Assembly (NCBI RefSeq): GCF_905480415.1
Contig: NZ_CAJQQI010000011.1
Coordinates: 1 to 49,504 of the forward strand
Reading direction: 5' to 3'
From: an uncultured Algibacter sp.
GTDB taxonomy: Bacteria; Bacteroidota; Bacteroidia; Flavobacteriales; Flavobacteriaceae
Length of the DNA: 49,504 nt
The notes beneath the pieces are model-generated. The model worked only from the letters and a program-made list of their open reading frames with translations, was not told the DNA's origin and searched no databases. This document shows, piece after piece, positions 1 to 49,504 of this stretch. A program made the translations under genes and the position numbers. Positions within the stretch are counted from its first letter, which is position 1. Each line of letters begins with the position of its first letter.

Positions 1-1043
1 TCCACTTCTCTTAATACAGATTCCTGACTACGAGACGCAATAAACTTGCCTTGGTGTGCAGAAATCGTACAGAAACTACAACCACCAAAACACCCACGAT
101 GTATATTAATAGAAAACTTAATCATTTCATAAGCCGGAATAGGTCCACGCTTATTATATTTTGGGTGAGGCATTCTAGTGTATGGCAACTCAAAAGACGC
201 ATCAATTTCAGCTTCCGTCATCGTAGAACAAGGCGGATTAATCATCAACGTTTTATCGCCAACTTTCTGAAAAATACGTCTTGCCGCTAACTTATTAGAT
301 TCTTGTTCTATAACCTTAAAGTTAGACGCATATTTTTTCTTATCCGTTAAACAAACTTCATGCGATGCTATTTCAACATCTTCCCAATTACTATTTTTTG
401 GGATTTTTGCACCAGCATCCAATAAAACAGCCGTTTGTTTAATCGTCGTAATACTAGAAAAAGGCACCCCTTTTTGCATTAAACGCACCACTTCGCGCAA
501 GGGTTGTTCGCCCATACCATAAACTAACATATCTGCTTTTGATGTTTCTAAAATAGAAGGCATCAGCTTATCACTCCAATAATCGTAATGCGTCACACGA
601 CGCAATGATGCCTCAATACCACCAATTAAAATAGGTGTATCTGGCCATTTATCTTTTAAAATATTCGAGTAAACCGTAGTGGCGTAATCTGGTCTAAAAC
701 CAATATCACCATTAGGTGTATAGGCATCCTTATCTCTTCGCTTTTTATTCGCATTATAATTGCTAAGCATCGGGTCCATACAACCACCAGTAACACCAAA
801 AAACAATTTTGGCTTACCCATTTTTACAAAATCCTGAAGATTGTCTTTAACATTAGGTTGTGGTACAATGGCAACACGTAAACCATAACTTTCTAAAATT
901 CGCCCAATAACTGCAGGTCCAAACGATGGATGATCCACGTAGGCATCACCACTAAATAAAATAACGTCCAGTTCATCCCAACCGCGTATTTTCACCTCTT
1001 TGTTTGTGGTAGGTAACCAATCTGAAAGTTGTAATTCTTGCAT
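1..1043 (-). CDS. ygiQ: YgiQ-family radical SAM protein, 5' part (3' end outside window)
   Basis: The minus-strand reading frame is open from an ATG at 1043 to the window edge (347 codons). It is missing from the ORF track because it has no stop inside the window. The protein starts MQELQLSDWLPTT and has the UPF0313/YgiQ N-terminal domain (KIRGWDELDVILFSGDAYVDH). Near residue 320 it has the radical SAM cluster motif CFGGCSFC (CxxxCxxC), which binds a 4Fe-4S cluster that cleaves S-adenosylmethionine. Complete family members are usually 600-700 residues, so roughly half is missing. The physiological substrate of the family is not established. A decayed copy of this gene's first ~130 bp lies at 8549-8710. 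Confidence 0.93.
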   Translation of the reverse strand, partial: MQELQLSDWLPTTNKEVKIRGWDELDVILFSGDAYVDHPSFGPAVIGRILESYGLRVAIVPQPNVKDNLQDFVKMGKPKLFFGVTGGCMDPMLSNYNANKKRRDKDAYTPNGDIGFRPDYATTVYSNILKDKWPDTPILIGGIEASLRRVTHYDYWSDKLMPSILETSKADMLVYGMGEQPLREVVRLMQKGVPFSSITTIKQTAVLLDAGAKIPKNSNWEDVEIASHEVCLTDKKKYASNFKVIEQESNKLAARRIFQKVGDKTLMINPPCSTMTEAEIDASFELPYTRMPHPKYNKRGPIPAYEMIKFSINIHRGCFGGCSFCTISAHQGKFIASRSQESVLREV

Positions 1044-1119
1044 AGCGCTGCAAAAATAGACAAAAATTGCCTCTTATGCAGTTATAATAAGTTTAGTGAA
1101 AAGAGTAGTTTTTTATTTT

Positions 1120-1201
1120 GGGCGTTCCCCAAGGGTCGGGCTTTACCTTTCAAGTCCTCGCTCGTACCTCGTTGTGGGCTTTTCACTGCAATCCCTAACG
1201 C
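1120..1201. repeat. Short interspersed flavobacterial repeat element
   Basis: The intergenic stretch 1044-1419 holds no convincing gene. It contains an 82-bp segment beginning GGGCGTTCCCCAAGGGTCGG and ending CAATCCCTAACGC. The ends carry inverted GCGTT/AACGC and the interior is more GC-rich than the surroundings. From memory, very similar GGGCGTT...AAGGGTCGGGCTTT...CTGCAATCCCTAACGC segments recur in intergenic regions of many Flavobacteriaceae genomes, so I call this a REP-like element. The two overlapping ORFs of the track (1038-1235 and 1096-1326) read through it and are probably not genes. No second copy was seen in the window. Confidence 0.55.
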
Positions 1202-1358
1202 AGATGCAATGGTTAATTATGAGTTTTTTAATTAAACTACATAGCCATATAACATACTATGCACATCATTTTAAAGGGTCTTGCAAACTTAATTTTAACG
1301 TGTTATTTCGCAAACAACTTCTCTAGGCCCTCTAACTTTTATGCTGTGTTTAAATACA

Positions 1359-1392
1359 TAAATCCTGATAGTTTTAAAACTATCAGGATTTA
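1359..1392 (-). terminator. Stem-loop after the 938-residue T9SS gene
   Basis: A perfect 17-bp inverted repeat (arm TAAATCCTGATAGTTTT) lies 27 bp beyond the stop codon at 1420. It is nearly the same stem-loop as the one after the other T9SS gene (6659-6693), which suggests the two genes' 3' ends share ancestry. Confidence 0.65.
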
Positions 1393-1419
1393 TTAAGGTT
1401 TTATAATCTTATTAACCTA

Positions 1420-4236
1420 CTATTTTAAAATTATTTTTTTCACGGAAGCATTTCTACCGTCGCTAATTTTCACAAAATACAAACCTGCTTGCAATGCGCT
1501 TAAATCCAATGTTTTAGTATTAGATGAGCCATCTAATTTAGCTGTAAATACTTTATGACCTAGTACATCAAAAACATTCACCAAATTACCGGTTGTGTTT
1601 TTTATGTTAATAATTCCAGTTGTTGGATTTGGATATATATTGAAAGGTACAACTTTAGAATTTTCTGTGCTTTTTGTACTTAATGTTATTCCTGGTTCTC
1701 CAATAAGTACATCAATATAAGTAAGATTATTAGTTGAATCCATTATCCCACCAGCACCACCACCAGGGCCGTCCTCAGCGGTTTTACCTTCTTCAGTAGT
1801 ATCTTCTTCAATAGGTACAACAAGTTGAGTAAACTCATCAAATCTAGCGGTACCTATTCCTTCAGTACCTTCATCAAAACTAAATGTTAATCTGTAGCTT
1901 CCTTCTCCTTCATTCTTATTGTCCACGTCCCATGTATATCCAAACATTATTTTACCTTTTACATTAACTTCAGCATTGAAATATCCACTTCCGTCTGAAG
2001 CTTCAGAAACAGCCTGATTTAATATTGGTTCATTTATAATGTTAACATCCTCCGGGTTTGCTTCTGTCCATTTTTTTTCAGCAGCTAACCAAGAAAGTCT
2101 TGAAGCAGGAATGCTTTCTCTTGTAAAATTTAATTTTTGAATTGTTAATCTGGCATTTGGAGTATAAACAGTAGCTTGAGTTCCTAAACCATAAACTACT
2201 TCATCGTCACGTGTTGTTTGTAATCCATGAACCTCATCTATACCCCAACTATCAACATGTCTCATACTAAATTGCGTTACAGAATCTATGTCTTGCACTA
2301 AAACCACTTCAGTTCTTACCTTCTTACCGATATCCCAAGGTACAGATTCAAGATTATCGCCCCAATCAACCCAATTAATATATATAGTGTCCCCTGCTGG
2401 AACCGCTGCATTATAAGCTTGCCAGGTATTGTCTGCATCTTTTTGTATGTAAGCTTTATATACTTCAGAGACTCCATCACCAGGTTCTGAATTATCTTCA
2501 CATTTATTTGGGTTATTGTCTGATGGTTTACAACTATATAGTGTTGCTTGTGGGTCAATAGGGTCTTCGCCCCAAACATACCACCATTCACCATTAATTG
2601 TATAATCTCCCATAGTACCACGTAATGCTTTAGAACCGCCATCGGCCCAAATTACTGGGAAGGATAAGTTATTTCCTGCGCCTTCAGGTGGTTCGGATAC
2701 CATTTCAAATGAAACTGTAATTGGTATTCCTATTTCACCAGTCAAATCATCCTCAGCATAAGGTGTCACAGTTAAGTTATAATTTCCTTTTGTAAAGTCC
2801 TTTCCAGAATAATCACCATTTGTGTGACCATAAAGCGTATAAGGCTCAATATTTTCGCTACTTGACGTAGAATGCTCTCCGCTTAGTTCGAATTTAACAC
2901 TACCAACATCACTTGTTGCTATTGCTTCAACACTAAGATTTGATATAGGAACTTCATTGATATCTATCCACATCCCATCTGTAAGTGAACCAAGAGACAC
3001 ATCATTAACTGCATCAATAAGTTCAAGACCTGTTACTGCTACCCAAGGAAGATAATCACTCATATCTTCTCCAATAAGCACATCTATATAGGTTAAATTA
3101 TTAGATGGATCCATCACTGGAACGCCGCCACTACCAGGCCCCCCTTCCTCGGTAATTTCAGTAGTTTTTGCTATTTCGTGGTCTTCTCCCTCTTCCTCTT
3201 CTGCTACTATTATTTGGGTAAATTCATCAAATTTAGCAGTTCCTATTGCTTCATCACCTTCATCAAAACTAAACGTCAATCTGTAGTAACCTTCTCCTTG
3301 ATTCTTACTACCCACGTCCCACGTATATCCAAACATTATTTTACCTTTTACATTAATTTCGGCATTAAAGAAGTCAGGACCAGTTCCAGCTTCAGAAATG
3401 GCCTGATTTAATATAGGCTCATTTATAATATCAACATTTTCACCTTCTGCTTCTGTCCATCCAGTTTCTGGTACCCAGATAAGTCTAGACGGATCAATAT
3501 TTGAACTTGTGTAATTCAATTTTTGCATAGTTAATCTGGCCTTTGGAGTAAAAATAGTAGCTTGAGTTCCTGCAGCGTATACAGGCTCATCATCAAGTGT
3601 AGTTTGTAAACCATGAACCTCATCTATACCCCAACTATCAACATGTCTCATACTAAATTGAGTTACAGAATCTATATCTTGCAATAAAACTATTTCTGTT
3701 CTTACCTTCGAATTAATTTTCCAGGCTAAAGATTCTAGGTTATCACCCCAGTCAACCCAATCAACATTTAGAGTTTCTCCAGCTGGTACGGGAGCATTGT
3801 GGGCTTGCCAAACATTCTTTAAATCTTTTTGTATATAAGCTTTATACACCTCCGAGGTTCCATCACCAGGTTCTTTGCCATCCATACATTTACCACTATT
3901 ATTATCTAGCGGTTCACAACTATAAAGTGGTGAATCTGGGTCAACAGGATCTTCACCCCACACATACCACCATACTCCTTCTAGTGAATAGGCTTCTAAT
4001 GTGCCGGGTAACACTTTAGATCCTCCATCTGCAAAAATAACTGGAAATGATAGGTTATTTCCCCCTATTTCACCGTCGTCGCCGCCGCCGCCATTATGGC
4101 CGCCGCCACCATTGCCGCCGCCACCGCCGCCGTTACCGCCACCACCGTTACCTTGCGCGTTCATAGTCTGACTAGAACAAATAAATATAAATGGTAAAAA
4201 AACCATTATCCGTAAATAAGTAATTAATTTTTTCAT
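1420..4236 (-). CDS. T9SS-secreted protein with two copies of a large unknown domain
   Basis: This 938-residue protein is predicted to be exported by Sec and then across the outer membrane by the type IX system. It has an N-terminal signal peptide (residues 1-28, ending MNAQ), a Gly/Asn-rich spacer (29-59), a first ~330-residue unit starting NNLSFPVIFADGG, and an intervening beta-rich segment. A second unit follows, starting NNLSFPVIWADGG near residue 520. The last ~76 residues (VPFNIYPNPTTG...KKIILK) are a type A sorting domain. Both units contain WWYVWGEDP, YSC and the identical stretch SMRHVDSWGIDEVHGLQTT. The inter-unit segment (TGLELIDA...YTLYGH) resembles small beta-sandwich domains of other Bacteroidota surface proteins. 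I do not recognise the repeated unit and assign no function. The promoter carries three FNR-like boxes. Confidence 0.9.
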   Translation of the reverse strand: MKKLITYLRIMVFLPFIFICSSQTMNAQGNGGGGNGGGGGGNGGGGHNGGGGDDGEIGGNNLSFPVIFADGGSKVLPGTLEAYSLEGVWWYVWGEDPVDPDSPLYSCEPLDNNSGKCMDGKEPGDGTSEVYKAYIQKDLKNVWQAHNAPVPAGETLNVDWVDWGDNLESLAWKINSKVRTEIVLLQDIDSVTQFSMRHVDSWGIDEVHGLQTTLDDEPVYAAGTQATIFTPKARLTMQKLNYTSSNIDPSRLIWVPETGWTEAEGENVDIINEPILNQAISEAGTGPDFFNAEINVKGKIMFGYTWDVGSKNQGEGYYRLTFSFDEGDEAIGTAKFDEFTQIIVAEEEEGEDHEIAKTTEITEEGGPGSGGVPVMDPSNNLTYIDVLIGEDMSDYLPWVAVTGLELIDAVNDVSLGSLTDGMWIDINEVPISNLSVEAIATSDVGSVKFELSGEHSTSSSENIEPYTLYGHTNGDYSGKDFTKGNYNLTVTPYAEDDLTGEIGIPITVSFEMVSEPPEGAGNNLSFPVIWADGGSKALRGTMGDYTINGEWWYVWGEDPIDPQATLYSCKPSDNNPNKCEDNSEPGDGVSEVYKAYIQKDADNTWQAYNAAVPAGDTIYINWVDWGDNLESVPWDIGKKVRTEVVLVQDIDSVTQFSMRHVDSWGIDEVHGLQTTRDDEVVYGLGTQATVYTPNARLTIQKLNFTRESIPASRLSWLAAEKKWTEANPEDVNIINEPILNQAVSEASDGSGYFNAEVNVKGKIMFGYTWDVDNKNEGEGSYRLTFSFDEGTEGIGTARFDEFTQLVVPIEEDTTEEGKTAEDGPGGGAGGIMDSTNNLTYIDVLIGEPGITLSTKSTENSKVVPFNIYPNPTTGIINIKNTTGNLVNVFDVLGHKVFTAKLDGSSNTKTLDLSALQAGLYFVKISDGRNASVKKIILK
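1700..2677 (-). repeat. Internal repeat unit 2 of the 938-residue T9SS protein
   Basis: This unit runs from NNLSFPVIWADGG to NNLTYIDVLIGEP, about 326 residues. It aligns with unit 1 over nearly its full length with conserved W, C and D positions. Unlike unit 1, it is followed almost directly by the T9SS sorting domain and lacks the beta-sandwich segment. Confidence 0.8.
3075..4059 (-). repeat. Internal repeat unit 1 of the 938-residue T9SS protein
   Basis: This unit runs from NNLSFPVIFADGG to NNLTYIDVLIGED, about 328 residues. DNA similarity to unit 2 is still visible, for example in the codons for the SMRHVDSWGIDEVHG stretch, so the duplication is fairly recent or kept similar by selection. 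Confidence 0.8.
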
Positions 4237-4322
4237 GATTACATGATTTAATTAAACAATTAGTTAATGTTTTTAAATGTTAAGCGTTTCGTAAGTTGAA
4301 AACTTAACTTTTAAAAACTAAA

Positions 4323-4419
4323 TAAACTTATAAATCTTAATAGGAGAAGGAAATGATACCTATCAGTTTTAAGATGTCAATGATACCTATCAGATTTAAG
4401 AGATAACTGATATAAATCA
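4323..4419 (-). promoter_or_regulatory. Promoter of the 938-residue gene with three 27-bp-phased FNR-like boxes
   Basis: On the minus strand the -7 box TAAGTTTA (4323-4330) matches TAnnTTTG at five of six informative positions. TGAT-N4-ATCA palindromes lie at 4354-4365 (TGATACCTATCA), 4381-4392 (identical) and 4408-4419 (TGATATAAATCA), exactly 27 bp apart. The first is centred 33 bp from the -7 centre, about -40 from the expected start. These sites, plus the hairpin at 4524-4554, account for the 355-bp gap 4237-4591. Confidence 0.65.
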
Positions 4420-4523
4420 TTTATATAAATAAAGTAAAACGTATTAAATAGCTCATAAACAACAAAATCTCAATTTAGAATACATGAGGAGTTTTAAACA
4501 GGAAGACGTTTATGTGCTTTTAA

Positions 4524-4554
4524 ACATATAAGGTGTTTTAAACACCTTATATGT
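4524..4554 (-). terminator. Stem-loop downstream of the 305-residue gene
   Basis: An inverted repeat (ACATATAAGGTGTTT / AAACACCTTATATGT) lies 38 bp after the stop codon at 4592. It separates this gene from the promoter of the next one. There is no strong U-run, which is common for Bacteroidota terminators. Confidence 0.6.
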
Positions 4555-4591
4555 AACCATCTCCTATTTTAATTAAGCGTATGTTTTTTTT

Positions 4592-5509
4592 TTAAAATCT
4601 ATAACTAACGCCTACCATCCAATAGAAGGTGTTTTCCAAATCCTCTTCATAGATGGCCGAATCTACAGTTAAAGTTGCTGGATTTTGCGGAACTACTAAA
4701 ACGGGTAAAAATGACACAGTAAAAGGCTTCGCCATATACCAAATAGGAATACTAAATTCTACTGCCATAAGGTCAAACTTTTCACTTTCCTCAAGCACTA
4801 CAGTGGTTGTAGTTGTTTCAATAGGATCTGCCGTGCTTCCAGTACCTTGACCTGACCCTTGACCTGACCCTGTGCTTCTTTCGCTGCCAAACCTATTGTA
4901 TACATAGTATTCTTTATAGAAATTCTGAGAACCTAAGAAAACCCCCATAGTAGGAGAGATTTGAAACTTTCTATCTGTAGAAACAAAATCGTGACTTATT
5001 TCAGAAGATAAAAAGATATCTGAAGTGCTGTTTTCATTAAAAAAATTGGTTAATGATAGGTTTAAATTAAAAACATCAAAATCATAACCTAAGGTACCTG
5101 TTAAATCTGCTTCGACTTCAGAAATTACATTATAACTATCTGTGTTAAAAAAGTATTTTGTGAATGATATATCGCCACTAAATTTTTTAGAATTAATTTC
5201 ATACCCAATGGTGCCTAAAAATAAATCAATCCTACTTTCATTTGACTTAGTAAGGAATGAAAAGGACCCAGTTGCATAAAGACCCGTTTTATTGAAATAA
5301 GTAATAGAAGGATATAAATATGGAGCAGAAATGGAATCTTTTCTACCTAAATAAACCGCATCATTCATGAAATTTACAGCTATAGAAACATAAGATGGAT
5401 CTTCCATTTGGCTCTGCTCAACTGAATCTGATGTGTTTTGCCCAAAAACTGTATAATTGCATATAAGAATCAACAGCAGGCTACTTAATTTATAGTTATA
5501 AGATTTCAT
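4592..5509 (-). CDS. Putative outer-membrane beta-barrel protein
   Basis: This 305-residue protein has a signal peptide (residues 1-24, ending TVFGQ). It then shows alternating amphipathic strands rich in Y, F and S (YATGSFSFLTK, KFSGDISFTKYFF, TLGYDFDVFNLNLSLTNFF) and ends in aromatic GVSYRF, as outer-membrane barrels do. A Gly/Ser/Gln/Thr-rich stretch (GSGQGSGQGTGS, then a run of five Thr) near residue 220 looks like a surface loop. I recognise no characterised family. It sits 57 bp after the DUF6799-like gene, but a strong stem-loop lies in that gap, so it may depend on read-through or its own promoter; I see no FNR-like box for it. It could assist export or anchoring of the neighbouring T9SS proteins, but that is only inferred from position. 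Confidence 0.75.
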   Translation of the reverse strand: MKSYNYKLSSLLLILICNYTVFGQNTSDSVEQSQMEDPSYVSIAVNFMNDAVYLGRKDSISAPYLYPSITYFNKTGLYATGSFSFLTKSNESRIDLFLGTIGYEINSKKFSGDISFTKYFFNTDSYNVISEVEADLTGTLGYDFDVFNLNLSLTNFFNENSTSDIFLSSEISHDFVSTDRKFQISPTMGVFLGSQNFYKEYYVYNRFGSERSTGSGQGSGQGTGSTADPIETTTTTVVLEESEKFDLMAVEFSIPIWYMAKPFTVSFLPVLVVPQNPATLTVDSAIYEEDLENTFYWMVGVSYRF

Positions 5510-5524
5510 GGTATATAGTTATTA

Positions 5525-5556
5525 AAAAAGGGTTTTTAGTAAAAAAAACCCTTTTT
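5525..5556 (-). terminator. Terminator after the DUF6799-like gene
   Basis: AAAAAGGGTTTTT and AAAAACCCTTTTT form a 13-bp stem with a 6-nt loop directly after the stop codon at 5567 and just upstream of the 305-residue gene. Confidence 0.7.
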
Positions 5557-5566
5557 AGTTATTAGT

Positions 5567-6223
5567 TTAATAAACAGGTTTTTTTGATTTCTGTTTCTTA
5601 ATTTGAGGTTTTTTCTGAATTTTATTTTTCTTTATAAATTTTTTATTAATCATTTTTCTATACTGAAACGTATTTTTATACATGTCACCAACCATATTTA
5701 AACATTCACCATCTTGCAAACGTAATTGTTTACGATCTCGTGTTTGATATGTTCCGTCTGGATTAACTGTTGTGCCATTATTCAGTTTTAATTGTTCACG
5801 AATCTGATTTTGTGATTGGTTTTTAATTTGATAAGCTTCACCATCCATAACCATAATTTGATATCTATTTTGGTTACGTTCTTGAATTTGACTTTGTGAC
5901 AACCCTTTATTCTCCTGCTGCACTTTGTAGCGATATTGGTATTCATTTCTATATTTTACGCCATCATTATCTAAGCATTCACCATCTTTTAAACGCAATC
6001 TATCACGATCTCTAGTCATATACGATCCATCCGGGTTTACCGTAGTGCCATCATTTAATACTATTTTGTCCTTGAGTCGAATTTGGTCCTGGTCTTTAAT
6101 TTGTAACACGTCTCCATCAACTAACATAACACGATCCTGATCTCTATCTTGAATTTTGTCCTGTGCGGATAGAGTTGTAGTTCCTATAATAGCCAACGCT
6201 CCTAATAAAATTAATGTTTTCAT
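5567..6223 (-). CDS. Exported protein with two DUF6799-like repeats and a basic tail
   Basis: This 218-residue protein has a signal peptide (residues 1-20, ending TTLSAQ). Two ~75-residue repeats follow. Each has a VMxxDGxxxQIKxQ segment, then LNDGTTVNPDGSYMTRDR or LNNGTTVNPDGTYQTRDR, then LRLKDGEC or LRLQDGEC. This matches my memory of DUF6799, a Bacteroidota-restricted domain of unknown function. The repeats are unusually rich in Q, D and R. The tail is strongly basic (KKFIKKNKIQKKPQIKKQK), an odd feature that could bind polyanions such as lipopolysaccharide or DNA. It probably stays in the periplasm or is a surface protein; no sorting domain is visible. Its promoter carries a single FNR-like box, like its T9SS neighbours. 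Confidence 0.8.
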   Translation of the reverse strand: MKTLILLGALAIIGTTTLSAQDKIQDRDQDRVMLVDGDVLQIKDQDQIRLKDKIVLNDGTTVNPDGSYMTRDRDRLRLKDGECLDNDGVKYRNEYQYRYKVQQENKGLSQSQIQERNQNRYQIMVMDGEAYQIKNQSQNQIREQLKLNNGTTVNPDGTYQTRDRKQLRLQDGECLNMVGDMYKNTFQYRKMINKKFIKKNKIQKKPQIKKQKSKKPVY

Positions 6224-6252
6224 GGTATTTATTATTTAAAATTAATATGTAA

Positions 6253-6295
6253 CTAAAGTAATTTCCATTTGTTGTATTACAAATGATATCCATCA
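6253..6295 (-). promoter_or_regulatory. FNR-like box and -7 element upstream of the DUF6799-like gene
   Basis: TGATATCCATCA (6284-6295) is centred exactly 33 bp from the centre of TACTTTAG (minus strand, 6253-6260). That -7 octamer is identical to the one used by the 554-residue gene. The gap 6224-6739 otherwise holds only the terminator at 6659-6693; I see no further gene in it. Confidence 0.65.
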
Positions 6296-6658
6296 GTTTC
6301 AACTGGGGTTTTCACACCCTTTTTGTTTTAAAAGATATTAGATTTACTTTTAGAATTAACTAAATATTAAATAGTGTTCATCTTTTGTGTTTTTAAAATT
6401 AGCACATTGATATTTTTAAATTTTATGAGGATAATATGATACTACAAAAGAAATAATAGCATTATTTTGAATGGGGTAAAAATTTAATTATTACTCTTAT
6501 TTATCTAAAGAAACTGGTTTTATTACTTCTCTATAAATTCTATATGTGTTTCGTCTCGTAAACTTCGATTAATACAAGTATATCATTTTTTTAGACTCGC
6601 TCAGTTAACTTTAATTATATATGTTTCGCTTAAATACTTCTTTTTACACTTTAATAAA

Positions 6659-6693
6659 ATAAATCCTGATAGATTTAATACTATCAGGATTTA
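6659..6693 (-). terminator. Stem-loop after the 554-residue T9SS gene
   Basis: AAATCCTGATAG and CTATCAGGATTT pair with an 8-nt loop about 50 bp beyond the stop at 6740. The stem is almost identical to 1359-1392. Confidence 0.65.
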
Positions 6694-6739
6694 TTCAGAT
6701 TTTATATATTAATTACATTTTTATGGTTTTTTTAATGCA

Positions 6740-8404
6740 TTACCTTAAAATCAATTTTTTTATAGACGTATTTCTCCCATCACTAATTTGTACAAAATAC
6801 ACACCTGACTGCCATCCGCTTAAATTAAATGTTTGAATATTATATGAATCATCTACTTTAGTTGAAAAGACTTTTTGACCCAAAGCATTATATATAATTA
6901 CTAAATTTCCCGTTGTACTTTCAATATTAAGGATGCCATTTGTTACTGGATTTGGATAAAGCTTCAAAACATTTTGTGAAAGCTTATCTTCAGTACCAAG
7001 AGTTGCAGATCCCGGACTAGCATAAATATCATATCCTTTATAATTACCAAAATAATTACTAGAATTTTTCCAATTTACTGGATTACTGTTATCTGATAAA
7101 GGGTCAATAAGTTCCATGGAATACCCTTGACCTGCTGCACCTTCTGGCCATGGTAAACCTATGGTATAGGTTACTGAATCTACCATCACTCCAGAATGAT
7201 GATCTGTATTTTGAATATAAATCAATTCGGCTTCGTCATTACTTAGGTTAGCTCCTATCCATTTATAGGCATTTACTCCAAAAAAAGAGTTAAATACAGT
7301 CGTATTTTTAGCTGTAATCCAATAATCGCCTGGCTGCAAGGTGTATTCTGGTAATTTTCCACTGGCTATACCGCCTTTTATTCTAAGACCCCCCAATTCG
7401 ATAGGTAGATCAGTAACATTATATAGCTCTATAAATTCGAGATCATCATTCTGTTCAACAGGAGGTTCATCATACATAATCTCTGTAATAACTAACCCTT
7501 CAGTAAGAGGATTGTAAATTAATTCAGCAATACTCGTTACCATAGTATTGCCTACTAAATCTTTAATATTGGCAATTTCAAGATCATAGTATTTACCAAT
7601 ACTTATTGGTGTAGATAAGTTTAATCTAACTAAATCTGAATCTGTAAGTGTAATTGAATCCACAAAAGGGGATGCATCTATAAAAGTATAGTTTGTCGGA
7701 TCCAATGCTGATTCATCTATTGGTTCACTAAAAAGGATATCAATTTCATTCACATTTATTACGGATGGTTCTAAGGCTAGAGGTGGAAATATATCTTCGT
7801 CTTCTGCATATATAGTAATATCATCAATGAGAATTTTTGCTGCTGTTCCTTTTTTCGCTCCAGATTTAGCCATGAATTGCAATACAACATCAGGATTAGA
7901 AAAGGCATTAGGGTGAAAGGCATGTGTAAATTCTTTATATACAGTATCAATATTTTGAAATCCACGCTCATCTGTACCCATTAAAATTTTTGGCCCAAAG
8001 GTAAGCCCACCATCAACAGACAACTTTAAATAAAGTTTAACATGTTTCATTTCGCCTGTTGCCACTGTTGCTACCCAAAATTTAGTTACAACATTTTCAA
8101 GTCCTGTAAGGTCAAGATCTACTTGGGCAAAAACCTCTATCTCTTCTTCTTCTTCACCCTCGGCAGCAACAGGCCATAGTCCCATTGCAAAAGCACCTGT
8201 TCTTAAATTGATATTCTCTTGGAATACCCTCCTATTATCAACATAATTTCCAAACCAATCATTTATAAAATATAGGTTTTCGCCTTGCACAAAAGTTTCA
8301 TTTTCAAAGCCTTCTAAATAAGGGAATTGGGCTACTTGCCCATAGGATTTTGAGCAAAAACAGCATATCTGTACTACGAGTATTAAAGGTATAAATTTTT
8401 TCAT
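6740..8404 (-). CDS. T9SS-secreted protein with Ig-like and lamin-tail domains
   Basis: This 554-residue protein has a signal peptide (residues 1-22, ending SYGQ). An N-terminal beta-rich domain follows, starting FPYLEGFENETF, of the kind common in Bacteroidota adhesion and hydrolase accessory modules. Near residues 205-300 there is a Big_5-like Ig domain (INVNEIDILFSEPIDESALDPTNY). Near residues 305-440 there is a lamin-tail domain (LVITEIMYDEPP, LEFIELYN, LPWPEGAAGQGYSMELID). The last ~75 residues are a type A T9SS sorting domain (LKLYPNPVTNG...KKLILR), very similar to that of the 938-residue protein. The lamin-tail fold is a binding or adhesion module; no catalytic domain is visible. It is transcribed alone from a promoter with one FNR-like box and followed by its own stem-loop. 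Confidence 0.88.
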   Translation of the reverse strand: MKKFIPLILVVQICCFCSKSYGQVAQFPYLEGFENETFVQGENLYFINDWFGNYVDNRRVFQENINLRTGAFAMGLWPVAAEGEEEEEIEVFAQVDLDLTGLENVVTKFWVATVATGEMKHVKLYLKLSVDGGLTFGPKILMGTDERGFQNIDTVYKEFTHAFHPNAFSNPDVVLQFMAKSGAKKGTAAKILIDDITIYAEDEDIFPPLALEPSVINVNEIDILFSEPIDESALDPTNYTFIDASPFVDSITLTDSDLVRLNLSTPISIGKYYDLEIANIKDLVGNTMVTSIAELIYNPLTEGLVITEIMYDEPPVEQNDDLEFIELYNVTDLPIELGGLRIKGGIASGKLPEYTLQPGDYWITAKNTTVFNSFFGVNAYKWIGANLSNDEAELIYIQNTDHHSGVMVDSVTYTIGLPWPEGAAGQGYSMELIDPLSDNSNPVNWKNSSNYFGNYKGYDIYASPGSATLGTEDKLSQNVLKLYPNPVTNGILNIESTTGNLVIIYNALGQKVFSTKVDDSYNIQTFNLSGWQSGVYFVQISDGRNTSIKKLILR

Positions 8405-8451
8405 AATTCTTTAATTTAAAAGTTAATTGTGTCAATTTTATTAATTAAAAG

Positions 8452-8494
8452 CTAAAGTATATTCCTACTTTAAAATTAGAAATGATATTCATCA
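8452..8494 (-). promoter_or_regulatory. FNR-like box and -7 element upstream of the 554-residue T9SS gene
   Basis: TGATATTCATCA (8483-8494) is centred exactly 33 bp upstream of the centre of the minus-strand TACTTTAG (8452-8459). The predicted leader is ~40 nt. The rest of the 8405-8784 gap is the ygiQ relic and the sua5 promoter region. Confidence 0.65.
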
Positions 8495-8548
8495 GTTATT
8501 AAAAAATAACACCTTAAGTATTGTATCTAAAGACATGTCAAAAAGTCC

Positions 8549-8710
8549 TTACTCGTTATAAAGTTCTCTAGGTCCCAACGATGGATAACCCACATAAATA
8601 TTACAGTTAAATAAAATCAAGTCTAGCACATCCCAACCACGTATTTTCAATTTTTTGTTTGTGATAGGTAAGTAAACCAATCTAAAAGTTTTAATTTCTA
8701 ACACGGCCAT
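8549..8710 (-). pseudogene. Decayed duplicate of the ygiQ 5' end
   Basis: By hand alignment 8566-8696 matches 911-1032 of the intact ygiQ at about 80% identity, with one 4-nt insertion near 8650. Read on the minus strand from ATG 8710 it gives 53 residues that still contain LPITNKKLKIRGWDVLDL, against LPTTNKEVKIRGWDELDV in the intact gene, and then run into a stop at 8549. No radical SAM motif remains. It is too short for the ORF track. It lies head-to-head with sua5, the place expected for an ancestral ygiQ start. Confidence 0.85.
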
Positions 8711-8784
8711 TCTTGCTAGGATTAAGCTTTCAAATAGTAATCACATCATTTTTTTAAGTAATTTTACAAACTGTTTCACAAACG

Positions 8785-9747
8785 ATGAGTATTATTTCAA
8801 AAGACATATCAAAAGCGGTTGCCCTTTTAAAGGCCGACAAACTTGTAGCGATTCCTACCGAAACCGTTTATGGCCTTGCCGGAAACATATATAGCGAGAA
8901 GGCTATTAAAAGCATTTTCGAAACTAAAAAACGTCCGTTTTTTAATCCACTTATCGTTCATATTGCATCGGTTAAGCAATTAGAAGATATTGTAAGTCAC
9001 GTTCCTGAAAAAGCAAAATTATTAGCCAAAGCCTTTTGGCCTGGGGCAATGACATTGGTGCTTAAAAAGCAATCTATAATCCCAGACTTAATTACTGCAG
9101 GAAAAGACACGGTCGCAGTACGCGTTCCAAACCATCCTATAACTTTAAAACTTTTAAGACAATTACCATTTCCTTTGGCTGCTCCAAGTGCAAATCCATT
9201 TGGAAGCATTAGTCCCACAAAACCAGAACATGTAGCCCGATATTTTAAAAACGATATTGATCAAGTGTTAGATGGTGGAGTTTGTTCTAGCGGAATAGAA
9301 TCAACTATTATTGGGTTTGAAAATGATGAACTTATCATTTATCGTTTAGGTGCTTTAGCTATAGAAGATATTGAAGCAGTAGTTGGCAAAGTAACGATCA
9401 AAAACAGTAAAGAAATCAGTCCCGATGCACCTGGGATGTTAGACAGACATTATGCACCATCAACACAAACGTTTCTAACCGATACTATTTTAGAAGAAAT
9501 TAAAAAACACATAGGTAAACGCATTGGAATTCTTGTTTTTAAATCAGATTTAAAACAACCGACTATTACAACTCAAATCATCTTATCAAAAGATGGTGAT
9601 ATGGTAGAAGCCGCATCAAAACTTTATGATGCCATGCACGATTTAGATCATCAAAATCTCGATGTAATTATTGCTGAACGTTTTCCGGATTTTGGCTTAG
9701 GAAAATCTATCAATGATAGGTTGCAACGCGCTACCTTTAGCAGTTAA
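8785..9747 (+). CDS. sua5: L-threonylcarbamoyladenylate synthase (Sua5 type)
   Basis: This enzyme makes threonylcarbamoyl-AMP from threonine, bicarbonate and ATP, the first step of t6A formation at position 37 of ANN-decoding tRNAs. The 320-residue protein is the long Sua5 form. The YrdC-type domain (about residues 8-200) has IPTETVYGLAGN, KKRPFFNPL, VRVPNHP and PLAAPSANPFGSISPT. The smaller C-terminal Sua5 domain (from about residue 215) follows a linker containing SPDAPGMLDRHYAP. The ATG at 8785 gives the expected N-terminus. A -7-like TAATTTTA at 8759-8766 lies just upstream, giving a very short leader. Confidence 0.95.
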   Translation: MSIISKDISKAVALLKADKLVAIPTETVYGLAGNIYSEKAIKSIFETKKRPFFNPLIVHIASVKQLEDIVSHVPEKAKLLAKAFWPGAMTLVLKKQSIIPDLITAGKDTVAVRVPNHPITLKLLRQLPFPLAAPSANPFGSISPTKPEHVARYFKNDIDQVLDGGVCSSGIESTIIGFENDELIIYRLGALAIEDIEAVVGKVTIKNSKEISPDAPGMLDRHYAPSTQTFLTDTILEEIKKHIGKRIGILVFKSDLKQPTITTQIILSKDGDMVEAASKLYDAMHDLDHQNLDVIIAERFPDFGLGKSINDRLQRATFSS

Positions 9748-9801
9748 ATATTTCTAGTTGCAGCTGCCTGATTTTCAACTACAAAAAAACATTAAACTAG
9801 G

Positions 9802-9832
9802 TTTGGTAATCCAATAGATTATCGTAAATTTG
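9802..9832 (+). promoter_or_regulatory. Primary sigma promoter of the rplM operon
   Basis: TTTG (9802-9805), a 19-bp spacer and TAAATTTG (9825-9832) match the Bacteroidota -33/-7 consensus exactly, 48 bp before the rplM start. Confidence 0.8.
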
Positions 9833-9879
9833 CAAACTCTTTTTGAGAGAGGAATGTTTAATAATTAAAAAATCATAGT

Positions 9880-10335
9880 GTGGACACATTAAGCTACAAA
9901 ACGATTTCAGCAAACAAAGCTACTGCAAATAAGCAGTGGGTTTTAGTTGATGCTGAAGGTCAGGCGCTTGGTCGTTTAGCTTCTAAAGTTGCAAAACTTA
10001 TAAGAGGTAAACACAAGCCAAACTTCACACCTCATGTTGATTGCGGAGATAACGTTATTGTTATCAATGCAGAAAAAATCACGTTATCTGGTAACAAATG
10101 GACTGACAAGTCATACATTCGTCACACCGGATATCCAGGAGGTCAAAAAAGTCTAACTGCTACAGAATTGTATGGAAAAGATCCTGCAAGAGTAGTAGAA
10201 AAATCAGTTAAAGGAATGTTACCTAAAAACAAATTAGGTGCCGCTTTATTCCGTAACCTAACAGTTGTTGTTGGTACAGAGCATGCTCATGCAGCTCAAA
10301 AACCAAAAACAATTAACTTAAACGAATTCAAATAA
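9880..10335 (+). CDS. rplM: 50S ribosomal protein L13
   Basis: This 151-residue L13 is an early-assembling protein of the large subunit. Recognisable L13 stretches include WVLVDAEGQALGRLASKVAKLIRGK and GDNVIVINAEKI. The start is GTG at 9880 (protein MDTLSYKT); this N-terminus is the usual one in Flavobacteriaceae and no in-frame ATG fits better. The stop TAA touches the rpsI ATG without a gap, so the two are cotranscribed and likely translationally coupled. Confidence 0.97.
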   Translation: MDTLSYKTISANKATANKQWVLVDAEGQALGRLASKVAKLIRGKHKPNFTPHVDCGDNVIVINAEKITLSGNKWTDKSYIRHTGYPGGQKSLTATELYGKDPARVVEKSVKGMLPKNKLGAALFRNLTVVVGTEHAHAAQKPKTINLNEFK

Positions 10336-10722
10336 ATGGATGTAATTCACAAAATCGGCCGTAGAAAAACGGCTGTTGCGCGCGCTTATGTTGCCCCAGG
10401 AAAAGGTAACATTACAATCAATAAAAAAGACTTAGCTAATTATTTTACTACTGCTACTTTACAGTACAAAGTAAAACAACCTTTAGTTTTGACTAACAAT
10501 GACGCCAACTTTGATATTACAGTAAATGTATTCGGAGGTGGTATTACTGGTCAAGCAGAAGCTGTGCGTTTAGCCCTTTCTCGCGTAATGTGTGAGATTG
10601 ATGCTGAAAACAGATTAATCTTAAAACCAGAAGGTTTATTAACAAGAGATCCAAGAATGGTTGAACGTAAGAAATTCGGTCAGAAGAAAGCTCGTAAGAA
10701 ATTTCAATTCTCTAAACGTTAA
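10336..10722 (+). CDS. rpsI: 30S ribosomal protein S9
   Basis: This 128-residue S9 belongs to the small-subunit head, and its C-terminal tail reaches the P site. It shows the family start IGRRKTAVARAYV, the GGGITGQAEAVRLALSR segment, and the conserved tail LLTRDPRMVERKKFGQKKARKKFQFSKR ending in Lys-Arg. It starts immediately after rplM. Confidence 0.97.
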   Translation: MDVIHKIGRRKTAVARAYVAPGKGNITINKKDLANYFTTATLQYKVKQPLVLTNNDANFDITVNVFGGGITGQAEAVRLALSRVMCEIDAENRLILKPEGLLTRDPRMVERKKFGQKKARKKFQFSKR

Positions 10723-10905
10723 TATCCTCAACTTGATTGGGAATCTGTTTATCAGTTCTCTCAATCTTGTCGAAATTAAAGTATTATTTAAAAAGTTCCT
10801 GAAACGAGTTCAGGACTAAAAGTTTAGCATCTAAATGGTTAAGGCGAATTTTAAAAAATGACCACTTAATCATTGCTAATTCAACAGAACGTAAACTATT
10901 ACAAA

Positions 10906-11760
10906 ATGGCAGTAGAAGTAAAAGAATTACTTGAAGCAGGTGTACACTTCGGACACCTTACACGTAAGTGGGATCCAAACATGGCTCCTTACGTATATAT
11001 GGAGCGTAATGGCATCCATATTATAAACCTTTACAAAACAGCGGCTAAAATTGATGAAGCCGGAGCAGCATTAGCAAAGATTGCAGCTTCTGGTCGTAAA
11101 ATTTTATTCGTTGCAACAAAAAAGCAAGCAAAAGATATTGTTGCTGAAAAAGCTGGAAACATTAATATGCCTTACATCACTGAAAGATGGCCAGGTGGAA
11201 TGTTAACTAACTTTGTTACTATTAGAAAAGCTGTTAAAAAAATGGCTACTATTGATAGAATGAAGAAAGACGGTACGTTCATGACATTATCTAAAAAAGA
11301 ACGTTTACAAGTTGATCGTTTAAGAGCGAAGTTAGAAAAAAACTTAGGTTCTATTAACGATATGACTCGTTTACCAGGTGCTTTATTTGTTGTAGATATT
11401 AAGCGTGAGCATATCGCGATTAAAGAAGCTCAAAAATTAAACATTCCAATTTTTGCAATGGTTGATACCAATTCAGATCCACGTCAAGTAGATTATGTTA
11501 TCCCTGCAAATGATGACGCTTCTAAATCGATAGATAAAATTTTAACGCATGTAACATCTGCAATATCTGACGGATTAGCAGAACGTAAAGCTGAAAAAGA
11601 TGCGGCTGCCGCACCTAAAGAAGAAGCTCCAAAAGCTAAAGTTGAAGTAAAAACTGAAGCTAAAGAAGAGGCTCCAAAAGCTAAAGTTGTAGTTGAAAAA
11701 GCTGCTCCTAAAGCTAAAGCTGCACCAGCTAAAAAAGCTGCTGCTGAAGAAGAAGAATAA
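10906..11760 (+). CDS. rpsB: 30S ribosomal protein S2
   Basis: S2 is a small-subunit protein needed for S1 binding. The true start is the ATG at 10906 (MAVEVKELLEAGVHFGH), 11 codons inside the track ORF, whose extra N-terminus is not part of the family. The S2 core covers about residues 1-230 (GRKILFVATKKQAKDI, ERWPGGMLTNFVTIRK, LPGALFVVDIKREHIAIKEA). A ~50-residue Ala/Lys/Glu-rich tail (two EEAPKAKV repeats) follows, as in many Bacteroidota S2 proteins. The 183-bp leader after rpsI contains a 7-bp hairpin (TCCTGAA/TTCAGGA, 10797-10815) that might belong to an autoregulatory leader; this is not shown. Confidence 0.96.
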   Translation: MAVEVKELLEAGVHFGHLTRKWDPNMAPYVYMERNGIHIINLYKTAAKIDEAGAALAKIAASGRKILFVATKKQAKDIVAEKAGNINMPYITERWPGGMLTNFVTIRKAVKKMATIDRMKKDGTFMTLSKKERLQVDRLRAKLEKNLGSINDMTRLPGALFVVDIKREHIAIKEAQKLNIPIFAMVDTNSDPRQVDYVIPANDDASKSIDKILTHVTSAISDGLAERKAEKDAAAAPKEEAPKAKVEVKTEAKEEAPKAKVVVEKAAPKAKAAPAKKAAAEEEE

Positions 11761-11782
11761 AAAACATTAATACAACACAAAT

Positions 11783-11833
11783 AAGTCGTTTAGTTCTTTT
11801 CTTCATTGAAAACATATTGAACGACTTTTTTAA
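11783..11833 (+). terminator. Terminator or attenuator between rpsB and tsf
   Basis: AAGTCGTT (11783-11790) pairs with AACGACTT (11820-11827), followed by a run of T. The 29-nt loop is long for an intrinsic terminator, so partial read-through into tsf, which starts only 13 bp later, is likely. Confidence 0.6.
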
Positions 11834-11845
11834 ATTACAACAACT

Positions 11846-12820
11846 ATGAGTACTACAGTAAAAGTAACAGCCGCTGAAGTAAATAAATTAAGACAAGCTA
11901 CAGGTGCAGGTATGATGGACTGCAAAAAAGCCTTAGTTGAAGCTGAAGGCGATTTTGATAAAGCTATCGCAGTTCTTCGTAAAAAAGGACAAAAAGTAGC
12001 AGAAAAAAGAGCAGATAGAGATTCATCTGAAGGTGCTGCTGTCTCAAAAATTAACGCAAACCAAACTGAAGGTGTTGCAATTGTTTTAGGATGTGAAACA
12101 GACTTTGTTGGTAAAAACGAAAACTTCATAGCATTAGCTAATGAGTTGGCTGACATTGCATTAAACACCAACTCAAAAGAAGCCTTTTTAGCTGCTGATT
12201 GTGGTGGCATGAGTGTTGCTGAAAAATTAATTGAACAGACTGGGGTTATTGGTGAGAAATTAGACATCACTGCTTTTGAGAAATTAGAAGCTCCTTATGT
12301 TGGTTCTTATGTTCATATCAACAAAATTGCTGCCTTAGTAGGAATAACTGCAAAAGTTGATAACGCTGATGTTTTAGTTAAAGATGTGGCAATGCAAGTA
12401 GCTTCTATGGGAGCGACTTCATTATCTTACAAAGATTTTGATCCTGCTTTTGTAGCATCAGAAACTGAAGCAAGAATCGCAGTGATTGAAAAAGATAATA
12501 TTGAATTAGGGCGTTTAGGTAAAACACTTAAAAATGTGCCTAGTTATATTTCTATGGCTCAATTAACTCCTGAAGTTATAGCTGAAGCTGAAGAAGCTGC
12601 AAAAGCTGAATTAAAAGCTGAAGGTAAACCAGAACAAATCTGGGATAGAATTTTACCAGGTAAAATGGAGCGTTTTATTTCTGATAATACAACTTTAGAT
12701 CAAGAACAATGTTTATTAGATCAAAAGTTTATTAAAGATGATAAGCAAACTGTTGCAGCATACGTTTCTACTTACGGTGAAGTTGAAATCTCAGGTTTCA
12801 AACGTGCTACAGTAGGATAA
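11846..12820 (+). CDS. tsf: Elongation factor Ts
   Basis: EF-Ts is the nucleotide-exchange factor that recycles EF-Tu-GDP. The 324-residue protein has the N-terminal UBA-like domain (VNKLRQATGAGMMDCKKALVEAEGDFDKAI). The core contains ETDFVGKNENF, matching the conserved TDFVAxN exchange motif. Two dimerisation-type subdomains make it longer than the ~280 residues of E. coli. It follows rpsB as in most bacteria and ends in its own terminator. Confidence 0.97.
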   Translation: MSTTVKVTAAEVNKLRQATGAGMMDCKKALVEAEGDFDKAIAVLRKKGQKVAEKRADRDSSEGAAVSKINANQTEGVAIVLGCETDFVGKNENFIALANELADIALNTNSKEAFLAADCGGMSVAEKLIEQTGVIGEKLDITAFEKLEAPYVGSYVHINKIAALVGITAKVDNADVLVKDVAMQVASMGATSLSYKDFDPAFVASETEARIAVIEKDNIELGRLGKTLKNVPSYISMAQLTPEVIAEAEEAAKAELKAEGKPEQIWDRILPGKMERFISDNTTLDQEQCLLDQKFIKDDKQTVAAYVSTYGEVEISGFKRATVG

Positions 12821-12855
12821 CAAATTATTGCGAAAGCAAAAATAACATATAATTC

Positions 12856-12891
12856 AAACCACTATTCTTTAAAAGAGTAGTGGTTTTTTTT
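12856..12891 (+). terminator. Terminator after tsf
   Basis: AAACCACTATTCT and AGAGTAGTGGTTT form a 13-bp stem (one G-T pair) followed by a T-run; a classic intrinsic terminator. Confidence 0.85.
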
Positions 12892-12968
12892 ATTCAAAAA
12901 TTCGACTTTCATATAAAATAAAAAAATAAAAAAATTGTGTAGCTTTGTCCAACCTCAGTAAATAACAC

Positions 12969-13676
12969 ATGAAATACAAAAGAATACTCCTTAAACTATC
13001 TGGTGAAGCATTAATGGGAAACCATCAATATGGTATAGACCCAGATCGACTAGCAGAATATGCTCAAGACATTAAAACAATTACAGATAAAGGTATTGAA
13101 GTTGCCATAGTCATTGGTGGTGGAAATATTTTTAGAGGTGTTGCCGGAGCAAGTAAAGGTATGGATCGTGTTCAAGGAGATTATATGGGTATGCTTGCTA
13201 CGGTTATTAACGGTTTAGCACTGCAAGGCGCCTTAGAAGACGCTAATATTCCAACAAGGTTGCAAACAGCGATAAAAATTAATGAGGTAGCTGAACCCTT
13301 TATAAGAAGAAGAGCGATGCGTCATCTAGAAAAAGGTCGTGTTGTTATTTTTGGTGGAGGAACAGGAAACCCTTATTTCACTACTGATTCTGCAGCTGTT
13401 TTGCGTGCTATAGAAATTGAAGCTGATGTGATTTTAAAAGGTACTAGAGTTGATGGGATTTATAATGCTGACCCTGAAAAAGACGATAAGGCTATTAAAT
13501 TTAATTCAATATCATTTGATGATGTATTAAGAAAAGGATTAAAAGTAATGGATACCACAGCGTTTACTTTGAGTCAAGAAAATAAATTGCCAATTATTGT
13601 TTTTGATATGAATAAAAAAGGGAATCTACTTAAAGTGGTTTCTGGAGAAAATATTGGAACCGTAGTTAACGTATAA
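12969..13676 (+). CDS. pyrH: UMP kinase
   Basis: UMP kinase phosphorylates UMP to UDP in pyrimidine biosynthesis. The 235-residue protein shows the amino-acid-kinase fold typical of bacterial Pyr[59 protein letters not shown] and the uracil-site segment near [13 protein letters not shown] -7 box TAGCTTTG lies at 12940-12947. It is followed 55 bp later by frr, the usual partner. Confidence 0.97.
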
Positions 13677-13731
13677 TTCTTGGCGTAATTTTTGAATCAA
13701 TATATATAATTTGAAATAAAAGTTTAAAACA

Positions 13732-14289
13732 ATGGACGAAGACATACAATTTATATTAGATGCAACAAAAGAAGCTATGGTTAATGCCATAAAGCATCTT
13801 GAAAAAGAATTTGTAAACATAAGAGCAGGTAAAGCTAGTCCTGCAATGCTTGGTAGCGTTATGGTAAACTACTACGGCTCGCAAACACCTTTAAGTCAAG
13901 TTGCAAATGTGAATACCCCTGATGGTAGAACCATTACAGTACAACCTTGGGAAAAAAGCATGCTTCAAGAAATAGAACGTGGTATTGCCTATGCAAATCT
14001 TGGATTTAATCCTATGAACAATGGTGAAACAATTATTATTAATGTTCCGCCATTAACTGAAGAACGCCGTAAAGATCTTGCTAAACAGGCTAAAAGTGAA
14101 GCTGAAGATGCTAAAGTAAGTATTAGAACCGCTCGTAAAGATGCGAATAACGACATCAAAAAAAATGATGATGTGTCAGAAGACTTAAAGAAAAATGCTG
14201 AAATAGATGTGCAACAAATGACAGATTCGTACGTTAAAAAAGTCGATGATCTTTTCGATAGTAAAGAAAAAGAAATCATGACCGTATAA
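13732..14289 (+). CDS. frr: Ribosome recycling factor
   Basis: RRF splits post-termination ribosomes together with EF-G. The 185-residue protein has the conserved helices (HLEKEFVNIRAGKASPAMLG, PPLTEERRKDLAKQAKSEAEDAKVSIR) and the small domain TPDGRTITVQPWEKSML. Length and start fit the family. It is cotranscribed with pyrH and ends in a strong terminator. Confidence 0.97.
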   Translation: MDEDIQFILDATKEAMVNAIKHLEKEFVNIRAGKASPAMLGSVMVNYYGSQTPLSQVANVNTPDGRTITVQPWEKSMLQEIERGIAYANLGFNPMNNGETIIINVPPLTEERRKDLAKQAKSEAEDAKVSIRTARKDANNDIKKNDDVSEDLKKNAEIDVQQMTDSYVKKVDDLFDSKEKEIMTV

Positions 14290-14313
14290 TACCTTACCAA
14301 ATAAATTGGTTTT

Positions 14314-14340
14314 AAAGCGACACTTTCGTCGCTTTTTTTT
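14314..14340 (+). terminator. Terminator after frr
   Basis: AAAGCGAC and GTCGCTTT form a stem with a 6-nt loop followed by T8. Confidence 0.85.
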
Positions 14341-14369
14341 ATAAATATTTAGTTTATAGAATTTTAAAA

Positions 14370-15641
14370 ATGCTGAAAAGTTGTTGTCTCTTTATTTTAA
14401 TTATTTGTACAACTTTAGTGCAAGGACAATCATTCCATGAAAAAGACATAGAACCTAGACAAGATACCATTAAAAAGAAGGAACTATTAAAAAGTATTGG
14501 AAATGGATTCCTTCCTTCAAAATATTTTAATCTAGATTTACGATATTTAATAAAGTTTAACCAATATGAAGGCGTAAGAACCGGTCTTGGTGGCGTTACT
14601 AATTCTGCTTTTTCAGAAAAATATAGAATTAATAGCTACCTAGTATATGGTTTTAGAGACCATCGTTTTAAATATAGTATTGGAGGAGGTTTTAGATTAG
14701 CCGAAACAACTAATACTTGGATAAACCTATCTTATACAGATGACTTACAAGAAACCGGGAGCACAAAATTTCTAACAGACAAACGGTTTTTTCAGTTTTT
14801 TGAACCCCGTTTATTGAATATTAATTTATTTCACAAACACATTACAAAAGCCATAACATTAGAACATCAACTTTTACCCAGTTTGTTATCTGAAACAGAA
14901 TTAGCAATAAGTAACATAGATCCTACATATGGTTACAGCTACGTATTAGACAATGCAACTACTAATTCTTTTCATTTAAGCACGGCTAAAGTGGCCTTTC
15001 AATGGAGTCCATTTAGCACCTTTGAATCTTCAGAAAAAGGAATTAAAGAAACCAAAGATGGTTACCCTAAGTTTACAGTTCAGTACACCAAAAGTTTTAA
15101 TGATGTTTTTGGTAGTAATTTTGGTTTTTCAAAATTCGATTTTAGAACCATTCATAAAATTGGAAAAGATGATGATTCGTTTTCAAAAATCACAATCGTT
15201 TCTGGAATCGCTAACGGAAATACGCCTATTACTCATTTATATCATGCCTATCCCAACAATATTAACAAAGAAACGATATTGCAACGTTTTTCTGTGGCTG
15301 GGTTAAATAGTTTTGAAACCATGTATTTTAATGAATTCTTTTCAGATAAATTTGCCACGTTTCAACTAAAACACTTTATAAAACCTTTTAATATTTCAGT
15401 ACGATATAAACCCCAATTGGTTTTAATTACCCGATTTGCTCTTGGAGATATGGATAACCCTGAGAGGCATCAAAACATTTCGTTTGGTTCATTAAAAAAA
15501 GGCTATACAGAATCTGGTTTTGAACTTAATAAATTACTATTTGGTTTTGGTTTAAGCTTTACTTATCGATATGGTGGTTATCATTTACCAGAATTTGGTG
15601 ATAACGTTGCAATAAAGTTTACATTTAACGTCTCATTATGA
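14370..15641 (+). CDS. DUF5686-like outer-membrane barrel protein, short form
   Basis: This 423-residue protein has a signal peptide (residues 1-20, ending LVQGQ). The rest looks like an outer-membrane beta-barrel, with many short amphipathic strands ending FGFGLSFTYRYGGYHLPEFGDNVAIKFTFNVSL. The closing segment resembles the C-terminal barrel of DUF5686 proteins. Those usually carry an N-terminal carboxypeptidase-regulatory-like domain and reach about 800 residues; here that half is absent. It lies between frr and the MMPL exporter, 46 bp before the latter, so the two are likely cotranscribed. Function unknown. Confidence 0.7.
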   Translation: MLKSCCLFILIICTTLVQGQSFHEKDIEPRQDTIKKKELLKSIGNGFLPSKYFNLDLRYLIKFNQYEGVRTGLGGVTNSAFSEKYRINSYLVYGFRDHRFKYSIGGGFRLAETTNTWINLSYTDDLQETGSTKFLTDKRFFQFFEPRLLNINLFHKHITKAITLEHQLLPSLLSETELAISNIDPTYGYSYVLDNATTNSFHLSTAKVAFQWSPFSTFESSEKGIKETKDGYPKFTVQYTKSFNDVFGSNFGFSKFDFRTIHKIGKDDDSFSKITIVSGIANGNTPITHLYHAYPNNINKETILQRFSVAGLNSFETMYFNEFFSDKFATFQLKHFIKPFNISVRYKPQLVLITRFALGDMDNPERHQNISFGSLKKGYTESGFELNKLLFGFGLSFTYRYGGYHLPEFGDNVAIKFTFNVSL

Positions 15642-15687
15642 GGTATTATACTTGTTTTTTCTACCTTTGCCCATCTTTTAACTAAAC

Positions 15688-18078
15688 ATGTTTAAACTTT
15701 TTACAAAAGACTTTTGGGATGTTACCGCAAGATTAATTTTACGTAATAAAATTTTGATTCTTGTTGGTATTCTTTTGGTTACCATATTCTTTAGCCGTCA
15801 ATGGGAGAACATGCGTTTAGCCTATAGCGAGGCAAATATGTTGCCAGACGATCATGAAGTAAATATTACTTATAATAATTTTTTGAAAACCTTTGGCGAA
15901 GAGGGAAACCTTATTGTTTTAGGTGTAAAAGACAGCTCGCTTTTTACGGTAGAAAAATTAAATGCTTGGAATAAACTTTCAGAAGACTTCAAAAGCAATG
16001 AAGCAGTTGAAACAGTAATTTCAATAAAAGACCTTCAAAAATTAATAAAAGACACTAAAAATGAAAAGTTCAACTTAGAACCTTTTATAAAAGACTCCAT
16101 TACATCTTTAGCTCAAATCGAAACACTTCAAGACGAGCTTTTCAAAAAATACCCTTTTTACGATAATTTCTTATTCAATAAAGAAACAAAAACAATACGG
16201 ACAGCAATTTACATGGATAAAGCCATTGTAAATACATCCGCAAGAAAAGATTTTGTTGTTGATGTTTTAATACCAAAGATTAAAACTTTTGAAAATAAAT
16301 ATAATTTAGACGTCCGAGTATCAGGTATGCCTTATATCAGAACTTTAAACTCTCAAAACATTGTTGACGAAATTAATTTATTTGTTATTGCTGCGCTGCT
16401 CGTAACATCTATCATTTTCTTTTTCTTTTTTAGATCGTTTAGAGCCACTTTCATTTCGCTTATTGTAGTTTGTATTGGTGTAGCGTGGACCTTGGGAATT
16501 ATAGGTCTGTTAGAATACGAAGTAAGTGTTTTAACCGCACTAATTCCTCCTTTAATTATTGTAATAGGTATTCCAAACTGTATTTTTCTAATTAATAAAT
16601 ATCAACATGAAGTAAAACTACATGGCAATAAAGTAAAATCATTACAACGTGTTATCACAAAAATCGGTAATGCGACTCTGATGACTAATGTTACTACAGC
16701 TTCTGGTTTTGCAACATTTATTTTAACCGAGAGTAAACTTTTAAAAGAGTTTGGTATTGTGGCATCATTAAGCATTTTGGCCATTTTTATTCTCTGTTTA
16801 TTGATTATTCCCATCATATATAGCTTTATGCCATATCCGAAAGACCGCCACTTAGAACACTTAAATAAGCGTTGGATTGGTGGTTTTGTAAATTGGATGG
16901 AACGTATGGTGAGGCAAAAAAGAATTGCTATCTATATAACTTCTTTAGTTTTACTGGTAGTAAGTATCATTGGGATTTATCAAATAAAAATATCTGGCAG
17001 CTTAATTGAAGATATGCCTCAAGAATCTGACTTCGTAAACGATATTCGGTTTTTTGAAGAGGAGTTTAATGGTATTATGCCATTAGAAATCCTGGTCGAT
17101 ACCAAGCGTAAAAAGGGTGTAATGAAACTTTCCACGCTTAAGCGAATGGATGCTCTTGAAGATTTAATTATCGAAATTCCCGAGCTTTCAAAGCCCATTT
17201 CGGTCGTCAGTTTGGTTAAATATTCTAAACAAGCCTATTACAACGGCAACACTAAATTTTATCAGTTGCCAACCTCACAAGAAAATAGTTTTATTTTATC
17301 CTATGCAAAAAACTCATCTTCAGATGTAGACTTACTAAAAAACTTTGTAGATAATACTGGACGATATGCTCGTATTACTACCTTTATGAAAGATATAGGT
17401 ACCGATAAGATGGAACGTATTGAAGAAAATCTTCAAACAAAAATAGACAAGGTTTTTCCAAAGGAAAGTTATGACATAACCATGACGGGTAAAGCTTTAG
17501 TGTTTCAAAAAGGAACAAAATATCTTGTTAAAAACTTAGTCATATCACTCTCATTAGCCATATTTTTAATCGCTTTATTTATGGCTTATTTGTTTAGGTC
17601 TGGAAGAATGATAATCATATCCCTCATTCCAAACTTATTACCTCTTCTTGTAACGGCTGGTTTAATGGGTTATTTAGGAGTTCCTATAAAACCTTCCACT
17701 ATTTTAGTATTTAGTATTGCTTTTGGTATATCTGTTGATGATACCATTCACTTTTTAGCAAAATACAGGCAAGAACTTCAAGCTAATAATTGGAAAATTA
17801 AAGTATCTGTTTATGGTGCTTTGCGCGAAACTGGTGTAAGCATGTTTTACACTTCTATTGTTTTATTTTTTGGTTTCTCCGTATTTACGATTTCAAGTTT
17901 TGGTGGCACCGTAGCTTTAGGAGCTTTAGTTTCAGCCACATTATTATTCGCTATGTTATCTAATTTACTGCTTTTACCTTCTTTATTACTTTCTCTAGAA
18001 CGTAACATCGCAAACAAACAAGTGCTTAGAAAACCTTCAATAAATATTATCCCAGAAGAAGATGAGGTAGAGGATTAA
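15688..18078 (+). CDS. MMPL/RND-superfamily exporter (HAE3-like)
   Basis: This 796-residue inner-membrane protein has the duplicated RND layout. TM1 is near residues 20-40, a periplasmic domain covers about 45-225, and a five-helix block covers about 230-380 (IIFFFFFRSFRATFISLIVV, TASGFATFIL). A second half then has TM near 410-430, another periplasmic domain, and a block at about 620-775 with GISVDDTIHFLAKYR. It is the single-subunit type (about 800 residues), related to hydrophobe or lipid exporters and hopanoid transporters rather than tripartite drug pumps. The duplicated halves share the FRSFRATFISL/FRSGRMIIISL-like turn. Substrate unknown; the neighbouring DUF5686-like barrel could be a functional partner. 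Confidence 0.88.
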   Translation: MFKLFTKDFWDVTARLILRNKILILVGILLVTIFFSRQWENMRLAYSEANMLPDDHEVNITYNNFLKTFGEEGNLIVLGVKDSSLFTVEKLNAWNKLSEDFKSNEAVETVISIKDLQKLIKDTKNEKFNLEPFIKDSITSLAQIETLQDELFKKYPFYDNFLFNKETKTIRTAIYMDKAIVNTSARKDFVVDVLIPKIKTFENKYNLDVRVSGMPYIRTLNSQNIVDEINLFVIAALLVTSIIFFFFFRSFRATFISLIVVCIGVAWTLGIIGLLEYEVSVLTALIPPLIIVIGIPNCIFLINKYQHEVKLHGNKVKSLQRVITKIGNATLMTNVTTASGFATFILTESKLLKEFGIVASLSILAIFILCLLIIPIIYSFMPYPKDRHLEHLNKRWIGGFVNWMERMVRQKRIAIYITSLVLLVVSIIGIYQIKISGSLIEDMPQESDFVNDIRFFEEEFNGIMPLEILVDTKRKKGVMKLSTLKRMDALEDLIIEIPELSKPISVVSLVKYSKQAYYNGNTKFYQLPTSQENSFILSYAKNSSSDVDLLKNFVDNTGRYARITTFMKDIGTDKMERIEENLQTKIDKVFPKESYDITMTGKALVFQKGTKYLVKNLVISLSLAIFLIALFMAYLFRSGRMIIISLIPNLLPLLVTAGLMGYLGVPIKPSTILVFSIAFGISVDDTIHFLAKYRQELQANNWKIKVSVYGALRETGVSMFYTSIVLFFGFSVFTISSFGGTVALGALVSATLLFAMLSNLLLLPSLLLSLERNIANKQVLRKPSINIIPEEDEVED

Positions 18079-18191
18079 ATTCTAATATTTTGAAAATTAT
18101 TTCAAATTTCAACTCCTTTAAATTTTGGAATTTAGAAATTGAATTTTGATAAATGAAACCTTTATATTTACACTATTAATTTTAAAAATGT

Positions 18192-19625
18192 GTGACTTTG
18201 AAAACTGTTTCAGAATTATTATCAGAAGATATTATTATACCAGAGGTAGAAATTAAAGGCTGGGTAAGAACCTTTAGAGCCAATCGTTTTATCGCTCTAA
18301 ATGATGGTTCAACAATTAATAATATTCAGTGTGTTGTTAATTTTGAAAACTTTGACGAATCCTTATTAAAAAGAGTTACAACTGGAGCCGCAATTCATAT
18401 TAAAGGCGAACTAGTTGAGAGTCAAGGTAAGGGACAAAAAGTTGAAATTCAAGTTAGTGAATTAGAAATTTTAGGAGACTCTGACCCTGACACTTATCCC
18501 ATTCAACCAAAAAAACATTCTTTTGAATTTCTTAGAGAAAATGCACATCTGCGTACCAGAACAAATACGTTTAGTGCAGTAATGCGATTACGTTCAGCAC
18601 TTTCATTCGGTATTCATAAATACTTTAATGATAATGGATTTTATTATATGCATGCACCAATTATTACTGGTAGTGATGCTGAAGGGGCTGGCGAAATGTT
18701 TAAAGTATCAAGTCTTGATGCTAAAAACCCGCCGCTAGATGATCACGGAAACATTGATTATTCAAAAGACTTCTTCGGAAAAGAAACCAATTTAACCGTT
18801 TCAGGACAGTTAGAAGCCGAAACTTATGCCATGTCTTTAGGTAAAGTCTATACTTTTGGACCAACATTTAGAGCTGAAAATTCAAATACATCACGCCATT
18901 TAGCTGAATTCTGGATGATTGAACCCGAAGTCGCTTTTATGGATTTAGCTGGAAATATGGACTTAGCAGAAGACTTTATGAAATCTGTTATTAAATATGT
19001 TTTAGATAACAATCGTGAAGATTTAGAGTTTTTAGACAAACGTCTTCAAGATGAAGAAAAAACAAAACCTCAGGTAGAGCGTAGCGATATGACTTTAATT
19101 GAAAAATTAAACTTTGTTACAGACAACAATTTTAAACGTGTTAGTTATACTGAAGCCATTGATATTTTAAGAAATTCTAAACCTAACAAGAAAAAGAAAT
19201 TCAAATATTTAATAAATGAATGGGGAACAGATTTACAAAGTGAACACGAACGTTTTCTAGTAGAAAAACATTTTAAATGTCCGGTTATTTTGTTTGATTA
19301 TCCAGCAAATATTAAAGCCTTTTATATGCGTTTAAATGAAGATGGTAAAACCGTTCGGGCTATGGACATTCTTTTTCCAGGTATTGGAGAAATAGTTGGT
19401 GGAGCACAACGCGAAGAACGACTGGATGTTTTAAAAGAAAAGATGGCTGCTTTAAATATTCCTGAAGAAGAACTTTGGTGGTACTTAGATTTACGCAAAT
19501 TTGGAACTGCAGTTCATTCAGGTTTTGGTTTAGGCTTTGAACGTTTAGTTATGTTTGCTACAGGCATGAGTAATATTAGAGATGTTATTCCGTTCCCTAG
19601 AACGCCACAAAACGCAGAATTTTAA
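18192..19625 (+). CDS. asnS: Asparaginyl-tRNA synthetase
   Basis: This class IIb synthetase charges tRNA-Asn. The 477-residue protein has the N-terminal OB-fold anticodon-binding domain ([31 protein letters not shown]) and the catalytic core with motif 2 ([23 protein letters not shown]) and motif 3 ([15 protein letters not shown]). The start is GTG at 18192; the nearby ATG at 18188 is in another frame. A -7-like TATATTTA lies at 18163-18170. Confidence 0.97.
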
Positions 19626-19657
19626 AAAATATAAAGAAAAGTGAATCTTGGTACGAC

Positions 19658-19688
19658 TTTGGTACACTAATCCCTTTTTATATCTTTG
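19658..19688 (+). promoter_or_regulatory. Promoter of rpoN
   Basis: TTTG (19658-19661), a 19-bp spacer and TATCTTTG (19681-19688) match the Bacteroidota promoter exactly. A direct repeat TTGGTAC...TTGGTAC surrounds the -33 element. Confidence 0.75.
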
Positions 19689-19710
19689 AGAAACAATCTG
19701 AATAAACCGC

Positions 19711-21174
19711 ATGCTTAAACAATATTTACAATTTAAATTATCACAAAAACTGTCGCCGCAGCAAATTCAATTAATGAAATTGATACAGTTGCCTACACAA
19801 GCTTTTGAGCAACGTTTAAAGCAAGAACTAGAGGAAAACCCTGCATTAGAAGGTGGTAAAGAAGAGAGTCAAGGAGACGACTTAGATTCGGATTTTGATA
19901 ATTCTACTGACGACTATGATGACAACGAATCAATAAACACAGAAGACATTAACGTTGATGAGTATTTAAGTGATGATGAAATCCCAGATTACAGAACGCA
20001 AGTCAATAATTACAGTAGTGATGATGAAGAAAAAACAATGCCTTATGCAGCGGGAACCTCATTTACGCAACATTTAAAAAATCAATTAAACACGTATCGA
20101 CTTTCTGATGAAGAACGCGATATTGCTGAGTTTTTAGTTGGGAGTGTTGATGAAAGCGGTTATATAAGACGAGAACTAAGCGATATTATGGACGATTTGG
20201 CCTTTACACAAAACGTTTATACTACTGAAGAACAAATTGAAAACGTTTTAAAAATAGTACATCAACTAGACCCCGGAGGAGTTGGTGCAAGAAATCTACA
20301 AGAGTGTTTAAGTATTCAATTACATAGAAAAGAAAAAACAGCAGACACAGAATTAGCTGTTAATATTATTGATAATGCCTTTGATCAATTTACAAAAAAG
20401 CATTACAAAAAGTTACTTCATAAATTTAATATTACTGAAATTCAGTTAAAAGATGCCATATCTGAAATTGAGCATTTAAACCCCAAACCAGGAGGCTCTT
20501 ATGCTGGAAATAACAGAATTGTAGAACATGTTGTACCAGATTTTGCAATTAAGATTGTTGATGGTGAATTAGAGTTAACACTAAACGGAAGAAACGCACC
20601 AGAGCTACATGTTTCCAGAGAATACAATAATATGCTCAAGGGCTATAAAGATGCCAAAGACAAGTCGAAATCACAAAAAGATGCGGTAATCTTTATTAAA
20701 CAAAAACTGGATGCTGCCAAATGGTTTATTGAAGCTATAAAACAACGTCAGCAAACTTTATTTGTAACCATGAGCGCCATAATGCATTACCAAAAAGAAT
20801 ATTTTCTTTCTGGTGATGAACGCAATTTAAGGCCTATGATTCTTAAAGATATTGCAGATGAAATAAATATGGACGTCTCCACGGTTTCAAGAGTTGCAAA
20901 CAGTAAATATGTTGACACACCATATGGTACGAAGTTGATCAAAGAATTCTTTTCTGAATCGATGAAAAATGATAAGGGAGAAGACGTTTCTACAAGAGAA
21001 ATAAAGAAGATTCTAGAGACTGTTATCGAAGAAGAAAATAAGAAAAAGCCTTTAACCGACGAGAATTTAGCTTCTATCTTAAAAGAAAAAGGGTATCCTA
21101 TAGCCAGACGTACTGTTGCAAAATATAGAGAACAATTAGACATTCCTGTAGCACGTTTACGTAAAAAAATATAA
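19711..21174 (+). CDS. rpoN: RNA polymerase sigma-54 factor
   Basis: Sigma-54 recognises -24/-12 promoters and requires AAA+ activators. The 487-residue protein has region I (LKQYLQFKLSQKLSPQQIQLMKLIQLP), a strongly acidic region II (about residues 48-110, many D and E), the core-binding domain, a helix-turn-helix (DIADEINMDVSTVSRVANSKYV) and the C-terminal RpoN box ARRTVAKYRE. No sigma-54 activator gene is present in the window. It overlaps the next gene by one base (TAATG). Confidence 0.97.
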   Translation: MLKQYLQFKLSQKLSPQQIQLMKLIQLPTQAFEQRLKQELEENPALEGGKEESQGDDLDSDFDNSTDDYDDNESINTEDINVDEYLSDDEIPDYRTQVNNYSSDDEEKTMPYAAGTSFTQHLKNQLNTYRLSDEERDIAEFLVGSVDESGYIRRELSDIMDDLAFTQNVYTTEEQIENVLKIVHQLDPGGVGARNLQECLSIQLHRKEKTADTELAVNIIDNAFDQFTKKHYKKLLHKFNITEIQLKDAISEIEHLNPKPGGSYAGNNRIVEHVVPDFAIKIVDGELELTLNGRNAPELHVSREYNNMLKGYKDAKDKSKSQKDAVIFIKQKLDAAKWFIEAIKQRQQTLFVTMSAIMHYQKEYFLSGDERNLRPMILKDIADEINMDVSTVSRVANSKYVDTPYGTKLIKEFFSESMKNDKGEDVSTREIKKILETVIEEENKKKPLTDENLASILKEKGYPIARRTVAKYREQLDIPVARLRKKI

Positions 21175-21779
21175 TGGATAAACTATTAAAGAGTATTTCA
21201 TATGTTTTCCATCCTTTAATAATGCCTTTATTGGGCGTCATTTTCTACTTTTCAAAATCACCTCGTTACATTCCATTTGATATTATTCAAGCAAAAATGG
21301 TGTCTCTTTTTATATTAACTGTTATACTTCCTATTTTGCTGTATTTGTTATTAAAAACAGTTGGAGTAGTTAATACCATTAACCTTGAAACAACTAAAGA
21401 GCGTATTTATCCTTTATTACTTAATGGCATTGTTATATTAATAGTTTTGCAACGTATTTTAACACCAACTCAGGCCATTGAGCTTTACTTTTTCTTTGTG
21501 GGGATTCTTATATCTAACATGGCCTGTTTATTACTTGTTATCATGAAGTTTAAAGCAAGTATTCACATGATAGCTGTTTCTGGAGTATTTATGTTTTTCA
21601 TAGCCCTTAGTATTCACTTTAGCATTAATATAAATGGAACACTCGCTTTAATGTGTATAATAATGGGAGCTATTGCCACATCCAGATTACATTTAAAAGC
21701 ACATACTTATAAAGAGTTAATTTTAGGAGTTTTTATAGGGTTAATGCCCCAACTCATACTAGTTAGCTATTGGTTATAA
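21174..21779 (+). CDS. PAP2-like integral membrane protein
   Basis: This 201-residue protein has about six hydrophobic helices and starts on the last base of the rpoN stop, so it is translationally coupled. Traces of the PAP2 phosphatase signature remain: KERIYP resembles the end of motif 1 (KxxxxxxRP), SIHM sits where PSGH is expected, and SRLHLKAHTYKELILG resembles motif 3 (SRxxxxxHxxxD). The catalytic histidine positions are partly kept but motif 2 is clearly altered, so activity is uncertain. Its 3' end overlaps the convergent PorT-like gene by 6 bp. Confidence 0.7.
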   Translation: MDKLLKSISYVFHPLIMPLLGVIFYFSKSPRYIPFDIIQAKMVSLFILTVILPILLYLLLKTVGVVNTINLETTKERIYPLLLNGIVILIVLQRILTPTQAIELYFFFVGILISNMACLLLVIMKFKASIHMIAVSGVFMFFIALSIHFSININGTLALMCIIMGAIATSRLHLKAHTYKELILGVFIGLMPQLILVSYWL

Positions 21780-22466
21780 TATGTAGAACATTAGTCCTAT
21801 TTTAATAGCATGGGCATCTAAGTTCTCGCCATTTATTTTCGCATTCTCGGAGAATATTGAATTTAAAGCATAATATACGTGAATGTTCCAAGTGTTATAT
21901 CCGGCACTTAGCGTAAGTCCATATTGAAACTTGTTAAAATCGGTGTTATCGGTATATTTAATGCGTCCCAAATCACCTTCATATTTTGAATTAGCTGCTA
22001 TGGTATAACCAAACTTAAATCCTGTATATATACGCCAAAAATTGTAATCAGTGGGTGTTGATGACCGCCACCTAAACTCTATGGGTATTTCTATTAAATG
22101 AATTGAAAATTTATTTTTTGAGTACGTTTGCCTATCCTCTATAATGCTGTACTCAAATACATTTGCGTTATTTTTATTAATAAAAAGGTCTTGATTAAAT
22201 GAATTTGTTGAATAACCCAAACCGATGCCTATGGCAATATTTCTATCTTTATTAATAGGCATATCTTTAATGAACCCTAAATGGAAACCTAATGAAAAAC
22301 CACTCTGATTAAGTTTTTCAGGTTTTCTCCCTAATAAGTTATAGGTGACACCTGCATAAAATTGATCTTCTTTATAAAGTGAATCAACTTCTTTAACCGT
22401 ATTCTCTTGAGTATAACAAAAAGAAATACTTGATAAACAAAACAAGACAAAAAAAAGATATCTCAT
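21774..22466 (-). CDS. PorT-like outer-membrane beta-barrel protein
   Basis: This 230-residue protein has a signal peptide (residues 1-19, ending FCYTQ) and an eight-stranded-barrel pattern typical of the Bacteroidota OMP_b-brl_2/PorT group (FYAGVTYNLLGRKP, GFSLGFHLGFIKD, IYTGFKFGYTIAAN, KFQYGLTLSAGYNTWNIHVYYALN). PorT itself belongs to the T9SS secretion machinery, but this wider family includes many unrelated barrels, so I do not assign the symbol. It lies downstream of the exbD genes but has its own promoter region. Confidence 0.7.
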   Translation of the reverse strand: MRYLFFVLFCLSSISFCYTQENTVKEVDSLYKEDQFYAGVTYNLLGRKPEKLNQSGFSLGFHLGFIKDMPINKDRNIAIGIGLGYSTNSFNQDLFINKNNANVFEYSIIEDRQTYSKNKFSIHLIEIPIEFRWRSSTPTDYNFWRIYTGFKFGYTIAANSKYEGDLGRIKYTDNTDFNKFQYGLTLSAGYNTWNIHVYYALNSIFSENAKINGENLDAHAIKIGLMFYIL

Positions 22467-22500
22467 CTAAGACTACTATTACGAGAGTTATTATATCACC

Positions 22501-22534
22501 TCACAATACTAATTAAAATTGTGAAGTATCCAAA
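22501..22534 (-). promoter_or_regulatory. Candidate promoter and operator of the PorT-like gene
   Basis: On the minus strand, TTTG (22531-22534), a 19-bp spacer and TAGTATTG (22504-22511, one mismatch) form a promoter. A 7-bp inverted repeat TCACAAT...ATTGTGA (22501-22524) overlaps the -7 box and could be a repressor site. Confidence 0.4.
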
Positions 22535-22540
22535 AAAATT

Positions 22541-22570
22541 AAAGGCGCTTTGAGATTTCAAAGCGCCTTT
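22541..22570 (-). terminator. Terminator of the exbB-exbD operon
   Basis: AAAGGCGCTTTGA and TTTCAAAGCGCCTTT form a GC-rich stem with a tiny loop 23 bp after the second exbD stop. The symmetric A/T ends allow it to work in both directions. Confidence 0.8.
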
Positions 22571-22592
22571 ATATAAAATTAAGAATATAAAA

Positions 22593-23069
22593 TTAATCTC
22601 TTCCAAACACACTACCCTTTTTGGTTGTGTAGTTTAATTTAAGCGCATTAACTTTACGTAGTTCTTGCTTTATATCACCAATTAATCCCATATTGGCATC
22701 ACCATCAACCTTTAAGGCTGTAGTTAAAAATGGAATTAACTCTTCACGCTTGGAAGCGCGCTCCTGGGCAATAAAAGCAGCAATATCTTTTACACTAGCA
22801 AAGTCATCATTAAGCTGTATTCTAGCTTCTGTACCATACTGTTTGTAATTTTGACTCGGTTGACCTGCGTATATATACATTACCAAATCTTTTTTGTCAA
22901 GTTTCTCAACTTGATCGGCGAAAGGTAAATTATTTGCAATTTTTAAGGTGTTTTGCCTCATCACTGTGGCAACCATAAAAAAGAACAATAACATAAATAC
23001 GATATCAGGCAATGATGCTGTATTAACCGCTGGCAGATCGCCACTTTTTTTCTTATTAAATTTAGACAT
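22593..23069 (-). CDS. exbD: ExbD/TolR-family biopolymer transport protein (second copy)
   Basis: This 158-residue protein has one TM helix (about residues 20-42, LPDIVFMLLFFFMVATVMR) containing the conserved Asp of the proton path, followed by a periplasmic domain. With ExbB it turns proton flow into mechanical energy for TonB-dependent import at the outer membrane. It ends the four-gene operon, 23 bp after the first exbD. Two different ExbD copies in one operon is usual in Flavobacteriaceae and suggests a mixed stator. Confidence 0.88.
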   Translation of the reverse strand: MSKFNKKKSGDLPAVNTASLPDIVFMLLFFFMVATVMRQNTLKIANNLPFADQVEKLDKKDLVMYIYAGQPSQNYKQYGTEARIQLNDDFASVKDIAAFIAQERASKREELIPFLTTALKVDGDANMGLIGDIKQELRKVNALKLNYTTKKGSVFGRD

Positions 23070-23092
23070 ATCTATAAATGTTCAATTTTAAT

Positions 23093-23680
23093 CTATTGTA
23101 CTTCTGAAAGCTTTTGAGGATAATCAACCTTTATTTGATCAATTTTCTCTTTAAGCTTGACTTTATTCCCTGGCCAATTTACATCCTTATAATTAGCTTC
23201 CATTTCTGTAAATGGCATACCATATTCGGCTTCGGCTCTAACATCTCTTAACTCATTATATGCAGCAACCAATTCATTTTGAACTGCAATGTATGTTTTA
23301 TAAGATGTTTCTCGTTCGTTCTTTAAAGAAATAATAGCTTTATCAGGATTATCTGAAGATGAAGGGTCTTTTTTACCTTGACAGTAATTACATGATCCGT
23401 CTCCACCATTATCCAAAAACTCTCTGGCTGCTTCTCTTAAATCTTTCAGTTCCATTATATTATCTTCTACAAGTAATTGATCTTTACCATTTAATAAAAC
23501 CGTAAAGATGTTCTTTTGCTTGATAATAACATCTTCGTCAGAGTCTTCCATAGGAGGAAGTTTTCTGTTAATACCAGAATCTGTTTCGATAGTTGTTGTT
23601 ACTAAAAAGAATATTAATAATAAGAAAGCAATGTCGGCCATGGAGCCTGCATTTACTTCTGGTGCTGCTCTTTTTGCCAT
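23093..23680 (-). CDS. exbD: ExbD/TolR-family biopolymer transport protein (first copy)
   Basis: This 195-residue protein has the TM helix MADIAFLLLIFFLVTTTIE with the conserved Asp. It is longer than most ExbD proteins. Near residue 90 there is an inserted segment with a CNYC (CxxC) pair, and a 60-residue charged C-terminal region follows. The paired cysteines in a periplasmic domain could form a disulfide. It starts 3 bp after the 143-residue membrane gene. Confidence 0.85.
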   Translation of the reverse strand: MAKRAAPEVNAGSMADIAFLLLIFFLVTTTIETDSGINRKLPPMEDSDEDVIIKQKNIFTVLLNGKDQLLVEDNIMELKDLREAAREFLDNGGDGSCNYCQGKKDPSSSDNPDKAIISLKNERETSYKTYIAVQNELVAAYNELRDVRAEAEYGMPFTEMEANYKDVNWPGNKVKLKEKIDQIKVDYPQKLSEVQ

Positions 23681-23683
23681 AAT

Positions 23684-24115
23684 TTATTTATTAAACATTT
23701 TTTTAACTCCACCAAAAAGCATAGAGCCGATTGCAACTACAGCAAGAATGTAAAAAGCATTTAATCCTGCTCCTACATTTTTTGATATCGATTCCGTAAT
23801 TCCCAATCCTTTATCATTAAAAGGTTGTAAATCTAAATCTGAACCTGATGATATAAAATAAGATATGATGATTACCGCTGCAAATGCACCAACTGTCATT
23901 AAAGTCTTTTTAATATCTCCAGCAAACAATCCTTTGATTACAAATAATAAAACTAACAGAAGCACTATGCTTAATACTGCATAAGCTATCAATAGCATAT
24001 TACCGCTCATACTTAGAGCTGTATCTTCATCTCCCGCGATAATTATTAGTGCAACAATGGCACCAATAATAGCTAGGGCAAAAGCTACTATTTTTAAAAT
24101 TTTATGTAAACCCAT
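23684..24115 (-). CDS. Small membrane protein of the ExbB-ExbD operon
   Basis: This 143-residue protein of unknown function has four predicted TM helices (IVAFALAIIGAIVALIIIAG, MLLIAYAVLSIVLLLVLLFV, TVGAFAAVIIISYFIS and a C-terminal helix AFYILAVVAIGSMLFGG). It lies between exbB and the first exbD with gaps of only 3 and 23 bp. Such a gene at this place is conserved in Flavobacteriaceae as far as I recall, so an accessory role in the stator is plausible but not shown. Confidence 0.8.
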   Translation of the reverse strand: MGLHKILKIVAFALAIIGAIVALIIIAGDEDTALSMSGNMLLIAYAVLSIVLLLVLLFVIKGLFAGDIKKTLMTVGAFAAVIIISYFISSGSDLDLQPFNDKGLGITESISKNVGAGLNAFYILAVVAIGSMLFGGVKKMFNK

Positions 24116-24138
24116 AATTCTTTTATTTAATTATATTA

Positions 24139-24906
24139 TTATTTCTTGTTTCTAATTAATAGATCCATTAACGTGATAGAAGCATCTTCCATATCGTTAA
24201 CAATGCTATCAATTTTAGCAATAATATAATTGTAAAAAATTTGAAGTATGATGGCTACTACTAAACCAAATACCGTTGTTAAAAGTGCTACTTTAATACC
24301 ACCAGCAACAAGTGATGGTTGCATATCTCCGGCAGCCTCAATTTTATCAAATGCTTGAATCATACCAATTACCGTTCCCATGAAACCAAGCATTGGTGCA
24401 AGTGCGATAAATAACGAAATCCAAGATACATTTTTCTCTAGTTGACCCATTTGAACACCACCGTAAGCTACGACAGCTTTCTCAGCAGCATCTAAACCTT
24501 CATCTGTTCTATCTAAACCCTGATAGTAAATGGATGCGATAGGTCCTTTTGTATTTCTACAAACTTCTTTAGCAGCTTCAACACCACCTGAAGATAAAGC
24601 ATCCTCAACATCTTGAGTTAATTTCTTAGTGTTTGTAGTTGATAAGTTTAAAAAGATAATTCTCTCTATAGCAATTGCCAATCCTAGAATTAAACATAAT
24701 AATACAATACCCATAAAGCCTGGTCCCCCCTCAATAAATCTCTTTTTTAATTCTTGATGAAATCCAAGTTCTTCAGCGGGTGCGTCATCTTGTGTCATTG
24801 TTGTAACTGTTGTTACAGATGTACTAGCGTTAGCAATTGTAGTTGCATTAGCAGTTCCGAATGCCACCATTACTGTTATGGCAAGGATAGAAAATAATCT
24901 TTTCAT
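24139..24906 (-). CDS. exbB: ExbB/TolQ/MotA-family proton channel protein
   Basis: This 255-residue protein has an N-terminal signal-like helix (residues 1-21) and a short Thr-rich spacer. Three TM helices of the MotA/TolQ/ExbB domain follow, near residues 60-85 (GFMGIVLLCLILGLAIAIERI), 165-190 (FIALAPMLGFMGTVIGMIQAF) and 205-235 (VALLTTVFGLVVAIILQIFYNY). The conserved GTVxGM motif is intact. It is the channel subunit that pairs with the two ExbD proteins downstream. A -7-like TATCTTTA precedes the gene on the minus strand. Confidence 0.92.
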   Translation of the reverse strand: MKRLFSILAITVMVAFGTANATTIANASTSVTTVTTMTQDDAPAEELGFHQELKKRFIEGGPGFMGIVLLCLILGLAIAIERIIFLNLSTTNTKKLTQDVEDALSSGGVEAAKEVCRNTKGPIASIYYQGLDRTDEGLDAAEKAVVAYGGVQMGQLEKNVSWISLFIALAPMLGFMGTVIGMIQAFDKIEAAGDMQPSLVAGGIKVALLTTVFGLVVAIILQIFYNYIIAKIDSIVNDMEDASITLMDLLIRNKK

Positions 24907-24978
24907 GTTTCGATCTTAATTTTATTAGTTAAAGGGTTAAAGATATAAAAAAAAAGTAATTAAAAATAAAAAAAACAG

Positions 24979-25066
24979 CAGAGAGGAAGGGATTCGAACC
25001 CTCGATACGCTATTAACGCATACACGCTTTCCAAGCGTGCGCCTTAAGCCACTCGGCCACCTCTCT
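24979..25066 (-). tRNA. tRNA-Ser (anticodon GGA)
   Basis: This 88-nt class II tRNA has a 7-bp acceptor stem AGAGAGG/CCTCTCT with discriminator G. The anticodon stem is CACGC/GCGTG with loop TTGGAAA. It has a long variable arm and a T loop GGTTCGAATCC. CCA is not encoded. A T-run follows its 3' end. It reads UCC and UCU codons. Confidence 0.97.
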
Positions 25067-25131
25067 AAATTTAATTACCGGGGTTCAAATAACAAAAAAA
25101 ACTTTGAAGACTAAAATTTTAAGAGTTAATT

Positions 25132-26163
25132 TTAAGTCATTTCTCCACGCAAAGGAGCTTCATATATGGTTTTGAAGGTGTTACCAGAAATATTTTGTCC
25201 CAACATATACATCAATTTAGCGACAGCAGCTTCTGTAGTGATGTCTTTTCCGGAGATTACACCAATTTTTAGCAAGGTACTGCTCGTTTCATAATGCCCC
25301 ATCATAACACTTCCACCAGAACATTGCGTAATATTTATAATATGTATGCCTTGTGATATGGTTATTTTTAAAATATCAATAAACCATTTTTCGGTAGTAC
25401 AATTTCCTGCACCATACGTTTCAAGAATAACTGCTTTTAAATTTGCACTATTAAGCACACTTTCTATAACTGCCTTAGAAATACCTGGAAATAATTTTAA
25501 AATTGCAATATTCTCATCTAAATTTTTATTAACCTTAAGTTTCTTTCTAAGATTTGGTTTAAATAAATATTCATAATTAATCTTTAGATGCACTCCAGAT
25601 TCAGCTAAATCGGGATAATTCAAGGAAGCGAACGCCTGAAAATGTTCTGCATTAAGTTTGATTGTCCGGTTACCTCTGTATAATTTATATTCAAAATACA
25701 AACATACTTCCTTAATTGCGGGCTTACCTTTATATTGCATTGAAGCCACTTGAATAGATGTGATTAAATTTTCTTTAGCATCTGTGCGTAAATCACCAAT
25801 AGGTAATTGAGACCCGGTAAATATCACAGGTTTTGCTAAATTTTCCAGCATAAAACTTAAAGCCGATGCAGTATAACTCATGGTATCACTTCCATGTAAT
25901 ACTACAAAACCGTCAAACTTGTTATAATTAGTTTCAATTATTTCGGCAATTCGCACCCAATACTCTGGTTTCATATTGCTCGAATCTATTGGTTTTTTAA
26001 AAGTTACTGTATCTATATTACAATCTAAAAGTTGCAATTCTGGAATTCTGTCTAAAAGGTTTTTAAAATTAAAGGCTTTTAAAGAGCCCGTTTTAAAATC
26101 TTTTACCATCCCAATGGTTCCACCTGTATATATAAGGAGTATACTTGTTTTAGATTTAATCAT
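25132..26163 (-). CDS. ansA: Type I L-asparaginase
   Basis: This enzyme hydrolyses asparagine to aspartate and ammonia in the cytoplasm. The 343-residue protein has the first catalytic threonine motif ILLIYTGGTIGM and the second VLHGSDTMSYTASAL, plus PVIFTGSQLPIGDLRTDAKENL. There is no signal peptide, which fits the low-affinity cytosolic type. It starts 3 bp after the tatD stop, so the two form an operon. Confidence 0.95.
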   Translation of the reverse strand: MIKSKTSILLIYTGGTIGMVKDFKTGSLKAFNFKNLLDRIPELQLLDCNIDTVTFKKPIDSSNMKPEYWVRIAEIIETNYNKFDGFVVLHGSDTMSYTASALSFMLENLAKPVIFTGSQLPIGDLRTDAKENLITSIQVASMQYKGKPAIKEVCLYFEYKLYRGNRTIKLNAEHFQAFASLNYPDLAESGVHLKINYEYLFKPNLRKKLKVNKNLDENIAILKLFPGISKAVIESVLNSANLKAVILETYGAGNCTTEKWFIDILKITISQGIHIINITQCSGGSVMMGHYETSSTLLKIGVISGKDITTEAAVAKLMYMLGQNISGNTFKTIYEAPLRGEMT

Positions 26164-26166
26164 GAT

Positions 26167-26940
26167 TTAAATTTTAAAAACATCTATTGAGTTTTGAGTC
26201 GTTATTTCTGCAATGTCCTCTTGAGAAATATTATATATATCTGATAGCTTTTCTAAAACCTTCAATATATAACTGCTTTCATTACGTTTACCTCTGTAGG
26301 GCACAGGAGCCAAATAAGGTGCATCCGTCTCTAAAACGATATGATTTACATTTATTTGATTTAGAAACTGGTCTATTTTTCCATTTTTGAAAGTTGACAC
26401 ACCACCTATTCCTAATTTCATGTTATAAGAAATGGCTTGACGTGCTTGTTCAAGAGTTCCTGTAAAACAATGAAAAATCCCAAATAAATCATCACTTTTT
26501 TCGGCTTCTAAAACTTCAAAAATGACATCAAAAGCCTCCCTACAATGAATAACAATTGGGAGTTTATATTGCTTCGCTAATTGAATTTGATGTTTAAATG
26601 CTTTTTTCTGAATATCTAAGGTTGATTTATCCCAATACAAATCAATTCCAATTTCACCTACTGCATAAAATTTTCGTTTTGCGAGCATGTCCTCCACATG
26701 TTTAAGCTCTTTTCTATAACCATCTTTAACATGTGTTGGATGCAAACCCATCATTAAGAAAACATGTTCAGGATAATCTTTTTCAAGCTGAAACATTGAA
26801 TCTGTATATGTAGAATCTATAGCTGGAATAAAAAACCTAGAAACACCTTGTTCAATAGCACGATTAATCATTTCATTTCTATCCTCATCAAAAGCTTCGC
26901 TATATAAATGTGTGTGGGTATCTGTAATAATCAAAGTCAA
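26167..26940 (-). CDS. tatD: TatD-family metal-dependent hydrolase
   Basis: This 257-residue TIM-barrel hydrolase/DNase family member shows the metal ligands HxH (DTHTHLYSEAF), GEIGIDLYWD, PIVIHCREAFD, FHCFTG and ETDAPYLAP. The family acts as a 3'-5' exonuclease or D-aminoacyl-tRNA deacylase depending on the member. It is the first gene of the operon with ansA. Confidence 0.94.
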   Translation of the reverse strand: MTLIITDTHTHLYSEAFDEDRNEMINRAIEQGVSRFFIPAIDSTYTDSMFQLEKDYPEHVFLMMGLHPTHVKDGYRKELKHVEDMLAKRKFYAVGEIGIDLYWDKSTLDIQKKAFKHQIQLAKQYKLPIVIHCREAFDVIFEVLEAEKSDDLFGIFHCFTGTLEQARQAISYNMKLGIGGVSTFKNGKIDQFLNQINVNHIVLETDAPYLAPVPYRGKRNESSYILKVLEKLSDIYNISQEDIAEITTQNSIDVFKI

Positions 26941-27009
26941 AATTTTATGTTATACCATTCTGTAAAAATAATCGTTTTTACATGATTATATTTGTTTAAA
27001 ACTAATTAC

Positions 27010-27450
27010 ATGGAAACGCTGCAACAATTTCTTGAGCAAAAAGGCTATACCAAGGTAAAATTACACCTCACCAAAACAAATCATTTTGAAATAAAAGCCA
27101 CCATAAATGGAAAAAAGGGATTGTTTATTTTAGATACAGGAGCATCAAGTTCTTGTGTCGGGTTTGAAGCTATTGAAACATTTAAACTTAAAGCAGAAGA
27201 CTCCTTAATTAAAGCTGCAGGGGCCGGAGCTATTGATATGGAGACTAAAACATCAAATAAAAATAAAGTTAAAATTGGAAAGTGGACCAACAATAAAGTT
27301 GTTTTAGTTTTATTTAATCTAACTCATGTAAATACTGCGCTTGTTAATCATAACTCAAAACCTGTTGACGGCATTATTGGTGCAGATATTTTAAAAAAAG
27401 CAAAAGGGGTTATAGATTATGAAAAGAAGTATCTATATTTAAAATTATAA
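27010..27450 (+). CDS. Retropepsin-like aspartic protease family protein
   Basis: I start this at ATG 27010 (METLQQFLEQKGYTKV, 146 residues) rather than the track's TTG. A -7-like TATATTTG at 26987-26994 overlaps the region before it. The protein has one pepsin-like lobe with the active-site motif FILDTGASSSCVG and the second hydrophobic-hydrophobic-Gly loop GIIGADIL. Retropepsins of this size work as homodimers. No signal peptide is visible, so it is probably cytosolic. Substrates unknown. Downstream, the same frame continues past the stop into a broken regulator gene. Confidence 0.85.
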   Translation: METLQQFLEQKGYTKVKLHLTKTNHFEIKATINGKKGLFILDTGASSSCVGFEAIETFKLKAEDSLIKAAGAGAIDMETKTSNKNKVKIGKWTNNKVVLVLFNLTHVNTALVNHNSKPVDGIIGADILKKAKGVIDYEKKYLYLKL

Positions 27451-27714
27451 ATTAATAGTAATTTAAACGGCTCTCTAAATCTAAATGAAACATCTATTGT
27501 TAAATTTAAACCAGAAATCGCCATTCTTGACTTAAGAATGCCATACAGAGCTGAATTAAAAATTGTTAAGCTGATTTCACAAAATAAAACAAGTCAAGAT
27601 ATTGCTGATGAATTATCAATTTCTGTTAGAACTGTAGATAAACATCGCAGTAATATTATACATAAACTTAAATTAGAGAATAAAGCTACCTCCCTTTCTA
27701 TTTGGGCTACTTAA
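27451..27714 (+). pseudogene. Remnant of a LuxR/NarL-type response regulator
   Basis: Directly after the protease stop, and in the same frame, 87 codons are open without a useful start. The translation contains KPEIAILDLRMP, the region around the phospho-acceptor Asp of a receiver domain. It is joined immediately to a LuxR-type helix-turn-helix (KLISQNKTSQDIADELSISVRTVDKHRSNIIHKLKL). About 75 residues between these blocks and the receiver N-terminus are missing, so an internal deletion has removed most of the receiver. An ATG inside LRMP could in principle still give a 58-residue HTH-only protein. Confidence 0.75.
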
Positions 27715-27754
27715 AATAAGGATTTTTTGTAATACTGACCATTGAAATTATAAA

Positions 27755-27802
27755 ATACGTAGAAGTACGTATTTCCTATATCACTTAAACAGTTTATCTT
27801 TA
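27755..27802 (+). promoter_or_regulatory. Palindrome-controlled promoter A
   Basis: The 18-bp palindrome ATACGTAGAAGTACGTAT (27755-27772) is centred 35 bp before the centre of the -7 box TATCTTTA (27795-27802). It reads into a short terminator-ended transcript. Unit B at 27911-27958 has the same layout. Confidence 0.6.
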
Positions 27803-27805
27803 CAA

Positions 27806-27872
27806 TGCTATTAATTAGTTCTTAGGGAGAATTAGGAAAGCTCTAAATTGTAATGATTTAGAGCTTTCGTTT
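27806..27872 (+). ncRNA. Putative ~65-nt small RNA
   Basis: The start is predicted about 7 nt after the -7 centre of promoter A. The end is at a perfect 13-bp hairpin (GAAAGCTCTAAAT / ATTTAGAGCTTTC, 27836-27868) followed by GTTTTG. There is no ORF of note inside. The 5' region TGCTATTAATTAGTTCTT is shared with the leader made from promoter B. Confidence 0.45.
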
Positions 27873-27910
27873 TGTATATAACTTTCTTTCACAACAAAGA
27901 AGCCTCAAAA

Positions 27911-27958
27911 ATATGCAGAAGTGCGTATTTTTTTTCTCCTTAATACATACTAGATTTA
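27911..27958 (+). promoter_or_regulatory. Palindrome-controlled promoter B
   Basis: ATATGCAGAAGTGCGTAT (27911-27928, one mismatch between arms) is centred 35 bp before the centre of TAGATTTA (27951-27958). Between the two units the spacer length (25 nt) and the following TTGCTATTAATTAATTCTT are conserved. It leads to the 33-residue ORF. Confidence 0.55.
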
Positions 27959-28060
27959 CAGTTGCTATTAATTAATTCTTTTGAGAGAGAATTTTTTAGT
28001 TACTCTGCACTATAATGGTGATGAGTTTTTTAAATTTAATCCAATACTTAAAAACTCAAA

Positions 28061-28162
28061 ATGAGAAAAGAGGATAATACTTTTAATAAATATTTATTTA
28101 TAGGATTAACCATTCTAGTTGTAATAGTTATCACTATTAATGTTACTGTATATTTTATATAG
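28061..28162 (+). CDS. 33-residue single-helix membrane peptide
   Basis: The frame MRKEDNTFNKYLFIGLTILV... has 10 mostly charged or polar residues and then a ~22-residue hydrophobic helix to the C-terminus. The length is below the ORF-track limit. It is the first substantial frame after promoter B and is followed within 30 bp by a strong terminator. A hairpin (GAGTTTTT...AAAAACTC, 28023-28057) sits right before the start codon and could control translation. This ORF, the two promoters, the small RNA and the regulator remnant account for the 27451-28245 gap. Confidence 0.45.
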   Translation: MRKEDNTFNKYLFIGLTILVVIVITINVTVYFI

Positions 28163-28189
28163 CTCGACTTGGTGCGTTAGGCCTTGACT

Positions 28190-28232
28190 AAAAAAGGGTG
28201 TTGCACAAATAATGCAACACCCTTTTTTATAA
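28190..28232. terminator. Bidirectional terminator between the small ORF and sucB
   Basis: AAAAAAGGGTGTTGCA and TGCAACACCCTTTTTT form a 16-bp stem with a 7-nt loop. The A-run and T-run allow termination on both strands between these convergent units. Confidence 0.9.
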
Positions 28233-28245
28233 AGTTTTATTAAAA

Positions 28246-29457
28246 CTAAAGCTCTAGAGCTTTTTTAACACCATTATTCATTAATAATTCAACTGGATTT
28301 TCTAAAGCTTCCTTAACAGCTACTAAAAAACCGACACTTTCTTTTCCATCAATAATTCTATGATCATATGATAATGCTACGAACATAATTGGTCTTATCT
28401 CAACCTTACCGTCAATAGCAACCGGGCGTTCAACTATGTTATGCATTCCTAAAATTCCACTTTGTGGTGGATTGATTATTGGTGTAGATAACATACTTCC
28501 AAAAACCCCTCCGTTTGTGATAGTAAATGTTCCTCCAGTCATTTCGTCAACCGTAATTTGACCATCTCTTGCACGAATTGCTAAACGTTTAACTTCAGAT
28601 TCAACACCTCTAAAACTTAAGTTTTCAGCATTTCTAATTACTGGAACCATTAATCCTTTTGGCCCAGAAACGGCAATACTTATATCACAAAAGTCATATG
28701 ACAACATTTCTTTTCCATCCAGCATGGAGTTTACTGCTGGATACATCTCTAAAGCTCTAACTACGGCCAAAGTGAAGAAACTCATAAACCCTAGACTAAC
28801 ACCATGTTTTGCTTTAAAAGTTTCTTTGTATTCTGAACGTAATGCAAAAATAGGCGACATATCAACCTCGTTAAACGTAGTTAACATGGCTGTTGTGTTT
28901 TTCACCTCTACTAAACGCTCTGCTACTTTACGACGCAGCATAGACATTTTACTTCTTGAAGCACCTCTGCTTCCTCCTGCAGGTGTTCCCATAGATGGTA
29001 CTGCATTTACAGCATCATCTTTAGTCACCCTTCCATCTTTACCTGTTCCAGAAATAGAGCTAGAATCCATGCCTTTTTCAGCTAAAATCTTTTTAGCAGC
29101 CGGACTCGCAGAACCAGTTGCATAGGTTTTAGTTTCAACAGCTACTACTTTAGGTGCTTCAGCCTTAGGTGCTTCTTCTTTCAATCCTTCTTTTGGAGCT
29201 TCATCACCTGCAGGCTTTTCAGCACTAGTATCAATTAAACATACTACTGCACCAACCTCTACAGCATCACCTTCTTCCGCTTTAAGGGTTATAATTCCAC
29301 TGACTTCAGCTGGCAATTCTAGAGTTGCTTTATCACTATCTACCTCAGCAATTGCTTGGTCTTTTTCAACATAATCTCCATCTTCAACTAACCATGCTGC
29401 TATTTCTACCTCTGTAATAGATTCCCCTGGCGAAGGCACTTTCATTTCTAAAATCAT
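28246..29457 (-). CDS. sucB: 2-oxoglutarate dehydrogenase E2 (dihydrolipoyl succinyltransferase)
   Basis: This E2 core of the TCA-cycle 2-oxoglutarate dehydrogenase transfers succinyl from lipoyl-lysine to CoA. The 403-residue protein has one N-terminal lipoyl domain with the lipoylated lysine in [14 protein letters not shown], an Ala/Glu/Lys/Pro-rich hinge, and a peripheral-subunit-binding domain ([26 protein letters not shown]). The C-terminal catalytic domain carries [11 protein letters not shown]. It lies 44 bp after sucA in one operon. Confidence 0.96.
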
Positions 29458-29501
29458 TCTTTATAATTTTAATTGTATATCAATTAGATTCTCTTTTTCT
29501 T

Positions 29502-32240
29502 TTAATTTTTAAACACTTCATCAATAACGCGACGTTGTCTTCTTTTGTCCCTAGTGCTTGATCCTGGCGCAGGTACTGAACTATATGGTCGAGATGCAAC
29601 TTCTAATTTAACCAAATCCATACGTTGTACCATATGGCTCCAAGCTCCCATGTTCTTTGGTTCTTCTTGTGCCCATATATAATTCTCAACATTTGGGTAC
29701 CGGTTAATGACTTCTTGAATTCTTTCCAAATGCAAAGGAAATAGTTGTTCTATTCTTACTAAAGCCACATCGTTCCTTTCCAACAATTCTCTTTCGGCTA
29801 GTAAATCGTAATAAAACTTACCTGTACAAAAAACTAACTTCTTTACATGTTTTGAATCGATTATATCATCGATAACCTCTTCAAAATTACCATTAGCTAA
29901 TTCATTTATTGATGAAGTGGCTTTAGGGTGACGCAATAAACTCTTAGGTGTAAAAACTATTAAAGGTTTTCTAAAATCGCGTTTCATTTGACGTCGTAAT
30001 ATATGAAAGATGCTAGCAGGTGTAGTACAATCTGCAACAATCATATTATCATTCCCACATAACTGCAAATAGCGTTCTATTCTTGCAGATGAATGCTCAG
30101 ACCCTTGTCCTTCATATCCATGTGGTAATAATACAACAATACCGTTTTGTGATTTCCATTTATCTTCTGCTGCTGATAAGTATTGATCAAAAATAATTTG
30201 AGCACCATTACTAAAGTCTCCAAATTGAGCTTCCCAAATAGTTAAGGTATTAGGATTGGCCATAGCATATCCATAGTCGAATCCAAGAACACCATATTCT
30301 GATAAAAAGGAATTATAAATATCCATTTTACCTTTATTTTCTGGATTGGTGTTTAAGAGATTGATTCGTTCTTCAGATATTTCATCACGTAAAATAGCAT
30401 GTCTGTGGCTAAACGTTCCGCGTTCTACGTCTTGACCTGAAATGCGCACATTAAATCCTTCTTCAAGTAAACTTCCGTAAGCTAATGTTTCAGCCATTCC
30501 CCAATCTAGTGTATCGGATTCAAAAACCATTTTTGCACGACCATCCAAAATCCTTACGGCTTTACGCAAAAACTTAACACCTTTTGGTACGGTTGAAACT
30601 ATTTTAGATATATTTTCCAATTTACCTTTTGTGTAAGACGTATTTTCTACTTCAAGCATGTCTTCTAAACTTCCGCGCTCAAAATCTGTCCAACGCTCTT
30701 GCATAAACTCTCTAACTTTAGAAGACTTTACTTGTTTAGATTTCTCATATTCACGTTCTAAAGTGGCTTTGAAATCTAAAACAATTTTATCTAAATATGC
30801 CTTATCAATTGTATTCTCAGCAATTAATTTATCTGAATATATTTTAAATGGATTAGCGTGTTTAGCTATTTCCTTATATAATTTTGGTTGTGTAAAACGA
30901 GGCTCATCACCTTCGTTATGTCCATACTTTCTATAACCCAATAAATCAATATAAACATCTTTTTTGTATCGCATTCTATACTCTAAGGCCATTTCCACCG
31001 CGTGAACAACTGCTTCAGCGTCATCGGCGTTAACATGCAATACTGGCGATAAGGTTACTTTAGCAACATCGGTACAATAGGTACTTGAACGGGCATCTAA
31101 ATAATTAGTTGTAAAGCCTATTTGATTATTTACAACGATATGAATAGTTCCTCCCGTTTTATAACCATTCAATTGGCTCATTTGTGCCACTTCATAAGCA
31201 ATTCCTTGTCCAGCAATAGCAGCATCCCCATGCACAATTATTGGTAAAATTTTAGAATCATCACCACCATAATCAGCATCAATTTTTGCTCGAGTAATAC
31301 CCTCGGCTACAGGAGCAACAGTTTCTAAATGAGATGGATTTGGAACCAAATTCATTTTAATGCTTTTTCCGTTTTGATAGGTTTTATCCAAAGTCAATCC
31401 TAAATGATACTTTACATCACCATCAATGCTTTCGTCTTCAAAATCTTTACCATCAAATTCGCTAAAAAGTTCATTTACTGGTTTTCTAAAAATATTTACA
31501 AGTGTACTTAAACGCCCTCTATGTGCCATTCCTAAAACACATTCTTTAACACCAAATTTTTCAACGGCATAAAAAAGTACGTTGCTAATAGCTGGAATTA
31601 AAGATTCTCCCCCTTCTAACGAAAATCGCTTTTGACCCACATATTTAGTTTGCAAAAAGTTTTCGAACGTAACCGCGTGATTTAGTTTTGAAAGAATATA
31701 TTTTTTAGTTTCAACTGAAAAATTAGGCTGATTATCATTTTTGTTTAATTGCTCTTGCCACCACTTTATAACCTCAGGATTACGCAAATACATATATTCC
31801 ATTCCAATAGAACTGCAATAAATATTTTCTAAATGCGTAATGATTTGACGTAAGGTTTTAGCGCCGATTCCTAATATTTCTCCCGCATTAAAAACGGTAT
31901 CTAAATCACTTTCAGAAAGATCAAAATTACTAATCTCTAAAGTTGGGGAATAGCTTCTTCGCTCTCTAACAGGATTCGTTTTTGTAAACAAATGCCCCCG
32001 CATTCTGTATCCATCAATAAGCCTTACAATATTGAATTCTTTTTGAACTTGTTCTGGTATTTCGGTTGAAACACTTTCAATAAACTCGCCATCTAAACCG
32101 GAATTCTCACTACCAAAATCATACCCTTGAAAAAAGGCTCTCCAACTTGGTTCTACCGCATCTGGGTTCTGTAGATATTGCTCGTATAAATCAGCAAAAT
32201 ATGCTGTATGTGCTGCATTTAAAAATGAAAATTTATCCAT
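29502..32240 (-). CDS. sucA: 2-oxoglutarate dehydrogenase E1
   Basis: This thiamine-diphosphate enzyme decarboxylates 2-oxoglutarate. The 912-residue protein has the short N-terminal E2-binding segment (FLNAAHTAYFADLYEQYLQNPDAVEPSWRAFF), VLGMAHRGRLSTLVN and the ThDP/Mg region GDAAIAGQGIAYEVAQMSQLNGYKTGGTIHIVVNNQIGFTT. The transketolase-like C-terminal half has GQDVERGTFSHRHAIL. It is the first gene of the operon with sucB; E3 is not in the window. A minus-strand -7-like TATTTTTG lies at 32281-32288. Confidence 0.97.
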   Translation of the reverse strand: MDKFSFLNAAHTAYFADLYEQYLQNPDAVEPSWRAFFQGYDFGSENSGLDGEFIESVSTEIPEQVQKEFNIVRLIDGYRMRGHLFTKTNPVRERRSYSPTLEISNFDLSESDLDTVFNAGEILGIGAKTLRQIITHLENIYCSSIGMEYMYLRNPEVIKWWQEQLNKNDNQPNFSVETKKYILSKLNHAVTFENFLQTKYVGQKRFSLEGGESLIPAISNVLFYAVEKFGVKECVLGMAHRGRLSTLVNIFRKPVNELFSEFDGKDFEDESIDGDVKYHLGLTLDKTYQNGKSIKMNLVPNPSHLETVAPVAEGITRAKIDADYGGDDSKILPIIVHGDAAIAGQGIAYEVAQMSQLNGYKTGGTIHIVVNNQIGFTTNYLDARSSTYCTDVAKVTLSPVLHVNADDAEAVVHAVEMALEYRMRYKKDVYIDLLGYRKYGHNEGDEPRFTQPKLYKEIAKHANPFKIYSDKLIAENTIDKAYLDKIVLDFKATLEREYEKSKQVKSSKVREFMQERWTDFERGSLEDMLEVENTSYTKGKLENISKIVSTVPKGVKFLRKAVRILDGRAKMVFESDTLDWGMAETLAYGSLLEEGFNVRISGQDVERGTFSHRHAILRDEISEERINLLNTNPENKGKMDIYNSFLSEYGVLGFDYGYAMANPNTLTIWEAQFGDFSNGAQIIFDQYLSAAEDKWKSQNGIVVLLPHGYEGQGSEHSSARIERYLQLCGNDNMIVADCTTPASIFHILRRQMKRDFRKPLIVFTPKSLLRHPKATSSINELANGNFEEVIDDIIDSKHVKKLVFCTGKFYYDLLAERELLERNDVALVRIEQLFPLHLERIQEVINRYPNVENYIWAQEEPKNMGAWSHMVQRMDLVKLEVASRPYSSVPAPGSSTRDKRRQRRVIDEVFKN

Positions 32241-32394
32241 TGCTATTTTTAATCCCGTGTAGGTTAGTCAAAATGTTTTTCAAAAATACAACTTTTACCA
32301 AAATTACATGTTTCTTTAACTATATTTATGGCCTATATCACATATTTAACGAATTCACTTTTACTTGTTAAGTTTTTAACTATCACTCATTCTC

Positions 32395-32925
32395 ATGAAT
32401 TTAATTCTATCAATTAATAAAAAAACAGCGCTTATTTTAATTATAATCTCTTGTTGCTTTCAAAATATCAAAGCTCAAGAAATCAAAAGCAATTTCTGGA
32501 ATCATGTGCGCTTTGGTGGCGGACTAGGGTTAAACTTTGGAGACAACTTTTTCAGTGCAACTGTTGCACCTAGTGGCATTTATGAATTTGACAAAAACGT
32601 TTCACTTGGTTTGGGGCTAAATGCCACTTTTAACAATCAAAAAAGTTTTTACAAATCAACTATTTTGGGAGGAAGTTTAATTGGGCTTTATAATCCAATT
32701 CAAGGCCTACAACTTTCAGCAGAATTTGAACAACTTAATGTTAATAGACGCTACAATGGTAATTTGAATATTACTGATGATAATTACTGGATACCGGCTT
32801 TATATCTGGGTGCAGGTTACCGAAATGGCAATGTCACTTTTGGAATTAGATATGACGTTTTATATGACGATGAAAAAAGCATCTATGCTGACGCTTGGGC
32901 GCCTTTTGTTAGATTCTATTTTTAG
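32395..32925 (+). CDS. Small outer-membrane beta-barrel protein
   Basis: This 176-residue protein has a signal peptide (residues 1-27, ending NIKAQ) followed by eight or so amphipathic strands (VRFGGGLGLNFGDNFFSATVAPSGIYEF, NVSLGLGLNATFN, YWIPALYLGAGYRNGNVTFGIRYDVLY) and a C-terminal FVRFYF. I recall that such barrels beside sucA are often annotated as alpha-ketoglutarate decarboxylase in flavobacterial genomes, but nothing in this protein supports an enzyme. Its stop overlaps the convergent Rrf2 gene by 4 bp. Confidence 0.8.
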   Translation: MNLILSINKKTALILIIISCCFQNIKAQEIKSNFWNHVRFGGGLGLNFGDNFFSATVAPSGIYEFDKNVSLGLGLNATFNNQKSFYKSTILGGSLIGLYNPIQGLQLSAEFEQLNVNRRYNGNLNITDDNYWIPALYLGAGYRNGNVTFGIRYDVLYDDEKSIYADAWAPFVRFYF

Positions 32926-33353
32926 AGCGGAAGAAAAGATGCTCCTAATTTAACTTCTTTTACAACATCTTTAATAGTCTTAGATCTTAAACTTTTTAAT
33001 ATTTGACTTTTTGAATCGCTTAAGGCAAAATGTAAAGGACAGGGTTTCTCTTCATTACATTTTTCTAAACTCATCATACAAGAATTTAGCTTATCCTCAC
33101 CATCTATTACATTTACAATACTCATGATTGAATGCCCCAAATTGGTTTCATTTAAATAAAAGCCTCCTTTTGGGCCTCTAACAGAAGTCACTATTTCCGC
33201 TTTAACCAATTCTTGCAATAATTTGGCAATATAAGCTTGCGGAACATTAGTAGGTTTAGCAATATCCTTAACTATAACTTTATTTTCTTCACTACTGTGT
33301 ATCGCTAAAAACAATACAGCCTTAATAGCATATTTTGATGATTTCGAGAGCAT
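32922..33353 (-). CDS. Rrf2-family regulator beside the nos operon
   Basis: The start is ATG 33353 (MLSKSSKYAIKAVLFLA, 143 residues); the track adds one TTG codon. An N-terminal winged helix (VKDIAKPTNVPQAYIAKLLQELVKAEIVTSVRGPKGGFYL) is followed by three conserved cysteines in CMMSLEKCNEEKPCPLH. That spacing fits NsrR/IscR-type iron-sulfur ligands, so it probably senses nitric oxide, oxygen or cluster status. It is divergent from the nos operon with a 116-bp shared control region. About 35% identical by eye to the second Rrf2 gene at 41398-41832. Confidence 0.88.
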   Translation of the reverse strand: MLSKSSKYAIKAVLFLAIHSSEENKVIVKDIAKPTNVPQAYIAKLLQELVKAEIVTSVRGPKGGFYLNETNLGHSIMSIVNVIDGEDKLNSCMMSLEKCNEEKPCPLHFALSDSKSQILKSLRSKTIKDVVKEVKLGASFLPL

Positions 33354-33386
33354 CAATTAATATTTTAAATTAAGTACAAATTAAAA

Positions 33387-33450
33387 AAGATATTTTCATC
33401 TTAAATATGATTTTTATCATACTATTTTCTGTGAATACACCATAATTTTG
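33387..33450 (+). promoter_or_regulatory. Control region of the nos operon
   Basis: It contains the -7 box TAATTTTG (33443-33450), a perfect FNR-like palindrome ATGATTTTTATCAT (33407-33420) centred 33 bp upstream of the -7 centre, and a second inverted repeat AAGAT-N6-ATCTT (33387-33402). The latter is a possible site for the divergent Rrf2 regulator. No TTTG -33 element is present, which fits activator dependence. On the minus strand a TTAATTTG also lies 33 bp from the palindrome centre, toward the Rrf2 gene. Confidence 0.65.
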
Positions 33451-33469
33451 CTTCATAAAATTAATACTT

Positions 33470-33967
33470 ATGACAAAAGCACTAAACATTGTAACGGGAT
33501 TATTTGTATTACTGCTAATTAGTTGCGGTGGTAAAGAAGAAAAAAAGAAGGAAGGGTTCTCTTATGAAAAAAAGGAAGCCACAGAAAAAGTTGTAAAAAA
33601 AGCTGAAACTATTCCAGCTTCAAAAAGAGTAGACTTATCCAATAAAGGTATTGGCCCTATTACATCTATGGCTTTAAACGCAGAGATAGATCAGACCATG
33701 GTAACTCACGGTGCTGATGTATTTAAAAAAATGTGTACAGCTTGCCACAGAACTAATAAAAAATTCATTGGCCCTCCACCAGCAGGGATCTTTGAACGTA
33801 GATCTCCAGAATGGGTTATGAATATGATTTTAAACCCCGACGAGATGGTTAAAAAAGACCCATTAGCAAAAGAATTACTTATGGAGTTTAATGGATCACC
33901 AATGGCAAATCAAAACTTATCAGAAGAAGATGCCAGAGCTGTATTAGAATATTTTAGAACATTATAA
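33470..33967 (+). CDS. Lipoprotein c-type cytochrome of the nos locus
   Basis: This 165-residue protein has a lipoprotein signal peptide with lipobox LLISCGG (Cys near residue 20), a Lys/Glu-rich linker, and one cytochrome c domain. The domain has haem motif CTACH and a likely axial Met in GSPMANQ. It probably donates electrons to NosZ from the membrane side. It is the first gene of the nos operon, 38 bp before the fasciclin gene. Confidence 0.9.
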   Translation: MTKALNIVTGLFVLLLISCGGKEEKKKEGFSYEKKEATEKVVKKAETIPASKRVDLSNKGIGPITSMALNAEIDQTMVTHGADVFKKMCTACHRTNKKFIGPPPAGIFERRSPEWVMNMILNPDEMVKKDPLAKELLMEFNGSPMANQNLSEEDARAVLEYFRTL

Positions 33968-34005
33968 TAACGGGAACAACTAAAACCAACTAAAAACCAA
34001 GATAG

Positions 34006-34581
34006 ATGAAAACACTTAAACAAATTTTTATATGCGTATTCTGCTTATTAGCATTTGCTGCGTGCAAAAACGAAACCCAAGATGCTTCAACGAACTCATT
34101 GTTTACAGAGGCTGAAACCACGGCAAATAAAAAAACGGGGCAGGCATTTATTACAGACGATGAAAGTACACCAACAGTATTAAGCATAGCCATTGGCTCT
34201 CCAGACCATACTACTTTGGTTGCAGCTGTGCAAGCAGCATCTCTAGAAAACGCTTTAGTAAATGCTGGACCTTTAATGGTATTTGCACCTACTAATGATG
34301 CCTTTGCAGCTTTACCAGAAGGTACCGTCGAAAATTTATTGAAACCAGAAAACAAAGATGCTCTAGCTAATATTTTAAAGTATCATGTTACTCCTGGAAA
34401 CTATTCTAAAGACTTTTTAAAGAAATTTAAAAAACTAGGTCAGGCCAACAACCAATATGTAAAAATTGATGTTGTAGATGGTGAACCTATGATTGGAGGC
34501 GCAAAAATACTTGGAAGTGTAAAAGCTGGAAATGGAATAGTTCATGTCATCGATAAAGTTCTATTACCACCAACTGAATAA
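34006..34581 (+). CDS. Fasciclin (FAS1) domain lipoprotein
   Basis: This 191-residue protein has a lipobox AFAACKN (Cys at residue 22) and one FAS1 domain with the H1 motif GPLMVFAPTNDAFAAL, YHVTPGNYS and the H2-like GNGIVHVIDKVLLP. FAS1 lipoproteins are commonly found in Bacteroidota nos clusters; their role there is unknown. It lies between the cytochrome and nosZ, 28 bp before nosZ. Confidence 0.9.
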   Translation: MKTLKQIFICVFCLLAFAACKNETQDASTNSLFTEAETTANKKTGQAFITDDESTPTVLSIAIGSPDHTTLVAAVQAASLENALVNAGPLMVFAPTNDAFAALPEGTVENLLKPENKDALANILKYHVTPGNYSKDFLKKFKKLGQANNQYVKIDVVDGEPMIGGAKILGSVKAGNGIVHVIDKVLLPPTE

Positions 34582-34609
34582 TATAAACACTAATTAAAAC
34601 TATACTAAA

Positions 34610-36580
34610 ATGAAAAAAAGACTAACATCAACTATTGCAATTGCAATGATTTTTGCTGCATTTACAAGTTGTAATAACTCAGGCAAAACTAACGGTCAAT
34701 CTGGTGCCTTATCTAGTAACGTAGCAGAAAAAGTATATGTAGCACCGGGTGAATACGACGAATTCTATGCCTTTATCTCTGGTGGTTATAGCGGTAACTT
34801 AACAGTTTACGGTTTACCATCTGGAAGAATGTTTAAGGAAATCCCTGTGTTTTCTCAATTTCCAACCTCTGGGTATGGTTATTCAGAAGAAACAAAACCA
34901 ATGTTGAATACTTCTCATGGGTTTATACCTTGGGGAGATTCTCACCATCCAGACATTTCGCAAACTGCGGGAGAAATAGATGGTCGTTTCATTTTTATAA
35001 ATGAAAACAACACACCTAGAATTGCAAAAATTGATCTAAAAACATTTGAAACCACTGAAATTATCGAAGTGCCAAATAGTGCAGGTAACCACAGTTCTTC
35101 ATTTGTTACTGAAAATACAGAGTATGTAGTTGCAGGTACACGTTTTTCTGTACCAATTCCACAACGCGATATGCCAATAAAAGAATATAAGGGTAATTTT
35201 CAAGGGGCCTTATCATTTATTAGTGTAGCACCAGAAACGGGTAATATGGATATAAAATTCCAAGTACTAATGCCTGGTTTCAACTATGATTTATCACACC
35301 CTGGACGTGGAAAATCTCACGGATGGTTCTTCTTCACGACTTATAACACGGAAGAAGCAAGTACCTTATTGGAGGTTAACGCATCTCAAAACGATAAAGA
35401 TTTTATTGCTGCTGTAAACTGGAAAAAAATTGAAGAATACGTAAATAATGGCGGTGGAACTATGATGCCAGCTGATTATGCACATAATGTATATGATGAG
35501 CATACACACACAGCAACCTCTACTATGAAAAAAGAAGTACGTGTAGTTAATCCTTCAGAAGTTCCTGGAGCTGTATATTTCTTACCAACACCAAAATCAC
35601 CTCACGGCTGTGATGTTGATCCTTCTGGAGAGTACATTGTAGGTAATGGTAAATTATCTGCCAACTTAACGGTTCATTCATTTACAAAAATGCTAGCTGC
35701 TATTGAAGGTGAAAAGTTTGATGGTGAAGCTTATGGAATTCCAATTTTAAAATTTGAAGATGTTTTAGCAGGTTCAGTAGAGCAACCAGGATTAGGACCT
35801 TTACATACCGAGTTTGATGGAAAAGGAAACGCTTACACAACATTCTTTATTTCTTCTGAAGTTGTAAAATGGAAATTAGGTACTTGGGAAGTTATAGATA
35901 GAAAACCTACCTATTACTCTGTTGGTCACTTAACCATTCCTGGAGGAAACTCTGGAAAACCTCAAGGTAAATACATGTTTGCCATGAATAAAATCACAAA
36001 AGATAGATACTTACCAACTGGTCCAGAAATGGAGCACTCTGCACAATTATATGATATTTCCGGTGATAAAATGGAATTACTTTTAGATTTCCCAACACAC
36101 GGAGAGCCTCACTATGCTGCAGCCATGCGAGCAGATCTTATAAAGGAACGTTCTCAGAAAATCTACGACTTAGAAGACAACAAGCACCCTTATGCTGCTA
36201 AATCTGATGACGACACTAAAGTAGTGAGAAAAGGTAATGAAGTTCATATTTATATGACGACTATTAGAAGTCACTTCTCACCAGATAATATTGAAGGTAT
36301 TAAATTAGGAGATAAAGTTTATTTCCACGTCACCAATTTAGAACAAGATTTTGATGTACCTCACGGCTTTGCTGTACTTGGACAAAATACATCTGAATTA
36401 TTAATTATGCCAGGACAAACTAAAACCTCAGTTTGGGAACCAACAAAAGTTGGTGTATGGCCATTCTATTGTACTGATTTCTGTTCTGCATTACACCAAG
36501 AAATGCAAGGTTACATAAGAGTATCGGCTGCAAATGCTAACACACCATTAATTTGGTCAATGGGAGAAGACATAGAGTAA
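34610..36580 (+). CDS. nosZ: Nitrous-oxide reductase, clade II
   Basis: NosZ reduces N2O to N2 at the CuZ site using electrons received at CuA. The 656-residue precursor has a Sec-type signal (no twin arginine) with a lipobox-like TSCNN, which is characteristic of clade II enzymes. The seven-bladed propeller carries His-rich CuZ segments such as DSHHPD, AHNVYDEHTH, SPHGCDVDP and GEPHYA. The C-terminal cupredoxin has the CuA motif CTDFCSALHQEM. It is followed by a strong terminator, so the genes behind it may be transcribed at a lower level. Confidence 0.97.
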   Translation: MKKRLTSTIAIAMIFAAFTSCNNSGKTNGQSGALSSNVAEKVYVAPGEYDEFYAFISGGYSGNLTVYGLPSGRMFKEIPVFSQFPTSGYGYSEETKPMLNTSHGFIPWGDSHHPDISQTAGEIDGRFIFINENNTPRIAKIDLKTFETTEIIEVPNSAGNHSSSFVTENTEYVVAGTRFSVPIPQRDMPIKEYKGNFQGALSFISVAPETGNMDIKFQVLMPGFNYDLSHPGRGKSHGWFFFTTYNTEEASTLLEVNASQNDKDFIAAVNWKKIEEYVNNGGGTMMPADYAHNVYDEHTHTATSTMKKEVRVVNPSEVPGAVYFLPTPKSPHGCDVDPSGEYIVGNGKLSANLTVHSFTKMLAAIEGEKFDGEAYGIPILKFEDVLAGSVEQPGLGPLHTEFDGKGNAYTTFFISSEVVKWKLGTWEVIDRKPTYYSVGHLTIPGGNSGKPQGKYMFAMNKITKDRYLPTGPEMEHSAQLYDISGDKMELLLDFPTHGEPHYAAAMRADLIKERSQKIYDLEDNKHPYAAKSDDDTKVVRKGNEVHIYMTTIRSHFSPDNIEGIKLGDKVYFHVTNLEQDFDVPHGFAVLGQNTSELLIMPGQTKTSVWEPTKVGVWPFYCTDFCSALHQEMQGYIRVSAANANTPLIWSMGEDIE

Positions 36581-36631
36581 ACAGTTTTTAAAGCTTAGAG
36601 GGATTTTGTTTTAGTGTTTATTTCTCTAACT

Positions 36632-36666
36632 AAGGCGAGAGTGGACTTTTCGCTCTCGCCTTTATC
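36632..36666 (+). terminator. Terminator after nosZ
   Basis: AAGGCGAGAG and CTCTCGCCTT form a 10-bp stem followed by TTA. It lies inside the track ORF 36614-37297, which shows that the upstream start of that ORF is wrong. Confidence 0.75.
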
Positions 36667-36706
36667 ATTTAATGCTAAAAATATAAAATACCATAGACTT
36701 AGAATT

Positions 36707-37297
36707 ATGAAAAAGCAAAATATAATTATGATTGTAGCCGCATTGCTACCTCTAGGATTGTTTCTTTTTCCGCTTTGGAGAATTACTCTAGAAGCACCTC
36801 AGTATCCTACACCATTAGCAATGAATATCCATGTAAATGATTTTTCTGATGTTCATCCACACGACATTAAAAACATTAATTTAATGAATCATTATGTGGG
36901 TATGCAGTATATTCCCGAGGCTATTCCCGAATTCAAAATTTTTCCAACAGGAATACTAATAACAAGTTTTATAGGCTTGCTTATTGGTTGGAAAGGCAAC
37001 TATAAATGGTTTTTAGGATGGTTTATACTAATGCTTGTTTTAAGTGCTGCAGGCATGTACGATTTCTATTTATGGGAACATGACTATGGACATAATTTAG
37101 ACCCCAAAGCCATTATGAAGTTTACCAACAAAGATGGCACTGTTATGGGCTTTCAACCTCCGCTTTTTGGAACTAAAGACATCTTAAACTTTAAAGCACA
37201 TTCTTATCCACAATTTGGTGCATTATTTTTAGGATTAGGTATTGCTTCAGGATTTTTAGCTTATTTTGTAGGTAAGAAAAATAAATCCACGGCATAG
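36707..37297 (+). CDS. NosB-like polytopic membrane protein
   Basis: I start this at ATG 36707 (MKKQNIIMIVAALLPL, 196 residues). It has four predicted TM helices, near residues 5-25, 83-97, 100-120 and 170-190. A periplasmic stretch with NIHVNDFSDVHPHDIKNINLMNHYVGM is rich in His and Met, and LWEHDYGHN follows. Clade II nos clusters encode a membrane protein just after nosZ (NosB in Wolinella); this one fits in position and topology. The His/Met pattern could bind copper. Confidence 0.75.
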   Translation: MKKQNIIMIVAALLPLGLFLFPLWRITLEAPQYPTPLAMNIHVNDFSDVHPHDIKNINLMNHYVGMQYIPEAIPEFKIFPTGILITSFIGLLIGWKGNYKWFLGWFILMLVLSAAGMYDFYLWEHDYGHNLDPKAIMKFTNKDGTVMGFQPPLFGTKDILNFKAHSYPQFGALFLGLGIASGFLAYFVGKKNKSTA

Positions 37298-37328
37298 ATG
37301 TCAAAAAAAACAATAAAACACTAAAACA

Positions 37329-37766
37329 ATGCAAACACCAAAACACTATTCAACTCTTGCATTACTCTTGTTATTTTTAAATTGTAATGTGTCTCCAAAG
37401 GCCATAGATTATGGTGGCGATGGCTGTCACTTTTGTAAAATGACCATAGTCGATAAGGTTCATGCTGCAGAAGTAGTTACCAAAAAAGGGAAAGTCTATA
37501 AATTCGATGCCACCGAATGCCTGATTAACTTCATGGAAGATTTTGACACTTCTGAAATTGAATTGTACTTGTCTAACAATTACACAGAACCTGAAGCTTT
37601 AATTGATGCTACAAAAGCTACGTTTTTAATAAGCGACAATATCCCAAGTCCAATGGGAGCGTTTCTTAGTGCATTTAAAAACAAGACAGATGCTGAGACA
37701 TTTCAAGCTGAAAAAGGAGGTGATTTGTATACATGGGAAACTTTACTAGTAAAATTTAAAGACTAG
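37329..37766 (+). CDS. nosL: NosL copper chaperone lipoprotein
   Basis: NosL delivers copper to apo-NosZ. The 145-residue lipoprotein has a lipobox LFLNCNV (Cys near residue 19) and the family motif GCHFCKMTIVD. It also has the NosL core KVYKFDATECLINFM and IPSPMGAFLSAFKN. It is placed between the NosB-like gene and nosD, as usual. Confidence 0.93.
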   Translation: MQTPKHYSTLALLLLFLNCNVSPKAIDYGGDGCHFCKMTIVDKVHAAEVVTKKGKVYKFDATECLINFMEDFDTSEIELYLSNNYTEPEALIDATKATFLISDNIPSPMGAFLSAFKNKTDAETFQAEKGGDLYTWETLLVKFKD

Positions 37767-37771
37767 TAATC

Positions 37772-39007
37772 ATGAGAAATTTATTCAGTTTTCTAACTGC
37801 CATTTTAATGGCTAGCTCCACTATTGCCCAAACTATTGAGGTTTGCAAAACCTGCCCTATTTCGTCTATAAAAGATGCGATAATACAAGCTAAAGATTTT
37901 GATACCATTATAGTTAAAAAAGGGACTTATAAAGAACATGATATTCTTGTCAATAAACCATTAACTATTATTGGTGAGAAATACCCAGTAATTGACGGTG
38001 AACTAAAAGGTGAAATTATCACCATTATTTCCGATAATGTTACGGTTGATGGCTTATTCATAATTAACGTAGGCACAAGTTATACCGAAGACTATGCAGC
38101 CATTAGAGTTCGAAAAAGCAAAAACTTTCTCATTCAGAATTTAGTTTTAGAGAAATTGTTCTTCGGAATTTATATTGAAAAATCAAGAAACGGAAAAGTG
38201 TTTCATAATAAAATAATTGGTGATGCTGTGGAAGAATACAATTCAGGCAATGGCATACAGTTGTGGTATAGTAAAAATGTGCAAATAGAACATAATTTTG
38301 TACAGCATGTTCGAGATGGTATTTATTTAGAATTTTCTGATGATTGTTTAATTAAAAATAATGTAAGTACACTAAATGTGCGTTACGGATTACACTTTAT
38401 GTTTTCTAACGACGATACTTATCAAGATAACACGTTCGAAAATAATGGAGCTGGTGTAGCTGTAATGTTTTCAAAACGTATTAAAATGTACAACAATATT
38501 TTTAAAGAAAATTGGGGGACGGCCTCTTACGGTATGTTACTTAAAGAAATAAATGACGGCGAAATTGAAGGCAACACTTTTGAAGACAATACCATTGGCA
38601 TTAATATAGAAGGCTCAAACCGTATCAATTATAAGCAAAATACTTTTATTAATAATGGTTGGGCAGTTAAGGTAAAAGGTGCATGTTACACTAATAAATT
38701 TACAGAAAACAACTTTTTGTACAACTCTTTTGATATTGCTTACAATAGCAATGTGAACGACAATGAATTTGATAAAAATTATTGGAGTAATTACACGGGT
38801 TACGACCTAGACAAAAACGGCATTGGGGATGTGCCTTACCGACCAGTAAAACTATTTTCATACATTGTAAATCGTACACCAGAAACTATCATTTTATTGC
38901 GCAGTATGTTTATAGATATTATTGATTTTTCAGAAAAAGTATCACCTGTATTTACACCAGATGATTTATTGGACAACAACCCACAAATAAAAAAATTAAC
39001 ATGGTAA
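37772..39007 (+). CDS. nosD: NosD, periplasmic maturation protein
   Basis: This 411-residue protein has a signal peptide (residues 1-19, ending TIAQ) and a right-handed parallel beta-helix made of repeated NxFxxN-type turns, as in CASH/NosD domains. With NosF and NosY it supplies the sulfide of the CuZ centre. It has a CKTCPI pair near the N-terminus of the mature protein. It overlaps nosF by 7 bp, so translation is coupled. Confidence 0.94.
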   Translation: MRNLFSFLTAILMASSTIAQTIEVCKTCPISSIKDAIIQAKDFDTIIVKKGTYKEHDILVNKPLTIIGEKYPVIDGELKGEIITIISDNVTVDGLFIINVGTSYTEDYAAIRVRKSKNFLIQNLVLEKLFFGIYIEKSRNGKVFHNKIIGDAVEEYNSGNGIQLWYSKNVQIEHNFVQHVRDGIYLEFSDDCLIKNNVSTLNVRYGLHFMFSNDDTYQDNTFENNGAGVAVMFSKRIKMYNNIFKENWGTASYGMLLKEINDGEIEGNTFEDNTIGINIEGSNRINYKQNTFINNGWAVKVKGACYTNKFTENNFLYNSFDIAYNSNVNDNEFDKNYWSNYTGYDLDKNGIGDVPYRPVKLFSYIVNRTPETIILLRSMFIDIIDFSEKVSPVFTPDDLLDNNPQIKKLTW

Positions 39008-39708
39008 TAATTGAAAATGTACATAAAAAATTTGGAAAGAATCAAGTTTTAAGTGGTGTTGATTTAACCATTTCTGATGGCGGAATTTTTGCAGTTCTAG
39101 GACCAAATGGCTCCGGTAAAACCACACTGATAAAATCAATTTTAGGCATGGTAATTCCTAACAAAGGCAATATTACTGTATTAGGAGAAAACATTAAGCA
39201 GCATTCAGATTATAGACATAAAATTGATTATTTACCCCAAATTGCCAACTTCCCTAGTAATCTTCGGGTTAAGGAATTAATTAAAATGATTAAAGATTTA
39301 CGCAAACCTACTCATGAAGATGAACGCTTAATACAACTTTTTAAGCTTGAACCCTTTTTAGATAAAAAACTAGGTAATCTTTCCGGAGGAACTAAACAAA
39401 AAGTAAACCTAGTCCTAACCTTTATGTTTGATAGTCCATTAATTATTTTAGATGAACCTACAACAGGATTAGACCCCATTTCTTTGATAAGGTTAAAGGG
39501 TTTAATTCAAGCTGAAAAAGCCAAAGGCAAAACCATACTCATTACCTCTCATATTATGAGTTTTGTTGAAGAAGTCTCAGATGAAATTGTATTTATTCTA
39601 GAAGGCAAAATCTACTTTAAAGGCTCAATTTCAGAATTAAAAACCAAGACCAATCAACAAGATTTCGAACATGCAATAGCATCAATACTCACAGAAAACC
39701 ATGCTTAA
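39001..39708 (+). CDS. nosF: NosF, ABC transporter ATPase
   Basis: This 235-residue ATPase has Walker A GPNGSGKTT, Q-loop LPQIANFP, signature LSGGTKQKVNL, Walker B LIILDEPTTGLDP and the switch His in TSHIM. It powers the NosDFY complex for NosZ maturation. It overlaps nosD by 7 bp and nosY by 8 bp. Confidence 0.95.
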   Translation: MVIIENVHKKFGKNQVLSGVDLTISDGGIFAVLGPNGSGKTTLIKSILGMVIPNKGNITVLGENIKQHSDYRHKIDYLPQIANFPSNLRVKELIKMIKDLRKPTHEDERLIQLFKLEPFLDKKLGNLSGGTKQKVNLVLTFMFDSPLIILDEPTTGLDPISLIRLKGLIQAEKAKGKTILITSHIMSFVEEVSDEIVFILEGKIYFKGSISELKTKTNQQDFEHAIASILTENHA

Positions 39709-40483
39709 AATATTAAAATATAGTTTTTACGATTTAATTCGTAGCCGTTGGAGTTACGTGTATTTTTCATTCTATTTATTGCTTGGTAGTGTACTGTTAT
39801 TTTTAAACAATGACCTTTCCAAAGCAGTTATCACTTTAATGAATGTTATTATTGTTTTAGTCCCATTAATAGGAACCATTTTTGGCGTCATGTACTACTA
39901 TAATTCTAAAGAATTTACGGAGTTATTACTGGCACAACCTTTAAAACGATCATCCATATTTTTAGGACAATATCTTGGTGTCGCCATTTCTCTGTCCATG
40001 AGTTTAATTTTAGGGTTAGGCATTCCGTTTATTTTTTATGGTCTATTTAAATCATCTGCTATTTGGGATTTCTCTTTATTACTTATTACAGGAACATTCC
40101 TAACATTAATATTTACAGCACTCGCTTTTAACATAGCCTTATCTAATGAAAATAAAATTAAAGGTTTTGGGTATGCTATCTTGCTTTGGCTATTTCTAGC
40201 TATTATCTACGATGGCATTTTTTTAATGTCTCTTATATTATTTGAAGACTATCCGTTAGATAAACTTTCATTAGTTGGCACCATGCTTAATCCCATAGAT
40301 TTATCACGAACACTTATTCTTTTAAAACTCGATATTTCTGCATTACTTGGTTATACCGGAGCAATTTTTAAACAATTCTTCGGCACTAGTTTTGGTTTAA
40401 TTGTGTCCTTTATAATGCTAACAGCTTGGGTGATATTACCTGTTTTAAGAATTGTATTCAAATCAAAAAAGAAAGACTTTTAA
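39701..40483 (+). CDS. nosY: NosY, ABC transporter permease
   Basis: This 260-residue ABC-2 type permease has about six TM helices, starting YSFYDLIRSRWSYVYFSFYLLLGSVLLF. It is the membrane part of NosDFY. It is the last nos gene; a bidirectional terminator follows. Confidence 0.92.
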   Translation: MLKILKYSFYDLIRSRWSYVYFSFYLLLGSVLLFLNNDLSKAVITLMNVIIVLVPLIGTIFGVMYYYNSKEFTELLLAQPLKRSSIFLGQYLGVAISLSMSLILGLGIPFIFYGLFKSSAIWDFSLLLITGTFLTLIFTALAFNIALSNENKIKGFGYAILLWLFLAIIYDGIFLMSLILFEDYPLDKLSLVGTMLNPIDLSRTLILLKLDISALLGYTGAIFKQFFGTSFGLIVSFIMLTAWVILPVLRIVFKSKKKDF

Positions 40484-40535
40484 TCTTTTTCTAAATAATA
40501 AATACAGTCACCCGATACAATATATTGATAATTAA

Positions 40536-40567
40536 AAATTCCAGAAAAGTTGCCCTTTCTGGAATTT
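40536..40567. terminator. Terminator between nosY and the di-iron repair gene
   Basis: AAATTCCAGAAA and TTTCTGGAATTT form a 12-bp stem with an 8-nt loop between convergent genes. Confidence 0.8.
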
Positions 40568-40613
40568 ATAAATCACAAACTAGCAAAACGGTTTAACCCA
40601 TTCTAGCTATTAT

Positions 40614-41345
40614 TTAAACAAATTGTTGCTCTAGTTTTATGGCCTTAGGGAATAAAATATTATTTTCTAAGTGAATGTGTAAGTGCAAATCTTTTTCAAA
40701 TTCATCCAACATAGCGAATGTTACTTTATAGGTATTACAAGCATCAGCTGGTGGATTATAGTTGTTGGAGAGATCTGCAATTTGTCTAAAACGTTCGCCT
40801 TCATTATCATGTTCTTGCATCATTATCGCAATTGGGCTTTCAACGGTTCCAAACTGTGGCGATTGTACTGCCCCTTGCTCTAATTTAGCATTCACCATTT
40901 TTTTAACAAAAGGAAATAGTATTAACTCCTCTTTCTTCATGTGCGCTGCCAACTCGCTGGCCGATGCTGTGAACAGTTCATTTATTTGAAATAATTCTGG
41001 ATGATTCTCTCCATGAACACTACATAATTTATCTAAAAACTGACGTAAAACTGGAATTTTTGCTTCTACGTAACGGTGGTGTTTTTTTTCAATATAATCA
41101 ATTAATAAATCTAGCGGCCACGATTTGTAATCTATGGACTGTTCTCCTTTAGCATTTAAAACGCTATCCAACTCATCTAATAAAACGTTGCTATCTAGTC
41201 CTTTTTTTTCGCAAGCTTCATTAATTGTTCTATTACCGTTGCAGCAAAAATCAATTTTATATTTTGAAAAAACAGCCGCTGTTCTATAATCTTCGGCTAC
41301 GAATTGCCCTATTTGTTTTTCTAAATTTTTTTGTAATGTTACCAT
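40614..41345 (-). CDS. scdA: Iron-sulfur cluster repair di-iron protein (RIC/ScdA)
   Basis: RIC proteins repair iron-sulfur clusters damaged by nitric oxide or peroxide. I start at ATG 41343-41345 (MVTLQKNLEKQIGQFV, 243 residues); the longer track start lies in the operator. The ScdA N-terminal domain with CCNG (YKIDFCCNGNRTINEACEKKG) is followed by a hemerythrin-like domain. Its His/Glu ligands are visible in KKHHRYVE, CSVHGENHPE, AHMKKEEL, QEHDNEGE and HLHIHLENNILFP. It is preceded by a GGATAAATTTATCC operator shared with the adjacent Rrf2 gene. Confidence 0.93.
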   Translation of the reverse strand: MVTLQKNLEKQIGQFVAEDYRTAAVFSKYKIDFCCNGNRTINEACEKKGLDSNVLLDELDSVLNAKGEQSIDYKSWPLDLLIDYIEKKHHRYVEAKIPVLRQFLDKLCSVHGENHPELFQINELFTASASELAAHMKKEELILFPFVKKMVNAKLEQGAVQSPQFGTVESPIAIMMQEHDNEGERFRQIADLSNNYNPPADACNTYKVTFAMLDEFEKDLHLHIHLENNILFPKAIKLEQQFV

Positions 41346-41363
41346 GACTATTTTATTTATTTC

Positions 41364-41377
41364 GGATAAATTTATCC
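41364..41377. promoter_or_regulatory. Rrf2-type operator before the repair gene
   Basis: GGATAAATTTATCC is a perfect 14-bp palindrome. It contains the -7-like TAAATTTA of the minus-strand promoter, so a bound regulator would block transcription. Confidence 0.65.
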
Positions 41378-41397
41378 TATTTATATTCAAATTTTTT

Positions 41398-41832
41398 TTA
41401 AAGCTTTAAAAATGAAGCTCCTGATTTTATATTCAGTGCTAATTCTTCTAAATTAGTTTCTTCCAACATATGTTTAAGTTCATCTCTAACTCCTTTAAAT
41501 TTATCATGCACAGGACACGGATGATTCTCATCACATTTCTCCAAGCCTAAACCACATCCACTGTAAATACTATCTCCATCTATAGCATTTACAATTTGGG
41601 ATAACTTAACGTTACCAATATTTGTTTTATCAATTTCAAAACCACCATAAGCCCCTTTTACAGAGTTTATAATGTTGTGTTTTACTAAGGCTTGTAAAAT
41701 TTTAGCAGTGAACGCTTGAGGCGAATCAATTTCAGCAGAAATTTCTTTAGGGCTTACACGCTTACCTTCATAAGATTTTGTTGCAATAAAAATTGCAGCT
41801 TTAATACCATATTCGCAAGCTTTTGAAAACAT
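41398..41832 (-). CDS. Rrf2-family iron-sulfur regulator (NsrR-like)
   Basis: This 144-residue protein has a winged helix (SPKEISAEIDSPQAFTAKILQALVKHNIINSVKGAYGGFEI) and three cysteines in SGCGLGLEKCDENHPCPVH, the expected cluster ligands. It lies 52 bp upstream of the RIC gene on the same strand. Both genes carry the same palindromic operator, which supports autoregulation and control of RIC, as for nitric-oxide-sensing NsrR. Confidence 0.9.
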   Translation of the reverse strand: MFSKACEYGIKAAIFIATKSYEGKRVSPKEISAEIDSPQAFTAKILQALVKHNIINSVKGAYGGFEIDKTNIGNVKLSQIVNAIDGDSIYSGCGLGLEKCDENHPCPVHDKFKGVRDELKHMLEETNLEELALNIKSGASFLKL

Positions 41833-41851
41833 TCGGCTAATTTATTTGAGA

Positions 41852-41890
41852 CAAATATATAAAGAATTTTTAAATAGGACAAATTTATCC
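41852..41890 (-). promoter_or_regulatory. Promoter and operator of the second Rrf2 gene
   Basis: On the minus strand TTTG (41880-41883), a 20-bp spacer and TATATTTG (41852-41859) form a promoter. The near-palindrome GGACAAATTTATCC (41877-41890) covers the -33 element. Confidence 0.6.
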
Positions 41891-41900
41891 TACTTAAAAA

Positions 41901-42248
41901 TTAATAGTGCTTTTTAAACCACACTTTTTGCCATTCGCGTTTTAATATTAAAAAGGAGACCTCTTCAGATAATTTAAAGACATCATCACCGTCTAAAGCT
42001 TTTACTTGTTTTTCTGGAACATCAATAATATAAAGTAAATTTAAATATTCGGTAAATTTTTCTTGTATGAGTTTATAAACCGTATCATGAAGTATCAGTT
42101 TTAAACTTGATGGCAAGACTTCTTCGTGAAAATCTAAATCAATATTAGCTAAAAGAAAATCTTTATTAAGCTGAAGAATTAATTTTCTATACAGATCTAA
42201 TTGATTGGCTTCTTCAATTAAACTTTCAAACGTATTTGGTAACTGCAT
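41901..42248 (-). CDS. Conserved small protein after the polyprenyl synthase
   Basis: This 115-residue protein is acidic and mostly helical, with no signal peptide or TM helix. It starts on the last base of the polyprenyl synthase stop (TGATG), so it is translationally coupled. I do not recognise a domain. As far as I recall, homologues occur at the same place in other Flavobacteriaceae. Function unknown. Confidence 0.75.
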   Translation of the reverse strand: MQLPNTFESLIEEANQLDLYRKLILQLNKDFLLANIDLDFHEEVLPSSLKLILHDTVYKLIQEKFTEYLNLLYIIDVPEKQVKALDGDDVFKLSEEVSFLILKREWQKVWFKKHY

Positions 42249-43222
42249 CAGACTGTTCTATTCATTAAATTATTACCAAAAGTTTTTAACAAGTGTTTTT
42301 TATCTTCTGAAATATTTAATGCTTCTAATCCTGAAAAGGCTTGTTTTGTAAACTCTTCAATAGCTTCTTTTGTGGCTTGAGCTGATCCTGTAGAAACAAA
42401 AAACTGTTTCGCCAACTCAATCTTGGTATTAACATTTTCAGGGTTAGATTCAAATAATTGACTTAATTCTAAGCGGTCACTTTCATTTGAAAATTCTAAA
42501 GCTTTAAGATATAAATAAGTCTTTTTGTTCTCAATAATATCACCACCAACTTGTTTTCCAAACGTTTTAGGATCTCCAAAAGCATCTAAATAATCATCTT
42601 GCAACTGGAATGCAATACCTAAATTTCTACCAAATTCATAGATGTTATTTTGGTCATCCTCTGATGCATGAGCCACAATAGCTCCCATTTTCATGGCAGC
42701 ACCAACCAAAACTGCTGTCTTGTACTCAATCATTTTTAAATATTCGGGTATAGTAACATCGTTTCTTGTTTCAAAATCCACATCGTACTGCTGGCCCTCA
42801 CAAACCTCTAAAGCCGTTTTACCGAATAATTTTGCTAGCGATTGAAAGGTCGTGGATTCATAATTTTCAAAAAGCTGGTACGCCATAATTAACATGGCAT
42901 CACCAGAGAGAATCCCCGTATTTATATCCCATTTTTCATGCACCGTTTTTTCTCCTCGACGCAATGGCGCATCATCCATAATATCATCATGAACTAAAGA
43001 AAAGTTATGAAACACTTCAACACTTAGAGCTGCATTTAATGCTTTCTTATAGTCGCCGTTAAAAATATCAGCAGTCATTAAGGTTAAAACTGGCCTTAGT
43101 CTTTTTCCTCCTAAACCTAATATATAATCAATGGGTTCGTAAAGACCTTTTGGTTCTTTAAAATTAGAATATTCCTCTAAATATTTTACAAACTCTTCTT
43201 GGTATTTTTCTATTGAAAGCAT
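42248..43222 (-). CDS. Polyprenyl (farnesyl/geranylgeranyl-type) diphosphate synthase
   Basis: This trans-prenyltransferase condenses isopentenyl diphosphate with allylic diphosphates, feeding quinone, carotenoid or undecaprenyl pathways. The 324-residue protein has GGKRLRPVL, the first Asp-rich motif HDDIMDDAPLRRG and the second QLQDDYLDAFGD. The chain length made cannot be told safely; the bulky HNFSLVHDD region suggests short to medium chains. Confidence 0.93.
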   Translation of the reverse strand: MLSIEKYQEEFVKYLEEYSNFKEPKGLYEPIDYILGLGGKRLRPVLTLMTADIFNGDYKKALNAALSVEVFHNFSLVHDDIMDDAPLRRGEKTVHEKWDINTGILSGDAMLIMAYQLFENYESTTFQSLAKLFGKTALEVCEGQQYDVDFETRNDVTIPEYLKMIEYKTAVLVGAAMKMGAIVAHASEDDQNNIYEFGRNLGIAFQLQDDYLDAFGDPKTFGKQVGGDIIENKKTYLYLKALEFSNESDRLELSQLFESNPENVNTKIELAKQFFVSTGSAQATKEAIEEFTKQAFSGLEALNISEDKKHLLKTFGNNLMNRTV

Positions 43223-43297
43223 AAAACAAAAATAAAGTAATTCATCATATTAAAAAGTATCAAACTAATTTAAGTGTTAAAAAAAACATAAAACTTT

Positions 43298-43338
43298 GGA
43301 AACTTTTTTTGTTTTTAAAGTTTCCATGAGTATATTTG
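43298..43338 (+). promoter_or_regulatory. TetR promoter with overlapping operator
   Basis: TTTG (43308-43311), a 19-bp spacer and TATATTTG (43331-43338) form an exact promoter. A 9-bp inverted repeat GGAAACTTT (43298-43306) / AAAGTTTCC (43317-43325) surrounds the -33 element and is the likely TetR site. The efflux genes follow TetR directly, so it would control the whole operon. Confidence 0.7.
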
Positions 43339-43346
43339 CCCGAAAT

Positions 43347-43952
43347 ATGAGAGAAAATATTATACATAAAGCAGCAGATCTGTTTATAACACTTGGTTTT
43401 AAAAGTGTTACTATGGATGATATCGCAAAAGAAATGGGCATATCTAAAAAAACCATTTATGTTCATTTTTCAAACAAAACAAAGCTTGTAGAAGCAGTTA
43501 CTTTTGGGCTCTTTGAAACTATTTGTGATGGTATTGATGGTATTTGTGATGAGTCAAACAATCCTATTGAAGAATTATATGATATTAAAATGTTTGTAAT
43601 GCATCATCTAAAGAATGAGAAATCATCACCTCAATTTCAGCTTAAAAAATATTACCCACAAATATATGATGTCTTAAAACAGAAACAGTTTGGAAAGATG
43701 CATGAATCGGTAAAAGAGAGCCTTCAAAAAGGCGTTAACACCACACTATTTAGACCCAAAATTAACGTTGATTTTATTTCTAGAATGTATTTTAATGGGA
43801 TGACAGGGATAAAAGACCACTCTATTTTTCCGCAAGAGACATATACTATGGATTACTTAATGGAAAGCTACCTAGAATATCATTTAAGAGCTATAGTTAC
43901 TGAAAAAGGACTACAAATATTAAACAAATTTATAACATCAAATCAATCATAA
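43347..43952 (+). CDS. TetR-family repressor of the efflux operon
   Basis: I start at ATG 43347 (MRENIIHKAADLFITLGFKS, 201 residues). The track start lies upstream of the -7 box and cannot be used. The N-terminal helix-turn-helix is SVTMDDIAKEMGISKKTIYVHFSNKTKLVEA; the C-terminal ligand domain is unassigned. It is first in an operon with the TolC-like gene, which starts 2 bp after its stop, so a pump inducer probably releases it from the overlapping operator. Confidence 0.9.
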   Translation: MRENIIHKAADLFITLGFKSVTMDDIAKEMGISKKTIYVHFSNKTKLVEAVTFGLFETICDGIDGICDESNNPIEELYDIKMFVMHHLKNEKSSPQFQLKKYYPQIYDVLKQKQFGKMHESVKESLQKGVNTTLFRPKINVDFISRMYFNGMTGIKDHSIFPQETYTMDYLMESYLEYHLRAIVTEKGLQILNKFITSNQS

Positions 43953-43954
43953 AA

Positions 43955-45298
43955 ATGAAGAACAAACTAATTTTAATTTTTAGTTTATTAGTTTCTATAA
44001 CGGTCGTTTCTCAAGAAAACAAACAAAGGTTTTCTTTAAAAGAAGCAATAATCTTTGCTTTAGAAAACAATAGGACATCAAAAAATGCTCAACGTGATAT
44101 CGAGGCAGCTAAACAACAAAAATGGGAAACTACGGCAACTGGTTTACCCCAAATTGATGCTTCAATAGGTTATCAAAACTTTTTAAAACAACAGGTATCA
44201 TTGATTCCTGCGGAATTTTTTGGCGGTAATCCAGGTGAATTCTCAGAAGTAACCTTCGGTACAAAACAAAGTGTAAATGCTGTTGCTACGTTAAATCAAA
44301 AGATTTTTGATGGCTCATATTTAGTTGGTTTACAAGCGGCTAAAGTATTTTTAGAAATCTCTAAAAATGCTAAAGTAAAAACAGACTTAGGAGTTAGAAA
44401 ATCAGTGATTAATGCCTACGGTAACGTATTACTAGCCGAACAAAGCATTCTTATTCTTGAGAGAAACAAAGCAGTACTTAAAAACAATCTTAATGACTTG
44501 ACCAAAATTTATGAAAATGGATTAGAAGAAGAAGAAAGCGTCGAGCAATTACAAATCACACTATCTGGTGTTGAAAGCGCTTTAAAAAACACCTTACGTT
44601 TAAAAACCTTGGCCTACCAAATGCTTAACATTACTTTAGGGCTTGATGTTTATAATAATACAGTAGTTACCGATAGTCTGGAAAATTTGTCTTTGAAAAA
44701 CATGTCATTGGATTTAATTGAATCGGATGCTAATGTGGAGAATACGGTTGACTATCTTATTGCTGAAAACAATAAAAAATCAAAAGAACTATTGCTTAAA
44801 CTCGAAAAAAGCAAGGCACTTCCAACATTAAATACTTTTGTTAATGGAGGCTACCAAGGTTATGATGACAGTTTTAATTTTACCAGTAAAAACCAAAAAT
44901 GGTTTGGATCCTCACTATTTGGAGTTAGTATGGACATTCCCGTTTTTAGTTCTTTAGGAAGAAGTGCAGCAACGCAACGTGCTAAAATTAATCTTGCTAA
45001 ATCTGAAGACGATTTTATTGAAACTGAACAACGACTGAAACTTCAAATAGCTTCCTCTAAAAGTGATTATCAGTTCGCCATAGAAGATTATGACAACAAA
45101 AAACAAAATTTAAACCTCGCTGAACGTATAGAACAAAAAAATCAAATCAAGTTTTTTGAAGGCATAGTATCAAGTTTTGATTTAAGGCAAGCACAAATAC
45201 AATTATACAGTTCTCAACAAGAATTCCTTCAAGCGATGCTTGATGTTATTAATAAAAAAGCTGAATTAGAAACCGTATTAAACACTATTAACAACTAA
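43955..45298 (+). CDS. TolC-family outer-membrane efflux protein
   Basis: This 447-residue protein has a signal peptide (residues 1-20, ending VVSQE) and two repeats of long coiled-coil helices typical of TolC (ALENNRTSKNAQRDIEAAKQQKWE; VRKSVINAYGNVLLAEQSILILERNKAVLKNNL; FEGIVSSFDLRQAQIQLYSSQQEFLQA). It forms the outer-membrane duct of the pump encoded by the two following genes. Confidence 0.92.
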   Translation: MKNKLILIFSLLVSITVVSQENKQRFSLKEAIIFALENNRTSKNAQRDIEAAKQQKWETTATGLPQIDASIGYQNFLKQQVSLIPAEFFGGNPGEFSEVTFGTKQSVNAVATLNQKIFDGSYLVGLQAAKVFLEISKNAKVKTDLGVRKSVINAYGNVLLAEQSILILERNKAVLKNNLNDLTKIYENGLEEEESVEQLQITLSGVESALKNTLRLKTLAYQMLNITLGLDVYNNTVVTDSLENLSLKNMSLDLIESDANVENTVDYLIAENNKKSKELLLKLEKSKALPTLNTFVNGGYQGYDDSFNFTSKNQKWFGSSLFGVSMDIPVFSSLGRSAATQRAKINLAKSEDDFIETEQRLKLQIASSKSDYQFAIEDYDNKKQNLNLAERIEQKNQIKFFEGIVSSFDLRQAQIQLYSSQQEFLQAMLDVINKKAELETVLNTINN

Positions 45299-45310
45299 AA
45301 TCAATCAAAC

Positions 45311-46480
45311 ATGAAATATATATATTCACTCATATTAGTAAGCTTTCTTTTATCATCTTGCAAAAACGTTAAGAAAAAATCTGTTGAAGAGATTATTGCT
45401 ACTAATAATTTAGAGCTTATCAGGAAAAAGAAAACAGAATTAGATGCTTCAGCTCAAGAAATTTTAGTACAATTAAAACAGTTAGAAAAAACAATTAAGA
45501 TTTTAGATCCTCAAGAAAAAATCCCATTAATAACTACTTTTCATGCTAAAGAATCCATTTTTAATCACTTTGTGGAACTTCAAGGGAATGTAAATACAAA
45601 TCAGAATCTAGTAATCTACCCTGAATTCTCTGGTGTACTATCTGGTGTTTATGTTAAAGAAGGACAAAAAGTAAGTAAAGGACAAGTATTAGCTAAAATT
45701 GACGATGGCGGTTTAAGTCAACAATTATCACAATTAAAAATTCAATCAAATTTAGCAAAAACAACGTTTGAACGTCAAGAACGTTTATGGAATCAAAAAA
45801 TAGGTAGTGAAATTCAATATTTACAAGCAAAAGCAGCCTATGAGTCACAGCTTGAAGCTACAAAACAATTACAACAACAAATAGGAAAAACAGTTGTTCG
45901 TGCACCATTTTCAGGCACTATTGACGATGTTATAACAGACCAAGGTAGTGTTGTTGCACCGGGTCAGTCCCAATTATTTAGAATTGTAAATTTAGATGAT
46001 ATGTACATTGAAACTGATGTTCCTGAACGCTATGTTTCAGATATTATTAAAGGAAAAGAAGTAAACGTAGTTTTTCCTTTTTTAGGTAAAGAAATAAATG
46101 CTAAAGTACGTCAAGCGGGTAATTTTATCAATCCTGCAAACAGAACATTTAGGGTAGAAGTTGCTATTCCTAATAAGGATACTGCTATAAAACCTAATCT
46201 TACAGCAAAACTTAAAATCAATGATTATACTAATAAAAAAGCCATTTTAATTCCGCAAAGTATTATATCAGAAAATGCAGAAGGACAACAATATGTTTAC
46301 ACCATTACTAATAAGGTTGAAAATAAAGCTAGGGTAAAACGTGAGTTTATTGAAACAGGTAGAACTCAAGGCGACTATATTGAAGTACTATCCGGCATTG
46401 TAAATGACGAAGAAATTATTGATGAAGGTGCTCGTAGTGTAAAAGATGGTCAAGAAGTTAAAATTCTTGTAGTTGAATAA
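45311..46480 (+). CDS. RND efflux periplasmic adaptor (membrane-fusion) lipoprotein
   Basis: This 389-residue protein has a lipobox LLSSCKN (Cys at residue 17) and a short coiled coil near residues 25-60. The lipoyl/barrel-sandwich domain has SGVLSGVYVKEGQKVSKGQVLAKIDDGG and VRAPFSGTIDDVITDQGSVVAPGQ. A hairpin helix and the beta-barrel domain with FINPANRTFRVEVAIPN follow. It links the RND pump to the TolC-like duct. Confidence 0.94.
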   Translation: MKYIYSLILVSFLLSSCKNVKKKSVEEIIATNNLELIRKKKTELDASAQEILVQLKQLEKTIKILDPQEKIPLITTFHAKESIFNHFVELQGNVNTNQNLVIYPEFSGVLSGVYVKEGQKVSKGQVLAKIDDGGLSQQLSQLKIQSNLAKTTFERQERLWNQKIGSEIQYLQAKAAYESQLEATKQLQQQIGKTVVRAPFSGTIDDVITDQGSVVAPGQSQLFRIVNLDDMYIETDVPERYVSDIIKGKEVNVVFPFLGKEINAKVRQAGNFINPANRTFRVEVAIPNKDTAIKPNLTAKLKINDYTNKKAILIPQSIISENAEGQQYVYTITNKVENKARVKREFIETGRTQGDYIEVLSGIVNDEEIIDEGARSVKDGQEVKILVVE

Positions 46481-46580
46481 ACTTGGAATTGCTGAGCAGA
46501 CATAAATCCAGATTATACTAATTCCGTTTAATAACATTAAAAATCATCTTTTTTAAGAGGATGAAAAAAGACTAAAACCA

Positions 46581-49504
46581 ATGACCAAAAATAAAAAGAA
46601 TAAAAAAGTAAATAAGGAGTTTGGTTTATCCTCTTGGGCCATCAACAACAAAACAACCATGTATGTGTTGATTGCGCTAATATTATTTCTTGGTGCAAGT
46701 GCCTATTTTAGTATGCCAAGAGAAAGCTTTCCAGAGATTAAAGAAACTAAAATCTACATTAGTTCGGTTTACCCTGGAAACACAGCGGAAGATATTGAAA
46801 AACTCATTACAGACCCTATTGAAGACAAACTTAAAACGGTTAGTAATGTGGTTGAAATCACCTCAACCTCGCAAGAAGATTACTCCATTGTAATAGTTGA
46901 GTTTGATGAAAATATTCCTGTTGAAGCTGCAAAACAAAAAATTAAAGACGAAGTAGATTCGGAAACCTCAGGTGAAGATTGGCCAATATTTAATGGTGCT
47001 AAAGTGGAACCAAATGTTTTCGACTTAAGTATGTCTGAAGAAATCCCAATTCTTAATATTAATATCTCTGGAGACTATCCCGTAGATAAACTTAAAGAAT
47101 TCGGCGAATATCTTGAAGATGAAATTGAAGGGCTTCAAGAAATTAAACAAGTAGATATTCGTGGGGCTCAAGAAAAAGAAGTAGAAGTAGCTGTAGATAT
47201 TTATAAAATGATGGCTGCTCAAGTCAGTTTTGATGATATTATCAATACCATAAGTAGAGAAAACATGACGATGTCTGCAGGTAATTTAATTACTAGCGGC
47301 CAACGCAGAACTATCAGAATTATAGGAGAAATAGAGGACCCTAAAGAATTAGAAAGTTTTGTGGTAAAGTCTGAAAAGAATAACCCTATTTATCTTAAAG
47401 ACGTTGCCAAAGTAACATTTAAAGACGAAGATAAAACAACTTATGCCCGAGAGTTTGGCGCGCCTGTTGTCATGCTGGATGTAAAAAAACGAGCGGGAAA
47501 AAACATGGTAGCTGCTGCAGAACAAATTCAGGTAATTGTTGAAAATGCTATTGAAAATAAATTTCCGCCAGATTTAAAAGTTACCATTGCTAACGATCAG
47601 TCTTCAAAAACTATTGGTCAAGTAGATGATTTAGTTAATAACATTATCTTCGGAATTATTCTAGTTGTAACCGTTTTAATGTTCTTCTTAGGATTTAAAA
47701 ACGCCCTGTTTGTAGGTTTTGCAATACCTATGTCCATGTTTATGTCTCTAATGATATTGAACTTACTGGGTTATACCATGAACACCATGATTCTATTTGG
47801 GTTAATTATGGGCCTAGGTATGTTAGTAGATAACGGTATTGTTGTGGTAGAAAATGCCTATAGATTAATGAGTGAAGAAGGCATGAGCCGTATTGAAGCT
47901 GCCAAAAAAGGTATTGGCGAAATAGCATTTCCTATCATCATTTCAACAGCAACAACAGTAGCTGCATTTATTCCGTTAGGCCTATGGCCAGGCGTTATGG
48001 GACAGTTCATGAAATATTTTCCAATTACTCTATCTGTTGTTTTAGGGTCTTCTTTATTTGTTGCCATATTCTTTAACTCCGTTTTGGTATCTCAGTTTAT
48101 GACCACTGAAGATAAAGACATGCCTTTAAAAAACATAATTAAAATTTCAGCAATTATTGGAGGTCTCGGTTTGTTAATTCTAATTTTTGGTGGTGCATAT
48201 AGAGGTTTAGGAACCTTAATGATAGTCAATGTTGGTTTATTATGGATATATAGATTATTCCTAAGAAAATGGGCCAACAGTTTTCAAAACAATATTTTAC
48301 CTAAATGGGAGCGTTTCTATGAAAAAACCCTTCGTGCTGCTTTAAGTGGAAAAAAACCGGCATTCATTACTATAGGAACCTCTGTTTTATTAATTATAGC
48401 ATTTGTTGGTTTTGGAGCTTCCGTTGGAAGTCAGCGTACAAAAGTTGAATTCTTTCCAGAAAATAAACCTAATCAGATTATTGCCTATATAGAATACCCA
48501 GAGGGAACAGATATTAAGAAAACTAATGCCATTACTAAAGAGATTGAAGAACGTTTTTATAATATCATTAATGAAGACGTTTATAAAAATGGAGATTTTA
48601 ATTTCTTAACCGAAAGTGCTGTTTCTCAAGTTGGAGAAGGTGCAGGGAATCCACAAACAGATGGTGGCTCCGCTGCAGAAATGCCGCATAGAGGAAAAAT
48701 TACCGCTAGCATGCGTGAATTTAAATTTAGAAAAGGAGCAGATAGTCAGGAATTGCTTAAAAAGATTCAAGAAGGCCTTAAGGATATTTATCCAGGGGTA
48801 TCGATTTCCGTTGAAAAGGATGCCGCTGGTCCGCCTACCGGATATCCCATAAATGTTGAATTAGAAGGTGAAGATTATGGAGAGATCATAACGACTGCTG
48901 AAAAAATGCGTGATTTTATAAACTCTAAGAATATCCAAGGTATTGATGAATTAAAAATCGACGTGAATAAATCAAAGCCTTCGATGCAGGTTATTGTTGA
49001 TAGAAAAAAAGCTGGAGAGTTAGGAGTAACCTCGGGTCAGGTTGGACAACAATTACGTAATTCTATTTTTGGTGCAAAAGCAGGTATTTACAAAGAAGAC
49101 GGCGAAGATTATGATATTTATGTGCGCTTTAATGCAGAAAACAGATATAATACTAGTGCTATTTTCAATCAGAAAATAACCTTTAGAGATATGGCTTCTG
49201 GACAGATAAAGGAAATACCTGTTTCTACTGTTGCTAAACAATCTAATAACTCTGGTTTTAGTGCCATAAAACATAAAGATGTTAAGCGTGTTGTTACACT
49301 TTACTCCGCTTTAGCTCCAGGTTTTACGGATGCTGGCGCTATTGTATCTAAGATTCGAAATGAGATGCAAGGTTTTACTGAAAAACCAGATGGTGTAAAG
49401 ATTGATTACACCGGACAGATTGAAGAACAAAATAAACAAATGGCCTTTTTGATGGGTGCCTTTTTTACTGGTTTAGGTTTAATATTCTTCATTTTAATTT
49501 TCCA
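46581..49504 (+). CDS. RND efflux pump inner-membrane subunit (AcrB type), 3' end outside window
   Basis: The frame runs from ATG 46581 to the window end (974 codons), so the track shows only shadows of it. TM1 is near residues 25-45. The first porter region has SVYPGNTAEDIEKLITDPIEDKL, and FGLIMGLGMLVDNGIVVVENAYR carries the proton-relay Asp of TM4. A second large periplasmic domain and the start of the second helix block follow. It uses the proton gradient to export small molecules. An ATG at 46561 opens only a four-codon frame. Substrate unknown; the sequence is closer to the heavy-metal/unknown HAE-like group common in Bacteroidota than to E. coli AcrB. Confidence 0.94.
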   Translation, partial: MTKNKKNKKVNKEFGLSSWAINNKTTMYVLIALILFLGASAYFSMPRESFPEIKETKIYISSVYPGNTAEDIEKLITDPIEDKLKTVSNVVEITSTSQEDYSIVIVEFDENIPVEAAKQKIKDEVDSETSGEDWPIFNGAKVEPNVFDLSMSEEIPILNINISGDYPVDKLKEFGEYLEDEIEGLQEIKQVDIRGAQEKEVEVAVDIYKMMAAQVSFDDIINTISRENMTMSAGNLITSGQRRTIRIIGEIEDPKELESFVVKSEKNNPIYLKDVAKVTFKDEDKTTYAREFGAPVVMLDVKKRAGKNMVAAAEQIQVIVENAIENKFPPDLKVTIANDQSSKTIGQVDDLVNNIIFGIILVVTVLMFFLGFKNALFVGFAIPMSMFMSLMILNLLGYTMNTMILFGLIMGLGMLVDNGIVVVENAYRLMSEEGMSRIEAAKKGIGEIAFPIIISTATTVAAFIPLGLWPGVMGQFMKYFPITLSVVLGSSLFVAIFFNSVLVSQFMTTEDKDMPLKNIIKISAIIGGLGLLILIFGGAYRGLGTLMIVNVGLLWIYRLFLRKWANSFQNNILPKWERFYEKTLRAALSGKKPAFITIGTSVLLIIAFVGFGASVGSQRTKVEFFPENKPNQIIAYIEYPEGTDIKKTNAITKEIEERFYNIINEDVYKNGDFNFLTESAVSQVGEGAGNPQTDGGSAAEMPHRGKITASMREFKFRKGADSQELLKKIQEGLKDIYPGVSISVEKDAAGPPTGYPINVELEGEDYGEIITTAEKMRDFINSKNIQGIDELKIDVNKSKPSMQVIVDRKKAGELGVTSGQVGQQLRNSIFGAKAGIYKEDGEDYDIYVRFNAENRYNTSAIFNQKITFRDMASGQIKEIPVSTVAKQSNNSGFSAIKHKDVKRVVTLYSALAPGFTDAGAIVSKIRNEMQGFTEKPDGVKIDYTGQIEEQNKQMAFLMGAFFTGLGLIFFILIF

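Follow-up and report, generated by a model that had tools for sequence, protein, structure and literature searches.

The window analysed here, a stretch of 49,504 nucleotides from an uncultured Algibacter sp., carries three genes on its minus strand whose leaders share one promoter design. The first gene (1420-4236) encodes a 938-aa exported protein with a T9SS sorting domain (Por_Secre_tail) and is preceded by the putative activator palindrome TGATAGGTATCA (4354-4365) and, 23 bases past it, by the -7 box TAAGTTTA (4323-4330). The second (5567-6223) encodes a 218-aa protein with two DUF6799 repeats, and its leader has a putative palindrome, TGATGGATATCA, at 6284-6295 and the box TACTTTAG at 6253-6260. 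The third (6740-8404) encodes a 554-aa exported protein with a lamin-tail domain (LTD) and a T9SS sorting domain; the putative palindrome TGATGAATATCA (8483-8494) and another copy of the box TACTTTAG (8452-8459) lie upstream of it. An earlier sequence-only reading of this DNA had described the targets as T9SS cargo and DUF6799-like proteins, which is correct for two genes and for one gene, respectively. A 305-aa ORF on the same strand (4592-5509), 57 bp behind the DUF6799 gene, is a possible operon partner of that gene and has no match in a Pfam and NCBIfam search.

Several further palindromes in the window add to those described before. One that is identical to the palindrome at 4354-4365 occupies positions 4381-4392 of the minus strand, 27 bp farther upstream, and could serve as an auxiliary site. 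Another, TGATTTATATCA (4408-4419, minus strand), lies 27 bp upstream of this one and 54 bp from the first. A fourth full copy of the design occurs on the plus strand at 33408-33450, where the palindrome TGATTTTTATCATAC (33408-33419) and the -7 box TAATTTTG (33443-33450) precede a nos (N2O reductase) operon (33470-40483) that encodes a cytochrome c, a fasciclin-domain protein, a Sec-dependent NosZ, NosD and an ABC ATPase and includes further genes. A palindrome at 41522 is inside an Rrf2 gene, has no box at a gap of 23 and is taken as a chance occurrence.

In all three minus-strand leaders the palindrome and the box are separated by 33 bp from centre to centre, with 23 intervening bases in each case. 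The contention that this equal distance exceeds chance is upheld, since the full design TGAT-N4-ATCA-N23-TAnnTT is found four times in the window, whereas 300 dinucleotide-shuffled versions average 0.04 copies and none of them has more than one. The palindrome alone is present seven times where 1.3 occurrences are expected. The boxes of the DUF6799 and LTD/T9SS genes deviate from TAnnTTTG at one fixed position and are consequently recovered by a relaxed pattern only. The spacers of these same two leaders are identical at 13 of 23 bases (P = 0.011 by shuffling), so they may not be wholly independent of one another.

The genome-wide pattern search that the sequence-only reading had proposed returns 37 matches to the TAnnTT form in the source genome, against 1 match to a reversed-pattern control. 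The longer TAnnTTT form gives 23 matches, among them the palindrome and box of the 938-aa gene (C11:4324-4365), and no control match. In 201 Flavobacteriaceae genomes, nearly every one from a separate genus, there are 1112 occurrences of the TAnnTTT[AG] form and 47 of the control. The gap itself is exact: 18 boxes in the source-genome stretches and 35 in six relatives are found at gap 23, against per-gap expectations of 0.19 and 0.27, and the neighbouring gaps hold 0 to 2 boxes each. The design recurs approximately 35 times in the source genome and in most related bacteria. One could propose that these are chance palindromes in AT-rich DNA that were noticed after the fact, and the sequence is indeed AT-rich, with the palindrome by itself only about twofold more frequent than its control (140 versus 69). 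However, the much larger excess that appears in the window, the genome and the family once the gap of 23 is imposed makes this explanation exceedingly improbable. Chance is refuted for the set of sites, although a single site could still be non-functional. Membership of the three window genes in a predicted genome-wide regulon under a Crp/Fnr-family activator is well supported.

A site centred at -41.5 is in the class II position of Crp/Fnr activators. In mapped promoters of F. psychrophilum, the sigma-A -7 box TAnnTTTG covers -12 to -5 (PMC9723704), and the centre of a palindrome that precedes the box midpoint by 33 bp, such as that at 4354-4365, therefore falls at -41.5. The gap of 23 and this start-site geometry (PMC9723704) bear out the prediction that the sites are positioned for a Crp/Fnr-type activator, and their symmetry and TGA-type half sites at about -41.5 also point to this family. 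In the leader of the DUF6799 gene, a -33-like element (TTTG) directly follows the palindrome, 19 bp before the box.

The assignment of these sites to the FNR consensus, TTGAT-N4-ATCAA, is not sustained. Of 81 sites, 76 have T rather than A as the outer 3' base, and 72 have A or C as the outer 5' base.

The source genome contains ten genes with cNMP domains, three of which stand out because they encode a Crp helix-turn-helix with the recognition segment E-x-x-I-R. The protein encoded at C164:7908-8963 combines a receiver, a cNMP-binding-like domain and the Crp helix-turn-helix (REC-Crp), and its gene is located directly behind that of a PAS histidine kinase and before universal stress protein (usp) genes. 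Its domains match PF00072 (1.1e-27), PF00027 (8.3e-18) and PF13545 (2.3e-12). Residues D52 and K104 of the receiver and E317 and R321 of the helix are invariant across nine REC-Crp proteins, and a kinase ORF is adjacent in 41 of 41 loci. The recognition helix of the reference FNR is E-x-x-S-R. All nine REC-Crp proteins keep the E and R but replace the serine, eight of them by I and one by T, and a receiver domain without any such motif stands where FNR has its N-terminal cysteine cluster. The cysteines, the recognition helix and the outer site bases together rule out REC-Crp as an FNR. The earlier proposal of a Crp/Fnr-family activator is thus retained for the family, on the evidence of the sites, their spacing and their enrichment, but not for FNR itself, as the best candidate is a two-component protein that lacks the cysteine cluster. 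Of the other two proteins, the one on C2 (CGIC...C) is likely to be a nitrogen regulator, since its gene is part of a nitrate/nitrite assimilation cluster (recognised by eye), and was dropped as a candidate. The third is a stand-alone FNR-like protein of 226 aa with an N-terminal CEQC (C63:5008-5586), whose gene is divergent from a FixI/CcoI-like metal ATPase gene (identified by eye).

The number of sites tracks the presence of REC-Crp, which is found in 102 of the 201 Flavobacteriaceae genomes. Genomes with REC-Crp have a mean of 8.05 sites (n = 102, never zero) versus 2.94 for those without it (n = 99, zero sites in 24), a highly significant difference (p = 1.6e-17) for which near one-per-genus sampling is the sole correction for phylogeny. 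Control matches are similar in the two groups (0.21 versus 0.26). Within the genus, four genomes with REC-Crp have 23, 27, 17 and 9 sites, and six without it have 5, 0, 5, 3, 3 and 2. The sites also cluster around the REC-Crp gene, with 65 of 162 sites in 13 genomes located within 40 kb of it where 3.7 are expected. The gene order kinase-REC-Crp-usp is conserved, with a usp gene adjoining REC-Crp at 36 of 41 loci and often a site between the two. Two observations count against REC-Crp: genomes that lack it still carry some sites, and E-x-x-I-R is shared by the two other Crp proteins of the source genome.

An alternative is that the FNR-like protein on C63 activates all of these promoters at low oxygen. 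It is the type of regulator that FNR-type sites at -41.5 imply, most genomes have relatives of it, among them genomes with sites but no REC-Crp, and its recognition helix is also E-x-x-I-R. Sites before the nos, 2-oxoacid:ferredoxin oxidoreductase, ferredoxin and formate-THF ligase genes of the source genome fit anaerobic control as well. This explanation nevertheless seems unlikely in view of the way in which site number and clustering follow REC-Crp, and the sequences of the window sites also argue against it. A T follows ATCAT in 41 of 65 sites near REC-Crp versus 9 of 54 sites in genomes without REC-Crp (p = 3e-7), and an AAAA or TTTT centre is present in 4 of 65 versus 23 of 54 (p = 2e-6). 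The window sites are unlike the REC-Crp-negative class at both positions. When scored for the REC-Crp class with the source genome's own sites left out, the palindromes at 4354-4365, 6284-6295 and 8483-8494 reach +3.5, +5.0 and +5.0 bits, and none of the 54 comparison sites (leave-one-out) scores as high as any of them. The palindromes at 4381 and 4408 score +4.3 and +0.4 bits, the latter value assigning its site to neither class, and the nos site scores -0.9 bits. The classifier is modest (leave-one-out AUC of 0.78) and the class rests on few positions, so these scores are support and not proof.

The three window sites fit the putative REC-Crp class, whereas the nos site goes with a second class that is FNR-like. 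Because the formate-THF ligase, 2-oxoacid:ferredoxin oxidoreductase and ferredoxin sites of the source genome group with nos, it is probable that another regulator, of FNR-like type, acts on an anaerobic gene set from the same promoter position. Low-oxygen control is plausible for this class (nos, 2-oxoacid:ferredoxin oxidoreductase and formate-THF ligase). It is also conceivable that REC-Crp and the FNR-like protein bind overlapping sites with one core, such that the window genes would integrate a two-component signal with oxygen. The TGAT-N4-ATCA core and the gap of 23 are common to both classes and the recognition helices are alike, but the significant difference between the classes, with the window sites at one extreme, leaves such dual binding doubtful.

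We consider it likely that the three window genes belong to a class II regulon that is driven by REC-Crp, itself phosphorylated via a PAS-LOV-PAS kinase. A dimeric Crp/Fnr-family activator would occupy [AC]TGAT-N4-ATCAT, with its centre at -41.5 and immediately next to the -33 region, and bring RNA polymerase that carries the primary sigma factor to a -7 box of the TAnnTTTG type. The response regulator encoded at C164:7908-8963 is the most probable candidate for this role. Its gene lies in an island of universal stress protein genes with the same sites, and the histidine kinase whose gene comes directly before it would phosphorylate it. From the sequences we infer binding, activation that depends on phosphorylation, and a signal, which may be blue light (in this lineage), the redox or energy state, or both.

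The cognate kinase of the source genome has PAS, LOV and PAS domains. Its LOV domain contains NCRFLQ at residue 178, followed by NYKKDGTMFWN (with the flavin-binding Asn residues) and FIGIQNDVT (with the closing G-x-Q), and its closest solved relatives are bacterial LOV photoreceptors (E down to 6e-34). Switching of the three window genes by low oxygen, as previously suggested, is not supported in that form; this kinase carries a blue-light domain. Just 11 of the 41 kinases in the family include a LOV domain, so light is at most one input. The shared switch probably belongs to a regulator that has been little described, may sense light or stress and would control universal stress proteins.

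The content of the regulon reads as a stress-survival programme. Sites in the source genome precede usp genes, a J-domain protein, a thioredoxin operon and genes for Hsp20, CBS, ABC1, patatin, MlaE and BON proteins, some of which were named by eye. Another site lies before a small protein that is followed by a hibernation-promoting-factor-like ORF. Comparison of orthologous promoters does not extend this picture to the window genes: near orthologues of the LTD/T9SS gene occur in only two of 400 genomes (G063 and G215), both of which carry REC-Crp and neither of which has the site, and the DUF6799 family is not found above the cut-off in the relatives searched. Conservation consequently does not back the three promoters individually, and the genes are accessory and look like recent recruits to the regulon.

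We lean toward a broader view in which Flavobacteriaceae have a widespread and so far undescribed global stress regulon. Its response regulator would itself be the Crp activator, acting from -41.5 on promoters of the Bacteroidota type with a fixed 23-bp gap. The regulon would largely form an island around the regulator's own gene, respond in some lineages to blue light by way of a LOV kinase, and readily recruit accessory secreted proteins such as the three of the window. A literature search, which left most subscription journals outside its scope, found no description of this regulon, and its novelty is provisional. Little of the transcriptional regulation of Bacteroidota has been charted, and for their unusual -33/-7 promoters the geometry of only a few activator sites is known. 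A pattern search picks out the present site against almost no background, which yields target lists for hundreds of genomes at once, and a candidate regulator can be named for about half of the Flavobacteriaceae genera. A single signal would connect T9SS cargo and DUF6799 with universal stress proteins and ribosome hibernation and, if the LOV kinase drives the regulon, light would be linked to stress physiology in flavobacteria.

The predicted system resembles the FNR/FixK/Anr regulons of proteobacteria in its Crp/Fnr fold with a helix-turn-helix, its TGAT-N4-ATCA core centred at -41.5 and the presence of usp and anaerobic genes among the targets; a link between Anr and usp exists in Pseudomonas. 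It differs from them in its candidate regulator, a response regulator that has a receiver domain and lacks the FNR cysteine cluster; in the outer bases, which are A/C and T where FNR sites have T and A; in the helix position of the FNR serine, which is I/L; and in the promoter, which is of the Bacteroidota -33/-7 type. The DosRST dormancy regulon of Mycobacterium also places many universal stress proteins, along with survival genes, under two-component control, but DosR is a NarL/LuxR-type protein with another binding site, and no homology is claimed. The LOV histidine kinases LovK of Caulobacter and LOV-HK of Brucella feed general stress responses and similarly have a LOV domain with NCRFLQ ahead of a histidine kinase and a stress-type output. 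Here, the output would run through a transcription factor of the Crp type and not through an anti-sigma/sigma cascade, and LOV is confined to a minority of the kinases of this family. The FixLJ-FixK cascade likewise runs from a PAS-type histidine kinase to a Crp/Fnr activator and on to microaerobic or stress genes, but the NCBIfam FixL model matches the kinase only far below its cut-off. In the flavobacterial protein the receiver and Crp domains are fused, as if the FixJ and FixK steps had been joined.

The palindromes (TGAT-N4-ATCA) at 4354, 4381 and 4408 lie exactly 27 bp apart, all ahead of the one gene for the 938-aa T9SS cargo protein, and the two nearer to it (4354 and 4381) have the same sequence. 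They may be bound in tandem.

The 37 matches to the palindrome with its -7 box in this genome contain one duplicate, because the identical promoter sequences at C95:12485-12527 and C157:63-105, both at contig ends, probably represent an assembly overlap. A tandem pair of paralogous exported proteins of 166 aa each is encoded on contig C58 (stretch L060, approximately 10866-11521), and every copy has its own site with a gap of 23.

The gene for REC-Crp, the candidate activator, adjoins that for a PAS-LOV-PAS histidine kinase (L057:6031-7911, contig C164); the LOV motif occurs in 11 of 41 related kinases, chiefly those nearest to this genome. Divergently oriented to this kinase gene is a site (L057:5963 and L258:10826) that also faces a TACTTTT-type box, with a gap of 24 instead of 23; autoregulation with altered spacing is possible.

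In the window, the nos operon with a Sec-dependent NosZ (33470-40483, plus strand) and the adjoining Rrf2-family regulator and ScdA_N/hemerythrin (RIC-like) protein (40614-41832, minus strand) likely constitute an NO/N2O block. The DUF6799 gene is separated from the 305-aa ORF by an inverted repeat, AAAAAGGG...CCCTTTTT (5524-5562), which appears terminator- or attenuator-like.
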